Source: an uncultured Bacteroidales bacterium (GTDB lineage: Bacteria > Bacteroidota > Bacteroidia > Bacteroidales > UBA4417). Taken from it: 63,575 nucleotides of DNA. Shown piece after piece: positions 1-63,575 of this stretch. Under the pieces are notes generated by a model. The model saw nothing but the letters and a program-made list of their open reading frames with translations, ran no database searches and was not told the DNA's origin. The position numbers and the translations under genes are program-made. Within the stretch, counting starts at the first letter, position 1; every line of letters starts with the position of its first letter. The DNA lies in assembly GCA_903879715.1 (NCBI GenBank), contig CAIRMR010000017.1, positions 1 to 63,575 on the forward strand, in the 5' to 3' direction.

Positions 1-42
1 AGTTAATAAATAAGATACGTCGGAGTAACTTTAAAGGACAAT

Positions 43-261
43 TTATTGCATTATCGTAAGTAAATGTGGTCCACACCACTCTTGCAACTTTATGACAAAT
101 GAACCTTTAAACCCGCAACCTGAAGCCCAGCGATTTACATTATCAAAATAAGCCTGTAAAGTTTGATCGGTAATGATATTTACATGAGTAGGATCACGAA
201 ATGCTTCTGGATGAGGATAAGCGGGTGTAAATGATATATATTGGACGGCAGGGATATCGGC
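43..261 (-). pseudogene. 3' remnant of a class I SAM-dependent methyltransferase
   Basis: Reading the minus strand from 261 to a TAA at 45-43 gives about 72 residues in one open frame, containing PHPEAFRDPTHVN followed by IITDQTL. This proline-rich, DPTHVN-containing stretch is typical of the C-terminal third of SAM-dependent methyltransferases found in surface-polysaccharide clusters (family knowledge). The frame is closed immediately upstream by TGA at 264-262. No start codon or SAM-binding motif precedes it, so the first two thirds are missing. It lies 8 bases after the stop of the next methyltransferase, in another frame. It could be a decayed gene, a frameshifted one or an assembly artefact; the coding character of the fragment itself is clear. 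Confidence 0.6.
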
Positions 262-269
262 TCACGGAT

Positions 270-929
270 TCATGGTTTACCTAGTTCAGACTCACCAGCC
301 CCCTTATCGTACGCTTGGAAACAAGAAATTCCTGAACTTAATACTTGACATGATGGAGGGGTGGAGTAACGCAAAAAACCTGGATCCCTGAAAATTATTG
401 ACGTGCAGTTTTTGTAAAAATATGATGGAATTAATCCCCAGAAATCAATCCTAAAAAACCCATTTTTATCAAAATAATGCATACTCTCATCATATTCTTT
501 GGAATCAGAATTGTCAAAAATAATAAAACCATCTTGATTGAGTTTCTTAATACAAACATTGGCGCACTGATTCCTATGTGAACCATCAATCACAACAATA
601 TCGAAATTATCAGGTTGATTTGTAATTGAGTCGATATAATATTGCTTTGTCGTGGCTTTTATTATATGCAAGTTTGGTGGAGTTTTTTTATTGATTTCTT
701 CATACCACTCGAGATTATCTTCCGCAGAAATGACCTCTTTGACCTTTGATGCAAACCACAAGGAGCTAAAACCGGCTCCCCACTCAAATACTCTATGACT
801 AGATTTAATTTTTGAACCAATAAAATCAATGGCGGAATAATTCATCCAGGGAATTGGAACGCCGCTTCCGTTAACAGGACGTCCTGCGATTAGTGAATCT
901 AACCAGCCAGAGGTTGTTAACATGTTCAT
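270..929 (-). CDS. Class I SAM-dependent methyltransferase-like protein
   Basis: A protein of about 219 residues. Near the N-terminus it has GWLDS and PIPWMNY. The SAM-binding glycine motif VFEWGAGFSS follows at about residue 50, then an acidic loop (ISAEDN) and the DIVVIDGSHR strand at about residue 110, where a class I methyltransferase has motif IV. This is the pattern of uncharacterised methyltransferases beside glycosyltransferase and sugar-modification genes; the substrate is unknown. The open frame begins at a TTG at 941, but the ATG at 929 is the more credible start because upstream sequence belongs to a truncated kinase on the other strand. The last 25 residues (QVLSSGISC onward) look unlike the family and may be read-through into rearranged DNA. 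Confidence 0.7.
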   Translation of the reverse strand: MNMLTTSGWLDSLIAGRPVNGSGVPIPWMNYSAIDFIGSKIKSSHRVFEWGAGFSSLWFASKVKEVISAEDNLEWYEEINKKTPPNLHIIKATTKQYYIDSITNQPDNFDIVVIDGSHRNQCANVCIKKLNQDGFIIFDNSDSKEYDESMHYFDKNGFFRIDFWGLIPSYFYKNCTSIIFRDPGFLRYSTPPSCQVLSSGISCFQAYDKGAGESELGKP

Positions 930-956
930 TTCCGGCGGCAATAGTTTATTTACTGA

Positions 957-1472
957 ATCCCAATCGCAAAACTGATCCGCAAAATCCTCGAAAGTTCCCG
1001 CACCGACAGTGTATCGCTGGATGAAGAGCTTGAAACCATTGAGCTGTATATGAATATTGAAAATATCCGTTTTAACGATACCATTAACTTCAAAATAAAT
1101 TGTGCCGAAAATGTGAATATCGCATCAACCAAACTGCCGGGTTTGATTTTACAACCTTTTATCGAAAATGCGCTCTGGCATGGGCTGATGCAAAAAGAAG
1201 GCGAAAAAAATATCACCATTGAGGTTACAGCGATAGATCATGCAATCACTCTGTCCATTACTGACAATGGTATCGGGCGAAAAAAAGCGCAAGAGAAAAG
1301 CGAGAAAAAATCATTTAAAAAAGATTCGCTGGGGATACAATTTGCCCAGGAACGATTGAATTATTTCAATAAAAAATACAGTACCAATTACACGTTTACC
1401 ATTTCGGACGTTCATGATGAAAATAACGAAGCGGCCGGAACCAGGGTAGTATTTGATTTTTCGAAGAACTGA
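957..1472 (+). pseudogene. 5'-truncated LytS/YehU-type sensor histidine kinase
   Basis: From 957 the frame reads IPIAKLIRKILESS, then LDEELETIELYMNIE, the second half of a His_kinase (PF06580-type) domain. It continues into a HATPase_c domain with the N-box PFIENALWHGL and the G1 box ITDNGIGRKKA. The phosphoacceptor histidine, all sensor or membrane segments and any upstream start are missing, because TGA at 954-956 closes the frame. An internal ATG at 1050 could give at most a 140-residue ATPase-domain fragment. In this family a LytTR response regulator usually follows; here the next gene is a dCMP deaminase. I read it as the 3' part of a kinase gene cut at the junction near 942-957. Confidence 0.75.
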
Positions 1473-1560
1473 TTTGCAGGAGCACCATACTTCAGAAACC
1501 CTGTTCCGCATTTCGCTCCGTAAAAATTCCTACTTTTACCTGTTTTCAAATTAAACCCAA

Positions 1561-2097
1561 ATGACTTCAGAACCTGAAACACCCTATATACGCCCAACCT
1601 GGGACGAATATTTCATGGAAGTATCGCGTACCATTGCCAAACGCGCCACCTGCGACCGCGGGCGAAGCGGTTGCGTAATTGCACGGAACAAACAAATACT
1701 GGTAACAGGTTATGTTGGTTCACCGGTAGGATTGCCGCATTGCGACGAAGTTGGCCATCTTTTTAAACAGGTAACCCACGAGGACGGAAAAGTAACCAAC
1801 CATTGTGTGCGTACCGTTCATGCCGAGCAGAATGCCATTTGCCAGGCTGCCCGTTTGGGAATTCCATTGGAAGGAAGTACTTTGTATTGCCGCATGACAC
1901 CCTGCCGCACCTGTGCCATGTTGATTATCAACTGTGGAATAAAGAGAGTGGTCAGCGAGTTCAGATACCATTCCGGTTCCGAATCGGAAGGTATGTTTAT
2001 TGAAGCTGGTATTGAACTCGTTTATGTAAATGAGGAAGTTCTTCAGTATGCCAAACAGCAGGTGGATAATATTGATCCGGCAGAAACGGGAAAATAG
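1561..2097 (+). CDS. dCMP deaminase family protein
   Basis: A 178-residue zinc-dependent deaminase, probably converting dCMP to dUMP for thymidylate synthesis in the cytoplasm. The HAE motif at residues 87-89 (zinc ligand His87 and catalytic Glu89) and the PCRTC motif at 114-118 (zinc ligands Cys115 and Cys118) are intact. N-terminal TWDEYFMEVSRTIAKRATCDR is cut here to its key features: the WDEYFM block and the CDR motif are standard for the ComEB/dCMP deaminase branch rather than tRNA or cytidine deaminases. Length is normal. A near-consensus -7 box (TACTTTTA, 1531-1538) lies 22 bases upstream, so it has its own promoter and does not depend on the broken kinase. The main alternative, another nucleotide deaminase of the same fold, is less likely. 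Confidence 0.9.
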   Translation: MTSEPETPYIRPTWDEYFMEVSRTIAKRATCDRGRSGCVIARNKQILVTGYVGSPVGLPHCDEVGHLFKQVTHEDGKVTNHCVRTVHAEQNAICQAARLGIPLEGSTLYCRMTPCRTCAMLIINCGIKRVVSEFRYHSGSESEGMFIEAGIELVYVNEEVLQYAKQQVDNIDPAETGK

Positions 2098-2159
2098 AAA
2101 GCTGATTTTATAAAAATAAAGCTTTAAAAATTCGTACCTTAGCTATAAATTATAAAACA

Positions 2160-2342
2160 ATGATAACAAAGGAAAAGCTAAAAAAACACATTGAAAATTT
2201 TCCCGAGGAAATGTCAATTGATGAGCTGATTGACAGGTTAGTTTTTGTTGAGAAATTAGAGAACAGAATTTCACAATCAAAAAATGGAGAAACTATTTCC
2301 GATGAAGAACTAAAGCTTGAAATGGAGAAATGGTTCAAATAA
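2160..2342 (+). CDS. Putative antitoxin of a type II toxin-antitoxin pair
   Basis: A 60-residue charged, helical protein (MITKEKLKKHIENFP, then SIDELIDRLVFVEKLE) whose 3' end overlaps the following RelE/ParE-type toxin gene by 13 bases. The small size, acidic C-terminal half (ISDEELKLEMEKWFK) and position directly upstream of the toxin are the usual layout for the antitoxin that neutralises the toxin and represses the operon. Short proteins with the SIDELIDRL pattern are common partners of ParE-type toxins in Bacteroidota (family knowledge). No recognisable DNA-binding domain can be named from so short a sequence, so the assignment rests mainly on context. Confidence 0.75.
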   Translation: MITKEKLKKHIENFPEEMSIDELIDRLVFVEKLENRISQSKNGETISDEELKLEMEKWFK

Positions 2343-2629
2343 AATGGTTGATCTCTGCAAGGAATGATCTAAAAGAAATTTACGATTATATTTCTTTTGA
2401 TTCCAAACGATATGCAAAATTACAAGTGGAACGGATTCAGAACAAAACTGAGATTCTAAAGACGCAAATTGAAATAGGGAAGATTGTTGACGAAATTGGT
2501 GACCCAAAAATCCGTGAAATTGTAGAAGGGAATTACCGGATCATCTACAGAATTATCAGTAAAAATGAATTACATATTTTAATGGTCCATCATGGAGCCA
2601 GAGATTTGAAAAGAAGAATTTCCAAATAA
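2330..2629 (+). CDS. RelE/ParE family toxin
   Basis: A 99-residue protein with the classic ParE/RelE layout: IKWLISARNDLKEIYDYI at the N-terminus (beta strand plus helix hairpin), a central basic helical part, and the C-terminal strands REIVEGNYRIIYRI and LHILMVHHGARDL. Such proteins inhibit gyrase (ParE) or cleave ribosome-bound mRNA (RelE); the REIVEGNYRIIYRI block and HGARDL ending fit the ParE side slightly better. It overlaps the upstream antitoxin gene by 13 bases, so the two are cotranscribed and probably translationally coupled. Full length and apparently intact. No phage or integrase genes accompany it. Confidence 0.88.
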   Translation: MVQIKWLISARNDLKEIYDYISFDSKRYAKLQVERIQNKTEILKTQIEIGKIVDEIGDPKIREIVEGNYRIIYRIISKNELHILMVHHGARDLKRRISK

Positions 2630-2696
2630 ATCAATCACTCTTAATCATAATATTACTTCATAATCCACTAATCTTACGGGAGTTAAACACATCTGA

Positions 2697-3254
2697 TTAA
2701 ATATCTAATTTGACCAATTCCAATTCCAGCAATTTATAAAGATCGTCAACAGACGAATTGTTGTAAAAAATAAAATCCGCCTGCTCAATACATTTCCCGA
2801 TATTTTGTTTGGCCGGATCATTCGACTGCATTTCGCGTTCTTCGTTGGAAATGAACATTTTGTAGGAAATTCTGTCGGTTTCGGAGTTGCGCATAACTAT
2901 GCGATCATATCGTAGCAAAGGATCAGCATCCACAGCAAAAAGTAAAAAGTTTCCTTTTTCGCGCAGCGAATCTACTTCGCCTGGCGTGCGAATGCTTTCG
3001 ATAATGCAATTCTTACCTGTCAGTAAAGCTTGCTCATAAAGCTGATCGATAATGTAAGATGGCGAATGATCAGCCCGAAGTTTGTTGGCTACCGTTACCA
3101 TGCTGTCGCGGTTTACGGGCAATCCCTGGCGGTTAATTTCTTCAGTAATAAAACCTCGTACCGAGAAATGCACAAATCCTTTTTCCTGAACCAAATAATC
3201 TACAATGGTTCCCTTTCCTGCGCCTAATGTCCCGGTAATTCCTATGATCAGCAT
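2697..3254 (-). CDS. P-loop nucleoside/nucleotide kinase-like ATPase
   Basis: A 185-residue cytoplasmic P-loop protein. The Walker A motif lies in GTLGAGKGT at residues 8-16. It is followed by HFSVRGFI, a substrate-binding IIESIRTPGEV strand near residue 85 and LLFAVDADPLLRYDRI. The layout matches the adenylate kinase / dephospho-CoA kinase superfamily, and many Bacteroidota relatives are simply called AAA family ATPases. It lacks the typical CoaE signature, so I do not call it coaE. Nearness to the dCMP deaminase makes a deoxynucleotide kinase role plausible, but that is only inference. It faces the toxin-antitoxin pair tail to tail. Confidence 0.7.
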   Translation of the reverse strand: MLIIGITGTLGAGKGTIVDYLVQEKGFVHFSVRGFITEEINRQGLPVNRDSMVTVANKLRADHSPSYIIDQLYEQALLTGKNCIIESIRTPGEVDSLREKGNFLLFAVDADPLLRYDRIVMRNSETDRISYKMFISNEEREMQSNDPAKQNIGKCIEQADFIFYNNSSVDDLYKLLELELVKLDI

Positions 3255-3332
3255 GATAATATCGTTAAATTTTTAGCTATTTCAATTTCTTGTTACTAAT
3301 GGCTTCTTTTAAAATCTTCGCGTTTTGTGAGC

Positions 3333-4106
3333 TTACAATCTTTTTGCCAGTTTGTTTTTCAATCTGTTTCCGGGTATCTCCGGCAATCTCTCCGCCTTTT
3401 TCGCAATCCTTTTATTATCTTCGAATGTTTTAGGATTATTTTCTTTGCTTATTTCGGTAGTTGTTGCTTCTGCCAGCATATTGAGCACCAGCTCCAGATT
3501 AGTCATATTATCCCGCAGGTTTTCTTTCTTCAAACCTTTGAAGTTTTTATACTGTCCCACTGTTTTGCCACTCCAGGCTTGAGTAATAATGTCCGTAAGT
3601 GTAGCAAATTCCTGACCCTTTACAACTCCTCTGTTTTCCCACTCATCGGTTAGTTCCTTCCTGACCTCGATGCTTTTTAATCTCTGGTTTATCCAGGCTG
3701 AGCTATATCCCAATTTCAAATAACTCTCCATGGCTCTGTCAATCGACTTTTCAGGATCCTGACTCTCTTCTATTCTTTCGTAGCCAACTTTTGCCAACCA
3801 CTGTTTAAAAGGTTCTGCTTTAGGCGAAGGGATAGATTGAATTAACCGAAATAATTGTTCGGTATCAGCAACATCAGTTAAACGCATTTTCCCATCAGGC
3901 GCTTCCATTTTCAAAGCGTTACAATTTGTAACGGTTTCATTTCCTTCGGCCAGAAGCCGCTTTTTAAGAACCCGCCAATATACCTGCGGATTATTACTCT
4001 CAGTTAATGTTTCAATAATATCCACAACTGCAAAATACCATTTCTCCTTTTCTGCATCCCAATTAGAGCGAATCTTCTTGTTTTCAAATATTTTTATGTC
4101 TTTCAT
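3333..4106 (-). CDS. BRO-N domain protein (phage antirepressor-like)
   Basis: About 257 residues from the ATG at 4106. The frame is open to 4139, but the start MKDIKIFENKKIR is where homology to the family should begin. N-terminal features (KWYFAVVDIIETL, YWRVLKKRL, LTDVADTEQLFRLIQSI) form a BRO-N domain, which binds DNA in prophage antirepressors and baculovirus BRO proteins. A middle helical part (WLAKVGYERIEESQDPE) and a basic C-terminus rich in Lys and Arg follow. Stand-alone genes like this are frequent in Bacteroidota chromosomes outside recognisable prophages, and no phage structural genes are near. Function in the host is unknown. Confidence 0.8.
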   Translation of the reverse strand: MKDIKIFENKKIRSNWDAEKEKWYFAVVDIIETLTESNNPQVYWRVLKKRLLAEGNETVTNCNALKMEAPDGKMRLTDVADTEQLFRLIQSIPSPKAEPFKQWLAKVGYERIEESQDPEKSIDRAMESYLKLGYSSAWINQRLKSIEVRKELTDEWENRGVVKGQEFATLTDIITQAWSGKTVGQYKNFKGLKKENLRDNMTNLELVLNMLAEATTTEISKENNPKTFEDNKRIAKKAERLPEIPGNRLKNKLAKRL

Positions 4107-4232
4107 GGTTCTATATGTTTCTTTTAACAAAGATCTCATTTAAAAAAGTATGGGAATATTGTATGAGTATGAAAAAGAAAAAATATACTCTTAAAAGATA
4201 AATGCGTATCAGAATCTTCCGGTTCCCTGCTT

Positions 4233-4838
4233 TCAGAACTTATTTTCGTGCAATTCCTTAATCCACTTCCCCCCATCCACTTTCACCGGCTCGTAGTTGA
4301 AAATCTTTTCCAGAAGCACAATTTCGTCACTTTCAGAGATCAGATTTATGCGGTGTTCAGGCTTCACAAACCGCTGATCGACTGAATGATCAAGAAATGA
4401 AAGCAGTTGATCATAGTATCCCAGCACATTGAAAAGAGCAACTGGTTTCGCGATCAATTCAAGCTGGTTCCAGCTCATTACTTCGAAAAGCTCATCCAAA
4501 GTACCAACACCGCCCGGCATGGAGATAAAAGCATCCGATAGCTTGTCCATAACCTCTTTTCGTTCAGCCATTGTTTCAACTACATGAAATTCGGTAAGTC
4601 CCTTGTGAGCAACCTCCCGATTGATTAAATTATGCGGCATTACACCAATCACCTTGCCTCCGGCTTCCAGCATGGTATCAGCGATCACGCGCATCAGGCC
4701 AACGTTGCTGCCGCCATAAACAAGGGTGATTCCTTTTTCAATAAATAGAAGTCCCAGGTTGCGGGCTTTAATGGAATACTCTTCCCGGCTTCCGGCACTG
4801 GAACCGCAGAAAATGCAGATGGATTTGATTGAATGCAT
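4233..4838 (-). CDS. LOG family protein (TIGR00730 Rossmann-fold nucleotide hydrolase)
   Basis: A 201-residue cytoplasmic protein with the diagnostic PGGVGTLDELFE motif around residue 108, preceded by the conserved CIFCGSSAG start, VYGGSNVGLMR and MHxRK-like MAERKEVM segment. Members of this family hydrolyse nucleoside 5'-monophosphates (AMP or cytokinin riboside monophosphate) to the base and ribose 5-phosphate. The bacterial role is often purine salvage, and cytokinin production is not implied here. It is complete. The intergenic stretch upstream, towards lipB, carries short GTTAATCGTT word repeats. Confidence 0.88.
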   Translation of the reverse strand: MHSIKSICIFCGSSAGSREEYSIKARNLGLLFIEKGITLVYGGSNVGLMRVIADTMLEAGGKVIGVMPHNLINREVAHKGLTEFHVVETMAERKEVMDKLSDAFISMPGGVGTLDELFEVMSWNQLELIAKPVALFNVLGYYDQLLSFLDHSVDQRFVKPEHRINLISESDEIVLLEKIFNYEPVKVDGGKWIKELHENKF

Positions 4839-4846
4839 GGGGAAAT

Positions 4847-4890
4847 CGTTATGGGTTAATCGTTATCAGTTAATCGTTAATAGCTATTCA
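4847..4890. repeat. Short-word repeat GTTAATCGTT
   Basis: Between the LOG-family gene and lipB the word GTTAATCGTT or a close variant occurs about three times in tandem (AATCGTTATGG, GTTAATCGTTATC, GTTAATCGTTAATAG). The same words recur in the same orientation at 5503-5530, inside the lipB coding sequence. It resembles one arm of the word-repeat palindromic elements seen elsewhere in this window. Confidence 0.5.
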
Positions 4891-4942
4891 GTTTGCACCA
4901 TTTATTAAAAGTTTCTTGCCCTTTTTAAAGCCCCCGAAGGGT

Positions 4943-5644
4943 TTAGACCGACAAATCCATTCCGAACACCTCCGCAATCTTATCTTTTAAAACCAGCTTC
5001 ACTTCGTTAATATTCATTTCAATACCAAGCTCTTGCTGCAACGAAGTTACTTTTTTATCGGTAAATCCGCATGGATTTATAAGGCTAAAGTACGACAAAT
5101 CTGTATTTACATTAAAAGCGAATCCATGCATACTTACACCGCGGCTTACGCGAACACCGATTGCACAGATTTTACGGGTTTTCCCCGGAACATCCGGATC
5201 GAGCCAAACGCCGGTTGCGCCTTCAAGTCGGTGGCCTTCAAGTCTATAATGTTGTAAACACAAGATAATTGCCTCTTCCAGTTTTTCAATATAATCGCGG
5301 ATTCCTTTGGCAAAATAATCGAGATTCAGGATCGGGTAACCTACAATCTGTCCCGGACCGTGATAGGTAATATCTCCTCCCCTGTTGGTATGAATAAACT
5401 CGGCATTTTTTGCCTGCAGCTGGATAAAATTGGCCAGCATATTATCTTCGGAACCGCTTTTGCCTAACGTGAAAACATGGGGATGTTCGACAAAGAGCAA
5501 ATAGTTATTCGTTAATCGTTCATCGTTTAACGGCTGTTTCTGAAATTCAAGTTTCTGTGCAATTATTTCATTCAGAAGTTTTTCCTGGTAGTCCCAGGCT
5601 TGCTTGTAGGGCATTAATCCCAGGTCGCGAAATGTCGTTATCAT
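4943..5644 (-). CDS. lipB: Octanoyl-[acyl-carrier-protein]:protein transferase LipB
   Basis: About 233 residues from the ATG at 5644. It transfers octanoate from acyl carrier protein to lipoyl domains, the first step of lipoate synthesis; lipA lies just upstream on the same strand and supplies the second step. Family motifs are present: FVEHPHVFTLGKSG, RGGDITYHGPGQIVGYP, the lysine-bearing RKICAIGVRVSRG segment, and the catalytic cysteine in LINPCGFTDKKVTS. The frame is open to 5695, but those 17 extra residues are encoded by an intergenic repeat arm, which decides for the start at 5644. A linker near residues 40-50 (NDERLTNN) is encoded by TTAATCGTT-type words shared with the intergenic repeat at 4847-4890. 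Confidence 0.93.
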   Translation of the reverse strand: MITTFRDLGLMPYKQAWDYQEKLLNEIIAQKLEFQKQPLNDERLTNNYLLFVEHPHVFTLGKSGSEDNMLANFIQLQAKNAEFIHTNRGGDITYHGPGQIVGYPILNLDYFAKGIRDYIEKLEEAIILCLQHYRLEGHRLEGATGVWLDPDVPGKTRKICAIGVRVSRGVSMHGFAFNVNTDLSYFSLINPCGFTDKKVTSLQQELGIEMNINEVKLVLKDKIAEVFGMDLSV

Positions 5645-5660
5645 CGGTTTAATTTCTTTT

Positions 5661-5809
5661 TTTACCACGGAGGCACTGAGGACACAGAGGTACACGGAGT
5701 ATTTTATGATTTCTGGAATCTCAGAGATTATTTCAACAGCAACTTTTTATAGAAAAGAAAACATTTTTCCCTCTGTGCTTCTCCGTGCCCTCTGTGTCTC
5801 CATGGTTAT
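5661..5809. repeat. Palindromic word-repeat element between lipB and lipA
   Basis: The left arm (5661-5700) carries words such as CACGGAGGCACTGAGG and ACACAGAGGTACACGGAG. The right arm (5771-5809) carries their inverse (CTCTGTGCTTCTCCGTG, CCCTCTGTGTCTCCATGG). The arms are imperfect inverted repeats of about 40 bases around a central A+T-rich 70 bases. Related CACGGAG/CACAGAGG words are common between genes in Bacteroidota (recall, not searched). The element may form a hairpin in the lipA-lipB transcript. Confidence 0.7.
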
Positions 5810-5812
5810 TTT

Positions 5813-6682
5813 TTATTGCTTGGAATCAACATGCTTCTCCGCATGATAGCTGCTTCTGACCAGCGGTTTGCTTTCCACGTAGGTGAACCCTTTTTCGATT
5901 CCGGCAACCCGGTATTTTTCAAATAGATCAGGGTGCACATATTCAACCACTTTCAAATGAGCCGGAGTTGGCTGAAGATACTGGCCTATTGTAAAAATTC
6001 CACAGTTTACTTTTCGCAGATCATCCATGGTTTCAAGCACTTCTGATTCCGTTTCACCCAGCCCAACCATAATGCCGGATTTAGCTTTGAGCCCGGAATC
6101 TGCAATTTGCCTCAGAACTTCAAGGCTTCTATCGTATTGAGCTGCGCTACGGATTTGAGGTGTAAGCCTCCGCACTGTTTCCAGGTTATGTGAAATAATT
6201 TCAGGGGCGGAATTAATAACTATTTGCAGCTGATCAGCATTTCCGCCAAAGTCAGGAACAAGGGTTTCGATGGTTGTTCCCGGGTTTAATTCTTTCACTT
6301 TCCGAACAGTTTCAGCCCAAATGGTTGCGCCGCCATCAGGCAAATCATCCCGATCGACAGAAGTTAAAACTACATGTTTCAGGTTCAGCTGTTTAACGGA
6401 TTGAGCAATATTTTCAGGTTCATTTTCATCTACAGGTAAAGGTTTCCCGGTTTTGGTGGCACAAAATTTGCAACTGCGTGTACAGATATCACCAAGGATC
6501 ATAAAAGTAGCGGTTCCGGCATTCCAGCATTCACCCATATTAGGGCACTTGCCGCTCGAACAAATGGTGTGCAAACCCTTTTCTTCCAGTATGCCTTTTA
6601 CTTTCAGATAGTTATCCCCTTTCGGAAGTTTGATTTTCAACCAGTCGGGTTTACGTATATGTTTTTCAGGTGTTTCGGACAT
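5813..6682 (-). CDS. lipA: Lipoyl synthase LipA (radical SAM)
   Basis: About 289 residues. It inserts two sulfurs into octanoyl groups on lipoyl domains to complete lipoate synthesis. Both iron-sulfur sites are visible: the auxiliary-cluster cysteines in CSSGKCPNMGEC, and the radical-SAM cluster in CTRSCKFCAT. Further family blocks are VVLTSVDRDDLPDGGA and SGIMVGLGET, with FTYVESKPLVRSSYHAE near the end. The frame is open to 6727, but a perfect -7 box (6702-6709) lies between that codon and the ATG at 6682, so the start at 6682 (MSETPEK) is preferred. It is upstream of lipB in the same direction with a 168-base spacer holding a palindromic repeat. Confidence 0.95.
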   Translation of the reverse strand: MSETPEKHIRKPDWLKIKLPKGDNYLKVKGILEEKGLHTICSSGKCPNMGECWNAGTATFMILGDICTRSCKFCATKTGKPLPVDENEPENIAQSVKQLNLKHVVLTSVDRDDLPDGGATIWAETVRKVKELNPGTTIETLVPDFGGNADQLQIVINSAPEIISHNLETVRRLTPQIRSAAQYDRSLEVLRQIADSGLKAKSGIMVGLGETESEVLETMDDLRKVNCGIFTIGQYLQPTPAHLKVVEYVHPDLFEKYRVAGIEKGFTYVESKPLVRSSYHAEKHVDSKQ

Positions 6683-6701
6683 GTTGTAAAAATTCAGGAG
6701 G

Positions 6702-6709
6702 CAAAAGTA
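6702..6709 (-). promoter_or_regulatory. lipA -7 promoter box
   Basis: On the minus strand this reads TACTTTTG, a perfect match to the Bacteroidota -7 consensus TAnnTTTG, about 20 bases upstream of the chosen lipA ATG at 6682. It lies downstream of the longer alternative start at 6727, which it argues against. Confidence 0.65.
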
Positions 6710-6781
6710 CTCGTTTTCCCGGTTCATGTGAGTTCATCCATCCGATTCAAACCCGTTTGTCGCCCGAAGTGGATAATATCG

Positions 6782-6789
6782 TAATTTTG
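6782..6789 (+). promoter_or_regulatory. -7 promoter box of the mannose-6-phosphate isomerase gene
   Basis: TAATTTTG matches TAnnTTTG and lies 63 bases before the ATG at 6853, giving a predicted leader of roughly 55 bases. Confidence 0.55.
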
Positions 6790-6852
6790 ATCCTCGAAAT
6801 GAAAAGACATTTTGTTTCAACACTTTGATAAATAAAGAATTGGAGATTTGTG

Positions 6853-7839
6853 ATGAATGATCTGTATCCATTGAAATTTACTCCCATTTTCAAAGAGAAA
6901 ATCTGGGGCGGCGATAAAATAAAAACAGTATTCGGAATGGACTTTGCTCCACTGCCTAATTGCGGCGAGGCATGGGTATTATCCGGTTACGGCGAAGAAA
7001 TCAGCGTAGTCAACAATGGTTTTCTGGCTGATAATCAACTCGATGAGCTTATTGATATTTATATGGGCGACCTGGTTGGAGAGGCTGTTTTTGAGAAATA
7101 CGGCACCAAATTCCCATTGCTTATAAAAATTCTGAATTCAAGCGATTGGCTTTCCATACAAGTTCATCCTGATGATAAACTGGCCGAAAGCCGCCATAAT
7201 GACCTGGGAAAGACTGAAATGTGGTATGTGGCAGATGCAGAACCCGGCGCTCAGTTAATAAGTGGTTTTAATCGTGATATGGATGCTGAAAAGTATCTTT
7301 CGCATCTGAATAACGGAACGATATTAGATATCATGAACTATGAGACGGTACATAATGGCGATGTTTATTTTATGCCTTCCGGCAGGGTACATGCATTAGG
7401 ACCAGGATTGTTGATTTTTGAGATTCAGCAAACCAGCGATCTTACATACAGGATTTATGATTTTGAAAGGGTTGATGATAAAGGCATTCCACGACAACTG
7501 CATACCGAACTGGCCCTTGACGCTCTCGACTTTACCAAACACGAAAGCTACAGAACCGAATATGAGCCCGCATTTAATAAAACTGTTCCGGTTGTTGAAA
7601 GCACCTATTTCAACACGAGTGTTATTGACTTCGATAAACCTGTAATAAAAGATTACAGCGGCCTGGATTCATTTGTAATCCTGCAATGTGCCGAAGGCAA
7701 ATGCAGGATTGAATTCGAAGGTGGAACGGAAATGATAAAAGCTGGTGAAGTTCTGTTAATTCCGGCCATTATGGAACGTATTCAGATTATTCCGCTGGTC
7801 AAAACCAAAATTCTTGAGATATATTATCCCCAGGAATAG
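6853..7839 (+). CDS. manA: Mannose-6-phosphate isomerase, class I
   Basis: A 328-residue cytoplasmic zinc enzyme that interconverts mannose 6-phosphate and fructose 6-phosphate. N-terminal LKFTPIFKEKIWGG is the usual family start. GEAWVLSGYG and FPLLIKILNSSDWLSIQVHPDD hold the zinc-binding Gln and His, GKTEMWYV holds the zinc-binding Glu, and the HNGDVYFMPSGRVHALGPG stretch holds the last zinc His. The C-terminal part is a second cupin-like domain. The length fits the short firmicute/Bacteroidota type rather than the ~390-residue enterobacterial type. The start is the ATG at 6853, although a GTG lies in frame immediately before it. A perfect -7 box lies upstream. Confidence 0.93.
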   Translation: MNDLYPLKFTPIFKEKIWGGDKIKTVFGMDFAPLPNCGEAWVLSGYGEEISVVNNGFLADNQLDELIDIYMGDLVGEAVFEKYGTKFPLLIKILNSSDWLSIQVHPDDKLAESRHNDLGKTEMWYVADAEPGAQLISGFNRDMDAEKYLSHLNNGTILDIMNYETVHNGDVYFMPSGRVHALGPGLLIFEIQQTSDLTYRIYDFERVDDKGIPRQLHTELALDALDFTKHESYRTEYEPAFNKTVPVVESTYFNTSVIDFDKPVIKDYSGLDSFVILQCAEGKCRIEFEGGTEMIKAGEVLLIPAIMERIQIIPLVKTKILEIYYPQE

Positions 7840-7870
7840 AAACAGATTCCCGGTATTCTGTCCCTGAATC

Positions 7871-8485
7871 TTACTTCAATCCATATTTATTCGCAATTGC
7901 CATCCGCTCATCCCACGACGTTGGTGAAAAAACAAGACCATATTTTTCGGAAAGGCTGGCTAACTCTTTATTCTTCTTCTCCGAACCGTCAACATAGCCG
8001 TTTTCAGGAGTTAGCTGGTGAAAAATGCGCTCCAGGTATTCCTCAAAAGGCTGGTTAAAATACATATCAATAAAATGCAGCGGCTTATCGGAAGCATTCC
8101 AGAAAGTATGTGTTATAAGGCGAGGGCGCAAATGCCAGCCGCCAGCCTGAACTTCCACAATCTCCTCACCAACAAGCACACTTGCGGTCCCTTCAACCAC
8201 GTACATTATTTCGTCCAGTTCCAGGTGATGATGCGGCGGCGGGCCCATGGTTTTTGGCGCAACGGCGGTTTCAACACTCGAAAACAAGCCATTTGTCATG
8301 GAAGTACGCATCCAGACGCGTATATCCATTCCCCCTTTGTGATCCAATGGAGCCAAACCTGGCAGAAGAACCGGTTTTAACGGGTCCGAAACTGGTGTTT
8401 CCGGGCTTGATCCGATAGCAAGAGGTGACAGGGCACTGAATGCTGCAAACAGGCCTGTGGTCATTAAAAAATTGCGTCGTTCCAT
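7871..8485 (-). CDS. Exported cupin-domain protein
   Basis: About 204 residues from the ATG at 8485; the frame is open 8 codons further without support. The N-terminus MERRNFLMTTGLFAAFSAL has a twin-arginine followed by a hydrophobic stretch, suggesting Tat or Sec export. The body is a single cupin barrel with the metal motif PPHHHLELDEIMYVVEG at about residue 80 and the second motif WHLRPRLITHTFWNAS at about residue 120. The C-terminal 60 residues (FEEYLERIFHQL onward) are helical. Cupins cover many enzymes and binding proteins, and no substrate can be inferred. It converges on the mannose-6-phosphate isomerase gene. Confidence 0.75.
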   Translation of the reverse strand: MERRNFLMTTGLFAAFSALSPLAIGSSPETPVSDPLKPVLLPGLAPLDHKGGMDIRVWMRTSMTNGLFSSVETAVAPKTMGPPPHHHLELDEIMYVVEGTASVLVGEEIVEVQAGGWHLRPRLITHTFWNASDKPLHFIDMYFNQPFEEYLERIFHQLTPENGYVDGSEKKNKELASLSEKYGLVFSPTSWDERMAIANKYGLK

Positions 8486-8599
8486 ACAATCTGTTTTAAA
8501 AAAGTGCAAAATCGGTTTAACTAACAGTATTTGAATTTGATCTGAAGACTGACGAGAATTGATTTCCGGTTTATTGATAGATCAATATTATTTACCGGA

Positions 8600-10198
8600 C
8601 TATTGGATTTTTAAAAATTTAAAGGTTTGAAGGTGTTTTGCATTATGGATTTTAAGTATGTAGTTTCCAGGTTTTAATTCAGAAACGTGAATCTGTTTTT
8701 TATTTTCATACTTATTCAAAGTGCCATTCAGCATTAATTGTCCATTTGAATTATAAATGAAGTAATCGAAATTTAGTCTTGAAATCTTGTCCTGGAACTT
8801 TATGTTTATAATATCCGATGAAGGATTTGGATAAATCACTACCGGACCTGTGAGATTAAATAATTCAGAAATTCCGGTAGTAGAGAAAGTTAGTTTACAA
8901 AATTCGAGACCCTGAGTTTCATAAAAAGCCGGCAGATATAATACATCGTTAAGACCAGCGAAGTTTACATCGGCAAAATTAAAAGATTGCACAACCGGCA
9001 TTATTTGTTTAGTTCCGTCTGCTGTGCCATCACTCTCAAAAACTGATTCCGCAGTGCCTGTGCTGGCTAAGAAGTATAGTTTACTCCCGAATTCATAAAT
9101 ATAGGGTACAGAAGTAATGCCTGGTAATGTTTTCACCAGTTGTGTTCCCGCGACTGTGCCATCCGTTTTATAAAGTTGCCGCGCAATTCCATCCGAAGCA
9201 AAAAAGTATACCTGTGAATTGAATTCGATTACATTTTGAGGAGTTGATCCATTGCTGCCTGCAACAATATCTTTAATTAACTGTGTTCCGGGAGCAGTTC
9301 CGTCCGAAATCCATAATTCATTACCGTTTATGCCATCGTTGGCTGTGAAATAGATTTTACTGTTGCTGCATATGAAATTGGAAGGCTCTGATCCCTGGAA
9401 TCCGGAATAAATATCTTTTAACATGCCAGTTCCCGATGCGGTGCCATCACTTACCCACAACTCATTTCCGTTTACAGCATCTCCATTATTAAAATAAAAC
9501 TTACCGTTACATACCGAGTAATTCCCTGAACTTGCACCGAAAAAGCCAGTTTTAACAAGTTGTGTTCCTGCGGTGGTTCCATCACTTTCCCACATTCCAT
9601 AACCGGAACCCGCATTTCCCTGGAAATATATTTTATTGTTAAACACCAGAAACTGCCCGGTAGAATTAAAAGGTGCCGCATAAACGCTTGATAGCATCTG
9701 GGTTCCGGTTGCGGTGCCATCGGTTACCCAAAGTCCTTCGCTGCGTGTTGGCGTGGAAGCCTGGAAGAATAACTTTCCATTGCAAAGTGTAAAATAGCGG
9801 GGCAGGGCACTCAAAGCTCCGGTCCAGATATCCCTGAGCATTGTTGTACCGGCTGTAGTTCCATCACTGACCCAAAGTTCCAGCCCGTTTACTCCGTCAT
9901 CGTAAGTGAAATACAATTTACTGTTGTACGAAGTCAGGTAGTAAACGATGCCATTGCCAGTTGTTGGACCAACTAACCCAGTTCCTGCTGTTGTGCCATC
10001 CGAAACATACAATTTATGGGCGACTCCATTATTAGCTACAAAATAGAGTTTACTGTTGAAGACAGTTAAATTATGCGGGAATGAATTATTTATTGCAGTT
10101 GTATTAATATCTTTTACCAGGGATAAGTTTTGTGCAAAAGAGATATTAAAGGGAAGTATCAGCAAACATAGTGCTATAAATTGTGGTGAATTTCTCAT
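8600..10198 (-). CDS. ELWxxDGT-repeat protein with T9SS sorting domain
   Basis: A 532-residue secreted protein. It has a Sec signal peptide (FIALCLLILPFNISFAQ) followed by about ten tandem repeats of roughly 45 residues. Each repeat has a core such as ELWVSDGTTAGTTMLRDI, the ELWxxDGT repeat thought to build a beta-propeller-like fold. The last 80 residues form a type A T9SS C-terminal domain (VVIYPNPSSDIINIKF, then ELKPGNYILKI), so the protein is predicted to cross the outer membrane by type IX secretion and be attached or released. Ligand unknown. The strong repetition makes internal recombination likely. Confidence 0.9.
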   Translation of the reverse strand: MRNSPQFIALCLLILPFNISFAQNLSLVKDINTTAINNSFPHNLTVFNSKLYFVANNGVAHKLYVSDGTTAGTGLVGPTTGNGIVYYLTSYNSKLYFTYDDGVNGLELWVSDGTTAGTTMLRDIWTGALSALPRYFTLCNGKLFFQASTPTRSEGLWVTDGTATGTQMLSSVYAAPFNSTGQFLVFNNKIYFQGNAGSGYGMWESDGTTAGTQLVKTGFFGASSGNYSVCNGKFYFNNGDAVNGNELWVSDGTASGTGMLKDIYSGFQGSEPSNFICSNSKIYFTANDGINGNELWISDGTAPGTQLIKDIVAGSNGSTPQNVIEFNSQVYFFASDGIARQLYKTDGTVAGTQLVKTLPGITSVPYIYEFGSKLYFLASTGTAESVFESDGTADGTKQIMPVVQSFNFADVNFAGLNDVLYLPAFYETQGLEFCKLTFSTTGISELFNLTGPVVIYPNPSSDIINIKFQDKISRLNFDYFIYNSNGQLMLNGTLNKYENKKQIHVSELKPGNYILKIHNAKHLQTFKFLKIQ

Positions 10199-10615
10199 AG
10201 TATAAATTGGTTTTAGTTATACCGCAACCATTCTAACTGCATCATAGAACCTCTAAACAGATTTGGCTGCTACTCATTCTCAATGATTTCAACAGATACA
10301 TATGCACTTAATTGTATATAACAAATTTCTATATCAGAAGTTCAATTCATTCAATAAATCAGAGGTTGAGTGATCGGTTGTTGAGGAACTGAATTCATAG
10401 ATTTCATACAAAAACTCCCCGGACACTATATATCAGGGTAAATTCAGAGTTTCAACATTATCAGATAACCAATCTGATCGGAAAATGTAAAAAGTTATAA
10501 AATGGCGGTTTGATTTCAAATAGACATTTATCACCAGCAAGAATACCTTGTTGTTGCTGGTAGCTGAAAAGCAGTCAGGAAAATGGAATAACAGGAAAAT
10601 TAAAAATTCAGGGCA
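10199..10615. other. Intergenic region, small hairpin only
   Basis: About 417 bases between the ELWxxDGT gene and the M14 peptidase gene, both on the minus strand. No credible coding sequence is seen. An 8-bp stem (ACCAGCAA at 10533-10540 with TTGCTGGT at 10554-10561) lies 55 bases after the M14 stop and might end its transcript, but no T-run follows on the minus strand. Confidence 0.4.
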
Positions 10616-12253
10616 CTAATCTTCCGAATAAGGTTGTGTCTGGAGTTCAGTCTTTTTCAATAGCCGATACACAGGATAATTATAAAATCCTTTTCCCCAT
10701 TGCGGAACAAGGTAGCGGTCGAAATAATTCCATAAGAGCAATGCGTCGTTGGACTCGGGTTCAAGCAAATAAGCTGCCAGGTTGGACAAAGGCTGGGCCA
10801 TTCGTACCACATAGTTTCCGGCTTGAAACTCAACAGTATCCTTTTCCATTGTTCCTTTTACAGTGTTGGTATAATGGCCCTGGTTCAAACGTTCCGCAGG
10901 TTTGAGGTCTGTAATTTTAAACTTTTCGACTTCAAGGTTGGCAGTCTGAATCAATTTTTCAACTTTTATTCCATGTTTTATCAATAGGTTGGCAACCGTG
11001 GGATCGTGAAGTTTAATCAGGTAGGCGTAGGGAATGGACACACTCCTGGTAGGATAATAATCGGCAAGGTATGGCGCGCTAACGAGTCTTTTGCGCTCAC
11101 TTTTATGAAGCTGTTCCTTACCAACGGCATATACAGTAACATCAACTTCGTAAGCCCTGATATTTATCTTATCCGGTGTTGGCATAACTTTATATTCAAC
11201 CGGAAAAGTGTCAGCAACCGCAGGATTAGTTCCCCTGCCAATGGTTTGCATATCCACCTTTTTCAGCATGGTTTTTATTTCATCAGAATGTGAAGCTGAA
11301 TAATCAAGGATTGAATGTAAAAGACTGTAACTGCCCAAAACCCGTGTTTTGTAATCGGCATAAACATAATTTTCGTTCAGTATAGCCAACCGGTTCCGAA
11401 CGCCCATATAATTTGTCAGATAGCGGGGCTCTGAAGCATATGAAATCCATCCTTCCTCAGGATTCTTCAGGTCGGTGAATTCACCATAGAAACAGTTTAA
11501 GACATTGTATTTTTCAGTTAATGCTATTGATACATCAGGCATCATTTTATCACGCATATAGTTGATCAAATCTCGGTCACCTGCCGGGTTCATCATCCAT
11601 GTAAAAGTCACAGGTTCTTCGTGGTACGAACCATTTGTTGTGTGGCAATCCACCAGAACTGAAGGATCCCATCTACGGATCACATTGCGGATCAATCCTG
11701 TCATTTCCGGGCTTTCGAGCTTTATAGCATCCCGGTTGAGATCAAGCATTTGCCCGTTGTATCGTAAGCCTACACCGTTTTTCGGTCCGTTCTGGTGTGT
11801 GCGGTTTTTAGTACTGATGGCTTCGTTACCATCAGCATTAAAATTGGGGCAGATAAGCACAACAGCTTTTTTCAGGATTTCATTGTTTAAACCATTAACA
11901 AGGTCACGGGCCAGCATCAGGCTTGCTTCTTTTCCTTCCACTTCCCCGGCATGAATATTGGCCTGGATATAAACCACGATACGTTTATCCTTGATCAGAT
12001 CAGCCGGTGATTGAGGCATTGGATCAGCAATGATCATCAACGGAACATCGCGGCCTTCGGTTGTTTTTGCAATGGATTCTACTTTTATAGTATTTGAAAT
12101 TTTAGTCAGTTCAGATATAAAATATTGTACATCAGCATAGTTGGAAGTTGTTTCGAATCCGGATTTTTCAGCAACTGTTAACAGTTTGTTTTGTGCATAT
12201 AGAAAGTTTATTCCGAAAAACAAGACCAGGGTAAGAAAAAGTATTTTTTTCAT
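10616..12253 (-). CDS. Secreted M14 family zinc carboxypeptidase
   Basis: A 545-residue exported peptidase with a Sec signal peptide (ILFLTLVLFFGINFLYAQ). The M14 fold shows the zinc-binding pair in NIHAGEVEGKE (His and Glu of HxxE) near residue 97, the substrate loop NFNADGNEA, and the third zinc ligand in VDCHTTNGSYHEE. The C-terminal region with YLLEPESNDALLLWNYFD is typical of a Bacteroidota group of periplasmic or secreted M14 peptidases of this length. No T9SS tail is present, so a periplasmic or outer-membrane location is likely. It would trim C-terminal residues from peptides, perhaps after the neighbouring C25 endopeptidase. Confidence 0.9.
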   Translation of the reverse strand: MKKILFLTLVLFFGINFLYAQNKLLTVAEKSGFETTSNYADVQYFISELTKISNTIKVESIAKTTEGRDVPLMIIADPMPQSPADLIKDKRIVVYIQANIHAGEVEGKEASLMLARDLVNGLNNEILKKAVVLICPNFNADGNEAISTKNRTHQNGPKNGVGLRYNGQMLDLNRDAIKLESPEMTGLIRNVIRRWDPSVLVDCHTTNGSYHEEPVTFTWMMNPAGDRDLINYMRDKMMPDVSIALTEKYNVLNCFYGEFTDLKNPEEGWISYASEPRYLTNYMGVRNRLAILNENYVYADYKTRVLGSYSLLHSILDYSASHSDEIKTMLKKVDMQTIGRGTNPAVADTFPVEYKVMPTPDKINIRAYEVDVTVYAVGKEQLHKSERKRLVSAPYLADYYPTRSVSIPYAYLIKLHDPTVANLLIKHGIKVEKLIQTANLEVEKFKITDLKPAERLNQGHYTNTVKGTMEKDTVEFQAGNYVVRMAQPLSNLAAYLLEPESNDALLLWNYFDRYLVPQWGKGFYNYPVYRLLKKTELQTQPYSED

Positions 12254-12306
12254 TGTAAATTTTAATTAGACAGAAATATAGCTCGCTAAACTACTTAGCT
12301 TGTCAG

Positions 12307-12314
12307 CAAAAGTA
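12307..12314 (-). promoter_or_regulatory. -7 box of the M14 peptidase gene
   Basis: The minus strand reads TACTTTTG, matching TAnnTTTG, 53 bases upstream of the ATG at 12253 and within the 154-base gap after the C25 protease gene. The M14 gene can therefore be transcribed separately. Confidence 0.55.
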
Positions 12315-12407
12315 AATCCTTATTTATGATCATTGATCACAACCAAACATTAAATACTAAATAAAGTTTGGATCGAAATGAAACCAGATTGGGTTTAACC
12401 CAGGTAA

Positions 12408-15400
12408 TTATTCTTTTATTATCACTTTCGAAAACTGCACACCATCGCTGCTGGAAATTTTGCATAAATATATTCCTGCGGCCCAATGGCTTCCATCAAT
12501 TGAAGCCGTATGTCTGCCGGCAGTTATAATACTTTCTTCCATATTGCGGATTTCAATGCCAACTGAATTGTACATGGCTATTTTTACATCTCCGGCAATT
12601 TTTGTGGTGTAATCGATATAAAGCTTGCCGGTAAAAGGATTCGGGTATACCCAAAAATCCTTGCCATCCGTATGATTGATACCTGAAAATCCATAGTCAA
12701 TTTTATTTGAAGCCATTGACTGGCAACCTTTGATATTATGTGCAATGACGTAATACGTGTCAGTTGTTGGTGGGGAAAAGTCCTGATCTGTAGCACCGGG
12801 TATCAAGCCCAGGCTGTTGTACCATTGATTTCCATCTGTGGCCGAAGAAATAAGATGTTCCTCCGAAAGTGTTACTAACGGTGTGGCTGGCAGTAGCTCA
12901 ACGGCTACAGTTAAAGTTCCGGATGCAGATAATAAACCGCTGGTTACAGAAACACCATATTCTACAGTTTCCATTGGTAAAACCAAAGGATTAAAGCTTT
13001 CTGAATTTGGGAGTTTAGCGACTGGAGTCCAGATGTAACTGTTATCACCAGTTCCGCCCGAAGCAAAAACATAAAGCTGCGATTGCTCTCCGGCACAGAT
13101 CGTGTCGGGCACAGCCAGCGTTGCAATGATTAACGGTCCATCAATTACCTGGCTAAAAGCAGGCAATTGAATATAATCGACCCATGCTGCATCAAGCCCC
13201 AATGAAGTAGCCTCATCTTTTTCATAAATCCAGCAAAAACGATGTTTGCCGGCAACGACAGGATAACTGACTTTTGCCCAATCTTTATTGCCGCTCCAAC
13301 TGTCTGTTTCATTGCCATCAATGTAAAACCTGAGGAAATCATACCCGTTTTCAGAAGATACTTTTCGATAAAACGAAATTGAATCGTTAAAGAGAAACTG
13401 CCCGTCCAGGCACATCTCGCTTCGCTCTGAATTATAAACTGCACCTGATTGAGCTCCATATAAACCTTCGGATTTAGAAGAAGAACTGATTTCCCAGGGT
13501 TTATCACCCGTGAACTTCCAATTGTATTTCAGGAAATCATTGGATTCAAAATCTTCAGCCTGCTGACCAATACTTAAATTTAAACCTGTAACTGAATTAT
13601 AGGAACCAGCCGTTGCAGTAGTATATAATGAAATTTGATTTCCCACAATGGCATCCAGACTAACCATAAAAGCAAAAGTTGAAGTGCCTGCTTCGCCTGG
13701 CGCGAGTTTTCCAAGATTTAATACCGAAGTATTTGCTGTTACAAAATCGCCAAACAAAAACAGTTGAGTTGTAACTTCACCTGAAAAGGAATGACCTGAA
13801 TTTGTAGTTGGTACAGTGACCATTATCGTTTCCCCCGGATCGATCTGCCCGTTGCCATTGCCTGTTTTGGTATCATCAAAATGAATTGTGCCGTTGGTAA
13901 GCTTTGGAGAAGAAACAGGAAAACTGAAATCTGACCGGAATATTCCTGAGCCGGTTTGAGTTGTAATCGTAAAAGTTACATTGTGCATATCAGGTATATC
14001 ATCGCTTAGCAGCAGCTTAAAAGCATTTTCAGCCGAAACTGATCCATTTCCTGCAATGGATGGCCAGGAATATGTATCTTCAGTAATAGTTAAATGCTTG
14101 TCAGTGGTACTGAGAACCGAAATAACCTGTGCTGCATTTGAATTACCCAGGTTTTCAACCGAGATATCAATGGTAAGCGGCTCGCCAGATTCGGGCACAT
14201 TATTATTATTGCCATCATGATCTTTTATCACAACATTTTTTATCGCAAGGTATGGTTCTTCAGGAGTTTCAACCCTAACACTGTCGATATAGGGTTGGTG
14301 GCTTTGCATAGTAACTACAATATCAGCATATCCCGGCTCAGTAAAAGGCTGCAATGTTACAATTGCCAACCCTTTTTCATCTGCTTCGGCAACACCTTGT
14401 AAAACGTTATTTTTACTGATAGCAACTGAGGCGAAAGGTTCTGTCCGGACTTGAAAAGTGGATGCCTGCAGAGGAAGCAGATGCGTGTATTCAACACTCA
14501 AAGCAGACGGAACGCCGAAATAAATCATGGTAGATGGATCACCCATCAGGCAATACGATTCCCAATACTGTTTTTTCATTTCCGAATTTGATTCCTGAAC
14601 AGCAAGATTTCCCGCAAAAACCATCTGCCCCATGGTGCTGCACCATTCGGATTGAGGTTCGCTATGATCATGAAAAATACGGTCATAAGCGCCCGGACCA
14701 GTGTTTTCGAAAGTAGGATCTGAAACAATGTATCCATTCCCGACGCTCCACCAGTAATCTTCGTCCCAGTATGTCAATCCGGAAGCCCCAATGTATCCTA
14801 TCGAACCTTTATTTTCAGCCCTTAGAAGTGCTTCGCCAAATGAATTCTGATCATAAGCGCTGGTCTGGCAACCGTTTCCGACCATCAAACCATATTTACC
14901 CGCGTTCTGAAGCATTGCAACGTTTGAAATGGTAAAAGTCGGATCTGCCCATCCTTCAATGCCTGCATGAGCTGAATAACTTGCAAATGAAACGCCCTGG
15001 CTAATATGGGACTGTATGCTTTCTGAGTAATTGCTTCCGGTCGGTTCCGGTTGCAAATAAGTGTTAGCAACAAGATTGTGAGCTTCATTGAAGTAATATT
15101 TGGTTCCATAATTAACCTGCCCGTTACCCCATTTCAATTGGTGTGTTGCGTCTGCGCCTGCCACCAGTAAAACTTCATTCAGATAGGACGGATCCGGAAT
15201 CAGATACTGTTCATATTGCAGGGTTTTGATGATCTGTGGAAGTAATTCCTCAACTGTATTTGCCGAAAACCTTCCATAAAACACTTCGGGCAGGTAATCG
15301 CCGGTGTATTCGCAATAATACAAATCGCTTACATATTCGCCGCAGTTGAAAGCCGGAACCTGGGCAACATCTCCTACAAACAATACAAAAGTTGGAGCAG

Positions 15401-16340
15401 GATCTGCAGAAGTTGCTGAGGTGTACAAATTCTGAAGAAATACTTTAATTGATGTTAAAGATGTGCCGACTGCCGGATTATCGGTGTAAGCTTCGATAAC
15501 ATTGAATCCGCGTTTGGTTTTCCACATCACAAACGGTTGCAACGCGTCTTTAAACATGGGGTCAGAAACAATGACATACTTTACAGGGACATTATTTATA
15601 CCTTCTGATTTTTCATCAGCTGTTTGATAATTGAGGACATTGCTGAAAACAGTTTTGTAATAAGGCGAAGCTGTATTGGCTTTATTTGCAATACTTTTCA
15701 ATTGACTGGCCCCAGAGAAATCAATTTCAACTACCAGATTATCAAATATCCTAATAGTATTCGTTACCGGATTATATTCAATCGGCGACAAGATCAGGTT
15801 GGCAAGTCTTACCCCACGAAGACTGCCGGTAACTTCAACCCTTGCCAGTGTTTCACCGTAAAAACTATTTGTTTCGTAAATCTGCTTGTTAATTACAATA
15901 AGCGTATTCTGACTGCTGTTTTTGGGCTGTGGAGCCTGTGCGGGAAAAAGCTTCTGCGTGATTCCAAAATCCGCCAGGTTATATTCCTTAAGATCATAAC
16001 TGACAACTTTGACTTCAGGAATTGAGCCTTCGGGGATTTCGATTAATTTGCTGAGTACCGGTAATTGAGGTGAACCGATTGTATTGGTTTTCGAATACGA
16101 ATTGAGAAGGAATTCAATAAATTCGCCTTTATCGGTTTTTACTATAAGTGGGTTAAAACTGCTTATGTTGTTGGATACTATTAACCGCGAGTAGGAACTT
16201 TCGATAACTTTAAGGCTGGTTGTACCAGAGGAATTAAGAAAAATTTCTTTGGCAGCGCTCAAATCTGATCCGGCAAAAAGGAAAAATAAAAAAATCCAGC
16301 CTCCTACACGATTATTAACAGAAGTATGAAATGATTTCAT
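12408..16340 (-). CDS. Gingipain-like C25 cysteine protease with T9SS sorting domain
   Basis: About 1310 residues from the ATG at 16340. The order is a signal peptide (GGWIFLFFLFAGSDLSAA), a propeptide region, and the C25 caspase-like catalytic domain. A set of beta-sandwich domains follows, including CARDB-like repeats near PEEPYLAIKNVVIKD and a jelly-roll region near YNWKFTGDKPWEI. The protein ends in a type A T9SS tail (FWVYPNPFTGKLYIDY). The catalytic pair is His458 in SAHAGIEGW and Cys491 in NGCQTS, 33 residues apart, the same spacing as the RgpB gingipain pair (His211, Cys244; from memory). It should be a secreted endopeptidase. The open frame reaches 16427, but a perfect -7 box at 16370-16377 falls inside that extension, so the later start is right. 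Confidence 0.93.
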   Translation of the reverse strand: MKSFHTSVNNRVGGWIFLFFLFAGSDLSAAKEIFLNSSGTTSLKVIESSYSRLIVSNNISSFNPLIVKTDKGEFIEFLLNSYSKTNTIGSPQLPVLSKLIEIPEGSIPEVKVVSYDLKEYNLADFGITQKLFPAQAPQPKNSSQNTLIVINKQIYETNSFYGETLARVEVTGSLRGVRLANLILSPIEYNPVTNTIRIFDNLVVEIDFSGASQLKSIANKANTASPYYKTVFSNVLNYQTADEKSEGINNVPVKYVIVSDPMFKDALQPFVMWKTKRGFNVIEAYTDNPAVGTSLTSIKVFLQNLYTSATSADPAPTFVLFVGDVAQVPAFNCGEYVSDLYYCEYTGDYLPEVFYGRFSANTVEELLPQIIKTLQYEQYLIPDPSYLNEVLLVAGADATHQLKWGNGQVNYGTKYYFNEAHNLVANTYLQPEPTGSNYSESIQSHISQGVSFASYSAHAGIEGWADPTFTISNVAMLQNAGKYGLMVGNGCQTSAYDQNSFGEALLRAENKGSIGYIGASGLTYWDEDYWWSVGNGYIVSDPTFENTGPGAYDRIFHDHSEPQSEWCSTMGQMVFAGNLAVQESNSEMKKQYWESYCLMGDPSTMIYFGVPSALSVEYTHLLPLQASTFQVRTEPFASVAISKNNVLQGVAEADEKGLAIVTLQPFTEPGYADIVVTMQSHQPYIDSVRVETPEEPYLAIKNVVIKDHDGNNNNVPESGEPLTIDISVENLGNSNAAQVISVLSTTDKHLTITEDTYSWPSIAGNGSVSAENAFKLLLSDDIPDMHNVTFTITTQTGSGIFRSDFSFPVSSPKLTNGTIHFDDTKTGNGNGQIDPGETIMVTVPTTNSGHSFSGEVTTQLFLFGDFVTANTSVLNLGKLAPGEAGTSTFAFMVSLDAIVGNQISLYTTATAGSYNSVTGLNLSIGQQAEDFESNDFLKYNWKFTGDKPWEISSSSKSEGLYGAQSGAVYNSERSEMCLDGQFLFNDSISFYRKVSSENGYDFLRFYIDGNETDSWSGNKDWAKVSYPVVAGKHRFCWIYEKDEATSLGLDAAWVDYIQLPAFSQVIDGPLIIATLAVPDTICAGEQSQLYVFASGGTGDNSYIWTPVAKLPNSESFNPLVLPMETVEYGVSVTSGLLSASGTLTVAVELLPATPLVTLSEEHLISSATDGNQWYNSLGLIPGATDQDFSPPTTDTYYVIAHNIKGCQSMASNKIDYGFSGINHTDGKDFWVYPNPFTGKLYIDYTTKIAGDVKIAMYNSVGIEIRNMEESIITAGRHTASIDGSHWAAGIYLCKISSSDGVQFSKVIIKE

Positions 16341-16369
16341 GTTTGCTGAACCGGATTTTAGTGTGACTA

Positions 16370-16377
16370 CAAAGTTA
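16370..16377 (-). promoter_or_regulatory. -7 box of the C25 protease gene
   Basis: The minus strand reads TAACTTTG, a perfect TAnnTTTG match 29 bases upstream of the ATG at 16340. It fixes the start of the protease by excluding the upstream in-frame codons. Confidence 0.65.
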
Positions 16378-16428
16378 TAGATTAATCTGCATGATTGGGG
16401 AATCGGAAAATTTTGAGCACAAAACAAA

Positions 16429-16474
16429 AAGCGTAAAAAATCAATGAGTTTTATCTCACTTATCTTTTACGCTT
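16429..16474 (-). terminator. Hairpin terminator downstream of arsM-like gene
   Basis: AAGCGTAAAA (16429-16438) pairs perfectly with TTTTACGCTT (16465-16474), with a small inner TGAG/CTCA stem in the loop. It lies 40 bases after the stop of the ArsM-like gene. On the minus strand the descending arm is followed by a T-rich stretch, as expected of an intrinsic terminator. Confidence 0.65.
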
Positions 16475-16513
16475 ATAAAATGATTAACAGGGTATGTATT
16501 TCGGACCCGTTAT

Positions 16514-17305
16514 TTAGTTTTTATGTTTATCCGCATTATGGCAACAGGTTTCGGCCTGGCAGGTTTCGGGCTTTTCAACAACCAGAACAACACTGAAAAT
16601 GCCTTCGTCGGAATTGATATCATTGTATTTTTTAATCATATCAGCATCCAGGTATTTCTCCAGTATCTCCAAAGGAAGTTCAACCTTATTCACTTCAACT
16701 ATACCACCCTGTGTAAAACCGGTTTTTTGGAAATAGCTCATAAATACATCTGCTTTTTCGGCACCGGCAATACAGCCTGCAAAGGATGATGCTTCTTTGC
16801 GCAAATCGTCCGGAATATCATTAATTATAACGAAATCCGAAACGCATACATAGCCGTTATGATCACAAACCCTGTACATTTCATCCGCAACCTTTTGCTT
16901 ATCGGATTGCAGATTGAATACACAACTTGAGTAAATCACGTTGGCAAATTCGGATGGTAAAGGAACGGCTTCAACATTGCCCTGCCTGAACTCGATATTA
17001 CTAACTTTCATCGAATCTACAATTCCGCGGGCCGTATTAATATTTTGCTCCGAAATGTCGATGCCAATAACTTTCCCTGTAGGGCCAACAATACTTGCTG
17101 CCGAAATACAGTCGTTGCCCAATCCTGAGCCGAATTCAACCACACGGTCGCCTGCCTGTAAAAGCTGGAAACGTGAAGGAAGATCAGCATTTATTTCTGA
17201 ACTTTCCTGGCTGTTGGAATGACTGCCGCATCCTCCTGATCCGCAGCCACATGCGCTATTTTTAACCTTATCTTTGTTTTCGATTGACGTTGCTTCTACC
17301 TGCAT
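16514..17305 (-). CDS. arsM: ArsM-like arsenite methyltransferase
   Basis: A 263-residue class I SAM methyltransferase with motif [13 protein letters not shown] (about 55-66) and IGIDIS. The cysteine positions typical of arsenite methyltransferases are present: Cys66, Cys128 in SSCVFNL and Cys178 in AGCIAGAE. These cysteines bind As(III) in the family, which converts it to methylated, often volatile, species. Unusual are a Cys/Gly-rich N-terminus ([11 protein letters not shown] at about 19-29) and a second Cys/His-rich tail ([13 protein letters not shown]), which may help capture metal. No arsR, arsB or other ars gene is adjacent; an ArsC-family gene lies 3.5 kb away. A neighbouring family member without arsenic activity cannot be excluded. 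Confidence 0.85.
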
Positions 17306-17654
17306 TTTATATGTTTTAAGCTTTTTATGATTTTATACGTTGAATCTGTTTTTAGTTCTCACATAACAAGAATTTCTTAAAAAGGTTTTAAAAACAGTGA
17401 TATTTAATTTTTTGATATGAAAATAATAAATTTTCATAACGCCTATCTTCTTGTTCTTCATCCACTTATTTCTGCTTGGCAAGCTGAAGCAGGTATCAGC
17501 TGTTTCCAATATTTAACAGATGAATGCCGGATCTGTAGAAAATTTCTTTGACTACTATAGCTGTTCCTGGTTTATGTGGTTTTCAGATATATACGTATAA
17601 GTGTTAAAAATTATCAAAAAAAATCAGAACAAATGCCTGTTTGCCTTAAAGTTG
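17306..17654. other. Intergenic region between divergent genes
   Basis: About 350 bases between the ArsM-like gene (minus) and the first FKBP gene (plus). It is A+T rich with no credible ORF. No ArsR-type operator palindrome or perfect -7 box for the ArsM-like gene was recognised. Confidence 0.4.
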
Positions 17655-17662
17655 TAACTTTG
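17655..17662 (+). promoter_or_regulatory. -7 box of first FKBP lipoprotein gene
   Basis: TAACTTTG, a perfect TAnnTTTG match, in the context AAAGTTGTAACTTTG, 21 bases before the ATG at 17684. The same context recurs before the paralogous gene at 18337-18344. Confidence 0.65.
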
Positions 17663-17683
17663 CTACGAAAAAATATACAAAAT

Positions 17684-18154
17684 ATGTTACGAAATAGTAT
17701 TGCATTTTCCCTCCTGATGGTGATTGCATTTTCCTGTACAAAAACAGAAACACCGGTTTTTGTAGATTATGGCCCAATCGATAAAATAATAATTGAAGAT
17801 TATTTAAAGGCCCATGATGATACAACCGCGCAATCAACTGCTTCAGGTTTGTATTATATTATTCAAAACCCGGGCGGAAGTATTCATCCTTCTACAAGAT
17901 CTATTGTATCCGTTAATTATGATGGATACCTGACCGACAATACTCATTTTGGTGCTTCTACTCCCGGTACACCTTATACGAGTAATCTTAGCTATTTGAT
18001 TGCCGGTTGGCAGGAAGGGTTGAAGTTAATAGGAGCCGGAGGCAAAATCACTCTTTTTTGTCCCTCCAATTTGGGATATGGAGCAAGCTCTGTTGGTTCA
18101 ATTCCCGCCCATTCGGTATTAATATTTGACATTGAACTGGTCAGTTTTGAATGA
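17684..18154 (+). CDS. FKBP-type peptidyl-prolyl isomerase lipoprotein (copy 1)
   Basis: About 156 residues from the ATG at 17684. The lipoprotein signal peptide is LLMVIAFSC, giving an acylated Cys just after the hydrophobic stretch, so the protein is anchored in the envelope. The body is an FKBP domain: SGLYYIIQNPGG, VSVNYDGYLTD, the LIAGWQEGLKLIGAGGKITLF block, SNLGYGAS and IPAHSVLIFDIELV. It should catalyse prolyl cis-trans isomerisation in periplasmic protein folding. The frame is open to 17576, but the -7 box lies within that extension. It is a tandem paralogue of the next gene, promoter region included. Confidence 0.9.
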   Translation: MLRNSIAFSLLMVIAFSCTKTETPVFVDYGPIDKIIIEDYLKAHDDTTAQSTASGLYYIIQNPGGSIHPSTRSIVSVNYDGYLTDNTHFGASTPGTPYTSNLSYLIAGWQEGLKLIGAGGKITLFCPSNLGYGASSVGSIPAHSVLIFDIELVSFE

Positions 18155-18336
18155 GACTATATCCGATAACGGAAACAATTAATTCCTGGTTTTGCCAGCC
18201 CGGCAAAAATGCTACAGGATATTGATTCCCGCAGGATCGTTTTATCAAATAAATGGAGCTGAAATAGTTGAATATTTTTCTAATGTTAAAATTTATCAAA
18301 ATTTCTAATGTTAAAAATCTGTATGCTTCAAAGCTG

Positions 18337-18344
18337 TAACTTTG
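18337..18344 (+). promoter_or_regulatory. -7 box of second FKBP lipoprotein gene
   Basis: TAACTTTG in the context AAAGCTGTAACTTTGTAGCGAAAA, 22 bases before the ATG at 18367. It is nearly the same as the context upstream of the first copy, showing that the duplication included the promoter. Confidence 0.65.
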
Positions 18345-18366
18345 TAGCGAAAAGATACCTTAAAAC

Positions 18367-18840
18367 ATGATCCGTAAATTTATTGCATTTTCCCTTCTGT
18401 TAGTTATTTCCATCTCCTGTACGCAAGAGGATGTCGTTGATTATGGTCCTATTGACAAAAAAATAATCGAAACTTATTTGACCGATCATAGCCTTACTGC
18501 GCAATCTACTGCTTCCGGACTATATTATATAATCGAAAATCCGGGAGGTGTCAATCACCCGAATATAAATTCAAAAGTTTCCGTCAATTACCAGGGGTTT
18601 CTCATAACTGGAGCAATGTTTGACTCATATTATGTTCAAGGACAGCCCTATACAAATGCTCTCAGCAGTTTAGTGCTGGGATGGCAGGAAGGCTTGCCGT
18701 TAATAGGAGTTGGCGGCAAAATAAAACTTTTTGTTCCGTCATCTTTAGGATATGGTTCCAACGAAATTATATCAAATTACGCAACAATCCCAGCCAACTC
18801 GGTTTTAATATTTAATGTAGAACTGGTCGAATTTTATTAA
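18367..18840 (+). CDS. FKBP-type peptidyl-prolyl isomerase lipoprotein (copy 2)
   Basis: 157 residues with lipobox LLVISISC, then a VDYGPIDKKIIETYL segment almost identical to that in copy 1, then an FKBP domain (SGLYYIIENPGG, VSVNYQGFL, LVLGWQEGLPLIGVGGKIKLF, SSLGYGSNE, IPANSVLIFNVELV). It is about 60 percent identical to copy 1 by eye and follows it after 212 bases in the same direction. The recX gene starts 4 bases after its stop, so copy 2 and recX are probably cotranscribed. Confidence 0.9.
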   Translation: MIRKFIAFSLLLVISISCTQEDVVDYGPIDKKIIETYLTDHSLTAQSTASGLYYIIENPGGVNHPNINSKVSVNYQGFLITGAMFDSYYVQGQPYTNALSSLVLGWQEGLPLIGVGGKIKLFVPSSLGYGSNEIISNYATIPANSVLIFNVELVEFY

Positions 18841-18844
18841 AACT

Positions 18845-19330
18845 ATGTCCGGTCACAGTAGCGGCAAAGAACTTGATTTCGGCCAGGCATACAGAAAAGC
18901 AGCTGATTATTGTGTGATCCAGGATCGTTGCATCGGCGAAATGCAACTGAAATTTATCAGTTGGGGAATTGACAGGAGTTTTACACCCAAAATTATCAGC
19001 AAGCTGATTGAAGAAGGTTTCATAGATGAAAAGAGGTTTGCTTTAAATTATGCCGGTGGCAAATTCAGGATAAACGGGTGGGGCAGGTTAAAAATAGCCG
19101 CCAGCCTCAGGGCCAGAAATATTCCGGCTCCGTTGATTCAACAGGCGCTCTCCTCTATTCAAATTGACGAGTATACTTCATTTCTAAATACATTACTTCA
19201 AAAAAAGCTCCGGCAACTGGGTGGAGATACACATCAGAACCGACAAAAGGCAGCTTTTTTCGCAGCATCGCGAGGTTTTGAACAAGGACTTATTACCGCA
19301 CAATTACATGGCATTGACATATTTGAATAA
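18845..19330 (+). CDS. recX: Regulatory protein RecX
   Basis: A 161-residue cytoplasmic protein of three helical repeats. RecX binds RecA filaments and inhibits their extension. Family signatures are RCIGEMQLKFISWGI, IISKLIEEGFIDEKRFALNYA and KFRINGWGRLKIAASLR, followed by IPAPLIQQALS. The length is normal. It starts 4 bases after the second FKBP gene. recA is not in the window. dinD, whose E. coli product also modulates RecA, lies 1.9 kb downstream. Confidence 0.9.
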   Translation: MSGHSSGKELDFGQAYRKAADYCVIQDRCIGEMQLKFISWGIDRSFTPKIISKLIEEGFIDEKRFALNYAGGKFRINGWGRLKIAASLRARNIPAPLIQQALSSIQIDEYTSFLNTLLQKKLRQLGGDTHQNRQKAAFFAASRGFEQGLITAQLHGIDIFE

Positions 19331-19368
19331 GAAATTGGTTTTATTTAAGGAGATCTCAGAAAATTAAT

Positions 19369-19480
19369 TGTGCATTCTGCGCTGTGCATTGTGCTAAGTA
19401 TATCTGATCTGAACTACTTTAATATTCAGCCAAAACACAACGCATATTTTGCTAAGCACAAAGCACTGTGCACTAGGCAT
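19369..19480. repeat. Palindromic word-repeat element between recX and prfB
   Basis: The left arm (19369-19398) contains GTGCATTCTGCGCTGTGCATTGTGCTAAG as tandem GTGCATT words. The right arm (19451-19480) contains the inverse words (GCTAAGCACAAAGCAC, TGTGCACTAGGCAT). The arms are about 30 bases and imperfect, separated by 52 A+T-rich bases. The architecture is the same as the lipA-lipB element, with different words. Confidence 0.6.
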
Positions 19481-19530
19481 AAAAAAGTTTATTTAACACC
19501 ATATTAACGACACTAAATTCACCCAATCCT

Positions 19531-20626
19531 ATGATTACCAACGAATCACTAAAAGAACTATCAAAGCGGCTCGAAGCGCTGAGGAGGTTCCTTTGACGTG
19601 GATACCAAGCTTGAACTCATCGCCGAAGAAGAAAAATTAACTGAAGCTCCCGGTTTTTGGAACGACCCGAAAAAAGCTGAGCTTGTCCTCAAAGCCATTC
19701 AGGAAAAGAAAAGCTGGACCAACGCATTTACCAATGCGGAGGTATCGTTAGCTGATTTACAGGTTTTACAGGAGTTTTTCCAGGCGGGCGAAGCTACTGA
19801 ATTGGAAGTAGAAGAAAGTGTTACCAACACTGAAAAGTTATTCGACGACCTTGAATTCCGCAACATGCTCAGCAATGAGGAAGATGGCCTCAGCGCTATC
19901 CTTCAGATCAATTCAGGCGCCGGCGGAACCGAAAGCCAGGATTGGGCACAGATGCTGATGCGCATGTATATCCGCTATGCCGAGCGTAATAATTTTAAAG
20001 TCCGCGAACTGGATTTAAACGAAGGAGATGGTGCCGGGATCAAATCAGTTTCCATCGAAATTGAAGGTGATCATGCTTTCGGTTACCTGAAAGGCGAAAA
20101 CGGCGTTCACCGTTTGGTTCGCCTCTCCCCTTTCGACTCGGCCAACCGCCGCCATACTTCTTTTGCATCCGTGTATGTTTATCCGGTTGTGGATGACAAT
20201 ATTGATATTCAGATCAGCGCTGCTGATATCAGCTGGGATACCTTCCGCAGCAGCGGTCCCGGCGGACAAAATGTGAACAAAGTAGAAACAGCAGTACGTC
20301 TTTACCATGCGCCTTCGGGAATTGTGGTAGAATGCCAGGTAACCCGTTCGCAACAGCAAAACCGGGATAAAGCCATACAGATGCTTAAGTCGCAGTTATA
20401 CGAAATCGAACTGAGGAAGAAAAAAGAAGCACAGGCTGAAATTGAAGGCAACAAGAAAAAGATAGAATGGGGATCGCAAATCCGCAACTATGTACTTCAT
20501 CCTTACAAAATGGTAAAGGACATACGTACCGGCCACGAAACTTCAAATGCTTACGAAGTGCTTGATGGCGACCTGAATGATTTCATCAAAGCCTACCTGA
20601 TGGAATTTGGCAGGGATGATTCGTAA
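19531..20626 (+). CDS. prfB: Peptide chain release factor 2 (programmed +1 frameshift)
   Basis: A 364-residue release factor reading UAA and UGA stops. Translation starts at ATG 19531 and runs 21 codons to CTT, then meets an in-frame TGA at 19594-19596. A +1 shift continues in the frame GAC GTG GAT to the TAA ending at 20626. The body shows [16 protein letters not shown] (the SPF stop-codon recognition motif) and [15 protein letters not shown] (the GGQ motif that triggers peptide release). Total length equals the E. coli protein within one residue. A simple gene caller would start at GTG 19598 and lose the first 22 residues. A strong hairpin follows the gene. Confidence 0.96.
19582..19597 (+). 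promoter_or_regulatory. prfB programmed +1 frameshift site
   Basis: An internal Shine-Dalgarno-like AGGAGG (19582-19587) is followed by a 3-base spacer TTC, then CTT TGA C (19591-19597). This matches the E. coli prfB arrangement of an SD-like element three bases before CUU UGA C. When RF2 is scarce, the slow UGA stop allows a slip to the +1 frame, so RF2 controls its own synthesis. Confidence 0.95.
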
Positions 20627-20656
20627 ATAAAACAACGACTATTCTGGAATAAAACA

Positions 20657-20698
20657 CAGGAATACTTTGAATCATTGAAAAAGTTCAAAGAATTCCTG
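20657..20698 (+). terminator. prfB terminator hairpin
   Basis: CAGGAATACTTTGAA (20657-20671) pairs with TTCAAAGAATTCCTG (20684-20698) over 15 positions with a single A/A mismatch, followed by TTTCTGTTT. It lies 30 bases after the prfB stop. Confidence 0.75.
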
Positions 20699-20781
20699 TT
20701 TCTGTTTATAGCGTGCCCTCATTGTGAAAAAAGTTCAAAAATACTATTCCTGACATATTCATTTATGCATCTGATTTTTTC

Positions 20782-20789
20782 TATCTTTG
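20782..20789 (+). promoter_or_regulatory. -7 box of ArsC-family gene
   Basis: TATCTTTG matches TAnnTTTG and lies 33 bases before the ATG at 20823. It overlaps the alternative upstream ATG at 20787, which is thereby disfavoured. Confidence 0.6.
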
Positions 20790-20822
20790 AATGGTAATCA
20801 ACCCTTTCTTGAAAATATTCCT

Positions 20823-21164
20823 ATGATAACTATTTACCACAACCCCAAATGCCGCAAATCGCGGGAAGGACTTCAGTACCTTCAGGATAAAGGCCTGGAA
20901 TACACTGTTGTAGAATACATCAGAAATCCATTTACCCGTGAACAGTTTAATGAATTACTGATGAAACTCAATATGAAGCCTGAACAAATTGTTCGTACAC
21001 AGGAAGATGAGTATAAAGGAAAATTAAAAGGCAAGCATTTTACCGACGAAGAATGGATTACAATCCTGCTCGAAAACCCCAAATTGATCCAACGGCCAAT
21101 AGTGGCAAAAAACCATAAAGCAGTGCTGGGGCAGCCGGTGGAGGAGATTGACAGGTTACTGTGA
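20823..21164 (+). CDS. arsC: ArsC-family reductase (arsenate reductase, glutaredoxin type)
   Basis: 113 residues from the ATG at 20823. The thioredoxin-fold active site is YHNPKCRKSREGL with catalytic Cys10. Later arginine-containing motifs are VEYIRNPF, IVRTQE and LIQRPIVAKN. The last is the hallmark RPI loop of TIGR00014-type arsenate reductases, which use glutaredoxin or glutathione to reduce arsenate to arsenite. Bacteroidota relatives may instead be Spx/YfgD-like proteins without arsenic function, so the substrate is uncertain. It is not in an ars operon; the ArsM-like gene is 3.5 kb away on the other strand. Confidence 0.8.
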   Translation: MITIYHNPKCRKSREGLQYLQDKGLEYTVVEYIRNPFTREQFNELLMKLNMKPEQIVRTQEDEYKGKLKGKHFTDEEWITILLENPKLIQRPIVAKNHKAVLGQPVEEIDRLL

Positions 21165-21209
21165 GGATTGGGGTAGAAATAAAAATACACTAAATCATAG
21201 TTCAAACAA

Positions 21210-22046
21210 ATGAGCAATTTAAAAGCCATAGAATACAAATCCTTTGAGGCAATAAAGCATCTTGCGGATGATGGCACAGAGTTTTGGCATGCCCGTGAAC
21301 TTGCCTCAGTGCTTGAATATGTGCAATGGCGAAATTTCGCAAAAGTATTAGACCGCGCTGAACTAGCCTGTAAAAACATTGGTTATGAGATAGTTGATCA
21401 TTTTGCTGAGGTCAGCAAAATCGTAGAAGCTGGTGCTACATCAAAATCAATTATTGATTTTAAACTCACCCGCTATGCTTGTTACTTAATTGTTCAGAAT
21501 GGCGATACACGTAAAGAAGTAATTGCTTTGGGGCAAACGTATTTTGCCATTCAAACCCGCCGGCAGGAAGTAGCTGACTATTTCAACCAACTGGACGAAG
21601 ACAATAAACGCCTTGTAATCCGGGGTGATATCAAACAATGGAATCAAATGCTTGCAGAAGCTGCACATAATGCAGGCGTCATCAGTAATGAAGAGTCTGC
21701 AGCTTTCCAGAATGCCGGATATATGGGTCTATATGGCGGTATGAAGGTGGAGGATATTCATAAGAAGAAAAGTCTCAGGAAAAATGAAAAGATACTTGAC
21801 TTTATGAGTAGTACCAAATTAATCGCAAATTTGTTCAGAATATCTCAGACGGAAGAAAAACTAAAAAAAGATAACGCATCAACCTCAGATGCTGCCAACG
21901 AAATACATTTTATAGTTGGACGCGAGGTACGTGGAACTATAAAGCGGGTTGGAGGTACCATGCCGGAAGATTTGCCAGTTCCAAATAAAAGTATCAGTTA
22001 TGCTGAACAGGAACAGTTGAAAAGACTGAAAAAAAAATCCAAATAA
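21210..22046 (+). CDS. dinD: DNA damage-inducible protein D (DinD)
   Basis: A 278-residue protein of the DinD family, whose E. coli member is SOS-induced and disassembles RecA filaments. Family features are GTEFWHARELASVLEYVQWRNF, a BRO-N-like N-terminal part, DFKLTRYACYLIVQNGD and the helical segment YFAIQTRRQEVADYF, followed by AGYMGLYGGM and the C-terminal ILDFMSSTKLIANLFRISQTEEKL with NEIHFIVGREVR. The length matches the family. It lies 45 bases after the ArsC-family gene. No SOS box was recognised upstream. In Bacteroidota such genes are scattered and often laterally acquired. Confidence 0.9.
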   Translation: MSNLKAIEYKSFEAIKHLADDGTEFWHARELASVLEYVQWRNFAKVLDRAELACKNIGYEIVDHFAEVSKIVEAGATSKSIIDFKLTRYACYLIVQNGDTRKEVIALGQTYFAIQTRRQEVADYFNQLDEDNKRLVIRGDIKQWNQMLAEAAHNAGVISNEESAAFQNAGYMGLYGGMKVEDIHKKKSLRKNEKILDFMSSTKLIANLFRISQTEEKLKKDNASTSDAANEIHFIVGREVRGTIKRVGGTMPEDLPVPNKSISYAEQEQLKRLKKKSK

Positions 22047-22074
22047 ATTAATGCTGGATGAGTAATAAAAAGGC

Positions 22075-22320
22075 ATTCGATAGCCATTCAATAGTTGTTT
22101 GGGGTAGGGATTAGGGTTTGGGAGAATGAAGCCATTCAGTAGTCATGCAGTAGTCATTCAATTGTTGAGGATTGAGTTTTTTAAGTAGTGGAGTTTTAGT
22201 AGTTGTCATACAATGGTCATTCAGTTGTTGAGGAACGAGGATTTTGAGAATATGAGTTTTCACAGTTGTCATTCGGTGGTCATTTGGTAGTTATTCAGTT
22301 GCTGTGAGGAATAGGGAATT
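22075..22320 (+). repeat. Left array of degenerate ~63-bp repeats flanking the four-helix-bundle gene
   Basis: Roughly four units with a 63-base period, with corresponding positions at about 22075, 22138, 22201 and 22264. A clear unit starts AGTTGTCATACAATGGTCAT, then TCAGTTGTTGAGGA, then GGATTTTGAGAA. The words are those of the right-hand array (22733-23375) read on the opposite strand. The units differ from each other more than those in the right array. Confidence 0.8.
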
Positions 22321-22376
22321 AGATTCGTTTAATGGCTGGAATAAAATAAATTGAAATAAAAAACAATTTGGACAGT

Positions 22377-22745
22377 ATGGATATTGAGGATTTACGTGTT
22401 TATCAACTGGCAATGCACCTGGCTGAAAAAGTCTGGGAGATTGTTATAAAATGGGACTCGTTCGCAAAATATTCTATTGGCAAACAATACACCGAAGCTG
22501 CTGATTCAATTGGCTCAAATATAAGTGAAGGATTCGGGAGATTTCATTTCAAAGATTCTAAAAACTTCCTCTACTACTCGCGTGGTTCACTTTACGAAAC
22601 CAGAACCTGGACTACAAAAGCACATAACAGAAAATTAATCACAGAAGAAGAATACAAAGAATTATTGGCAGAAATTCACGACTTGGGCATAAAACTAAAT
22701 AATTATATCAACACTATCGGCAAAACCCCCGGTAACCACCAATGA
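22377..22745 (+). CDS. Four-helix-bundle protein (S23/IVP family)
   Basis: 122 residues from the ATG at 22377; the open frame includes a TTG at 22368. Family hallmarks are EDLRVYQLAMHLAEKVWEIV, YTEAADSIGSNISEGFGR, FLYYSRGSLYETRTW and ELLAEIHDLGIKLNNYI. The family includes proteins encoded in 23S rRNA intervening sequences and resembles the Avd accessory protein of diversity-generating retroelements. It is thought to bind nucleic acid, and its cellular role is unknown. The gene is enclosed by inverted arrays of the same ~64-bp repeat. Its last codons and stop (GNHQ) are made of repeat words (AACCACCAATGACTACTGAA), so the right array begins inside the coding 3' end. Confidence 0.88.
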   Translation: MDIEDLRVYQLAMHLAEKVWEIVIKWDSFAKYSIGKQYTEAADSIGSNISEGFGRFHFKDSKNFLYYSRGSLYETRTWTTKAHNRKLITEEEYKELLAEIHDLGIKLNNYINTIGKTPGNHQ

Positions 22746-23375
22746 CTACTGAATGACAACCGAATGATATGTATTTTTGCGTACTCTTCTTGACCCTCTG
22801 CTCAACAACAATTGAATAACCACTGAATGACAACCCAAATAACTCAAGCATCTCAAAACTCCCGTCCAACAACAACTGAATAACCACTGAATGACAACCC
22901 AAATAACTCAAGCATCTCAAAACTCCCGTCCAACAACAATTGAATAACCACTGAATGACAACCCAAATAACTCAAGCATCTCAAAACTCCCGTCCAACAA
23001 CAATTGAATGACCACTGAATGACAACCCAAATAACTCAAGCATCTCAAAACTCCCGTCCAACAACAACTGAATGACCATCGAATGACAACTAAAATAACC
23101 TAATCTTCTCAAAACTCCCGTCCAACAACAATTGAATGACCACTGAATGACAACCCAAATAACTCAAGCATCTCAAAACTCCCGTCCAACAACAACTGAA
23201 TAACCATCGAATGACAACTAAAATAACCTAAGCATCTCAAAACTCCCGTCCAACAGCAACTGAATGACCATCGAATGACAACTAAAATAACCTAATCATC
23301 TCAAAACTCCCGTCCAACAACAACTGAATGACAACTAAATCATCTTAATAACCCAATCATCTCAAATACCTCCAA
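22733..23375 (-). repeat. Right array of ~64-bp tandem repeats
   Basis: An anchor word CCCGT recurs at 22861, 22925, 22989, 23053, 23117, 23181, 23245 and 23309, exactly 64 bases apart each time. With the flanking partial units this gives about nine to ten copies. On the plus strand a unit reads CCAACAACAACTGAATAACC, then ACTGAATGACAACCC, then AAATAACTCAAGCATCTCAA, then AACTCCCGT. Copies differ by a few substitutions (for example CAACTAAAATAACC variants). There are no unique spacers, so this is not a CRISPR. Read on the minus strand the units match the left array. The fumC start codon lies directly after the array. Confidence 0.92.
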
Positions 23376-23377
23376 CA

Positions 23378-24763
23378 ATGAAATACCGCATCGAAAAAGA
23401 CACCATGGGACCCGTTGAGGTTCCTGCCGATAAATACTGGGGCGCTCAAACCCAGCGTTCGAAAGATAACTTCCGTATCGGCGACGGGCATATGCCACTC
23501 GAAATCATCAGGGCATTTGCCATACTGAAAAAAGCAGCTGCACTTACCAACCGCGACCTGGGTGTTCTTGCAGCTGAGAAATGTGACCTGATCGGAAAAG
23601 TCTGTGACGAGATTTCAGCAGGCAAACTCGATGATCAGTTTCCACTTGTAGTTTGGCAAACCGGTTCAGGTACGCAGAGCAATATGAATGTGAACGAAGT
23701 TGTAAGCAACCGGGCACATATACTTGCCGGCGGAGTGCTGGGCGAAGGCAAAAGTCCGCTTCATCCTAACGATGATGTAAATAAATCACAGAGCAGTAAC
23801 GACACTTTTCCGACTGCCATGTCGATAGCCGCTTATAAAATGCTGATTGAGGTAACGCTTCCCGGCGTTCAGAAGCTCCGCGATACTTTAGCCGCTAAAT
23901 CTGAAGAGTTTAGTAAAATTGTAAAGATCGGCCGCACCCATTTAATGGATGCAACTCCACTTACTCTTGGACAGGAGTTTTCAGGATATGTCTCGCAATT
24001 GGATCATGGGATGAGAGCTATAAAAAATACGCTTCCTCACCTTGCTGAACTTGCATTAGGCGGTACTGCTGTAGGAACAGGGATCAACACTCCAAAAGGC
24101 TATGATGTGAAAGTAGCAGAACATATTGCATCTCTTACCGGTTTGCCGTTTGTGACTGCCGAAAATAAATTTGAAGCCCTTTCGAGCCACGACAATATTG
24201 TTGAAGCTTCGGGTGCTCTCAAAACCATAGCCACCAGCCTGATGCATATTTCAAGCAATATTCGTTTGCTGGCTTCGGGACCGCGCTGCGGCATAGGTGA
24301 ATTGCATCTCCCAGAGAACGAACCAGGATCATCCATTATGCCTGGAAAAGTAAATCCGACTCAAAACGAATCTCTCACCATGGTTTGTGTGCAGGCAATC
24401 GGATGTGATGCTGCTATCACGGTTGCTAACACACATGGTCACTTTCAGCTGAATGTCTTCAAACCGGTAATCATTTATAACTTCCTGATGGCAGCGCGAC
24501 TGATCGGCGACGCTTGTGTTTCGTTCAACGAAAATTGCGCTGTTGGCATCGAAGCAAACCTTGCCTTTATCGGCAAAAACCTTGAAAACTCGCTGATGCT
24601 CGTAACGGCTTTGAATACGCATATCGGGTACGAAAATGCGGCTAAAATCGCCAAGAAAGCACATCACGAAGGAACTACTCTCCGCGAGGCAGCCATGGCG
24701 TTGGGTTTGGTGACCGATGAACAGTTTACGGAATGGGTCGATCCATCGAAAATGATTGGATAA
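23378..24763 (+). CDS. fumC: Class II fumarate hydratase
   Basis: A 461-residue cytoplasmic enzyme of the fumarase/aspartase superfamily that interconverts fumarate and malate in the TCA cycle. Markers are the start [24 protein letters not shown], given here as its key blocks MGPVEVP and YWGAQTQRS, then [45 protein letters not shown], and the signature [13 protein letters not shown] with the catalytic serine loop. Length is standard. The ATG is 3 bases after the 64-bp repeat array and no TAnnTTTG box is visible close upstream, so its transcript must pass through repeat DNA or start within it. A terminator lies at 24943-24979. Confidence 0.95.
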
Positions 24764-24805
24764 TCGTAACTTATTCTTTGTTAAATCAAAATTGGATATT
24801 ATGAA

Positions 24806-24903
24806 TCGATAAACAATGAAAAACATATAACATGTAATGAAAAATCACGAAGTTGAATCCCTTACATACTTTTACATTTAATGTTTTGTGTTTACTGTTT
24901 TTA
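24806..24903. repeat. Weak palindromic word-repeat element after fumC
   Basis: The left part (GATAAACAATGAAAAACA, ACATGTAATGAAAA) and the right part (TTACATACTTTTACATTTAA, TGTTTTGTGTTTACTGTTTT) share words in inverted order, as in the other word-repeat palindromes. Low complexity makes chance similarity possible. Confidence 0.35.
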
Positions 24904-24942
24904 ATTGTTTTTTGAAACATTCTGTTCAGATAAATCCATCAT

Positions 24943-24979
24943 AAAGCCCTCTGCTGATTAATTTCTCCGGGGGCTTTTT
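24943..24979 (+). terminator. fumC terminator
   Basis: AAAGCCC (24943-24949) pairs with GGGCTTT (24971-24977), with T-rich sequence continuing (TTTTTC). It is a typical Bacteroidota AAAGCCC...GGGGGCTTTTT terminator about 180 bases after fumC and before the corA promoter. Confidence 0.75.
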
Positions 24980-25037
24980 CTTTAACAAGTTTTGGCATTC
25001 CGACAGGTAAAAAATTCTTTTGCCAAAGAAATTGGTT

Positions 25038-25045
25038 TACCTTTG
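25038..25045 (+). promoter_or_regulatory. corA -7 box
   Basis: TACCTTTG, a perfect TAnnTTTG match, 70 bases before the ATG at 25116 and after the fumC terminator. Confidence 0.6.
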
Positions 25046-25115
25046 CACCTCATTTCAAAACAAACGCAGGAATGTAAAATTCATCTTTACTTACGATCAT
25101 AAATAAGGGCAACCT

Positions 25116-26024
25116 ATGATTCAGACTATAAAAATAGGCACGATTAAGTGGCATTATATTGAAGATCCGTCCGATGAGGATCTGGGATTCCTGAAAGACA
25201 ACTTTCACTTCCACCCACTCGATATTGAAGACTGCCGGAGTGTGAATCAGCGACCTAAGATCGACGTTTACGATGATTATTATTTTCTTATCCTGCATTT
25301 CCCTCATTACGACCGCTGGAACCGTTTCCTGAAAACCAAAGAAGTAAAAATCTTCTGGGGCGAAGGGTATGTTATAACTATTGGAAAACCGCATTGGGTA
25401 GTCAGCAGCCTGTTCAACAGCGCAAAGGAAATGAACGACCCTTATGAAATTCTCCAGGCTGGTACTTCCGATGCTTTGCTGTATAAAATCCTGGAAAAAC
25501 TGATGCAGGAAACGCTGTCGCTGATCAGCAAATTAGGAATTGAACTCGAATTGATAAACCGGGAGCTTTTTGGCAAAAAAGCAGAAAAGACTATCGAGCG
25601 TATTTCTCTTACCCGGCGGAATATGATCTTGTTAAATACCATCTTCAAACCACAGCTCAGGCTTTTCCAGAAATTCGAATCCGGCCAGATTGAAGGGTAC
25701 GCCGAAAACATGGAAGAATACTGGGGAAATATCCTCGACTATTACCAGAAAATGTGGGATATGATCGAGGATTACGAAGAACTGATCGAAGGTCTCTCGA
25801 AAACATTCGACTCCATGCAGACCAACCGCAGCAACGAGATCATGAAAGCCCTTACACTTATATCCTCAATTTTACTCCCTCTTACATTTATCGCGAGCCT
25901 TTACGGGATGAATGTAAAACTGCCGTTTATGAATCACGAGTATACGTTTTGGGCACTTATGATAAGCATGCTGTTGATTTCCGGGGGATTTATCTTCTTG
26001 TTCAAGAGAAAAAGATGGATGTAA
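25116..26024 (+). CDS. corA: CorA family divalent metal ion transporter
   Basis: A 302-residue inner-membrane protein. The soluble N-terminal domain (FHFHPLDIEDCRS, then PKIDVYDDYYFLILHFP) is followed by a long stalk helix and two C-terminal membrane segments. The first membrane segment ends in the invariant YGMN signature, and the protein ends FLFKRKRWM with the basic residues expected inside the cell. CorA forms a homopentamer carrying Mg2+ (or Co2+/Ni2+). Length is normal. The next gene starts 32 bases downstream and may be cotranscribed. Confidence 0.92.
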   Translation: MIQTIKIGTIKWHYIEDPSDEDLGFLKDNFHFHPLDIEDCRSVNQRPKIDVYDDYYFLILHFPHYDRWNRFLKTKEVKIFWGEGYVITIGKPHWVVSSLFNSAKEMNDPYEILQAGTSDALLYKILEKLMQETLSLISKLGIELELINRELFGKKAEKTIERISLTRRNMILLNTIFKPQLRLFQKFESGQIEGYAENMEEYWGNILDYYQKMWDMIEDYEELIEGLSKTFDSMQTNRSNEIMKALTLISSILLPLTFIASLYGMNVKLPFMNHEYTFWALMISMLLISGGFIFLFKRKRWM

Positions 26025-26056
26025 GGTGTTGATTTTAAATAGCATCAAGTTTTAAT

Positions 26057-26836
26057 ATGAAAAAGCATTTCGGCTATTTCCTTCTTTTATGGATCTTAAC
26101 TTCTTCTTCCTGCACTCCGAAACATAACTATGGTAATCCGCTTGTATCGCCTGATACAATTATGAAAAACATGATGGCATTTTTATCTTACCGAGAAAAA
26201 AATGTAATGCTATCCGAAGATTTCACGGCACTTGATCCGGCTTCTGAAATTATAAGTAAAGAAACTTTTTTACAACTTCTCTCATCGGGAGAATATCTCC
26301 CTTTACGACTGGATTCTAAAGACTCTTCAAGTTACTATCAACTGTACAAATTGAGCGCTTCGGATAATGCAGATATCCGCACGACATTAAAAAGCTGGGG
26401 CAGCCAGGCATTTGCACTTTATAAACTGGAAGGGACAAAGTTTCCGGTGTTTAATTTTGTTGACCTGGCAGGCCGAGTTTACAGCAATGAAACATCCAAA
26501 GGGAAAATACTGGTATTAAAATGCTGGTATATCGGATGTACCTATTGTGTTAAAGAAATGCCTGCTCTCAACGAGATGGTAAATCAATATAAAAATCGGA
26601 AAGACGTACTTTTTGTAAGCATTGCTTTTGACACACAAGAAGCGCTAACCACATTTTTAAAGAAAAGGACTTTTACTTATGCCATAGTTCCTGATCAGAA
26701 AGATTACATAACTGACGTTTTAAAAGTACATATGTATCCCACCCATTTTATTGTTAACAGGCAAGGTATAATTGCCAAAGTGGTTAATGATGAAAAGGCT
26801 TTGGCAACAGCATTAAAAAAAGAAGCCGCAAAGTAA
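26057..26836 (+). CDS. Thioredoxin-like (TlpA/redoxin) lipoprotein
   Basis: A 259-residue envelope protein. The lipoprotein signal is FLLLWILTSSSC. The N-terminal 125 residues have no recognised domain. The C-terminal half is a TlpA-type thioredoxin fold beginning FPVFNFVDLAGRVYS, with active-site CWYIGCTYCVKEMP (CTYC pair) and the cis-proline segment MYPTHFIVNRQG. It probably reduces or exchanges disulfides in periplasmic proteins. The extra cysteine in CWYIGC four residues before the CxxC is common in this group. A T-rich gap and the asnS promoter follow. Confidence 0.85.
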   Translation: MKKHFGYFLLLWILTSSSCTPKHNYGNPLVSPDTIMKNMMAFLSYREKNVMLSEDFTALDPASEIISKETFLQLLSSGEYLPLRLDSKDSSSYYQLYKLSASDNADIRTTLKSWGSQAFALYKLEGTKFPVFNFVDLAGRVYSNETSKGKILVLKCWYIGCTYCVKEMPALNEMVNQYKNRKDVLFVSIAFDTQEALTTFLKKRTFTYAIVPDQKDYITDVLKVHMYPTHFIVNRQGIIAKVVNDEKALATALKKEAAK

Positions 26837-27040
26837 ATTGTTACCCTATTTCATTTCCCATTTCCTGCCTGCATAACGAATAATTAAACTTAATTCGGGA
26901 AATCAAATCAATTTGATATTCCTAATTTCTATCCGATTATTTTGATCAAAACAGTCTTTCCGGTGTATAAACACAGAGAGAATAAGCGATTTTACCTTTA
27001 CTGCCACGCAAGAATCACGGTATCATTTATGAATATTCCT

Positions 27041-27048
27041 TACCTTTG
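27041..27048 (+). promoter_or_regulatory. asnS -7 box
   Basis: TACCTTTG, a perfect TAnnTTTG match 48 bases before the ATG at 27096. Confidence 0.6.
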
Positions 27049-27095
27049 CATCTGGCACATCACTAAAATTGCAAATACTTAATCACGAAGCTTTT

Positions 27096-28502
27096 ATGTC
27101 GGAATCGAAAAGAATTAAAATAATTGAACTGCTGAAAACGCCCGAAAAAACAGGCATAGGTAAAAGTGTTACTATCAAAGGTTGGGTTCGCACCAAACGT
27201 GGGAACAAAAATGTTGCATTCATTGCATTGAATGATGGATCAACAATTCACAGCATTCAGGTGGTTGTCGATCTGGCTAATTTTGATGAAGAACTGCTGA
27301 AACAGGTGAATACAGGTGCTTGTCTTTCTGTAACAGGAACGTTGGTGGAATCACCCGGGTCAGGACAATCGGTAGAAATACATGCTTCAGAAATCCTGGT
27401 TTACGGCGGTGCCGATCCTGAAATATATCCTTTACAGAAAAAAGGCCATACGCTTGAGTTTCTGCGTGAAATTGCGCATCTCAGGCCACGCACCAATACG
27501 TTTGGCGCTGTTCTGCGTATCAGGCACAATATGGCTTATGCAATTCATAAATATTTTAACGATAAAGGCTTTTATTACATTCACACACCGATTATTACAG
27601 GTTCGGATGCTGAAGGCGCAGGCGCCATGTTCAGGGTTACTACCCTGGATATGAATAATCTACCGAAGAACGAAACCGGTGAAATTGATTACGCGCAGGA
27701 CTTTTTTGGCAAAAGCACAAACCTTACGGTTTCTGGTCAGTTGAATGGTGAACTTGCGGCTTTGGCTTTATCCGAAGTATATACTTTCGGCCCCACTTTC
27801 AGGGCTGAAAACAGCAATACCCCGCGCCACCTGGCCGAGTTCTGGATGATAGAACCCGAAATGGCTTTTTACGATATTACCGACAATATGGACCTGGCGG
27901 AAGATTTCCTGAAATACCTGATCCGCTATGCGGTTGACAATTGCCATGATGACCTGGAATTCCTTCAGAAAATGTACGATAACGAGCTTCTCGAACGGCT
28001 CAACTTCGTAATCAACAATGATTTCGAAAGACTTACTTATACCCGTGCCATTGAAATCCTGGTAGCATCCGGTCAAAAATTTGAGTTCCCGGTTGAGTGG
28101 GGCACTGACCTGCAATCGGAACACGAACGTTACCTGGTTGAAAAAGTCTTTATGAAACCGGTTATCCTCACGGATTATCCTACCGAAATCAAGGCTTTTT
28201 ATATGAAGCAGAATGAAGATGGAAAAACGGTACGAGCCATGGATGTTCTGTTCCCGCGAATAGGTGAAATCATTGGCGGATCGCAGCGCGAGGAAGATTA
28301 CGACAAGTTGATGGCGCGTATTCACGAACTTCATATCCCGGAAAAAGATATGTGGTGGTATCTCGAAACACGCAAGTTCGGCACTGCCCCACATGCCGGT
28401 TTTGGTTTGGGATTTGAGCGGCTTATGCTTTTCGTAACCGGCATGGCTAACATCCGTGATGTAATACCTTTCCCCCGCACACCTATGACTGCTGATTTTT
28501 AA
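27096..28502 (+). CDS. asnS: Asparagine-tRNA ligase
   Basis: A 468-residue class IIb aminoacyl-tRNA synthetase charging tRNA-Asn with asparagine. The N-terminal OB-fold anticodon-binding domain contains [19 protein letters not shown]. Class II motif 2 is [24 protein letters not shown] and motif 3 is [12 protein letters not shown]. The [13 protein letters not shown] and [14 protein letters not shown] blocks separate AsnRS from AspRS. I start at ATG 27096 (MSESKRIK); the frame is open 9 codons further without family support. Its presence means asparagine is charged directly here rather than through Asp-tRNA amidation. Confidence 0.95.
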
Positions 28503-28554
28503 TCCACGCTATCAGTATGACTTTTTACGGGTTGTTCCATTAATTAATTAGATT

Positions 28555-28562
28555 TACCTTTG
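28555..28562 (+). promoter_or_regulatory. rpoN -7 box
   Basis: TACCTTTG, a perfect TAnnTTTG match 33 bases before the ATG at 28596. Confidence 0.6.
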
Positions 28563-28595
28563 GTCGGATCAAAATGTTAAAATCATCTCATTAGT

Positions 28596-30065
28596 ATGCT
28601 TAATCAACGCCTTCAACAGAAATTATTACAGAAGCTTTCGCCACAGCAGATATTGCTGATGAAGCTTTTGCAGATTCCTTCGATGGCTCTCGAACAACGG
28701 ATTAAACAGGAAATTGAAGAAAATCCTGTTCTTGAGATTGACGAGGAATATGACAGTGATAATGACAACGAATCAGATGATTACAGCGATGTTGATAAAG
28801 ACAAGAATGACGACAATTCACAAAATGACATCGACATTCATGATTACCTGAGTGATGATGACATTCCATCCTACCGCCTGAATGCAGGAAACACGTCAGT
28901 AAATGATGAGCACAAAGAAATGCCGCAAACTGCGGATACAGGGCTTCTTGAATCACTTCTTACGCAACTCGACCTTCAAGATTTACCTGATCAGAAACGA
29001 ATTATAGGAACCACTATCATAGGCAACCTGGATGAAGCCGGTTACCTGCAGCGTGATTTGAATGCCATGATTGACGACCTGGCATTTACACAGGGAATTA
29101 CTACCAACCTGCAGGAAATCGAGCAAATGCTCAAAGTAGTTCAAAGTTTTGAGCCGGCGGGAGTAGCCGCCCGAAACCTGCAGGAATGCCTGATTCTGCA
29201 GCTTAAAAGATCCGATCCTTCGCCGGCAGCCAGGCTGGCAGTAACTATACTCGACCGGTGTTTTGATGATTTCAGCAAGAAACATTATGACAAAATCCTG
29301 AAACGAACCCATTCGGAAGAAGAAGACCTCAGGGATGCCATAAATGAAATATTAAAGCTCAACCCTAAGCCTGGTAGTGCTTTCAGCCCATCTACAGCGG
29401 GAAATCAATATGTGATTCCCGATTTTATTATTGAAAATAAGGATGGCGTTCTCGAACTGACCCTGAACCAGCGCAACATGCCCGAACTCAGGTTAAGCCG
29501 TACCTACACCGAAATGTTGGAGTCATACGGAGAGAATAAACACAAAAAAGAAAAAAACGATTCGCAGCGCGATGCCGTTGTGTTTATTAAACAAAAAATC
29601 GATTCAGCCCGCTGGTTTATAGAAGCTATAAAACAACGCCAGGATACGCTTTACATTACTATGAAAGCTATTGTCGACTATCAACATAAGTACTTCCTCG
29701 AAGGCGATGAAACCATGCTGCGGCCAATGATACTGAAAGATATAGCCGAACGCGTTGGACTGGATATTTCAACCATTTCGCGGGTTGCCAACAGCAAATA
29801 CGTCCAAACACCTTTCGGAACTTTCCTACTAAAAAGCTTCTTTTCCGAATCCATCCAGAATGATCAGGGCGAAGAAATATCAACACGGGAAATCAAGAAA
29901 ATCCTTTCGGATTGTATTGTCGCTGAAGAAAAAAGCAAACCGCTCACTGACGAAGAACTCACATCAATACTGAAACAGAAAGGCTACCCTATAGCCCGGC
30001 GAACTGTCGCAAAATACCGCGAACTGTTGAACATTCCTGTTGCACGCCTGCGCAAAGTGATGTAA
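28596..30065 (+). CDS. rpoN: RNA polymerase sigma-54 factor
   Basis: A 489-residue sigma-54. Region I is the Gln/Leu-rich N-terminus (RLQQKLLQKLSPQQILLMKLL, key pattern LQQKLLQKLSPQQ), which contacts activators. Region II is the strongly acidic stretch rich in Asp and Asn from about residue 50 to 100. The core-binding domain includes YLQRDLNAMIDDLAF and FEPAGVAARNLQECL. A DNA-binding region with ISRVANSKYVQTPFG follows, and the RpoN box ARRTVAKYRE lies near residue 470. It directs transcription from -24/-12 promoters with AAA+ activators, none of which is in this window. Confidence 0.96.
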   Translation: MLNQRLQQKLLQKLSPQQILLMKLLQIPSMALEQRIKQEIEENPVLEIDEEYDSDNDNESDDYSDVDKDKNDDNSQNDIDIHDYLSDDDIPSYRLNAGNTSVNDEHKEMPQTADTGLLESLLTQLDLQDLPDQKRIIGTTIIGNLDEAGYLQRDLNAMIDDLAFTQGITTNLQEIEQMLKVVQSFEPAGVAARNLQECLILQLKRSDPSPAARLAVTILDRCFDDFSKKHYDKILKRTHSEEEDLRDAINEILKLNPKPGSAFSPSTAGNQYVIPDFIIENKDGVLELTLNQRNMPELRLSRTYTEMLESYGENKHKKEKNDSQRDAVVFIKQKIDSARWFIEAIKQRQDTLYITMKAIVDYQHKYFLEGDETMLRPMILKDIAERVGLDISTISRVANSKYVQTPFGTFLLKSFFSESIQNDQGEEISTREIKKILSDCIVAEEKSKPLTDEELTSILKQKGYPIARRTVAKYRELLNIPVARLRKVM

Positions 30066-30106
30066 AACCTGGCCAGAAACCTCTGTAAATTAATCCCCAT
30101 TTTTAA

Positions 30107-30114
30107 TAGCTTTG
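30107..30114 (+). promoter_or_regulatory. -7 box of the membrane protein gene after rpoN
   Basis: TAGCTTTG, a TAnnTTTG match 79 bases before the ATG at 30193. Confidence 0.5.
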
Positions 30115-30192
30115 TCATTCAAATTCAGGCCATACATTGCCTGACCACTTAGTGTTGAATACTTTCAAGAGTTTAAAAGCAACTTCTATACA

Positions 30193-30813
30193 ATGAAATC
30201 AAGCGATTACTCACTTTCACGAATTCTTTCGTATATACTTCACCCTCTTTTGATACCGGCTCTTGCCACTTCAGCACTGATGCTGCAGCCTGATCTTTAT
30301 CCAATAGTTTTACCCGTTGCATTAAAACTGTGGTTCATATCCATAATCATGGTGTTTACGATCGTTATACCTGCAAGCAGTGTGTTTATCCTGCTAAAAT
30401 TTAACACGATAAATTCCATTGAACAGAAAAACCGCGGCGAACGTACAATCCCGTTACTTATCGCAAGCACATCATATATAGGACTTCTTATTTTTATTAA
30501 GCCTGCCAATATACCACCGGTATTCATGTACCTGCTTTATTCGGCAACTTTTGCTTTGTTGACAGGCTTACTCATAAACCTGGTGTATAAAATCAGCCTT
30601 CATGCCCTTGGATGGGGAGCTTTGGCAGCAACACTAATAAGTATTTCCATCCACTTAGGGATGCCTCTGCTTCCATTTATAGTTATTTCCATACTACTTT
30701 CAGGAATAGCGGGCTATGCCCGGTTAAAGCAAAACGCCCACAACCAGGCCCAGGTTTATCTGGGTTTTGTTGCAGGCGTTTGTGTTGTGATACTGATTTC
30801 TTTTCTTACTTGA
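30193..30813 (+). CDS. Multi-pass membrane protein, PAP2-like
   Basis: A 206-residue inner-membrane protein with about six hydrophobic segments starting at residues 10, 35, 70, 95, 125 and 150. The only recognisable pattern is late: GIAGYARLKQNAHNQAQVYLGFVAG resembles the motif 2-3 region of PAP2 lipid phosphatases (SRxxxxxH then DVLAG). The catalytic residues are poorly conserved (Gln replaces Asp), so phosphatase activity is doubtful. Related proteins of unknown function are common in Bacteroidota. Its last 8 bases overlap the end of the convergent next gene. Confidence 0.6.
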   Translation: MKSSDYSLSRILSYILHPLLIPALATSALMLQPDLYPIVLPVALKLWFISIIMVFTIVIPASSVFILLKFNTINSIEQKNRGERTIPLLIASTSYIGLLIFIKPANIPPVFMYLLYSATFALLTGLLINLVYKISLHALGWGALAATLISISIHLGMPLLPFIVISILLSGIAGYARLKQNAHNQAQVYLGFVAGVCVVILISFLT

Positions 30814-31540
30814 ACGGCTGGAAAACCAAACCAACTGAAATCGGGTAAATCTGAGGTCCCAGGTCTTTTTCAAATACGGAAGATAGCTGGTAAAATACGG
30901 ATGCTCCAATCCATTTGTAACCAATTACAGCGTAAGGGCCATAATGGAAGTTGTCGATATTCCGCAATTTATATAATCTTTCAATTACCTGGTACCCGCT
31001 GCCATCAAGAGCGTCACCTTTATATTTGGTGTGAGCATCAAGCTTCCATCCTACTTTGAAACCAAGAGTAAAATGAGCGTTGCTGGTAGTTTTAAACTGA
31101 AACCCGAATGGAATATCTAAATAGGTTATTGCCAGTTTACTCTTTTTAAGGTTAGTACTTGCACCTTTGAATGTACCCGGGACATTATAAAAATAAGACT
31201 CATTTGCGCTAACACCTACGGGAGGAAGCGTTTCGTATATATTGTATTTGCCTGTCCCTATGAGTGCCTGGCTATAAAAGTTATGCGCGCCAAGACCTCC
31301 GCCTATAAAAAAATCAGCACGTCCCTTTTTATCCAGGGGGAAGGAATAGTGAATATAAACATCAACGCCACGGTTAAGTGATTTGGGATTGATAGAGTCA
31401 GGAACTTTCTGCCAGAAATCGTTAAAAACTCCAAACCCAAGACTTAGTCTTTTTCGTATGGATTCAGCTGATGGTTTTTGTGCATACGATGAGGCTGCCA
31501 GGGCCAGAAAGATGATAAGTAAAGATAAGTTCCGTTTCAT
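30806..31540 (-). CDS. Outer-membrane beta-barrel protein
   Basis: A 244-residue protein with a Sec signal peptide (LSLLIIFLALAASSYAQ). The body alternates hydrophobic and polar residues (DVYIHYSFPLDKKGRADFFIGGGLGAHNF, key block FFIGGGLGAH, and LDIPFGFQFKTTSNAHFTLGFKVGW). It ends in aromatic-rich strands (WIGASVFYQLSSVF, VGLVFQPFK) like a porin_2/OmpW-style barrel of 8-10 strands. Function unknown. A perfect -7 box lies upstream. Its 3' end overlaps the convergent PAP2-like gene. Confidence 0.75.
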   Translation of the reverse strand: MKRNLSLLIIFLALAASSYAQKPSAESIRKRLSLGFGVFNDFWQKVPDSINPKSLNRGVDVYIHYSFPLDKKGRADFFIGGGLGAHNFYSQALIGTGKYNIYETLPPVGVSANESYFYNVPGTFKGASTNLKKSKLAITYLDIPFGFQFKTTSNAHFTLGFKVGWKLDAHTKYKGDALDGSGYQVIERLYKLRNIDNFHYGPYAVIGYKWIGASVFYQLSSVFEKDLGPQIYPISVGLVFQPFK

Positions 31541-31652
31541 GTTTTTTTAATTTTTCTTATAAAGGTCAATATAGATTCTATGATGATTTGAATATCATCT
31601 TTAATTCATGTTTTTAATTCCCGGTTCTTCGATAATCTGTTTTTTCCGTACG

Positions 31653-31660
31653 CAAAGATA
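31653..31660 (-). promoter_or_regulatory. -7 box of the outer-membrane barrel gene
   Basis: The minus strand reads TATCTTTG (TAnnTTTG), 112 bases upstream of the ATG at 31540. Apart from this box and the GH3 terminator, the 312-base gap 31541-31852 shows nothing. Confidence 0.55.
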
Positions 31661-31802
31661 AAGTAAAAACCGGTTTAGAAACATTTTAAGAGACAAATGA
31701 GAATGTTAAGAATTGCTAATATCAACAATTATCTAAGTATTAACGGAATGTCGGAAAACAATGGCTTGCTTCAATTTTAAATTTGATCCTGGTTTTATAT
31801 GA

Positions 31803-31835
31803 AAAAGCCCCCAAACCATAGATTTGGAGGCTTTT
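31803..31835 (-). terminator. Terminator of the GH3 gene
   Basis: AAAAGCCCCCAAA (31803-31815) pairs with TTTGGAGGCTTTT (31823-31835); on the minus strand it is followed by TTTTTC. It lies 18 bases after the GH3 stop codon. Confidence 0.8.
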
Positions 31836-31852
31836 CATTTTAGTATTGAAAA

Positions 31853-34072
31853 TTATTTCAATTTGAATGCTACTTTCCCTTTTATATCTGATGATGAAGA
31901 TCCGATCGAAGCTTCAAAATCACCTGGTTCAGCAACCCAGCTGTGCTTATCGGGGTCAAAGTAACTTAATGCGGCTTTATCAATCGTTATCGATACTGCT
32001 TTTTCCTCGCCTGCTTTCAGACTTACCTTTTCAAAACCTTTTAATTCTTTAACCGGGCGTGGCAAAGATGATTTCAGATCGCTGATATACAACTGAACGA
32101 TTTCGGATCCTTCGCGTGCGCCGGTGTTTTTAATACTGACAGTGAAAGTGATTTTATCTGAATCCGCTATTTCCTTTTTGTCGGATGTTACTTTTCCATA
32201 TTCGAAAGTAGTATAGCTCAGGCCATATCCGAAGCTGAACAGTGGTTTGATCTTTTGTTTTTCATTCCAGCGGTAACCTACAAAGATGCCTTCGTTATAA
32301 GTCACCTGGCCATTGCTTCCCGGATACTCACCCAAAGCAATGGCACCGTTATCTTCCAGTTTTACAGGGAAGGTGAAAGGCAGCTTCCCGGATGGATTAA
32401 CATCTCCGACCAATACCGCGGCAATAGCGTTACCAGCTTCACTTCCCAAAAACCAGCCTTGAATAATCGCAGGTACTTCGTTTACCCAGGGCATGGCCAC
32501 GGCATTTCCCGAAATACTTACCACTACAAGGTTTTTGTTAACCTTAGCCAGCTCGCTGATTAGTTTATCCTGGCTATACGGAAGTCCCAGTCCTAAACGG
32601 TCAGCTCCTTCACTATCCTGGTGTTCGCTTTTATTGAGGCCTCCGACAAAAATTACGTAATCAGCATTTTTCGCCACATTGCAGGCTTCAGCAATCAGCT
32701 CGTCAGCCGAACGGGTTTCTTTCAGATCCTGACCTGTAGAATAACCGTCAGCTTCGCTGCTTGCATCTCCGACATAACCGCGCGCATAAATTATTTCGGT
32801 TTGCGCGCCCGCTCTTTTCTTTAAACCATCGAGCGGCGAAACTTCATACTTTGCTTTCAGGGAAGAACTACCGCCACCGACTGTCATCATCTTGATGGCA
32901 TTCTCGCCGATAACAGCTATTCTTTTGGTTTTACTCAGATCAATAGGCAATACATTATTTTTATTCTGTAACAATACAATTCCTTCTTCCGCAATTTTAC
33001 GCCCGGCAAGCACATGATCTTCTGAAACCATAGCGCCAAACGGCCTGTTTTTATTCATATTGGTAAGGAATTCCAAACGAAGTATGCGACGGACTTTTTC
33101 ATCCAGTTCCTTCGTTCCGATTTCTCCGGATTTAATCATAGCCAGGTAGGGTTTGGCCAGGAAATAATTGTCGTAGTTATTGGTTTTCCCCCATGCCATG
33201 CCAGGAGCCCAGGTTCCATATTCCATGTCAAGCCCGTTGGAAATAGATTGCAGGGTGTTGTGAGCTCCGCCCCAGTCGGAAATAACCACACCTTCAAATC
33301 CCCATTCCTTGCGGAGAATATCATTCAATAAATATTGATTGTGGCAGCATTGCTCGTTTTTATATAAATTATAGGAGCCCATTATTGCCCATGTTCCGCC
33401 TTCCTGCACTGCGGCTTTAAAGGCAGGGAGATAGATCTCATACAATGCGCGGTCATCAACATTTACATTCACTTTATCACGATCCACTTCCTGGTTATTT
33501 AACGCGAAATGCTTTACGCAGGTAGCTACTCCATTTGACTGTACCCCTTTAATATAGGGCACTACCATTTTTGAGGACAAATACGGATCTTCACCCATAT
33601 ACTCAAAGTTGCGGCCATTCAGCGGAGTACGGTAAATATTGACACCGGGACCTAAAAGAACCGTTTTATTGCGGAAACGTGCCTCTTCTCCTACTGATTT
33701 ACCATACAAAAGAGAAATGTCCTTATTCCATGTGGCAGCCAGGCAGGTAAGCGCCGGAAACGCAAAACAGGAATCGTTGGTCCAGCCTGCCTGTGACCAT
33801 TCATCCCATAAAACTTCGGGGCGAACACCATGAGGACCGTCGGACATCCAGATTTCGGGAATGCCTAAGCGGGGAACACCCGCTGAACTGAATTTGGACT
33901 GAGCATGAACCATACCCACCTTTTCTTCAACCGTCATTCGCGAAAGTGCGTCTTCCACACGTTCCTGGATTGATTTTGTATCATCCAGGTAAACAGGTAC
34001 TTTAACTTGTGCACTCAGGTTTAATGAACCCAGCAAAAGAACTACTGCTATCGTTTTAATTATTTTAATCAT
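31853..34072 (-). CDS. Glycoside hydrolase family 3 beta-glucosidase-type enzyme
   Basis: A 739-residue exported enzyme with signal peptide VVLLLGSLNLSAQ. The GH3 N-terminal barrel contains MSDGPHGVRPE, VATCVKHFALNNQEVDRD (the KHF substrate-binding motif) and GVVISDWGGAHNTL with the nucleophile Asp of SDW. The alpha/beta sandwich contains IAVIGENA and GGLNKSEHQDSEGADR. The C-terminal fibronectin III-like domain contains FSFGYGLSYTTFEY. The whole matches periplasmic beta-glucosidases (BglX-like); beta-xylosidase activity cannot be excluded. It stands alone with its own promoter and terminator, not in a polysaccharide-utilisation locus. Confidence 0.93.
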   Translation of the reverse strand: MIKIIKTIAVVLLLGSLNLSAQVKVPVYLDDTKSIQERVEDALSRMTVEEKVGMVHAQSKFSSAGVPRLGIPEIWMSDGPHGVRPEVLWDEWSQAGWTNDSCFAFPALTCLAATWNKDISLLYGKSVGEEARFRNKTVLLGPGVNIYRTPLNGRNFEYMGEDPYLSSKMVVPYIKGVQSNGVATCVKHFALNNQEVDRDKVNVNVDDRALYEIYLPAFKAAVQEGGTWAIMGSYNLYKNEQCCHNQYLLNDILRKEWGFEGVVISDWGGAHNTLQSISNGLDMEYGTWAPGMAWGKTNNYDNYFLAKPYLAMIKSGEIGTKELDEKVRRILRLEFLTNMNKNRPFGAMVSEDHVLAGRKIAEEGIVLLQNKNNVLPIDLSKTKRIAVIGENAIKMMTVGGGSSSLKAKYEVSPLDGLKKRAGAQTEIIYARGYVGDASSEADGYSTGQDLKETRSADELIAEACNVAKNADYVIFVGGLNKSEHQDSEGADRLGLGLPYSQDKLISELAKVNKNLVVVSISGNAVAMPWVNEVPAIIQGWFLGSEAGNAIAAVLVGDVNPSGKLPFTFPVKLEDNGAIALGEYPGSNGQVTYNEGIFVGYRWNEKQKIKPLFSFGYGLSYTTFEYGKVTSDKKEIADSDKITFTVSIKNTGAREGSEIVQLYISDLKSSLPRPVKELKGFEKVSLKAGEEKAVSITIDKAALSYFDPDKHSWVAEPGDFEASIGSSSSDIKGKVAFKLK

Positions 34073-34168
34073 ACGTTTCTTGAATTGATTTTATTATGAA
34101 TTGCAATTATTTAAGTGTTCAGGAAGGTACAGCGGAAAAGGCAGAAGGAACAAATATAGATAGTACTG

Positions 34169-34176
34169 CAAAGATA
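34169..34176 (-). promoter_or_regulatory. -7 box of the GH3 gene
   Basis: The minus strand reads TATCTTTG (TAnnTTTG), 96 bases upstream of the ATG at 34072. Confidence 0.55.
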
Positions 34177-34480
34177 GCAATTGATCCATATCAGAAAACG
34201 TACCTGCAGGCATGGAATTTCAACAAAGGCTGAATTGACGTTCTATGCTCTGAGTAAGCTTAAAGTTACCTGGTAAATTCCTGCATTGCTTTCCGGCAGA
34301 AATAAAAAAACATGCAATTAAACTTATAATAAAGATGTAGGAAATGCATATTGCCAATGAACCAAAAGATTTATGTATATGTTTTTCAATATCATACAAA
34401 TATAGGAACGAGGAAATTTCATAAATATTTTGAATATTTGGCAAGATTCCGTATCTTTCTGATTTAAATATATGTTTACT
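34177..34480. other. Intergenic region between divergent genes
   Basis: About 300 A+T-rich bases. A 74-codon minus-strand ORF is present but has no protein-like signature. TATCTTTC at 34452-34459 may be the promoter of the next plus-strand gene. Confidence 0.35.
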
Positions 34481-34840
34481 ATGAAAGCTCTGTTATTCGT
34501 GTTTATGCTGACTATTTCAAGTCATACCCTATTAGCTCAGAATGAAAAATGTTTAGCCTTTTCTAACAGCATTATTAATAATGCGAAAGGCAAAATCCTG
34601 CGCCAGGCAGTGGATATTAATGATGTATACTTCGTTAAAGCAGAAATTCCTTCAACGTATGAATTAGAGACCGTAAAAACTGTTTGCGACACCACCGCGA
34701 AAACCACAAAAGTGTCGTTTAACTGGAGACTGAATTACGATAAAAATTATGAGAAGGAATTTATAATCAGTGGGAAGAAACTATTAATCACCATTTATTT
34801 TAATGATAAATTCCTCTATTTTGAATTTCCGAAAAATTGA
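34481..34840 (+). CDS. Small secreted protein of unknown function
   Basis: About 119 residues from ATG 34481; an in-frame ATG at 34472 adds three residues. A clear Sec signal peptide (ALLFVFMLTISSHTLLAQ) is followed by a mature domain of about 100 residues with two cysteines (EKCLAFSN and KTVCDTT) that could form a disulfide. The predominantly beta-strand pattern is TKVSFNWRLNYDKNYEKEFIISGKKLLITIYFN, key block FIISGKKLLITIYF. I do not recognise the family. It lies between a divergent GH3 gene and a convergent DUF302 gene. Confidence 0.6.
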   Translation: MKALLFVFMLTISSHTLLAQNEKCLAFSNSIINNAKGKILRQAVDINDVYFVKAEIPSTYELETVKTVCDTTAKTTKVSFNWRLNYDKNYEKEFIISGKKLLITIYFNDKFLYFEFPKN

Positions 34841-34993
34841 AACTTCCACATTTGATGTCGGACTACCAGGTATTTAAATTTGCGGGCATAACTCTCGACG
34901 AGATCTCCAAATTTTAAACTTCCTGTCGAATGGGGTAAAAGTTACAACCAAATAATCTGGTGACAGTCCGGCAGAAATCAGGCAGAAACGAAA
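34841..34993. other. Gap before the shared hairpin
   Basis: The 314-base gap 34841-35154 holds only the hairpin at 34994-35023 and no coding sequence that I can support. Confidence 0.35.
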
Positions 34994-35023
34994 AACACAT
35001 ACACGCATGAATGTGTATGTGTT
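34994..35023 (-). terminator. Hairpin terminator (AACACATACAC / GTGTATGTGTT)
   Basis: AACACATACAC (34994-35004) pairs perfectly with GTGTATGTGTT (35013-35023) around an 8-base loop. On the minus strand it is followed by TTTCGTTTCTG, so it suits the DUF302 gene 130 bases upstream. A closely related hairpin with compensating changes lies at 38542-38571. Confidence 0.65.
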
Positions 35024-35154
35024 ACATTTCATTTTTCTGACTTAGGTAGCTTGTATAAAATACTGTCGGAAAAATAAACTTTTGAGTTCAAAATTTTCTC
35101 CGAGAGAATTCACTCCTTCAGGCCTGAATTGAAAACAGGAGGATTTTCTTAAGC

Positions 35155-35628
35155 CTATTTTGTTACAGCCTTAACAAATTCTTCAGTCTCATTAAAAGCC
35201 TGAACAATAGTCTTAGCAGCATCACCACCAATCATACCTGCAAAAGCAGGTGCATTCATACGCGAAATATATGTAATCCCGTCAGATTTTTCATATACCG
35301 AAATACGGCAGGGAAGCATTGGTGATACGTTGCGAAGTTCGTCATTTGAAAGGATTCGGAATGCAAGACCCGGATTACATAATTCAATCACCTTAACGGG
35401 CAATACCTCTTTGCTGTTCTTTTTCATGGTTTCCTGCAGATCGTGTGTTATCGTAATTTTCCAACCTTTTTCGAGAATGGTCTTTGATAGTTTCTCAACG
35501 GTTTCGGTAAAACCAAAGCGGCTCTGATTTTCAATCATTACCGAAGGACTGCTGTTATTGGTGTTTTGGGCTGTGACCATAAACCCGGAAAACAATAAAA
35601 GAGATGCAAAAATGAGCCTGATTTTCAT
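35155..35628 (-). CDS. Secreted DUF302 domain protein
   Basis: 157 residues. Signal peptide LIFASLLLFSGFMVTAQ is followed by a DUF302 domain: SRFGFTETVEKLSKTILEKGWKI, key block FTETVEKLSKTI, then VIELCNPGLAFRIL, MLPCRISVYEKSDG and AFNETEEFVKAV. DUF302 proteins are small alpha-beta folds often near thiosulfate/sulfide or metal genes, and their function is unsettled. Here it lies 430 bases downstream of a sulfide dehydrogenase-like pair on the same strand, but with its own terminator; a functional link is only suggestive. Cys residues in the IELCNPG and LPCRISV segments are typical. Confidence 0.85.
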   Translation of the reverse strand: MKIRLIFASLLLFSGFMVTAQNTNNSSPSVMIENQSRFGFTETVEKLSKTILEKGWKITITHDLQETMKKNSKEVLPVKVIELCNPGLAFRILSNDELRNVSPMLPCRISVYEKSDGITYISRMNAPAFAGMIGGDAAKTIVQAFNETEEFVKAVTK

Positions 35629-36057
35629 ATTAATATGATTTTAATCCTGTTAGTAATTGATATACATAAAACAATTCATAACTGAGAAAGTTTAGTGATG
35701 TATCTGCAAGACATAATGAATATTAAAGGTTGTTTCAACTATACAAAACAAGATACACTTTACGCTATTTAACTAAATCTATTCCCTGTAATCCGGAAGC
35801 CTTCCCCTTTTTTAAGAGCATTAAATAAAATGACATTTCATGAGCCAGTAATTTATCAATTATGACCAATGATAAGAACTACCTGAATGTATGTTGTTCG
35901 CGGCACGCCATTATTTATTTGGTAATTCAGCAATTATTACTACATGCACAAAATGCCTTGAATTATCCGCCCGTAGCTGTAAAAGCCAAACTCATAGGTT
36001 GTTCCTATGAGTTTGGGAGAAATTTGATACAAAGCTATACAATCGGCAATCTCAATT
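35629..36057. other. Intergenic region, nothing recognised
   Basis: About 430 bases between the flavoprotein gene and the DUF302 gene, both minus strand. A 67-codon plus-strand ORF (35862-36065) starts in the gap and just overlaps the flavoprotein stop, but has no support. No clear promoter box or hairpin was recognised. Confidence 0.35.
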
Positions 36058-37341
36058 TTACTTAAAAGTATCAGACATAAGGTTAGTAAACCATTTTAGC
36101 ATGTCTTCGTGGTTCTCCGATGTCGCACCATCTGATTCAGTTACCCCGCTACCGGTAGCAACCATTGTCCGCGTTGCAGGATCATACCTGTATACAACTG
36201 ATAACCATGAAGCAGTGGTTTTAGTGATGGGAGTAAAACAGGATGAGTTAGTTATAGGAGATTGATTTATGGCACTTCCCTTAAAATACTGGATTATGGC
36301 ATCCGCACATACTTTGGCTTCAGCGTTTGCAATATGCCCGGCCTTAGGCTGGGTAGTGGCAGCTGAATCGCCTATAATGTGAATGAATGGAACTGCTGTT
36401 GACTCATAAGAGAGTACATTCACGCCGGCCCATTTCGAATCCGGCGAATTGGCCAGGCCAATACCTGATTTTGTGATTAAATCAGCTCCCTTGTGAGTGG
36501 GTATCGCATTAATAACTTTACCTGAAAAGGTTCCAGCACTGGTGTTTACCGACATGGTATCCGCATTAATTCCGGTAATTTGCGCATTAGGAACATATGT
36601 GATGATTCCTTTATGAGTAACATTAAAAGCAGTGGTAAAATTTTGAGATTCTGCCTGGATTTTGCTGTTAGCATCCAGGATTATTACTTTACCACCTCCT
36701 TTTGTGCGTTTCAGGTAATCAGCTACAACACAGGCACGTTCATATGGCCCGGGCGGACAACGGTAAGGTGATGGCGGAATTGTTACAATAAAAGTATCCT
36801 TTGAAGTCATTGCTTTAATCTGCGATTGCAGGGAAAGGGTTTGAGCCCCGGCCTTCCATGCATGAACAATTTTAGCTTTATTAGTGGCCGTACCTGAAAG
36901 TGGTAAGGCTTCAAAGTCTATACCTGGTGCTATAACCAGCCGATCAAACGGTAAGGAACTCCCATTTGAAAGAGTGACCTTTTTCCCTATAGGATCGATA
37001 CTTTTTACAGAATAATTCTGGACTTTTACTCCATACTTGCTGGTTAAAATTGCGTAGTTAAAAGATAACTGGCTCAATGTCCGTTCACCGGTGAGGATCA
37101 TATTGCTAAAAATGCTGGAATAATAGGTGGCATTGGGTTCCACCAACGTTACATCAACACCTGTGCCACCCCACAAACGCAGATACTTGGCTACAGTTGT
37201 TCCGGCCATTCCTCCTCCTACAACAACTACTCGTCCGACAGCAACTGCACTGGTGCTGGTTTGTTCTGCCAAAGCAGATGGTAAAAATGGCAACCCTACT
37301 GCGGTTACGCCTAAACTGGCAAAAAAATCACGACGTTTCAT
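36058..37341 (-). CDS. FccB-like flavocytochrome c sulfide dehydrogenase flavoprotein
   Basis: 427 residues. The twin-arginine signal KRRDFFASLG at the N-terminus suggests Tat export with FAD bound. The Rossmann FAD motif is VVVVGGGMAG at about 38-47. The family's redox-active cysteine pair is present as Cys195 in SPYRCPPGPYERA and Cys368 in SSCFTPIT, and HIIGDSAATTQPKAGHIAN is the second FAD-binding block. Such proteins oxidise sulfide and pass electrons to a cytochrome c subunit, which is encoded 12 bases upstream. It ends with the FCSD C-terminal domain. Other sulfide:quinone-type activities are less likely because the cytochrome gene is adjacent. Confidence 0.87.
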   Translation of the reverse strand: MKRRDFFASLGVTAVGLPFLPSALAEQTSTSAVAVGRVVVVGGGMAGTTVAKYLRLWGGTGVDVTLVEPNATYYSSIFSNMILTGERTLSQLSFNYAILTSKYGVKVQNYSVKSIDPIGKKVTLSNGSSLPFDRLVIAPGIDFEALPLSGTATNKAKIVHAWKAGAQTLSLQSQIKAMTSKDTFIVTIPPSPYRCPPGPYERACVVADYLKRTKGGGKVIILDANSKIQAESQNFTTAFNVTHKGIITYVPNAQITGINADTMSVNTSAGTFSGKVINAIPTHKGADLITKSGIGLANSPDSKWAGVNVLSYESTAVPFIHIIGDSAATTQPKAGHIANAEAKVCADAIIQYFKGSAINQSPITNSSCFTPITKTTASWLSVVYRYDPATRTMVATGSGVTESDGATSENHEDMLKWFTNLMSDTFK

Positions 37342-37353
37342 AAATAAAGTGTT

Positions 37354-37731
37354 TTATTGTTTAGAGATAAAGTCAGCAATCAAATCCATTTCCTGGGCAG
37401 TATAACCCTGAGCGTGAACATTCATAATGTTGGATCTCGGATTCTTGGCTTTCATTTCATTTATTTCGCTTAATATTTCCGATTTGCTCTCCCCGGCAAT
37501 TTTTAATTCTCCCGCGTACCCATTTGTGCCATGACACTGAAAACAATTCGCAGCCAATGTTCTGCCAGGTAAGTCAGCCGGAACAGCTTTAACAACCGAA
37601 GTTGGTGACGTATTGAGAGCAGCATTTGACTCATTTTCTTTCGTCATCAGATCTTTTTTACAGGAAAATAAAGAGATAGTTATAAGCGCTGAAGCACATA
37701 ACACACTTGTTTTGTGGATTTTAAATTTCAT
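37354..37731 (-). CDS. Lipid-anchored monohaem cytochrome c (FccA-like partner)
   Basis: 125 residues. Lipoprotein signal ITISLFSCKKD puts the acylated Cys at position 24. A linker rich in Asn, Ser and Thr leads to one class I haem site, CFQCH at residues 63-67, and a likely axial methionine in NIMNVHAQGY. The C-terminus EMDLIADFISKQ is the usual last helix. Placed 12 bases upstream of the FccB-like gene, it should accept electrons from it. Anchoring by lipid rather than being soluble or dihaem, as in many phototrophs, is a feature worth noting. Confidence 0.85.
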   Translation of the reverse strand: MKFKIHKTSVLCASALITISLFSCKKDLMTKENESNAALNTSPTSVVKAVPADLPGRTLAANCFQCHGTNGYAGELKIAGESKSEILSEINEMKAKNPRSNIMNVHAQGYTAQEMDLIADFISKQ

Positions 37732-38541
37732 AACATGATTTTTTAAGTTCAGATAAAAGTGAAAAATTTAATACGTATTCAGGTATTTCAATACTGCAAT
37801 TTATGATATATTATATGCAATATGTTACATGTTTAATATATTATTTAAAATTATTATCCGGCAAATTAAATCTATACGGGATATTTCCCCGTATAAGTCA
37901 GGATTGTAAAGGATTTGAAGCATTTGCTCAGATTTTCGAAATCTGCTTTTGCACATAGGATTAAATGCCATTAACGAGTAAAATTATTTTACTAAAACAA
38001 CCTGTTTAAACTGTTAGCAGCTGTTATAAGAAAAACCATAACCATCTATCCGGCTATGCTTTTATGAGAGAATCAATTTGATTATACTGAACTTATCTTG
38101 TTTTAGTAATGAATTTCAATTACCAAAATATTCTTCATTAATTTGAAATAAATAAAAATATTGTACTTTTCAATAAATAGTGCTCCATCCATTATATAAG
38201 CTTAAGCATGATTCCCATGGCCAAAGTGAAGTATATTGTTTTGCCGTTTTCATTTATTCATTGAAAGTGTATAAAACAAAAAACTAAAAACGCTGGATTT
38301 TAAGTGAGTGTCACGGATATTGACGAATGATCAAAAAACGAGATATTAATTAGACCCTGCACATCGATCCAAAAAGATATATCTTAAACACTCCAATCTT
38401 TCCCTTATTTAAGAAATATCTGTAATAATTGGAATCATGAGAATAGTGAAAAGGTTTATAAACCCAAATAATTCAGCTACATTTCCGGTTGAGGAAGTTT
38501 AAAAACATTATATTTCATAATGAATCTGTCAGAAACTAAAA
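37732..38541. other. Long A+T-rich intergenic region
   Basis: About 800 bases upstream of the cytochrome gene with no credible ORF on either strand. It contains AATATGTTACATGTTTAATATA-like A+T palindromic words near 37800-37850, and nothing identifiable. Length and composition would allow an unrecognised non-coding RNA or regulatory region. Confidence 0.35.
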
Positions 38542-38571
38542 AACACTTACACGCTTAAATGCGTAAGTGTT
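38542..38571 (-). terminator. Hairpin terminator (AACACTTAC / GTAAGTGTT)
   Basis: AACACTTAC (38542-38550) pairs with GTAAGTGTT (38563-38571). On the minus strand it is followed by TTTTTTAGTTTCTGACAG, a T-run as in an intrinsic terminator, 95 bases after the alpha/beta hydrolase gene. The flank and loop are related to the hairpin at 34994-35023. Confidence 0.7.
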
Positions 38572-38665
38572 TTGTTTCAAGCCGGCTTGCCTCTGTTCTG
38601 GGATTTTAAAGGATGAACCAGTGAGAAAATTCTTTCACTTAAGTACTTCTATCGATAGCTTCAGC

Positions 38666-39922
38666 CTATTTCTTTATTTCATTAAACCAATTTATGGTTT
38701 TAAGCCCCCAAGGCAGCAAACTGGTTTCATGATCGGTTCCGGGAAGACTTATAAGCTGAATTTTATCCTGGCCGACTCCCAGGCTTAAAAAGCTGTTATA
38801 CATAATCAGCGATTGTTCGGGGGGAACATTGAGGTCGGCAGAACCATGATAAAAATTAATTTTTGAGGTAGGCTGCCAGGCTGTAACACTGTTCTTCACC
38901 AACAGCGAACGAAGCTGTTCGAAATCGGTACCGCTGCTCAAATCCGAGATCATATTGCTTTTCAGAAGAACTGAAATGGTATCGTTAAGCTGGGCATCCA
39001 CCTGCGTATTGGTGTACGTTCCGCTGAAAAGTTCCGGGATACGCGAAGCATAAGGCTCGTTGAAAAATTTACTGGGCGGGTCAGTATGCGCCCCGAATAA
39101 CTGCTGCGAATAGATGAAATACGGCAGGTAAAGCGGTCCCGGGAAAACTTTTTGTGCCATTACATAATTTGACATGGCCATCATATCATAAGCCCCTGCG
39201 CCACACGAAGTCGCGGTAACAGCTATGGTGGTTTTGTAGTTTGTTTCTATATTTTTCAAACCCGAAAGCGTCGCCCATCCGCCCTGCGAGTAACCCATCA
39301 GGAAATGTTCGCCATTAAATTTAACCTGTATATCGTTTTCGCCAAGCAGTTCGTGGCATGCCCTGATCATATCAACCACGGCCCTGTCAGTGGTTTCCCT
39401 TTCATAATAGGGATGAAGGAATTGTGACGACGCTCCGAAACCAATGTAGTCGGGGAAAGCGATAATATAACCGTTTCCTGCCATGTATTCCATCAGGGTG
39501 TAGTAATAATTGGTCGGATCCTCGCTGGGGCAACCGGATTTCAGGGTATTGGTACCATTCTGGAAACTGATTATGGGGCACGAATCCTGGGATTGAGGCA
39601 TGCATACCAACCCGGACGCTAAAACAGCTTCACCTTTATAGATTGTATTATAGGTGATTTTATAAACCTCAACTGCAGAGGCAGTATGGCTTACAATGGA
39701 AGTTGCGTCAGGATAAAGGCTCTCCCATACGCCAATCTGTTGTTTGATAGTTGAAACCGGGTAAGAGAGAATCTTTTGGTATGTAACTAAAGTTTCATTT
39801 GCAGGTTTATCATCTGTGCTTTCCTTTTTACATCCCGGCATAATGAACAGGCTAACAGCCAGGATTAGCAGCAGGCTGTAAAGTGAAAAGGAGTATTTCG
39901 TTTGTTTAATTGAAGATTGCAT
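38666..39922 (-). CDS. Lipoprotein alpha/beta hydrolase (secretory lipase-like)
   Basis: 418 residues. Lipobox FIMPGCKKE, preceded by a hydrophobic segment, indicates an envelope lipoprotein. The alpha/beta hydrolase fold carries YIIAFPDYIGFGAS, the nucleophile elbow FLMGYSQGGWAT, an Asp-bearing FYHGSADLNVPPEQS block, and the catalytic His in LPGTDHETSLLPWG. The layout resembles fungal secretory lipases and bacterial relatives (LIP family). Substrate could be a lipid or a short-chain ester. It has a perfect -7 box and its own terminator, standing as a single gene. Confidence 0.85.
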   Translation of the reverse strand: MQSSIKQTKYSFSLYSLLLILAVSLFIMPGCKKESTDDKPANETLVTYQKILSYPVSTIKQQIGVWESLYPDATSIVSHTASAVEVYKITYNTIYKGEAVLASGLVCMPQSQDSCPIISFQNGTNTLKSGCPSEDPTNYYYTLMEYMAGNGYIIAFPDYIGFGASSQFLHPYYERETTDRAVVDMIRACHELLGENDIQVKFNGEHFLMGYSQGGWATLSGLKNIETNYKTTIAVTATSCGAGAYDMMAMSNYVMAQKVFPGPLYLPYFIYSQQLFGAHTDPPSKFFNEPYASRIPELFSGTYTNTQVDAQLNDTISVLLKSNMISDLSSGTDFEQLRSLLVKNSVTAWQPTSKINFYHGSADLNVPPEQSLIMYNSFLSLGVGQDKIQLISLPGTDHETSLLPWGLKTINWFNEIKK

Positions 39923-39944
39923 AGCTTTTAATTTATAGATAGGA

Positions 39945-39952
39945 CAAAAGTA
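39945..39952 (-). promoter_or_regulatory. -7 box of the lipoprotein hydrolase gene
   Basis: The minus strand reads TACTTTTG (TAnnTTTG), 22 bases upstream of the ATG at 39922. Confidence 0.6.
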
Positions 39953-40407
39953 AACAATAATAAGAGGGGATAAGTTCAGGGAGGAAAGTACTGTTCGATG
40001 GAAAAAATGAAAAAAGGCTGACTGTTAGAGAATCAGGTTTTAAATCTTTTTTGTTCTAAGAGGAATTAAAGCAATAGTTGAGACATTACCTATGAAACAA
40101 AAAAAACAGAATATGAGCGTAAAACAAATAATATTAAAATTGAGAAAGCTGAAAAAGCCCCCGATTGTATTTTATGAATTAAATGAAAGCTACATGTTGA
40201 AAACAAGGATATTTTGTGTATATTTACAATGAGTTTGTTGATAGGTTGTATTTTTAAACCCTTTAAACTGTGATTTTCTGCTTTTATTCGATTTGTTATT
40301 CACAGTTTTAGCTAAGGGATTCTCAGTGTAGAAAAGTTGGTCATGAGCTAATGACGAAATCTGTATCTCAAATTGTATATTAAACAGAATCATAAACAGT
40401 CAATATC
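39953..40407. other. Intergenic region between divergent genes
   Basis: About 455 bases. Nothing but A+T-rich sequence and short unsupported ORFs is seen. AAGCCCCC at 40156-40163 lacks a pairing arm nearby. Confidence 0.35.
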
Positions 40408-41097
40408 ATGAAGAATATCGTTTGGTTAGCAGCTGTATATTCCGTATTTTTAGTATTCTCATCATGTACCAAAAGCGAAGAACCCCTTAAAGAAATAGAT
40501 TTGAATTATGACTTGAATTGCGGAAAAGATTCAACTTGTTTTTACTATACTTTTAACGCTGAAAAAATATTTCTTGATTATAGCACTCTCTGCATAACAA
40601 TTAAATTTTCAAATCATCTATCAGAAGAATACATAAAATATATTATTGAGCAAAATAATGAGTTAGACTCAATTTCAATTATTAATGAATATGAAAATTT
40701 AGCATATGGTTATTTAAAAAATAATTTGAATTGCGAAAAAATTCAGGCATTATTAAACAGGCTTACAACTGATCAACTAATAATTTGCGCTAATCCAAAT
40801 TTCATCACGAAAGAATCTACGTTTAGAGGAATACTTCCTGACAATAAAGAAGCTCTAATGGGTCTGACCGATGAGTTTATAGTTGAAAATCATAATTCAA
40901 CCAAACTGCAACAAATAAATAAATTATTAGAACAAACGAAAACAACCTTACTTCGATATAATAATGATTGGGCTGTAATTTCAGCAGATAAAAATTCAGT
41001 TGGGAATAGCCTGGAGATGTCAAGATATTTTTACGAGACAGGTTCATTTGAGTATTCTCATCCCAACTTCTTGGTATCAGTTTCTTTATATAAATGA
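40408..41097 (+). CDS. Lipoprotein resembling a stand-alone subtilase propeptide
   Basis: 229 residues with lipobox VFLVFSSC. The C-terminal 90 residues (LTDEFIVENHNS, then LQQINKLLEQTKTTLLR, WAVISADKNSVGNSLEMSRYFYETG and FEYSHPNF) match the pattern of the N-terminal propeptide of Bacteroidota S8 peptidases: a deiVKF-like strand, a helix, a strand, the ALEMAnxYYETG helix, and a final AePNF. No catalytic domain follows; the gene ends within 5 residues. The upstream 90 residues (IDLNYDLNCGKDSTCFYYTF) form another unassigned domain. A protease inhibitor or chaperone role is inference. Confidence 0.7.
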   Translation: MKNIVWLAAVYSVFLVFSSCTKSEEPLKEIDLNYDLNCGKDSTCFYYTFNAEKIFLDYSTLCITIKFSNHLSEEYIKYIIEQNNELDSISIINEYENLAYGYLKNNLNCEKIQALLNRLTTDQLIICANPNFITKESTFRGILPDNKEALMGLTDEFIVENHNSTKLQQINKLLEQTKTTLLRYNNDWAVISADKNSVGNSLEMSRYFYETGSFEYSHPNFLVSVSLYK

Positions 41098-41269
41098 TAA
41101 TTTCCAGCAGCTAACATTTATCATTTAAAAGAATTGCCCTTAGGATTTAATAATCTATAAGTGAATAGCACAATTTTCATTTATTAGCAGATTGAAAATT
41201 CAACATATTTATATTTAGAGAAATAATAACCTATTGAATGTGTCTCATACACTTATCCCCAAGAAAAAC

Positions 41270-41302
41270 AAACCCCTCTAAGTCACTGACCAAAAGGGGT
41301 TT
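41270..41302 (-). terminator. Terminator of the tRNA gene
   Basis: AAACCCCT (41270-41277) pairs with AGGGGTTT (41295-41302). It lies 15 bases beyond the 3' end of the minus-strand tRNA, and on the minus strand is followed by TGTTTTTCTT. Confidence 0.75.
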
Positions 41303-41316
41303 ATTTGTGTTAACCG

Positions 41317-41390
41317 TGGGCCCACCTGGACTTGAACCAGGGACCTACTGATTATGAGTCAGTTGCTCTAACCATCTGAGCTATAGGCCC
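41317..41390 (-). tRNA. tRNA-Ile (CAU anticodon, lysidine type)
   Basis: The minus strand folds into a full cloverleaf of 74 bases: acceptor GGGCCTA/TGGGCCC, D-arm AGCTCAGATGGTTAGAGC, anticodon loop CTCATAA, T-arm GGTTCAAGTCC. The anticodon is CAT, which could be Met or the minor Ile. Acceptor pairs C4-G69 and C5-G68 match tRNA-Ile2 rather than elongator Met (U4-A69, A5-U68 in E. coli), and GACTCATAATC resembles E. coli Ile2. TilS is expected to convert C34 to lysidine so that it reads AUA. The CCA end is not encoded. Confidence 0.9.
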
Positions 41391-41481
41391 TTTGAATTAA
41401 AAGTTTTGTTAAACTTGCAATTACGGGTGCAAATTTACACTTTTGCAGTCAAATCTAAAGCTAGTTTTAAAATTTTTTTTT

Positions 41482-42123
41482 ATGCCCGCCATTCAAGCTT
41501 CAAAAATTAAGAATATTATCTTCGATTTAGGAGGTGTATTGCTGAATATCAATCCATTACTATCCTTACTCGAACTTGAAAAATTAAGTGGTATTAGCCA
41601 GGGAGAGCTGATATTGAAGCTTGCAAGCGAGCAAATCTTCGAAAAATTTGATACCGGGCGACTGAATCCGGCTCAATTCAGGAGCGATTTATGCAAAATA
41701 CTGAACCATAATGCCAGCGACTCCGAAATTGACAGGATCTGGAACAAACTTATACTGGATATTCCCCCGCAGAGGGTAAAGTTGTTGCAGGAATTAAAAA
41801 ACAACTACAAAGTATTCATGTTATCAAATACCAACAGTATTCATTTTGAGCATTACACGCGTGAGTTCCTCGAAATTTATGGCTTTACCCTAGTTGATTT
41901 ATTTGAACAGGTATTTGTTTCGCACGAAATCGGGATACATAAGCCGGACGCGGGGATTTATACCTATGTACTTGAACATGCGAATTTAGACGCGCGGGAA
42001 ACTGTTTTTTTTGACGATTCACTAGCCAATATTGAGGCTGCTGAACGGCTGGGAATCCGGGGAATTCAGATTACTGATGGCAGGGATGTGACTTCTTTCT
42101 TTGAGAATGGAATTCTGCGTTGA
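41482..42123 (+). CDS. HAD superfamily phosphatase (YihX-like)
   Basis: 213 residues from ATG 41482 (MPAIQASK). HAD motif I is IIFDLGGVLLNI with the nucleophile Asp. The second acidic residue of DxD is replaced by Gly, as in the YihX and epoxide-hydrolase-like branch. Motif II is FMLSNTNSIH, motif III has HKPDAGIY, and motif IV is VFFDDSLANIEAAERLGI. Members dephosphorylate small sugar phosphates or other metabolites, and the substrate cannot be told. The frame is open upstream to 41443 without support. Confidence 0.87.
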   Translation: MPAIQASKIKNIIFDLGGVLLNINPLLSLLELEKLSGISQGELILKLASEQIFEKFDTGRLNPAQFRSDLCKILNHNASDSEIDRIWNKLILDIPPQRVKLLQELKNNYKVFMLSNTNSIHFEHYTREFLEIYGFTLVDLFEQVFVSHEIGIHKPDAGIYTYVLEHANLDARETVFFDDSLANIEAAERLGIRGIQITDGRDVTSFFENGILR

Positions 42124-42174
42124 GATTACTGGAAGTGTAATGGTTCTGCAAAAAGGATAGAAACGCTTGTTATT

Positions 42175-42302
42175 AAATTCCAAGTCTCAAAATCCAAGTC
42201 CCAAATTCAAAATGTAAAAATCAAAATTCAAAATTCCAGGAATCAAACCCAGCACTCAAAACCAGCGCTCAATTCCCACTTGTAACTTGAGACTTGGAAT
42301 TT
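42175..42302. repeat. Palindromic word-repeat element after the HAD gene
   Basis: AAATTCCAAGTCTCAA (42175-42190) and TTGAGACTTGGAATTT (42287-42302) are a perfect 16-base inverted repeat. Between and beside them, related words repeat (CCAAGTCCCAAATTC, CAAAATTCAAAATTCC, TGGAATTTGGGCC). The total length is about 130 bases, in the convergent gap between the HAD gene and the acyltransferase gene. The architecture matches the lipA-lipB, recX-prfB and 54.3-kb elements. Confidence 0.8.
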
Positions 42303-42358
42303 GGAATTTGGGCCTTTTTTATAGGCTGATTGGCTTTGAGTAAAAAGAGTCTTTACTT

Positions 42359-43189
42359 TTAGAAATCCAGCCTGATACCCTCCGGAGCTGACAACCTGTA
42401 AACATGTTCCTTAATTTTCTGGGCCCATTTTATATGCGGCATGGAGGAATCAAATTTTTGCCAGGAAATAGGTTTTCCTATAGTCAGCCTGATGGTTTTA
42501 TTGCGTTTCAGGAACAATTCGCGGGGCAGGAGAGCCAGCTCAATATTGGTTTTAATACCCAGAGCTCTTCGTACTAAATTAATCCCGTAAAACATCGTTG
42601 AATTCCTGCCATGAAAGTAGAACGGAACTATATCGCGCTGGCACGAGATTGAACGTGTGATGAAGCTTTTCTGCCAGGGGCGGTCCTGGATTTTCCCGTT
42701 GTACCGCCGCGATACTTCACCGGCAGGGAAATGCGTTATGGCCACATCCGACTGGTAAACTTTCTCCAGTTCAGTTACATAGGATTTTGAACTCATCCCA
42801 TACGGATTTACCAGCGCTATATAGGGCCGAAGGTTAGGTATAAACCGGAACGACTCATTCCCTATAGCCTTAAAAGTTCCGTATTTTTCGATAACGGTTT
42901 TAGTGAGTATCAGCCCGTCAACAATCCCGAAAGGATGGTTGGAAAGGAAAAAGCATTTCGGATTTCCCGGCAGGTTTTCCAGGCCTTCCACTTCCAGCGT
43001 AATGTTGAATTCCTTCATTATGCTACGGTGGAAATCAGCCCCTTCGCAATCCGCATATTTATCGAGAATAGTATTGATTTCATCCTGCTTAATGATCCTC
43101 TCAAGTCTCCGAACCACGAACGCCGGAAGTTTTTTCAGGAATTCCGAATCACTTTCCTTAATAGAAGAAGTAAGGTCAATATGTTTCAT
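42359..43189 (-). CDS. Acyltransferase of the PlsC/lysophospholipid type
   Basis: About 276 residues from ATG 43189; an upstream ATG at 43222 is possible. The acyltransferase motif is LSNHPFGIVDGLIL, with His and Asp five residues apart rather than the usual four, a variant typical of the Bacteroidota hemolysin-like acyltransferases. Block III is present as THFPAGEVSRR, and the FYFHGRNSTMFYGI and RLTIGKPISW blocks complete the domain. The protein lacks membrane segments and probably acts at the inner membrane on lysophospholipids or lyso-ornithine lipids. The exact acceptor is unknown. Confidence 0.8.
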   Translation of the reverse strand: MKHIDLTSSIKESDSEFLKKLPAFVVRRLERIIKQDEINTILDKYADCEGADFHRSIMKEFNITLEVEGLENLPGNPKCFFLSNHPFGIVDGLILTKTVIEKYGTFKAIGNESFRFIPNLRPYIALVNPYGMSSKSYVTELEKVYQSDVAITHFPAGEVSRRYNGKIQDRPWQKSFITRSISCQRDIVPFYFHGRNSTMFYGINLVRRALGIKTNIELALLPRELFLKRNKTIRLTIGKPISWQKFDSSMPHIKWAQKIKEHVYRLSAPEGIRLDF

Positions 43190-43542
43190 AGTCAATGCGT
43201 GGTAATCCTTTTCATAATGCATTTCAGCATGACCGGCAATTCAATCTTTTGCCTGAAAAAGAAAACAAACTTAGTTAAAAAAGTGACAGGTGTGATTTGT
43301 TTTATGAAGCCTTCCTGAAAACCGTCGCGTTAAGACCGTTCTTGTAGGAAATTCCTGGGTTTGCCACTGTGATGTCATACGGTATTTGCACGTACCTGGA
43401 AATTTTTTTTGCTGCCTGACTTACCGGAATTACCTGTTAGGACTTATATTTGTTTTTCATTTCCTGATTTTATTGTTTTTTATCCACTATTAAATTTCTG
43501 CAACTGTTTATTTTCAAACCACAACTTATAAAATCCATAATT
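43190..43542. other. Intergenic region between divergent genes
   Basis: About 350 bases. No coding sequence or clear promoter box is seen apart from the short 5' extension of the acyltransferase frame. Confidence 0.35.
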
Positions 43543-44331
43543 ATGAAGAATGAAAAAGAACTTGAAAAACTCCGCATGGAAAACGAGTTAAAGAAGATGA
43601 AACTGATGCTCGAACATGGCGCCATGTTTTCGGACAATCAGTCAAAAATGCCTCTTGACCCTTTCATAGAGAACCAATTTCTGAAAAATATCGAAGCTTT
43701 TGAAAGAAGCTACAATAATACAGAACGTATTGTTCTTTTTGATATTATTAAGCGGCCTGATTTTACGAAAGTTGAAGATATCCCTGACTCAAAGATAAGC
43801 AGTGAGCTGGAAAGAATAATGAATATTCTGAACGAAAACGGCATACAACTCGACACTCTTTGTGATGTGGAAGAACGGGAGATTTACCGGTTTGTGACCG
43901 AAGAACTGTTCGTGTATGAGATGGACAATATGCGAATCCCGGGAATGATGAATTGTTTTATCTACGAGGAGTTCCACCCAAACCACGAATACGATATCCG
44001 GGAACATAGTACGGATGGAATCAGGTCATTCCTGAACAAAAAAACAGACTTTTACACCACTCATTTCACCAAAGAAGCTGAAGAAGATATTAATCTGAAA
44101 CACTTTCGCGACGCATATAAATCCTTTACGCTAAAGCATTTTGAAATCACTCACCTGAGCTTTGATAAGGAAAAATCTTTTGTTGATTTCAATATTGACT
44201 TTACAGGGAAAATAGAAGGAAGCGCAGAAAAACAACGCTTTATCGGCGAAGGCTCCATAGAATTACTCTACCAATATGATTATTGGTGCATACAAAAAAT
44301 AAATTTCCCCCTTGCTTCTTCATCAAAGTAA
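43543..44331 (+). CDS. Protein of unknown function
   Basis: 262 residues, cytoplasmic with no signal peptide. The first 30 residues (NEKELEKLRMENELKKMKLML, key pattern LEKLRMENELKKMK) form a charged coiled coil. The middle is acidic and helical (SELERIMNILNENG, YRFVTEELFVYEM). The last 90 residues (FRDAYKSFTLKHFEITHLSFDK then FNIDFTGKIEG and YWCIQKINFPL) have the alternating strands of an NTF2-like or SnoaL-like cone fold. I do not recognise the family as a whole. Codon use looks like its neighbours, so it is likely a real host gene. Confidence 0.65.
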   Translation: MKNEKELEKLRMENELKKMKLMLEHGAMFSDNQSKMPLDPFIENQFLKNIEAFERSYNNTERIVLFDIIKRPDFTKVEDIPDSKISSELERIMNILNENGIQLDTLCDVEEREIYRFVTEELFVYEMDNMRIPGMMNCFIYEEFHPNHEYDIREHSTDGIRSFLNKKTDFYTTHFTKEAEEDINLKHFRDAYKSFTLKHFEITHLSFDKEKSFVDFNIDFTGKIEGSAEKQRFIGEGSIELLYQYDYWCIQKINFPLASSSK

Positions 44332-44536
44332 ATCTAATGCGTTGGTCTAAAAAGTAAACCCGCATTAAAGTCAGACAACAACAGCATTGTTATTTACAAT
44401 TATTTCTCAGTCTCAAAAGTTGAGGCGTAAGTTTTAACCGATTCATCTCTTTTAACCTAAAACCGGGGTTTAATAAGAGACTTTTCAAATACTATTTAAG
44501 GCTTGCTGAAAAACAAAAATCAAATGTCTATGGGTT

Positions 44537-44690
44537 TTCCCGGAGGGAATCAACACCAAAAGCTAAAGGATTGTGGAACATGGGATTGTCCGTAGGACAT
44601 TAATATTCATTGTATTATGTTGATCCCCTGCCGGGGAATCGGGATTGGAGTAGTATTTTTTTATTGATATTTTTCCCCTGACGGGGAAAA
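44537..44690. repeat. Cluster of four short palindromes
   Basis: Four hairpin-forming palindromes lie within 154 bases: TTCCCGGAGGGAA (44537-44549), TGTCCGTAGGACA (44587-44599), TCCCCTGCCGGGGA (44624-44637) and TTTTCCCCTGACGGGGAAAA (44671-44690). Loops are 3-4 bases. Spacing is 37-50 bases. They resemble REP-type elements; no RAYT transposase is in the window. The rest of the 498-base gap 44332-44829 shows nothing else. Confidence 0.65.
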
Positions 44691-44829
44691 TCAAATCGAT
44701 AATGTGCATGGATTATGAAAAGAATGGTAAGTATCCTTGCATTGGTTGTTGTGTGAATAGCAGACAAAGCATATATAAACAGCTATTTAGCTATTCCCCA
44801 GCAGACCCTATTTACTCTTTCCCCTTCTG

Positions 44830-45747
44830 CTATTTCTCTTTCCCCGAATTTTCCTTTTGCAACTCCATTGTCAATGCCGTAACCCCGCTCAGACCGCCCA
44901 ATTGCATTGACTCTAATGCTGTACTGGGAACAATAACTATGGTCGAATTCTGCTTTAAGCCTTCATAAAGCATGTTCATGGCCCTCAGGTGAAGGGCTGT
45001 AGGATTGTTGGCGTAAGTCCTGGCTGCGTCGCCAAATTTCTCTGCAACCTGCCGTTCGGAATCGCCCAGAATTACACGGGCCTGCCGCTCTCTTTCGGCC
45101 TGTGCCTGCATCGACATGGCATCTTCAAGCGCAGGCGGAATAAGAACATCTTTAACCTCCACCGAAATCACATTGATACCCCAGGGCTCGGTGCGTTCAT
45201 CAATAATCCGTTGAAGTTCGGCACTGATTTTCTCCCGGCCTTCGAGCATATCCGAAAGCATGGTCTTGCCTATAACATCTCTCAGGGCTGTTTGTGATGC
45301 CCAGCTAATGGCACTCTGATAATCGGCTACATCCAGCGCTGCTCTTTTCGGATCAAGCACTTTCCAGAACAATACAGCGTCCACATCAACCGGAACGGTA
45401 TCTTTGGTCAGGGTTTTTTCAGTCTTAAAGGTTGTGGTGATTACCCGGATATCAATCCAGTAAGGAATAGCATCAATTACAGGAATGATAAAAAATAATC
45501 CGGGTCCCCTGATGGCTCGAAAATTGCCTAAACGTAAAATCACAGCCTTTTCCCACTGATCAGCCACTTTTATTGAGGCTGAAACAATAGTAGCAATGAC
45601 AAACGTAATAATAATGGTCCACAAAGTTCCTGTAGTATCAGCCGGTCCGTTATATGAAGACCAGGCAATTCCTGCGCCTGTTGCCAGGATAAGTACGAAG
45701 ATCAGCGAAGCGAAAGCATTAAAACGTCTCATTTCAAGTCCCTCCAT
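44830..45747 (-). CDS. Slipin / SPFH (band 7) membrane protein
   Basis: 305 residues. Two N-terminal hydrophobic segments (FNAFASLIFVLILATGAG and LWTIIITFVIATIVSA) are followed by the SPFH domain with KAVILRLGNFRAIRGPGLFFIIP, key block RLGNFRAIRGPG, and PVDVDAVLFWKV, then AISWASQTALRDVIGK, LEGREKISAEL and GINVISVEVKDV. The C-terminal coiled coil contains QAQAERERQARVI. This is the stomatin-like slipin type, scaffolding membrane microdomains. A partner NfeD-type protease gene often lies next to slipins but is absent here. ATG 45732 is an alternative start. Confidence 0.9.
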   Translation of the reverse strand: MEGLEMRRFNAFASLIFVLILATGAGIAWSSYNGPADTTGTLWTIIITFVIATIVSASIKVADQWEKAVILRLGNFRAIRGPGLFFIIPVIDAIPYWIDIRVITTTFKTEKTLTKDTVPVDVDAVLFWKVLDPKRAALDVADYQSAISWASQTALRDVIGKTMLSDMLEGREKISAELQRIIDERTEPWGINVISVEVKDVLIPPALEDAMSMQAQAERERQARVILGDSERQVAEKFGDAARTYANNPTALHLRAMNMLYEGLKQNSTIVIVPSTALESMQLGGLSGVTALTMELQKENSGKEK

Positions 45748-45847
45748 GTTAGGTTCAAAACATAAATTGCTTATGGATTATCCATAGTATAAAGTTAGCA
45801 ATTTCTGGAGGAAAATGTTCTGCTTCAGGGGGATAAATATTTATAAA

Positions 45848-47134
45848 TTAGAAATAAATGCTGATGGCACCAGTTAAAATGGAAACCAGAAGCATCACTA
45901 ATGTTGTAGCAACAGCCCATTTTAACGTGAAACGCTGATGAGCTTCAAAACTAACACCTGCCAGACCAATCAGTAAGTAAGTGGATGCAACCAGGGGGCT
46001 AAGCATGTGAACCGATTGCCCTAACAGAGATGCCCGTCCGATTTCAACTGCTGTAACTCCAAAATGCGAAGCAGTTGCAGCAGTTAAAGGAACAATCCCA
46101 TAAAAATAAGCATCGTTGCTGACGAAATATGTGAATGGCATTGAAGTGAGGCCCGTTATAATTCCCATGTTAGGTCCCAATGAATCAGGGATAATGTGAA
46201 TAAAACTTTGTGCCATGGCATCCAGCATTTTGGTGCCTGACAAAATGCCTGTAAATATGCCCGCAGCAAACACCATCGAACCAACTGATAAGGCACTTCC
46301 GGCATGTGCTGCCAATTTTTTTCGTTGATCGTCAAGACTTGGGAAGTTGATAATTAAAGCAATGGCAAGGCCAATCATAAATGTAATTGCAATCGGCAAT
46401 AATCCCAAAACCAAAGCAACAATCAGAACAATTGTCAGCAACAGGTTGGTGAAATAGATTTTTTTATTCGTGATTTCTTTACTTTCGGGTATCTCTATAT
46501 GTACTATTCCTAACCGTTTACGTTCTTTTAAACCAAAATAATAAGCCACAAATAAAACCCAGACTATTGATGCCAGCATGCTGGGAATAATTGGATTAAA
46601 CAGTTCGGTGGGATTAAGGTTTAATGCACTCAAACAACGTGCGTTCGCCCCGGTCCAGGGCAGTTTGATCATAATACCAACACACAGGGTGAGAATGGCT
46701 GTCAGGATCAGAGGATTTATTTCGAGGCGTTTATATATCGGAAGCATAGCTCCTACAATGATCAGGTAAGTTGCTGCCCCGTCGCCATCTAATGCAACGA
46801 TCAGGGAAAGCACACATGTTCCCATGATAACTTTTAAAGGATCGCCTTTTGCAAACTGCAATATCTTAATTATTAAAGGTTCAAAAAGTCCGACTTCGAA
46901 CATGAGCCCAAAATACAATATCCCAAACATAAGCAAAACACCGGTAGGAGCTGTAGCCTTCAATCCATCTTCCATCATTTTGCCTAATTCGGTTCCACCA
47001 ACTCCGGCAAAGAGTCCAAACAGAATAGGAATCAGCGTTAATGCGACCAGAGGAGAAAGCTTCTTGGTCATGATTAAAGTGATGAAAGTTGTAATCATCC
47101 CCAAACCAAGTAAGGCCAGTATCGTTTCGCTCAT
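45848..47134 (-). CDS. CitMHS family metal-citrate:H+ symporter
   Basis: 428 residues with about 11-12 membrane segments. CitMHS family patterns are PTGVLLMFGILYFGLMFEVGLF (key GILYFGLM), IVALDGDGAATYLIIVGAMLP with the conserved DGDGA loop, and PYRxxL-like IKLPWTGANARCL. The latter part has FTGILSGTKML and SPLVASTYLLIGLAGV. Characterised members take up citrate complexed with Mg2+ or Ca2+. It has its own -7 box and no regulator or citrate lyase beside it. Substrate could be another carboxylate. Confidence 0.9.
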   Translation of the reverse strand: MSETILALLGLGMITTFITLIMTKKLSPLVALTLIPILFGLFAGVGGTELGKMMEDGLKATAPTGVLLMFGILYFGLMFEVGLFEPLIIKILQFAKGDPLKVIMGTCVLSLIVALDGDGAATYLIIVGAMLPIYKRLEINPLILTAILTLCVGIMIKLPWTGANARCLSALNLNPTELFNPIIPSMLASIVWVLFVAYYFGLKERKRLGIVHIEIPESKEITNKKIYFTNLLLTIVLIVALVLGLLPIAITFMIGLAIALIINFPSLDDQRKKLAAHAGSALSVGSMVFAAGIFTGILSGTKMLDAMAQSFIHIIPDSLGPNMGIITGLTSMPFTYFVSNDAYFYGIVPLTAATASHFGVTAVEIGRASLLGQSVHMLSPLVASTYLLIGLAGVSFEAHQRFTLKWAVATTLVMLLVSILTGAISIYF

Positions 47135-47197
47135 GGTATTTTATATCAAATAATATGTTATGGCTTACAAATTTGGACTGCCTATGTCAAAAAAAAG

Positions 47198-47205
47198 CAA
47201 AGTTA
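47198..47205 (-). promoter_or_regulatory. -7 box of the CitMHS gene
   Basis: The minus strand reads TAACTTTG (TAnnTTTG), 63 bases upstream of the ATG at 47134. Confidence 0.6.
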
Positions 47206-47228
47206 CCCAAGACCAAAAGGTTAAAAGA

Positions 47229-47265
47229 AAGAGGCAACCGCTTTTTAATAAACGGTTAACCTCTT
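47229..47265 (-). terminator. Terminator of the FN3-like lipoprotein gene
   Basis: AAGAGGCAACCG (47229-47240) pairs with CGGTTAACCTCTT (47253-47265), with one bulged base. On the minus strand it is followed by TCTTTTAAC. It lies 85 bases after the stop of the gene at 47350. Confidence 0.65.
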
Positions 47266-47349
47266 CTTTATCAACTATCAATCCTCAATCAAATCCTCTT
47301 TTCTTTTAACATTTAAAGATCACCAAAAAACAAGTTAAATTAAATTGGT

Positions 47350-48387
47350 TTACTGATAAGTATATTCCCAAACTTCGGTTGAATTGTCTGTGAGCGTCTT
47401 TGTTGCTTTTGATACTCTTTCTTTGGAATCAAAAGTATAAGTTAATCTTGATTTTGACTTAACAATTGGTGTTGACCTAGGGTCCCAGTATTCGAAATAA
47501 TCAACCAGTTTGGAACTTGGTTTTCCATAAAAATTACCGATTGGTTTCCAGTCAGAGTCAGTGGCATTAGCCTGGTGGATTCCATCTGAATTATCCCCGC
47601 TTGTGTACGTAAACTCTTTTATTTTTTTAGCAGTAACGCCGTCATCATCAAATGTCGTAATCTTGGTAATATTGCCATTAGTGATAGTCATCTGGTATTT
47701 TAAGTGACTTGCGGCATCCCAATATTCGTAGTACTTCACAAGGAAACCATTTGCATCGTATTCGTATGTATTACCGTCAGCATCTTCAGTAATGTAGCCT
47801 GACGAATTCAGATCATACGTTCCGTAAACAGTACTGGCATCCCTTTTCAGTGTCAATTTACCGGCAACTGAATAATCGTAAGTAATCGTTTTATCCAAAG
47901 CGCCTTCCCAGTAGTTTAGGAACTGTGATACTTTTTTGGTAGAAGCATCATATGAAAATTCCCATTTTTCAGTACCACCAGCCCATTCAGCAAAGAAAGA
48001 AATTGATTTGATAAGTGATGAGGTTGTAAATGTAACATCTTCGCCGTAGGAAGTTCCTTCACCATTAGTAGCATATGCTCTAACGTGATAAAGAGTGGCA
48101 GGAGTTAACCCAGTAATAGTGCTTGTAAATGTACCAGCTCCGGTACCATCAGTTGTTTTTGAATCAGCAATGGTAGGACTTGCAGCTGTGCCCCAGCAAA
48201 CACCACGGGCAATAACAGCAGATGTCCCTTCAGAAGTAACATTTCCACCTGAAATTGCAGAGGCTACTGTAAGTGATGAAATAGCTGTTGTTGTAACAGC
48301 AGGAGGATCGGATTTGTCCTTCTTGCACGAAGAGAAAGGAAAGGCCATGATAACAGCCAGAACAATAAAATAAATCTGTTTTTTCAT
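47350..48387 (-). CDS. Lipoprotein with FN3-like domain and YD-type beta repeats
   Basis: 345 residues. Lipobox VIMAFPFSSCKKD is at the N-terminus. Residues about 30-125 are an FN3-like module common in Bacteroidota lipoproteins: VTTTAISSLTVASAISGGNV, ARGVCWGTAASPTIAD and GLTPATLYHVRAYATNG. The rest is a string of beta hairpins (DYSVAGKLTLKRD, NTYEYDANGFLVKYYEYWD, NGNITKITTFDDDG, YTFDSKERVSKATK) of the DUF4595 / RHS-like YD type. The probable role is surface binding or adhesion, with no known ligand. It has a terminator and separates the slipin/citrate region from the ribose-type operon, whose last gene starts 50 bases upstream on the same strand, so it might be read through. Confidence 0.8.
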   Translation of the reverse strand: MKKQIYFIVLAVIMAFPFSSCKKDKSDPPAVTTTAISSLTVASAISGGNVTSEGTSAVIARGVCWGTAASPTIADSKTTDGTGAGTFTSTITGLTPATLYHVRAYATNGEGTSYGEDVTFTTSSLIKSISFFAEWAGGTEKWEFSYDASTKKVSQFLNYWEGALDKTITYDYSVAGKLTLKRDASTVYGTYDLNSSGYITEDADGNTYEYDANGFLVKYYEYWDAASHLKYQMTITNGNITKITTFDDDGVTAKKIKEFTYTSGDNSDGIHQANATDSDWKPIGNFYGKPSSKLVDYFEYWDPRSTPIVKSKSRLTYTFDSKERVSKATKTLTDNSTEVWEYTYQ

Positions 48388-48437
48388 TTTGTTTTGATTT
48401 AGGGTTAATAATTATATTTAGGTTGAGGTTAAGAAAT

Positions 48438-49454
48438 CTAATTGTTACCGGCCATAATGATCATAGCCAATCCTGCAGTAAAAAGTAAAAACATAAATGC
48501 GAGTAATGTATTAACGGATTTGTTGGCACCTTTAAATTCCTTCCAGATAAATACACCCCAGAAAGCACCGATCATGGTAGCCCCTTGTCCAAGTCCGAAT
48601 GAAATAGCATATCCGGCTTTATTAGCTGCCAAAAGACTTAATGAAGTTCCTAAAGCCCAGACCATTCCACCAATAATTCCTGAAAGGTGGCTGCGGAAAT
48701 TACCTTCGAAATATTGCTTGAAATTAACCGGTGTTCCTTCAATTGGTTTCTTCATCAGGTAGGTATTGAAAAGGAAATTGCTGATTACAATCCCGATCAC
48801 GAAAAAGAAAAATGCAGCATATGGAGTAAGCTTACCGGCTTCGGATAACCCGGCTGCTGTAGCCTCAGGGTCAGTAGCAATAGCTTTGGCCACGAAACGG
48901 AAGAACCATGCCATCAAAAATCCGGCAGAAACTGAAAGAAGAATTCCTTTTGTGGATGTTTTCTTTTCGCTGATGGCGTGTTTTTTATAAGCCAGCGCAT
49001 CAAGAATAATAGCCACAACAACAATACCCACACCAATAAATAAAAGCATAGGATCGCCCTTTGGGGTGGCCATATAATTGATTAGTACTCCTAAAACCAT
49101 GCAAATCCCAACTCCAACCGGAAACGCAATAGCCATTCCGGCCACAGAAATAGCAGCTACCAACAGAATATTGGAAAGGTTAAAGATGATACCGCCTAAA
49201 ATGGGATTGAGAATACTGGAAGTACTTGCCTGTTTTATGCTTTCAACAAATCCCATCCCAACGCTTCCCGTGCTACCGAGAGTGAAACCAAATAGCAGGG
49301 AAAACAAGAGTATCCCAATAACATAATCCCAATAAAAGAGTTCGAAACGCCAGCTCTTAGCGGCCATTTTCTGTGTGTTGGCCCACGATCCCCAGCAAAG
49401 CATGGTAATAAAAGTGAGAACAACTGCCAGTGTGTAACTACTTACGATAAACAT
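48438..49454 (-). CDS. GRP/RhaT-type sugar or nucleoside permease
   Basis: 338 residues with about ten membrane segments of the drug/metabolite superfamily. Features are TFITMLCWGSWANTQKMA near the N-terminus, AFPVGVGICMVLGVLINYM, and FGLGQGATMIGAFWGVFIWKEFKG near the end, which is the GRP (glucose/ribose porter) and rhamnose-proton symporter pattern. In this operon it is the only inner-membrane transporter, so it should import the sugar (probably ribose) or nucleoside released by the upstream envelope enzymes. It is the last gene of the operon and starts 32 bases after the esterase gene. Confidence 0.85.
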   Translation of the reverse strand: MFIVSSYTLAVVLTFITMLCWGSWANTQKMAAKSWRFELFYWDYVIGILLFSLLFGFTLGSTGSVGMGFVESIKQASTSSILNPILGGIIFNLSNILLVAAISVAGMAIAFPVGVGICMVLGVLINYMATPKGDPMLLFIGVGIVVVAIILDALAYKKHAISEKKTSTKGILLSVSAGFLMAWFFRFVAKAIATDPEATAAGLSEAGKLTPYAAFFFFVIGIVISNFLFNTYLMKKPIEGTPVNFKQYFEGNFRSHLSGIIGGMVWALGTSLSLLAANKAGYAISFGLGQGATMIGAFWGVFIWKEFKGANKSVNTLLAFMFLLFTAGLAMIIMAGNN

Positions 49455-49486
49455 GGTTTTTAGTTTTAGTTAGTATTTAGTTATTG

Positions 49487-51049
49487 TTATTTGTGAAATC
49501 TTTTTGCTGTATAATTGATTATTTCCGGCAACCCAGCCATGAACCATTCAAATCCGCCATTGCCTTCCCTTACCCGGTATTCATGCGGCAGATCCTTGTC
49601 GCGTAAAAGCATATGCGCATTCCCGTTGCCTTTATAGAAATTGCCTTTATCAGGTGTATCTATAAAAAATGATGTCCGTTCAGGCGCTTTGGGTTTTGTT
49701 TCGGAAAACAAATCTTTCATCAAGTCATCAGGAAGAGATGCATCGCTGAGAATGCAGGCTGTAAATTGCTCCTGGCTTAATGCTATTGTGCATGCTTCGG
49801 TTGCTGCGGTCTGGAACCCAGCAATGGCGCGGAAATGGTAGCCTTTGCGGATTCTTAATTTTGCTTCAAGTTCAGGCAATGCAGTTTCTATATGAGTTAA
49901 AATATCACCAGGGAGAAAGACCAGAAGCATAGCGCACACTTTATTTTTCTTTATTTTATTGTCGACAGCTGCGGCGATTACTTTTTGCTGTGAGGCTGTA
50001 AAAGTGCCTGCAATATAAATGACCGGGTATAACCTATCTGTATGATCGTATTCGGCAGGAACATAAGCAAACGCCGTTTCATTCAGAACAGTTAACTTTT
50101 TAATTTGCTTTTCAGGCAATTCATTGTCGGAAGATTTAGCCGGGATATCACCCCGAAAGGATTTACCTTCAAATGCATCACTTATAAACCTGAGTGCGTT
50201 AGGCAATGATGAGCACCAGTACTGGAAACTGTGACCGCCATCCCGGACACGAAATTCATGTGGAATATTCAAACTGCGCATCAGAATATGCAATTCTTCG
50301 TTACTTCGGCAAAGCGTTTGTTCTTTGTCACCATTATCGATATAGATGTTCAGCTTTTTAATCTCGGATGCCGGCATCTGAGATAAGATGTAAAAAGGAC
50401 TATTCTGTTTGTAATACTCTGAAATTCTTTCCTTGCCTTTAAAGCCCGGCTCACCGAACAATCTACCCCACTGATCATCCCATCCAGAGGCATCTTCAGT
50501 CATATATTGCTCGTCGGTGCGGACCGAAATACTCAAAGGAACTGCCGATCCAAAAACATCCGGATGTTTCAGGTGAAGATTAAGAGCTCCAAATCCACCC
50601 ATGGAATAACCCATCAATGCTCGATTCTGCCTGTCGGCTTTGGTTCGGAAAAGGCTATCGATGTATGGAACCAGTTCTTTCACAAACATATCCTGGTAAA
50701 GAAATGATCCTTTATAGTCATTCACATAATAGGTACGGAAAGCTTCAGGCATCACAAAAACCATAGGCACTGTTTTATCAGTTTCAACTGATTTATCAGC
50801 ATACTGGCTGATCTGACCATATTCGAGCCACGAGGTTTCTTCATCACCAAGACCATGCAAAAGATAAACTACCGGGTACGACTTTTTGGAATCATAGTAC
50901 TCCTGAGGCAGGCAGACAGAAAAATGAACGTCCTGTTTCAGAATCAGGCTGTGCATAACCATGCTTTCCATAATCCGCAATCCTTGTGCAGCGAATGAAT
51001 TGCAGACCAGGAATACGCTAACGAAAAATATCAAAGCAGTTCTTTTCAT
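49487..51049 (-). CDS. Exported bimodular esterase, second module degenerate (copy A)
   Basis: 520 residues with a Sec signal (LIFFVSVFLVCNSFAAQ). The first half is an esterase D / feruloyl-acetylxylan esterase-type alpha/beta hydrolase: YPVVYLLHGLGDEETSW, Ser149 in GYSMGGFGAL, and the catalytic His in RVRDGGHSFQYW. The second half (from about residue 315) repeats the fold: YPVIYIAGTF, IAGFQTAATEA where the Ser elbow should be, and HEYRVREGNGGFEWF where the His should be. Both catalytic residues are lost. It starts 2 bases after the stop of the paralogous next gene. Substrate is probably an ester on the locus target. Confidence 0.85.
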   Translation of the reverse strand: MKRTALIFFVSVFLVCNSFAAQGLRIMESMVMHSLILKQDVHFSVCLPQEYYDSKKSYPVVYLLHGLGDEETSWLEYGQISQYADKSVETDKTVPMVFVMPEAFRTYYVNDYKGSFLYQDMFVKELVPYIDSLFRTKADRQNRALMGYSMGGFGALNLHLKHPDVFGSAVPLSISVRTDEQYMTEDASGWDDQWGRLFGEPGFKGKERISEYYKQNSPFYILSQMPASEIKKLNIYIDNGDKEQTLCRSNEELHILMRSLNIPHEFRVRDGGHSFQYWCSSLPNALRFISDAFEGKSFRGDIPAKSSDNELPEKQIKKLTVLNETAFAYVPAEYDHTDRLYPVIYIAGTFTASQQKVIAAAVDNKIKKNKVCAMLLVFLPGDILTHIETALPELEAKLRIRKGYHFRAIAGFQTAATEACTIALSQEQFTACILSDASLPDDLMKDLFSETKPKAPERTSFFIDTPDKGNFYKGNGNAHMLLRDKDLPHEYRVREGNGGFEWFMAGLPEIINYTAKRFHK

Positions 51050-51051
51050 TT

Positions 51052-52677
51052 TTAATTTCTAAGATGTGTTTTCATAAAGCCGGCGGATTCGTCAATGCCA
51101 TTCAGGAATGATTCATGTGAAGATGTTCCCTGGCGTACTCTGTATTCGTGTGTTAACTTATTGTGCCGCAGACTCAGGTAAAGCGAGTTGTATCCTGTAT
51201 AGTTAATTCCTTCGTCGCTTATATCCAGGTAATAACTGATGGCAGGATTAGTTGATGTAGCATCATTTGGCAAATTGGCATCGAAAAGCAGGCAGGCATT
51301 GATCAGATCAGTGCAATCAGGCATCAGTTCATAAGCTATCAGCCCGGCTTGCTTATTTCCAAGCAGTACTGTATGCTTGCTATCAGCCATAGTGCGGTAT
51401 TTTGTCCTCACCTGGCTGATTATCCGTTTAAGAACTTCTGCCGTAATAGATTCTGTTTGCAAAGGAATTTCGACAACCAGAGAATTTGGTATTTTATTGC
51501 TGATCATATCGGAGTTGAACATGGAAATCATGTTTTGTGATTCTTTATCCTGTGCTACTGCATTCCTGTCGTGCAGTGCAAGTATTACCGCATAGTGATT
51601 TGTATCAGATAAATATGCTGGCGGAACAGTTACACTAAAGTCAATCTCAGACCCATCAAGTTGTTCAGCAAAAATCCGTTCGGCCGGAATTGCCGCTCCA
51701 ACACTAACCGGTGTAGGATCATTTGGATATGTTATATTCTGAACAGCAGAGCTGATATATTTCAATGCTTCGGGCAATGATTTATGCCAATAATCCCAGG
51801 AATGGGCACCGTTTCTGACACGATATTCGTGTTTAATACCCAGACTGCGGAGCAGGTCGTGAAGCGCATCGTTAGTTTCGGAAAGACTTTCTTCATCATC
51901 ACCACAATCGAAAAAGTAATTCTGACCCTTTAAGGATTCGTCCCCTGGATTTTTAAAGAAATAAAACGGGCTATTCGCTTTAAAGTAGTTTGTTAAGCGT
52001 GCAGTTCCTGATGAACCAGAACCTCCAAAGATTGAACCCCACTGGGAATTCCAACCGTCCTGCGATTCGCTCATATATTGCTTGTCCGTGCGGAACGACA
52101 TACTCAAAACTACACCGGTATTAAATACATCCGGATTTTTAGCCGGTAAAATCAAAGCTCCGTAGCCACCCATCGAAAATCCCATTACTGCTCTTTGCTG
52201 AGGATCTTTTATGGTTCGGAACAGAGAATCAATAGTTGGAACCAACTCTTTGATGAACATATCCATGTAAGGAAATTTGCCATTGTATTTGTTTACCCAA
52301 TATGTATTGAAGCCCTGAGGCATGACGTATATCATTGGTATTGAAGCATTCGCATCAGAATAATAAGTGATAAGTCCGTATTTGTACCATGCTGTTTCGT
52401 CGTCACCAAAACCATGAAGAAGATAGACAACCGGGTAATTTGTATGCAAACTGTCGTACTCCTTTGGCAGTAAAACAGCGTAAGATATATCACGGTTCAG
52501 AATGTGGCTTTTCAAAGTCTGCTTCTCCAACAGCCTAACAAACTTTACGGTATCAACTGGAGGAACGGGAGGAAGAGGTTCAGGATCACGTTCACAGGCG
52601 GACAATCCCACTAAAAGCGTGAGAAACCCAAGTAACAAAAACGTGAAGTGTATTAAGCCTTTTCCTTTACTTTTCAT
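51052..52677 (-). CDS. Exported bimodular esterase lipoprotein, second module degenerate (copy B)
   Basis: 541 residues with a lipobox (FLTLLVGLSACERD). The first module has YPVVYLLHGFGDDETAW, nucleophile Ser in GFSMGGYGAL and His in RVRNGAHSWDYW. The second module repeats the fold from about residue 340, with VLLGNKQAGLIAYEL in place of the Ser elbow and HEYRVRQGTSSHESF in place of the His, so it is not expected to be catalytic. It overlaps the ADP-ribosylglycohydrolase gene by four bases (ATGA), implying translational coupling, and is paralogous to copy A. Lipid anchoring probably keeps it on the outer membrane. Confidence 0.85.
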   Translation of the reverse strand: MKSKGKGLIHFTFLLLGFLTLLVGLSACERDPEPLPPVPPVDTVKFVRLLEKQTLKSHILNRDISYAVLLPKEYDSLHTNYPVVYLLHGFGDDETAWYKYGLITYYSDANASIPMIYVMPQGFNTYWVNKYNGKFPYMDMFIKELVPTIDSLFRTIKDPQQRAVMGFSMGGYGALILPAKNPDVFNTGVVLSMSFRTDKQYMSESQDGWNSQWGSIFGGSGSSGTARLTNYFKANSPFYFFKNPGDESLKGQNYFFDCGDDEESLSETNDALHDLLRSLGIKHEYRVRNGAHSWDYWHKSLPEALKYISSAVQNITYPNDPTPVSVGAAIPAERIFAEQLDGSEIDFSVTVPPAYLSDTNHYAVILALHDRNAVAQDKESQNMISMFNSDMISNKIPNSLVVEIPLQTESITAEVLKRIISQVRTKYRTMADSKHTVLLGNKQAGLIAYELMPDCTDLINACLLFDANLPNDATSTNPAISYYLDISDEGINYTGYNSLYLSLRHNKLTHEYRVRQGTSSHESFLNGIDESAGFMKTHLRN

Positions 52678-54257
52678 TTTGCAGCTCCTGCCTGATTAGG
52701 ATCAAATTTCTTATTCGGTGAGTCACTATAAACAACATAGGATTTCATTGTAATCCTGAAATCAGGATTCTGATTCACCCATTTTATTTCAATTGTGTGA
52801 TCGCCGTTTTTCAACATGTATTTGTGATAGATATCGTATTTGCGTATAATGTAGTCGTAAGGCATGCGAACCTGCTCCGTCTTTACGCCATCAATGTACA
52901 CATCCAGCAAGGCTACAAAATCACTTTTTGCTACTCCGCACTGGCTTTTAACATTTCCCAGAACTACAATTCCGTTCCCGGTAAAATCCAGCTTGATACT
53001 TTCCTCAAGAAAATCTTTCCGAACCAACAACTCTTTGGTTGGATACATTCCCTCAAATGATTGTTCAAATCCCAGTATTTCAGGTTTCTGAACTTTAATG
53101 GTTATGTTGTTTTCCTTAACTTCTCCACCATTCTTAGCAATCAGGGTTGTAGCATGTTTGTAGCTCAGGTCATAAATCTGGTTCAAGGTAAGATCTGAAT
53201 AAGGGAATTTGATATCCTGCACTTTTTCAATAGCCGGTTTCCAGTAAGCGGGGATTTTGTCATAACCAAGCACAACACCGAGAATTCCTGCTGCAGTTGC
53301 CGGGTTACAATCGGAATCCTGCCCGCAGCGGGTTGAAATATCCATGGTTTTATAGAAATCCTTTTCACCATAAAGCAAGCCCATAGCCACATAGGCGGCA
53401 TTTACACTTGCATCAATATTGAATGCATTAAATACACCTTCGGGGCAACCTTTTTCTGATGTATGTTTCTTTTCAAATTCAAACCAGCATTGTTTCCAAT
53501 CCGTAGGATATTGTTTGTGCCATTTGATTACATCGCTGATAGCCTGGTAAAACTTACTTTTCTCAGGTATAGGTTTTAATCCCTGCTCTACAATAAAATC
53601 AATATCATCCGAAATAAATGCCGTTGAATACATAGCAGCCATAAAAACGCCGCCATACCAGCCATCACCGTAGTTCATGATATGCCCGGTGCGATCGCAG
53701 ATTTCGGAAGCGGTATTGATCATTCCCGGCGCCATCATTCCTGCAAAGTCGGCTTCGATCTGAAAATCAATATCGTCGGCATGAGGATTATTCATCCAGT
53801 TTCCGGAAGCAGGTGGCATAATTCCGTTCAGAATATTGTAACGGGCAGCCTGGTTGGCATGCCAGAGTTTATAATCATCTTTAGCAAATGATAAAGCAAA
53901 GGAATCAGCGGGAGCATCAAGGCCAACTCTTTCGAGCACATCAACGAAAGTTAAATCCATATATACATCATCGTACAAACCCGGATCCAGTTCATATAAT
54001 TCTTTGATATAATCATCGTACCATATCATTTGCTGGTAATCCTGGATCATGGTGCCCTTAAACTTGAATTCAGTAGGCCCGCCATACGTAACACCAATAG
54101 TCTGCCCTGCCCAGCCTCCTTTTATTTTATCTTTCAGAGCATCGGCTGTTAATGTAGCTTTTTCAGGAAGCACAGACAATTTCACCTTTTCACCTCCACA
54201 TGAAATGAGAAGCAAACTTATGGAAAGCATTAAAAAAATATTTCTTGCCTTTATCAT
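52674..54257 (-). CDS. ADP-ribosylglycohydrolase family lipoprotein (copy 1)
   Basis: 527 residues, lipobox LLLISCGGE. The all-helical ADP-ribosylglycohydrolase (DraG-like) domain begins DKIKGGWAGQTIGVTYGGP. It carries a GLYDDVYMDLTFVDVLE acidic motif, then NPHADDIDFQIEADF, and the metal-binding GQDSDCNPATAAG near residue 320. The family hydrolyses N- or O-glycosidic bonds to ADP-ribose or related ribosyl groups. A C-terminal jelly-roll-like domain from about residue 390 (LDFTGNGIVVLGNV, VALLDVYIDGVKTEQV, DHTIEIKWVN) may bind substrate. Export is unusual for a family best known for intracellular de-ADP-ribosylation. Confidence 0.88.
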   Translation of the reverse strand: MIKARNIFLMLSISLLLISCGGEKVKLSVLPEKATLTADALKDKIKGGWAGQTIGVTYGGPTEFKFKGTMIQDYQQMIWYDDYIKELYELDPGLYDDVYMDLTFVDVLERVGLDAPADSFALSFAKDDYKLWHANQAARYNILNGIMPPASGNWMNNPHADDIDFQIEADFAGMMAPGMINTASEICDRTGHIMNYGDGWYGGVFMAAMYSTAFISDDIDFIVEQGLKPIPEKSKFYQAISDVIKWHKQYPTDWKQCWFEFEKKHTSEKGCPEGVFNAFNIDASVNAAYVAMGLLYGEKDFYKTMDISTRCGQDSDCNPATAAGILGVVLGYDKIPAYWKPAIEKVQDIKFPYSDLTLNQIYDLSYKHATTLIAKNGGEVKENNITIKVQKPEILGFEQSFEGMYPTKELLVRKDFLEESIKLDFTGNGIVVLGNVKSQCGVAKSDFVALLDVYIDGVKTEQVRMPYDYIIRKYDIYHKYMLKNGDHTIEIKWVNQNPDFRITMKSYVVYSDSPNKKFDPNQAGAAK

Positions 54258-54296
54258 GTGTTTTTATTGCTTTTTGTAAATGACATTTTAATGAGG

Positions 54297-54411
54297 CTTT
54301 TGGTTTTGGGGGTTAGGGGTTAGTGGCGGTTTTGCGCAAAAGTGAAAAATATTGTATTTATATAAAAGTCCCTTTCTCCCGAAAACCCAACACCTAAACC
54401 CCAACACCTAT
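54297..54411. repeat. Palindromic word-repeat element inside the operon
   Basis: The left arm (about 54297-54327) reads TTTTGGTTTTGGGGGTTAGG, then GGTTAGTGG. The right arm (about 54378-54411) reads CCCGAAAACCCAACACCTAA, then ACCCCAACACCTA, its imperfect inverse. The central 50 bases are A+T rich; on the minus strand they include CACTTTTG, one mismatch from the -7 consensus. It fills the only sizeable gap (155 bases) between glycohydrolase genes. Confidence 0.6.
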
Positions 54412-54412
54412 T

Positions 54413-56047
54413 TTATTTTGGTAAATTACTTTCAGGTTGTTTCTCCGAATACACCATAATGTCGTTTATCCGGATTTCGTATTCCGGTTTTGGGTTGATC
54501 CATTTCAGCGTAACATTATGTTTACCTTCGGCCAGCTGGTATTTCCAGGCAGGTTCGAGGCGGCGGGAAGTATTTTTCATAGGCATTTTTACATGTTCAT
54601 CCAGCTTGCCATCAATATATATTTCAAGCTCAGCTACATAAGGATCTTCAGGTTCGGCCAGTCCGAAAACCTCAGAACCGACTCTTTTCGAAACGCGGTC
54701 GATATAATTTTTATCAATTTTCGAATTCTTCACGAGGTTTCCATAGAAAATGTAACCGTTTCCAACAAAGTCGTACGAAAGTTCATCGGTGAATGATTTG
54801 TCATACCTATCGCGGAAAACAGGGAAAGTCTTTTCGAAATTCTGCTCAAAAGCAACAGCGACAGGAGGTGCAAATGGAATTACAATTTTATTGCTGTCGA
54901 CTGTTCCGCCGGCAAGTTTAACCATTTCAGTAGCATGTCTGTAACTCATATCATAGGCTTTAGCCAGCGACATAGTTGTTCCCTCGAAATCCAACGGTTC
55001 AATTTCCTGCAATGGATTAAGCCAGAAGGTCGGAATTTTCGAATACCCAAGCATAACGCCGAGTACGCCTCCAACGGTTGCCGGGTTACAATCAGCATCC
55101 TGACCGCAACGGGTAGCAATATCGATGGATTTTGTAAAATCACCTTTACCGTACAAAAGCCCGATTGCCACATAGGCTGAATTTATTTTTGCGTCTATAT
55201 TAAATGACAGGAAACATCCTTTGGGGCAACCAACATCATTGTTCCATTTCTTTTGCAGCTCGAACCAGGTCGCCTGCCAATCGTTTGGATTTTGCTTATG
55301 CCATTTGATTACATCGGCAATGCAATCATGAAATTTTGTTCCTTCAGGAATAGTTTTAATAGCTTGTTCCACAATTTCGTTTGCATCATTTGAAACAAAA
55401 GCCAGTGAATACAAAGCCGAAACAAAAACGCCACCATAATACCCATCGCCGCTGTTCATGATATGCCCTACTCTATTGGCTATTTCGGTAGCTGAATTCA
55501 CCATACCGGGAGCCATTAAACCAATAAAATCGGCTTCAATCTGAAAATCAAGATCATCGGCATGCGGATTGTTTTTCCAGTTACCTGATTGCGGTGGCAT
55601 GATACCGTTCAAAATATTGTACCTCGAAGCCTGGTTTGCATGCGCCAGGTGATATGCCGTTCCGGCCCAGGAATTTGCAATAATATCTGTTGGGGCATTT
55701 AATCCGTATTTTTCGAAAACGGCGACAAAATTCAGATCTGTATAAATATCATCAAACAAGCCCGGTTTTTTATCCCACCAGTATTTCACATAACCTTCGC
55801 GCCACGGAATATTCTGATAATCAGGAATAATGGAGCCCTGGTATTTGAATTCGACAGGAGCACCATATACCACGCCAATCGTCTGACCAGCCCAGCCTCC
55901 TTTGATCTTGTCTTTTAACTGATCTGTTGTAAAAGTATTTTCAGTCAATGAAGCTTTACTGCCCGACTCTTTCTGTTTACAAGAAACCAGAGAAATCAGC
56001 AATATTGCCGCAACAAATCCAAAAACCTTCCTGATCCTATTTTGCAT
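54413..56047 (-). CDS. ADP-ribosylglycohydrolase family lipoprotein (copy 2)
   Basis: 544 residues, lipobox LLISLVSCKQKE. The catalytic domain closely parallels copy 1: DKIKGGWAGQTIGVVYGAP, GLFDDIYTDLNFVAVFE, NPHADDLDFQIEADF, GDGYYGGVFVSALYS and GQDADCNPATVGGVLGV. A C-terminal jelly-roll domain follows (LSYDFVGNGYIFYGNLV, AELEIYIDGKLDEHVKMP, KHNVTLKWINPKPEY). Copies 1 and 2 share about half their residues by eye and are a tandem duplication. It starts 14 bases after copy 3 ends. Confidence 0.88.
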   Translation of the reverse strand: MQNRIRKVFGFVAAILLISLVSCKQKESGSKASLTENTFTTDQLKDKIKGGWAGQTIGVVYGAPVEFKYQGSIIPDYQNIPWREGYVKYWWDKKPGLFDDIYTDLNFVAVFEKYGLNAPTDIIANSWAGTAYHLAHANQASRYNILNGIMPPQSGNWKNNPHADDLDFQIEADFIGLMAPGMVNSATEIANRVGHIMNSGDGYYGGVFVSALYSLAFVSNDANEIVEQAIKTIPEGTKFHDCIADVIKWHKQNPNDWQATWFELQKKWNNDVGCPKGCFLSFNIDAKINSAYVAIGLLYGKGDFTKSIDIATRCGQDADCNPATVGGVLGVMLGYSKIPTFWLNPLQEIEPLDFEGTTMSLAKAYDMSYRHATEMVKLAGGTVDSNKIVIPFAPPVAVAFEQNFEKTFPVFRDRYDKSFTDELSYDFVGNGYIFYGNLVKNSKIDKNYIDRVSKRVGSEVFGLAEPEDPYVAELEIYIDGKLDEHVKMPMKNTSRRLEPAWKYQLAEGKHNVTLKWINPKPEYEIRINDIMVYSEKQPESNLPK

Positions 56048-56061
56048 AGTGCTGTTCTGAA

Positions 56062-58053
56062 TTAATGGTAAACACTGAGTTCCGTTACCGAAGTAAATCC
56101 GGAAACCTGTTTTGTGTATTTATTCCAGTGACCTTCGATTTTAGCATCGCCGATAATACGGATAGCTTTGGTTTCGACAGGATCAAAACTGATAACATAT
56201 TCGACAAAGTGAGGCTGAAAAAAGACAATGTCAGTTTCTGGTAAGGGTGGTGCGATTAATGTTTTTTCAACAGGTGTCCATTTCCCGGCTTTATCCAGGT
56301 ATTGAACATTTAAGGAAGTAAACCATCCGCCAAATTCCTCGAGGCAACCGGTATGCAAGGCAAGCATACTTATTTTCTGAGGAGTTTTCCATCCATATCC
56401 GTAATAATCAACTTTGGGAATTCTTGTTTTTGCTGCCAGGCTGTAAAATACGGAACCGGCACCGGTTGTTATTCCATCGTAAATTACGTCAACAGATTTG
56501 GCATACATAGGTTTCCCGAAAGTGTACCAGCACGAATCGAGTACCTTTTCGTTTAGTTCACGAACATTTGCAAGAATAGTATCCGCAGTCGGCGCAATAT
56601 TAGTTCCCCGAACCAACAGGTTAAAATCCCTTGCAATTTTCTCCTTCCCGTTATCAAGCTGAAGCGCCAGTTTCGAATATCCGGGAACAGTAGGAATGCC
56701 CGTAAGTTTACCTTTATTAAAAATAAGGCCAGCAGGCAATGTACCTGAAACCAGGCTCCAGTTATACACTTTATTTGCCTCAGTATAAAAGTTGAAATCA
56801 ACCGGTTTGTTGATTTCCATTTGCGGTAAAGGTCCAAGGCAAAATTCAAGTGGCGGATTAAAAGCAGCCTCAGTATTAATAGTCAATATCTGGTTGCCGG
56901 GCTTTCCGCTTAATTTGCCGCCTTTTGAAACTACAAGGTCAATTGTGGCTTTCAATGTACGATCAATAATATCTGCTATGTTTGCGTCAGGCAGATCGTA
57001 TCGGGTAATGTTTATATACCTGTCGTTAAATGGCTTTTTCCAACCTTCGATAGGTAAACATAAGCTTTCCGGCAAGCCTTTCATTCCATTAATTACACCC
57101 ATTAAGCCGGCTACGGTGGCCGCCTGGTTGTCGGCATCAAAACCCATGGCACATGAAAGATCGAGTGTGCGTTGAAAATCGTTATCCCCATAAAGCATGG
57201 CCAGGATGGCACAAGCTCCATTCAGATTTGCATTCCAGATGGTTTTTGTCATAAGTGGCTCATTGACGTAATATTTCTGAGCCATTTCCTGCCTTGCGGC
57301 CTTCCAGTCACACGGATATTTTGCATGCAAGGCAATCATTTCCATGGCAGTAGCCGTAAACCGTCCATTGGCAGGCAAAGCTTTTATTCCTATTTCAATA
57401 AGCTGATTGATATCTTTCTCGAAATAAGCTGCTGAATACATAGCTCCATAAAAGATGGTTGGTTCAACACCCCATTCGTCGCTGGTAATGCGTGCAGCCC
57501 AGTCCGATTTGGATGCAGCATATTTAACCATTCCAGGAGCGGTAACAGCCCATATTTCATTAATAAGCTGTGGATCGATTTGGTACCAGTGCGGATTCAA
57601 TTCCTTACTTCCTGTAAAAGGCGGCGTGTAACCGAAATGCATCAGCCCAAGTGCGGCGCGGTTAGCCAGCCACACCCTGTCGCGGATATGGTACATCCAG
57701 GCTTCGCGAAGCTGAGTGTACGAAGGTTCTGAGCCAAATTTCTCCATCTGAAGCAGGTACATGTATTCAACGTCCGTATCATCGTCGGAAAAAGCACCTT
57801 CGTACTTTTTCAGTTTATCAAGGCTTTTGCTATATCCATATGGCCATTTTTCCGGACCGGGTTCTGCGACATATTTGTTTTCGTGCGGCAGACCGTACAT
57901 ATTGCCGATCATCTGTCCAATCCATTCGGCAGCAATTTTATCACGGAGCTCGCTTACTTTTATCCTGAGTGGTTTGCTTCCAATAGAATGAAGTGGAACA
58001 AAAGAAATTCCGGAAATAAAAAGCAGCAGTATAAATATTTTCTTAATCATCAT
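56062..58053 (-). CDS. ADP-ribosylglycohydrolase family exported protein with Ig-like and beta domains (copy 3)
   Basis: 663 residues with a Sec signal (IFILLLFISGISFVPLHSIG) and no clear lipobox. The glycohydrolase domain has DKIAAEWIGQMIGNMYGLPHENKY, key block AEWIGQMIGNMYGLP, with an intact acidic cluster AFSDDDTDVEYMYLL and the metal motif GFDADNQAATVAGLMG. It is thus a divergent third paralogue closer to the canonical DDT...DxD pattern. From about residue 400 comes a putative-Ig (He_PIG) domain (WSLVSGTLPAGLIFNKGKLTGIPTVPG, key SGTLPAGLIFNKG), then a discoidin-like beta domain. The gene starts directly at the SusD stop, so it is translated from the same transcript. Confidence 0.87.
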   Translation of the reverse strand: MMIKKIFILLLFISGISFVPLHSIGSKPLRIKVSELRDKIAAEWIGQMIGNMYGLPHENKYVAEPGPEKWPYGYSKSLDKLKKYEGAFSDDDTDVEYMYLLQMEKFGSEPSYTQLREAWMYHIRDRVWLANRAALGLMHFGYTPPFTGSKELNPHWYQIDPQLINEIWAVTAPGMVKYAASKSDWAARITSDEWGVEPTIFYGAMYSAAYFEKDINQLIEIGIKALPANGRFTATAMEMIALHAKYPCDWKAARQEMAQKYYVNEPLMTKTIWNANLNGACAILAMLYGDNDFQRTLDLSCAMGFDADNQAATVAGLMGVINGMKGLPESLCLPIEGWKKPFNDRYINITRYDLPDANIADIIDRTLKATIDLVVSKGGKLSGKPGNQILTINTEAAFNPPLEFCLGPLPQMEINKPVDFNFYTEANKVYNWSLVSGTLPAGLIFNKGKLTGIPTVPGYSKLALQLDNGKEKIARDFNLLVRGTNIAPTADTILANVRELNEKVLDSCWYTFGKPMYAKSVDVIYDGITTGAGSVFYSLAAKTRIPKVDYYGYGWKTPQKISMLALHTGCLEEFGGWFTSLNVQYLDKAGKWTPVEKTLIAPPLPETDIVFFQPHFVEYVISFDPVETKAIRIIGDAKIEGHWNKYTKQVSGFTSVTELSVYH

Positions 58054-59565
58054 TTACATCGGGGGATTTTGCACAAGGTTAGAATTAGCATCTAACACCG
58101 ATTGGGGTATAGGGAATAGCTTTGCATCAGGTCCTGAAGGAGGTTTGCTCCACCATGAGTTTCCCCAGGCTCCAAAGCGAATCATATCCTGCCGCCGATG
58201 GCCTTCCCAGGCAAATTCGCGCCCCAGCTCATCCAGAAATCCAGTTGTTGTTAAATCGGATAGCGTTAGTGGCGTCATCCCTGCTCTGGTTCTGATTTTT
58301 TGAAGATCCGGATTATTTATCATTTCACCGGCCCGATTAAGTCGCCATAAGGCCTCCAGTTTGGTATAAAGCACATCGGCATACCTGAAAAGCACATAGT
58401 CGTTTTCCATATCATTTACATAATACTGCAATCCGTCCTGGTATTGATATTTGCAGCAACGGGCACCCTCCCATTTTTTCCGGGCCATATAATTTTCTAC
58501 AGTAGGAGTGTAAATAAACGGCTCTCCATCAATAATAATATCTTTACCGCTTTTATCTTTTTGCTGACCAAACAGGAATGAATTTTTCCGAAGATCGTTA
58601 TCTGCATATTTATTCAGGAATCCCGGCTCGAGTATAAATTCGTCCCACATACCTCCTAAAAAATTAAAGGTGGCGCTGCTTGCATCATTCAGGGTAAGTA
58701 CGTACCAATAAAAATGATCCTTTGTCAGAACTGTTTCCATCGGTATTACAAAAATGTTTTCGCTTGAACCTTCGTTGTTAACTAAGAAATTTGAGAAAAA
58801 GTTATCTTCAATATGGTAGCTGTTAAGAGCTATTACCTTATCACAGGCATCAATGGCTTTCTGATTTTCATTTGTTCCTATCCATTCCTGGGCATTGAGA
58901 TACATTTTGGCCAGCAAGGTATAAGCCATTCCCTGGGTAACCCGTCCATAAAACTGGACTGTAGGTTTATCCTGAAGCTTATTGATATTGCTTAATATTT
59001 CGTTCTCTATAAAGGCAAACATAAATTTTCTGTCCTTTTGAACCGGAAGATTTTTGTCAGTAACATCAATGATATATTGAACGTTACCCCAATTATCCAT
59101 TGCCAAATAGTAATAATATGCTCGGAGAATTTTGATTTCGGCTGTTACCTGATCTTTGGCAGGAAAAGTAATAGGAGATGCTTCAATGGTATGAATGATC
59201 TGATTACAGGAAGCAATTCCCTGGTACACATTTTCCCAGGCAAGCGTAAGGATCTTGTTTGTAGGTTTTACCTGGTGTTTTTGGATTTCATCCCATCTTC
59301 CGTTGTCCCAAACCAAACCATCATCCCGCCCGGGAGCGACCATTTCGTCTGATGCCAGTTCATCCAGCGACCACAAGCTAAATTCTTCAGGATACTTTTG
59401 TAGTTTGGTGTAGGCAGTACCTGCATACATTAACATATCCTGCTCATTGTTAAAAAAAACGTCTATTGGAATATCCGAGTACACTTTCTCTTCAAGATCA
59501 GTACAGGATACCATCCCCAGAAAAACGGCCAGGAATATTGAGGCAAATAATATTTTATTTTTCAT
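58054..59565 (-). CDS. SusD/RagB family outer-membrane substrate-binding lipoprotein
   Basis: 503 residues from ATG 59565; the frame extends to a TTG at 59574. Lipobox FLGMVSCTDLEEKVYSD is typical of SusD proteins. Conserved blocks include VFFNNEQDMLMYAGTAYTKLQ, ENVYQGIASCNQIIHTIE, AEIKILRAYYYYLAMDNWG and LLAKMYLNAQEW; the C-terminus has FAWEGHRRQDMIRFG and LFPIPQSVLDAN. It caps the SusC transporter at the cell surface and captures the substrate. It lies 20 bases downstream of SusC. Confidence 0.95.
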   Translation of the reverse strand: MKNKILFASIFLAVFLGMVSCTDLEEKVYSDIPIDVFFNNEQDMLMYAGTAYTKLQKYPEEFSLWSLDELASDEMVAPGRDDGLVWDNGRWDEIQKHQVKPTNKILTLAWENVYQGIASCNQIIHTIEASPITFPAKDQVTAEIKILRAYYYYLAMDNWGNVQYIIDVTDKNLPVQKDRKFMFAFIENEILSNINKLQDKPTVQFYGRVTQGMAYTLLAKMYLNAQEWIGTNENQKAIDACDKVIALNSYHIEDNFFSNFLVNNEGSSENIFVIPMETVLTKDHFYWYVLTLNDASSATFNFLGGMWDEFILEPGFLNKYADNDLRKNSFLFGQQKDKSGKDIIIDGEPFIYTPTVENYMARKKWEGARCCKYQYQDGLQYYVNDMENDYVLFRYADVLYTKLEALWRLNRAGEMINNPDLQKIRTRAGMTPLTLSDLTTTGFLDELGREFAWEGHRRQDMIRFGAWGNSWWSKPPSGPDAKLFPIPQSVLDANSNLVQNPPM

Positions 59566-59585
59566 GATTGACAAGATGTTAACAG

Positions 59586-62549
59586 TTAGAATGATGCATT
59601 GATACCAAAAGATAACACTGTAGTTTTGGGGTAATAACTGAGGTATTCAATTCCAGGTGACAGCCCACTCATGTTTACTTCCGGATCCAATCCTTTATAC
59701 CCTGTGATACAAAATACATTCTGAACTGAAGCAGAAAGCCGTAGCCTTGAAATATATTTATTGATTAACTTAAAGTTATACCCCAATGCAATATTGTCAA
59801 GTTTAAGGAAACTTGCGTCTTCCACATATTTTGAAGAGTATTGGCCTGTGCCTATAAATTCAGGATGTTCCAGTTGTGTATAAACAATATTCTGTCCGAT
59901 GCTCTGCCAGTTTTCATAATAGAGGCGGTACATATTCAGCACTTTTCCTCCTATCTGTGAGCGGAGCGAAAAATTCAGATCCCAGTTTGAATAAGTAAAA
60001 GAGTTGCTCCATCCGAGCATGAACTTAGGATTAGCATTCCCAATCGGTTCCCAATCTTCGGTGCTTACCTGGCCTACTTTATTCTGGTTTTTGAATACAT
60101 CATGTCCGTAACCGTCAATTCCCAGCCACACGGGACCATAAAATGTTCCAAGGGGCTTTCCTTCTTCCAGTAATTGGCAATTCAGTGGGAATGAACCACC
60201 GAGCCATCCAACCGGCAGTGATGTAGACGTAAATTCATCATTCGAGAATTTTATTAATTTATTCACGTTTTTGCTGAAAGTAAATGTGGTATTCCAACTG
60301 AACTTCCCTTTTTCAAATGCTTTTGCATTCAACGTAAGTTCCAATCCCTGGTTACTAACTGAACCAACATTAGTGAATAAGGTATTTACAACGTACTGTC
60401 CACCAGTGGGTACATTATAATTGTAAAGCAAGTCACTACTCCACCGGTAATAGTAATCCACTGCTCCTGAAATCCGATTTTCAAGTATTGCAAAGTCAAT
60501 CCCGGCGTTAAATTCCTGCTTCTTTTCCCAGCGAAGATCCGGGTTGGGATTTGTTTTCGGTCGGTAGGTATTTATCCATTGTCCGTCATAGAAAAAACTG
60601 GAATTTAAGGCTCTTTCCATTAAACGCAATGATTTGTAAGAAGCGAAATCCTGATTACCGGTTACTCCAAATCCGACGCGGAGCTTTAGATCGCTAACCC
60701 ATTTCACATTCTTAATAAATTCTTCGCGATTAATACGCCAGCCCATACTTGCTGCCGGAAACCAGCCCCAGTCGTTATTTACACCAAATTTTGACGATCC
60801 TTCCCTGCGTAGTGAAGCAGAAGCAAGAAAGCGTTCGTCAAAATTATACATTACACGCCCGAAAAAAGAGATAAGCTGGCTTTGGTATTTATACGATCCC
60901 ATTTCGGCAGTACCATTAGTAAGTGCAGCTCCGGCACCCATATTATTCACACCATAATAGTCGAAATCGAAATCTGAATTGGCCATATAGTTATCATTGT
61001 ATATATTTTTCTGATAGGAATAACCAGCAAGAGCCTGTAAGGAATGTTTTCCGAATGTTGAAGAATAGTTGACTGTACTTTCGTAAAGCATATCAGTAGT
61101 ACGTCCGTTTTCAATATATGCTGATCCTCTGGCACCTATGATGCTAGGGTAATATTGGGTTTTGTAATCATTACTTTCCCAGTCTGATAAAGTATAGGAA
61201 AAAAAATTCGCCCAGTTCAAAGATTTAGTCAACCTTAGGGTTGCCCGGACATTCCCGTTTGCATCGTTTGTTTTTCCATCCTGAATCCGTTCGTTGAGCA
61301 TGGCTACAGGATTATAGAAATTTGCTCCTGGTAAATAGGTATATCCGCCATATTCTGCATTTGTTGGATCGTAAACCGGGCTCGTCGGGTTTCGGATAAA
61401 CGACTGGTAAAATACATCGTAATTGGCCGGTTTGTATTTGCGCAGACCATAGCTCAGGTTGTAATCCATCGTTAAAAGATTCCCCAAAGCTTTCTGGTTA
61501 ATATTAGTTTTTACCAGGAATTTATTTGACTGGTTATTTTTAAGCAGCCCTTCGGCCAGGTCGACGAAAATAGTAGTACGATGTGAAAAAGTTTCGTTGC
61601 CTCCTGATATTGCCAGGTTATGCTGCTGACTGAACGGGGTTGAACGTGTTACTTCTTTAAACCAGTCTACATTATCGGCATATATGCTGGATGCTTTTTC
61701 AGGGGCATAGGTGTTAATAGCAGATTTAAATTCATCGGCAGTAAGGTTCCTCACACCATGGGGGGCAACCTGTATTGAGAACTGACCCGAATATTCCACC
61801 TTGCTCTGCCCGGATCTGGCTCTTTTGGTTGTAATAATAATTACACCATTCGATCCGCGTGTTCCATAAATGGCTGCAGCTGATCCATCTTTCAGAACGT
61901 CCATGGACTCTACTTCTTCGGGACTGATGTTCTTCATATCAGCTCCGGCAACACCATCAATAATGATAAGTGGGCCCTGGCCCGAAGTTAGCGTATTAGT
62001 ACCTCGTAAAATAATGTTATAGCTCGCTTGCGGATCAGCTCCATCAGGCTTAACGATATTTAAACCGGCGACCTTTCCTTGTAAAAGCCCGATAGGACTG
62101 GTGAAAGTTCCTTTGTTAAACCCGTCTTCTTTTATTGTAGTTATTGCACCGGTTACTTCCTTCTTCGTCGTTTTTCCATACCCGATCACCACCACTTCAT
62201 CGAGCGAAGTAACTGACATTTTAAGGCCAATATTTAGTATAGTTTGGTTTTCAACCAGTATCTCTTGTTTTTCAAATCCCACCATTGAAAACACGATGGT
62301 GGCACCCTTATTGGTAGTGATAGTATATTTTCCATTAATATCGGTGATAATTCCGTTTTGGGTTCCTTTAACAGAGATGCTAACGCCTGGAATGCCGCTC
62401 TTATCGGAAACATCAGTAACCTGGCCGGTAATTTTTATAGGAGTACCTTCCTGTGAGAATACTGGTCCAGTAATCAATATAAGAATTATTACCACTAGTA
62501 TACTTGTCAATCGAAGTTTCATTTTTTCAAACAGCGTGTTTGCTTTCAT
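59586..62549 (-). CDS. SusC/RagA family TonB-linked outer-membrane transporter
   Basis: 987 residues. After the signal peptide (ILVVIILILITGPVFSQ) comes a carboxypeptidase-like regulatory domain (ITGQVTDVSDKSGIPGVSISVKGT, key GQVTDVSDKSGIPGV). The TonB-box-bearing VVVIGYGKTTKKEVTGAI, the plug domain with ILRGTNTL and IIDGVAGADMKNISPEEVESMDVLKDGSAAAIYG (key DVLKDGSAAAIYG), and a long 22-strand barrel ending in VLSFGINASF follow. It imports the ligand captured by SusD using TonB energy. ATG 62522 is a possible alternative start. The stop of ribokinase is 2 bases before its ATG. Confidence 0.95.
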   Translation of the reverse strand: MKANTLFEKMKLRLTSILVVIILILITGPVFSQEGTPIKITGQVTDVSDKSGIPGVSISVKGTQNGIITDINGKYTITTNKGATIVFSMVGFEKQEILVENQTILNIGLKMSVTSLDEVVVIGYGKTTKKEVTGAITTIKEDGFNKGTFTSPIGLLQGKVAGLNIVKPDGADPQASYNIILRGTNTLTSGQGPLIIIDGVAGADMKNISPEEVESMDVLKDGSAAAIYGTRGSNGVIIITTKRARSGQSKVEYSGQFSIQVAPHGVRNLTADEFKSAINTYAPEKASSIYADNVDWFKEVTRSTPFSQQHNLAISGGNETFSHRTTIFVDLAEGLLKNNQSNKFLVKTNINQKALGNLLTMDYNLSYGLRKYKPANYDVFYQSFIRNPTSPVYDPTNAEYGGYTYLPGANFYNPVAMLNERIQDGKTNDANGNVRATLRLTKSLNWANFFSYTLSDWESNDYKTQYYPSIIGARGSAYIENGRTTDMLYESTVNYSSTFGKHSLQALAGYSYQKNIYNDNYMANSDFDFDYYGVNNMGAGAALTNGTAEMGSYKYQSQLISFFGRVMYNFDERFLASASLRREGSSKFGVNNDWGWFPAASMGWRINREEFIKNVKWVSDLKLRVGFGVTGNQDFASYKSLRLMERALNSSFFYDGQWINTYRPKTNPNPDLRWEKKQEFNAGIDFAILENRISGAVDYYYRWSSDLLYNYNVPTGGQYVVNTLFTNVGSVSNQGLELTLNAKAFEKGKFSWNTTFTFSKNVNKLIKFSNDEFTSTSLPVGWLGGSFPLNCQLLEEGKPLGTFYGPVWLGIDGYGHDVFKNQNKVGQVSTEDWEPIGNANPKFMLGWSNSFTYSNWDLNFSLRSQIGGKVLNMYRLYYENWQSIGQNIVYTQLEHPEFIGTGQYSSKYVEDASFLKLDNIALGYNFKLINKYISRLRLSASVQNVFCITGYKGLDPEVNMSGLSPGIEYLSYYPKTTVLSFGINASF

Positions 62550-62551
62550 GT

Positions 62552-63484
62552 TTAAGATTTTACTTGTTCAACATCAAGTGATGATAATTCGGAACGATAA
62601 GGAATTGATGCCTGGGCACCCATGCGTGTAACCGTAATTGCGGCTGCGCGTGCGGCCAGTTTAACAGCTTCCGGGATTGTTCTTCCTTCTGAAAGCCCAA
62701 CACAAAAAGCGCCACAAAATGTATCACCAGCCGCGGTTGTATCCAGGGCATCAACCTTGAAAGCTTCGACAAAAAGATATTCATTATATTCCTTTATTAA
62801 AGCGCCCTGCGAACCAAGCGTGATTACAACTATGTCAACACCTTTGGCACTGATAATGTCAGCAGCCTGTTTGGCGGAGTCAATATCAGACACTTTTATT
62901 CCGGAAAGGATTTCTGCTTCGCTCTTATTAGGAATTATAATATACAGGTGTTTAAGCAGGTTATCAGATAATGCTCTAGCCGGGGCTGGGTTGAGAATAA
63001 CTTTTATTCCCTTTTTACTAGCCATCTCTGCAACATACTCAACTGTATCAATTGGAATTTCAAGTTGCATCAGAACAAGATCACAGTTTTCAATTTCGGC
63101 ACTTGCTTTATCAATATCCGAAGGAGTGAGATAAGCATTAGCACCGGAAGCGACCACAATACAGTTTTCGCCCTGCGAATCTACGGTTATCAAAGCAACT
63201 CCCGAAGGATGCTTAGGGTCCGAATAAATATAATCTGTTTTAATGTTTTCAGCTGTATACAACATTACCGACTGCTTTCCAAAAACATCATTCCCTGTTT
63301 TGGAAATCAACGTTACATTTCCTCCCATCCGCGATGCGGCAACAGCCTGGTTTGCTCCTTTGCCGCCAGGATTCATGAAAAAGGTTCCACCTAAAATAGT
63401 TTCACCAGGTACAGGAAGCCTGTCCGCCTTAATTACCATGTCCGTATTACAACTTCCTACGACAACGATTTTTTTTGATTGCAT
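62552..63484 (-). CDS. rbsK: Ribokinase
   Basis: 310 residues of the PfkB family. IVVVGSCNTDMVIKADRLPVPGET, key VGSCNTDMV, and NPGGKGANQAVAASRMGG are the substrate-binding signature of ribokinases. The C-terminal signature is DALDTTAAGDTFCGAF with the catalytic Asp, and IVVITLGSQGALI is the nucleotide-binding strand. It phosphorylates ribose to ribose 5-phosphate in the cytoplasm. As first gene of the operon, it is the best clue that ribose is what the system harvests. A perfect -7 box lies 22 bases upstream. Any regulator would be beyond the right edge of the window. Confidence 0.94.
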   Translation of the reverse strand: MQSKKIVVVGSCNTDMVIKADRLPVPGETILGGTFFMNPGGKGANQAVAASRMGGNVTLISKTGNDVFGKQSVMLYTAENIKTDYIYSDPKHPSGVALITVDSQGENCIVVASGANAYLTPSDIDKASAEIENCDLVLMQLEIPIDTVEYVAEMASKKGIKVILNPAPARALSDNLLKHLYIIIPNKSEAEILSGIKVSDIDSAKQAADIISAKGVDIVVITLGSQGALIKEYNEYLFVEAFKVDALDTTAAGDTFCGAFCVGLSEGRTIPEAVKLAARAAAITVTRMGAQASIPYRSELSSLDVEQVKS

Positions 63485-63506
63485 ATAGCTCTGATTTTAT
63501 AGGCGG

Positions 63507-63514
63507 CAAATATA
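63507..63514 (-). promoter_or_regulatory. -7 box of the ribose-type operon
   Basis: The minus strand reads TATATTTG (TAnnTTTG), 22 bases upstream of the ribokinase ATG. It is the only perfect box I found on the minus strand ahead of the eight-gene run, which is consistent with one long transcript. Confidence 0.6.
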
Positions 63515-63575
63515 TAGCATGCTACATACTAAAATTATCAATAATTTGCGTAAACCGGTAATTACAAAATGTATA

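Follow-up and report, generated by a model that had tools for sequence, protein, structure and literature searches.

A conserved rus-type SusCD cassette with three ARH-fold hydrolases and two esterases probably harvests ribose in diverse Bacteroidota

The window, the whole 63,575-nucleotide stretch analysed here (contig CAIRMR010000017.1 of assembly GCA_903879715.1, from an uncultured Bacteroidales bacterium), carries a minus-strand run of nine genes from a ribokinase (RK) to a GRP permease, among them an adjacent SusC and SusD pair, three proteins of the ADP-ribosylglycohydrolase (ARH) fold, and two esterases (Table 1). ORF calls place every frame where an earlier note on this DNA had it, and the intergenic gaps, recomputed from RK to the permease as 2, 11, 0, 14, 155, -4, 2, and 32 bases, agree with its range of -4 to 32 and one gap of 155, in which the repeat that it described is, by eye, an inverted repeat. 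Its count of eight genes fell short: there are nine, and the lipoprotein gene FN makes a tenth.

Table 1 Features of the ribose-utilization cassette and its flanks in the window.
Feature	Position	Strand	Evidence
Upstream region to contig end, with TATATTTG element	63485..63575	-	Sequence; resembles Bacteroidota -7 box
RK, ribokinase	62552..63484	-	TIGR02152 384.7 bits (cut-off 299.65); NF008353 359.6 (341)
SusC-type TonB-dependent transporter	59586..62549	-	TIGR04056 736.8 bits (cut-off 368.25)
SusD-type lipoprotein	58054..59574	-	PF07980, PF14322; lipobox in sequence
ARH1, ARH-fold hydrolase with middle beta region, C-terminal CBM32-like module, and Sec-like N-terminus	56062..58053	-	PF03747 88 bits
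ARH2, ARH-fold lipoprotein with C-terminal beta domain	54413..56047	-	PF03747 131.9 bits
ARH2/ARH3 intergenic gap, 155 bases, with inverted repeat	54258..54412	-	By eye only
ARH3, ARH-fold lipoprotein	52674..54257	-	PF03747 130.2 bits
EstA, CE1-type esterase lipoprotein, bimodular	51052..52677	-	PF00756; nearest PDB 7xrt (ferulic acid esterase) 1e-40
EstB, CE1-type esterase, bimodular like EstA	49487..51049	-	PF00756; nearest PDB 7xrt 1.3e-45
GRP/RusT-like inner-membrane permease	48438..49454	-	PF07168 80.7 bits (best); RhaT weak
FN lipoprotein, tenth cassette gene	47350..48387	-	Kept in relatives' cassettes
CitMHS, citrate:proton-symporter-family transporter	45848..47134	-	TIGR00784 544.1 bits (cut-off 259.7)

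Export is predicted for all six enzymes and binding proteins that follow SusC, as the earlier note had proposed, judged from visual inspection and a simple sequence pattern rather than a signal-peptide predictor: SusD, ARH2, ARH3, and EstA carry a lipobox, while ARH1 and EstB have a Sec-like N-terminus without one. The remark on the Sec signal of the third glycohydrolase copy fits ARH1, as ARH3 has a lipobox. With SusC and SusD adjacent and predicted exported enzymes beside them, the locus is a SusCD polysaccharide utilization locus. A Pfam scan of FN gave no match, and its N-terminal part matches NF049889 with a score far under that model's cut-off. Downstream of FN, after 215 bases that include a hairpin-like stretch, comes CitMHS. 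Upstream of RK lies TATATTTG, which we take to be akin to the Bacteroidota -7 box. The Rfam scan of the window detected a single tRNA and nothing else.

Gene order is kept in 65 of the 67 cassette-type loci, whose carriers span Bacteroidales, Chitinophagaceae, Cyclobacteriaceae, and Flavobacteriaceae, and the run from RK to the GRP permease is unbroken in 37 of the 67, with contig ends interrupting many of the remaining loci. Gelidibacter japonicus (L050) and G. salicanalis (L047) are among the carriers in culture. The ribokinase is thus no chance neighbour, a doubt for which the earlier note had proposed a synteny check. The nine genes together with FN form a conserved cassette of about ten genes, beyond chance, which CitMHS adjoins in the window. 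The three ARHs fall into distinct groups in a 57-protein tree (support for the ARH2 set being just 64/75), and the ARH3 clade joins ARHs of minimal ribose loci at a fork of 92/90 that was not starred. None of the titles and abstract beginnings read in our literature search was about this cassette.

The two esterases are indeed bimodular, the second half of each being a degenerate copy of the first in a module comparison. Within the first 330 residues GxSxG occurs in 57 of 57 EstA and 51 of 51 EstB proteins, and beyond residue 330 in only 2/57 and 1/51. Both are CE1-type alpha/beta hydrolases with the GxSxG motif, and their closest PDB matches are ferulic acid esterases.

Next to 44 of the 58 informative cassette loci stands a DASS or CitMHS transporter and/or a CitDE-CitF lyase, a linkage that is new here and a fraction skewed somewhat upward by five downstream positives with flanks under 2.5 kb, which could not have counted as negatives; without those five, a downstream carboxylate neighbour is found at 30 of 46 loci. 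These genes lie either downstream of the cassette or, in nine loci, upstream of RK, and CitMHS occupies the DASS position in the window and the same place in L007, L029, L069, and L071. Since such genes adjoin the cassette, EstA and EstB may release a di- or tricarboxylate. We regard it as close to an even bet, however, that the transporter and lyase are adjacent for other metabolic reasons and that the acid lies outside the substrate, an explanation that rivals this step alone and is compatible with the rest: citF is common without the cassette (124 of the 295 genomes of the window's order have it), CitG is absent, the hairpin-like stretch precedes CitMHS, and 8 of the 51 loci with a visible downstream side show no carboxylate neighbour on either side, whereas the recurrence of the linkage in two arrangements, the CitMHS in the DASS place, and the lack of carboxylate genes in all 13 non-cassette loci, several of them short, speak against it.

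At the genome level, citF occurs in 7/7 cassette genomes versus 117/288 others in the order (p = 0.002, kinship uncorrected), a weak co-occurrence; citF above the cut-off is missing in 11 of 45 cassette genomes, and the window genome's own CitDE-CitF sits on another contig. A class-wide comparison (5 of 395 genomes above 400 bits versus 34 of 45 cassette genomes, p ~1e-36) was discarded because the frequency of citF within the order makes this mostly kinship. At L021, the single locus scanned, citF scored 501.5 against a cut-off of 501.45, citE 252.5 against 443.4, and citD 56.9 against 63.5. CitG, which serves the prosthetic group of citrate lyase, was found neither in the window's genome (0/1) nor in 34 of 38 relatives, and the four relatives that have it each carry a second citF of 590-601 bits next to it. 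The missing CitG weakens the case for citrate itself as the acid set free, and we keep to the broader di- or tricarboxylate.

RK scores above two ribokinase equivalog cut-offs. The divergent gene upstream of it belongs to one protein cluster in 39 of the 80 loci found with ARH2, and a divergent regulator of the RusR/BT2802 family is present in 33 of the 47 cassette loci whose upstream side can be seen, the other 14 showing CitF (9), a LacI-type gene (4), or a nucleoside hydrolase (1). The regulator gene of L007 scores above the threshold set for the BT2802 'ribose utilization protein' model, which matched all 12 carrier genomes searched, ten of them above its cut-off. In the window's own genome a BT2802/RusR-family gene stands at the start of contig C51 and would adjoin RK across the contig break. 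Homologues of the GRP permease, at 55-91% identity, occur in RusR-headed loci, and RK, ARH, and GRP are found together in smaller loci headed by RusR, frequently with a nucleoside hydrolase. Because the divergent gene in relatives is of the BT2802 (RusR) ribose-utilization family and recurs together with ribokinase and permease, the earlier label of a ribose-scavenging SusCD locus is supported, and the locus can be assigned to the rus type.

The ribose could come from nucleosides or nucleic acids, as is thought for the rus locus of B. thetaiotaomicron, with the ARHs replacing nucleoside hydrolases and the esterases acting on modified nucleosides or as accessories. The RusR-type regulator is consistent with such a source, as is the pairing of nucleoside hydrolase with ARH in L072, L074, L076, L078, L079, L080, L081, L167, and L174. 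We nonetheless consider it unlikely: the cassette of the window has no nucleoside hydrolase (of the 67 cassette-type loci, L067 and L085 alone showed one), and such a source leaves the pair of CE1 esterases, the three hydrolases, the CBM32-like module, and the carboxylate genes unaccounted for. A glycan of another pentofuranose, with a kinase for a different sugar and the ARH-fold enzymes as its furanosidases, would suit the esterases' nearness to ferulic acid esterases and an ARH3-like relative in the same genome (L091, 39% identity) that lies, by eye, amid sugar-degradation-like genes, but is improbable given the ribokinase equivalog scores and the ribose-utilization family of the regulator.

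All three ARHs score above the curated PF03747 cut-off of 26.2 bits. Foldseek searches matched the AF2 model of ARH1 (pLDDT 82.9) to CBM32s, sialidase modules, and canonical ARH3, with the C-terminus being the CBM32-like module, and the model of ARH2 (pLDDT 92.0) to Tri1, canonical ARH3 with ADP-ribose, and DraG, at 11-17% identity in the matches shown. Sequence searches of the PDB with ARH1 or ARH2 alone gave weak matches, and an ARH2 profile matched Tri1, MJ1187, and DraG. The [TS]DD[TS] motif of the N-terminal metal site and, between the metal sites, the GxGxxMR-type motif (loose pattern [GS]x[GAN]xx[MI]R), which presumably takes part in ADP-ribose binding, were found in none of 198 full-length relatives over residues 31-400; both are present in 2/2 canonical proteins of the window's genome and in all six aligned proteins from the PDB. 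Stricter patterns (TDDT, G.G..MR) were discarded as too narrow, with SDDS in the genome's own C103 and in Lmo0067 and a looser MR region in MJ1187 and Tri1; the replacement patterns fit every canonical protein aligned, and the count is still 0/198. Viral contigs searched for further canonical controls yielded none. Separately, 17 phage records hold a relative of C103. The acidic metal-site residues are retained, as are the G.P.E glutamate (198/198) and an FDDxYxD-type motif (137/137 ARH2/ARH3). The change is incomplete, since ARH1, with SDDD, keeps the SDD of the first motif (61/61) and D.D[ST] persists at the second site in 8/198. The cassette ARHs thus seem, from sequence, to lack the ADP-recognising part of the ADP-ribose-cleaving family, although motif loss does not by itself prove loss of ADP binding.

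The structure prediction that the earlier note had called for bore out the ARH fold of ARH1 and ARH2. Its proposed target, extracellular ADP-ribose from NAD, poly-ADP-ribose, or ADP-ribosylated protein, with the ARHs freeing ADP-ribose or ribose and the esterases cutting ester-linked ADP-ribose, is not supported and quite improbable, because the family scores, the fold matches to DraG and to ARH3 with ADP-ribose, the retained acidic residues and glutamate, and the ribokinase in the operon stand against two canonical motifs absent throughout, a set of cassette proteins with no Nudix or other pyrophosphatase, phosphatase, or nucleotidase to bring ADP-ribose down to the free ribose that ribokinase requires (nor any among the 25 most frequent Pfam families in a set of 108 flanking proteins, which hold 103 rarer ones too, bar a histidine-pathway phosphoribosyl-ATP pyrophosphohydrolase), and a CBM32-like module on ARH1 and carboxylate genes that it leaves unexplained.

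We therefore favour, with a probability of roughly 0.5, a variant of the ribose-utilization system in which ribose is obtained from an esterified ribofuranosyl glycan or conjugate. The SusCD pair would bind and import a ribose-bearing oligomer, the two CE1-type esterases would strip its acyl groups, and ARH1-3, which we infer to be secreted ribofuranosidases on the acylated material, would cleave ribofuranosyl links to free ribose. The GRP/RusT-like permease would take up the ribose and the ribokinase would convert it to ribose 5-phosphate, under a BT2802/RusR-family regulator that would lie beyond the contig break here; in many relatives DASS/CitMHS and/or a CitDE-CitF-type lyase would import and split a carboxylate presumably released by the esterases. 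In broader terms, the cassette in diverse Bacteroidota probably harvests ribose, perhaps from an ester-decorated compound. A bolder version, in which the substrate is an undescribed ribofuranose polymer or conjugate with ester-linked di- or tricarboxylates, the ARH-fold enzymes are the first secreted ribofuranosidases of their fold, and the CitG-less CitDE-CitF is the lyase for that acid, is rather doubtful. No ribofuranosyl ester of this type is known to us from nature, and the term 'ribofuranosidase' is absent from the literature searched.

If the favoured reading is true, an ADP-ribose-hydrolase fold has been recruited for carbohydrate degradation, and the Bacteroidota that inhabit lakes, sediments, and digesters draw on a ribose-bearing material that induction of the cassette and its enzymes would reveal. 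The annotation 'ADP-ribosylglycohydrolase' in such loci should not be taken as ADP-ribose metabolism.

Loci with ADP-ribosylglycohydrolases are reportedly already mentioned in the work of Glowacki et al. 2020 (Cell Host Microbe) on ribose utilization. The cassette shares its kinase, permease, and regulator families and an ARH3-like enzyme with minimal RK-ARH-(nucleoside hydrolase)-GRP loci of other Bacteroidota (L074, L078, L079, L166, L167, L174), in which no SusCD, ARH1, ARH2, esterases, or carboxylate genes were seen. Its ARHs resemble canonical ADP-ribosyl hydrolases (DraG, ARH1, ARH3, Tri1) in fold, acidic metal-site residues, and first-motif glutamate, and differ in the loss of the [TS]DD[TS] and GxGxxMR-type motifs, predicted export, and extra C-terminal domains. 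EstA and EstB share the GxSxG first module of CE1 ferulic acid esterases (7xrt, 5vol) and, unlike these, add a degenerate second domain copy without the serine motif. The staphylococcal triad SERP2216-2218 likewise joins an ADP-ribosylglycohydrolase, a permease of the purine/cytosine type, and a ribokinase, but belongs to another phylum, has another permease family, and is presented without SusCD, esterases, or a stated role in the available portions of PMC3637587 and PMC3321955. The RusR module of B. thetaiotaomicron comprises BT2803-2809, with RusT proposed as the ribose transporter, according to the accessible text of PMC12596196. As far as the accessible parts of PMC12596196 and PMC10434189 describe it, this rus locus (BT2803-2809 plus RusR) shares ribokinase, SusC, SusD, permease, and RusR-family regulator with the cassette; unlike it in gene content, the cassette has no nucleoside hydrolase and instead carries three ARH-fold enzymes, two bimodular esterases, FN, and a nearby carboxylate transporter.

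The nine genes from ribokinase (RK) to the GRP permease that an earlier note had placed on one strand were borne out in position by open reading frames and family matches, all on the minus strand, and the recomputed gaps between them are 2, 11, 0, 14, 155, -4, 2 and 32 bases. Between RK and the permease they comprise SusC, SusD, three PF03747 proteins (ARH1, ARH2, ARH3) and two PF00756 esterases (EstA, EstB). This layout is enlarged by two further same-strand genes past the permease, the lipoprotein gene FN followed by a CitMHS gene (Table). Judging from a hairpin-like stretch seen by eye between FN and CitMHS, the latter may form a transcription unit of its own.

Features located in the window and in other loci
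Feature	Sequence	Position	Strand	Remarks
FN lipoprotein	window	47350-48387	-	gap 50 after GRP permease
CitMHS, citrate:proton-symporter family	window	45848-47134	-	gap 215; TIGR00784, 544.1 bits vs cut-off 259.7
Inverted repeat	window	in 54258-54412		sole long gap of the operon
Gingipain-like C25 peptidase	window	12408-16427	-	propeptide and type IX secretion sorting domain
M14 carboxypeptidase	window	10616-12253		adjoins the C25 peptidase
Protein resembling sulfide dehydrogenase flavoprotein (FCSD)	window	36058-37341	-	
GH106-like protein	L022, Prolixibacteraceae	18702-20666	+	FN on one side, CitDE on the other
ARH3-like protein	L091, own genome C193	9724-11355		39% identity; among apparent sugar-degradation genes; groups in tree with ARH of RusR-headed locus L174
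Canonical short ARH	L090, own genome C103	1709-2860		relatives in 17 phage records; neighbours phage- or plasmid-like by eye

To follow this arrangement across genomes, we queried 84,980 species genomes with ARH2, which yielded 353 stretches encoding a relative, and annotated the best 80 of these by six-frame ORFs and BLASTP. Among these best 80 of 353, 67 loci have at least one of SusC, SusD and EstA on the strand of the query; the other 13 have none of them there. Synteny is conserved: the order RK-SusC-SusD-ARH1-ARH2-ARH3-EstA-EstB-GRP is preserved in 65 of the 67 cassette-type loci (exceptions L067 and L085) and is whole and uninterrupted in 37/67, contig ends cutting many loci. Bacteroidales, Ferruginibacter, Cyclobacteriaceae, Gelidibacter and Lutibacter are among the carriers. 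In even genome samples the cassette is rare: ARH1 at E <= 1e-80 was found in 2 of 395 genomes of the class (the window's own, and another that matches in part at 40% identity). In the order, 7 of 295 genomes, the window's own among them, have a full-strength match, and one more matches in part at 44%. A tree of 57 proteins split ARH paralogues from different orders into separate sets, with good support for ARH3 (97/93) and just 64/75 for ARH2, and nested the L085 protein inside the ARH1 set. The L085 locus, from Parapedobacter koreensis, holds another mixture of RK, GRP, distant SusC homologues, ARH1-like and ARH3-like proteins and a nucleoside hydrolase (NH).

The proposal that the system targets ADP-ribosyl-containing matter is not supported. 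We counted motifs in 198 full-length proteins, namely the window's own three plus those of the ARH2-found loci, a dozen ARH2/ARH3-type proteins coming from loci without the full cassette. The loose canonical motifs [TS]DD[TS] and [GS]x[GAN]xx[MI]R occur in 0/198, and both fit every canonical protein aligned (two own-genome PF03747 proteins and, from the PDB, MJ1187, Lmo0067, Tri1, and coelacanth, mouse and human ARH3). Aligned with these, cassette ARHs retain the glutamate of the first motif along with the paired aspartates and have lost the remainder; G.P.E is present in 198/198, D[AS]D[CN] in 183/198 and D[TAS]D[TS] in 8/198, and an FDDxYxD-type motif marks all ARH2 and ARH3 proteins (137/137). 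ARH1 carries SDDD at the N-terminal metal site and is thereby nearer the canonical form at that site. A Pfam scan, in which FN is without any match, found no Nudix, phosphatase or nucleotidase among the cassette proteins, nor did these appear in the 25 commonest Pfam families (108 flanking proteins), bar a histidine-pathway pyrophosphohydrolase. The AlphaFold2 model of ARH2 (pLDDT 92.0) matches Tri1, ARH3 and DraG at 11-17% identity, and we are sure of the ADP-ribosyl-hydrolase fold it predicts; that of ARH1 (pLDDT 82.9) has an extra C-terminal module resembling CBM32 and sialidase modules. The simplest reading is that the cassette ARHs would act as ribofuranosidases freeing ribose.

Both esterases carry GxSxG in module 1 (EstA 57/57, EstB 51/51), whose closest PDB relatives are ferulic acid esterases. 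HHalign identifies module 2 as a second copy of module 1 (99.44% and 99.75%); the serine motif is missing from module 2 of the window's EstA and EstB, and GxSxG past residue 330 occurs in only 2/57 EstA and 1/51 EstB.

The cassette is also linked to carboxylate genes, a new association of moderate strength. Using 67 loci with SusD, EstA, or ARH1 plus ARH2 (58 with an informative side), we scored DASS, CitMHS, CitDE or CitF up to three genes downstream or two upstream. Such a gene adjoins the cassette in 44/58 informative loci, 35/51 downstream and 9/47 upstream; downstream linkage is 30/46 once five positives with flanks under 2.5 kb are removed, loci that as negatives would have gone uncounted. 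None occurs in the 13 non-cassette loci, several of which are short and one of which (L068) is a cut cassette. The DASS protein of L012 has human-type NaDC3, SLC13A2 and NaCT as closest PDB structures, and in the window's clade CitMHS occupies the place of DASS elsewhere. At the genome level, citF scored above cut-off in 34/45 cassette and 0/4 non-cassette genomes, in a search that took 50 of the 80 loci and covered 49 genomes, and also in 124/295 genomes of the order (7/7 with the cassette vs 117/288 others; Fisher p = 0.002, kinship uncorrected). CitG, the prosthetic-group protein of classical citrate lyase, was not found in the window's own genome or in 34 of 38 cassette-bearing relatives searched (34 with citF plus four more); the four that have it carry a second citF (590-601 bits) on the same contig. 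This absence and pairing indicate that the cassette-linked lyase is probably something other than classical citrate lyase. Full-length CitF of the order falls into two score classes, about 590-631 and about 434-486 bits; CitG adjoins the former in four genomes (L214-L217), and the latter may have a different substrate or maturation.

The identification of the cassette as a ribose-utilization system is supported, as is the ribose scavenging proposed earlier. A divergent gene of one cluster lies 5' of RK in 33/47 cassette loci with a visible upstream side; the representative in L007 scores 651 bits, over the cut-off of 550, against the NCBIfam model 'BT2802 family ribose utilization protein', the family of the Bacteroides thetaiotaomicron regulator RusR. 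This model matches in 12/12 carrier genomes searched, of which 10 pass the cut-off and two (those of L039 and L074) fall below it. The window contig stops 91 bases upstream of RK, and contig C51 of the same genome carries the BT2802-family gene 197 bases from its start, so a contig break most likely separates two neighbours. In L061, L062, L063 and L065 a LacI-type regulator replaces this gene, that of L063 scoring best on RbsR models, under their cut-offs.

According to PMC12596196, BT2803-2809 of B. thetaiotaomicron are under RusR control and ribose transport is proposed to be the role of RusT. The neighbours inspected around two distant RusR homologues (L175, L176) included no such ribose genes. 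Other RusR genes of the order stand beside RK-NH-GRP-SusC-SusD (L173) and RK-RK-GRP-NH (L171, cut by a contig end). Four more have a cassette of the window's type next to them, namely that of L172 and those of L168, L169 and L170, identical in DNA to L030, L015 and L069 respectively. RusR genes also head the small loci RK-ARH-GRP (L166), RK-ARH-NH-GRP (L167) and RK-NH-ARH-GRP (L174), so ARHs outside the cassette likewise accompany ribokinase.
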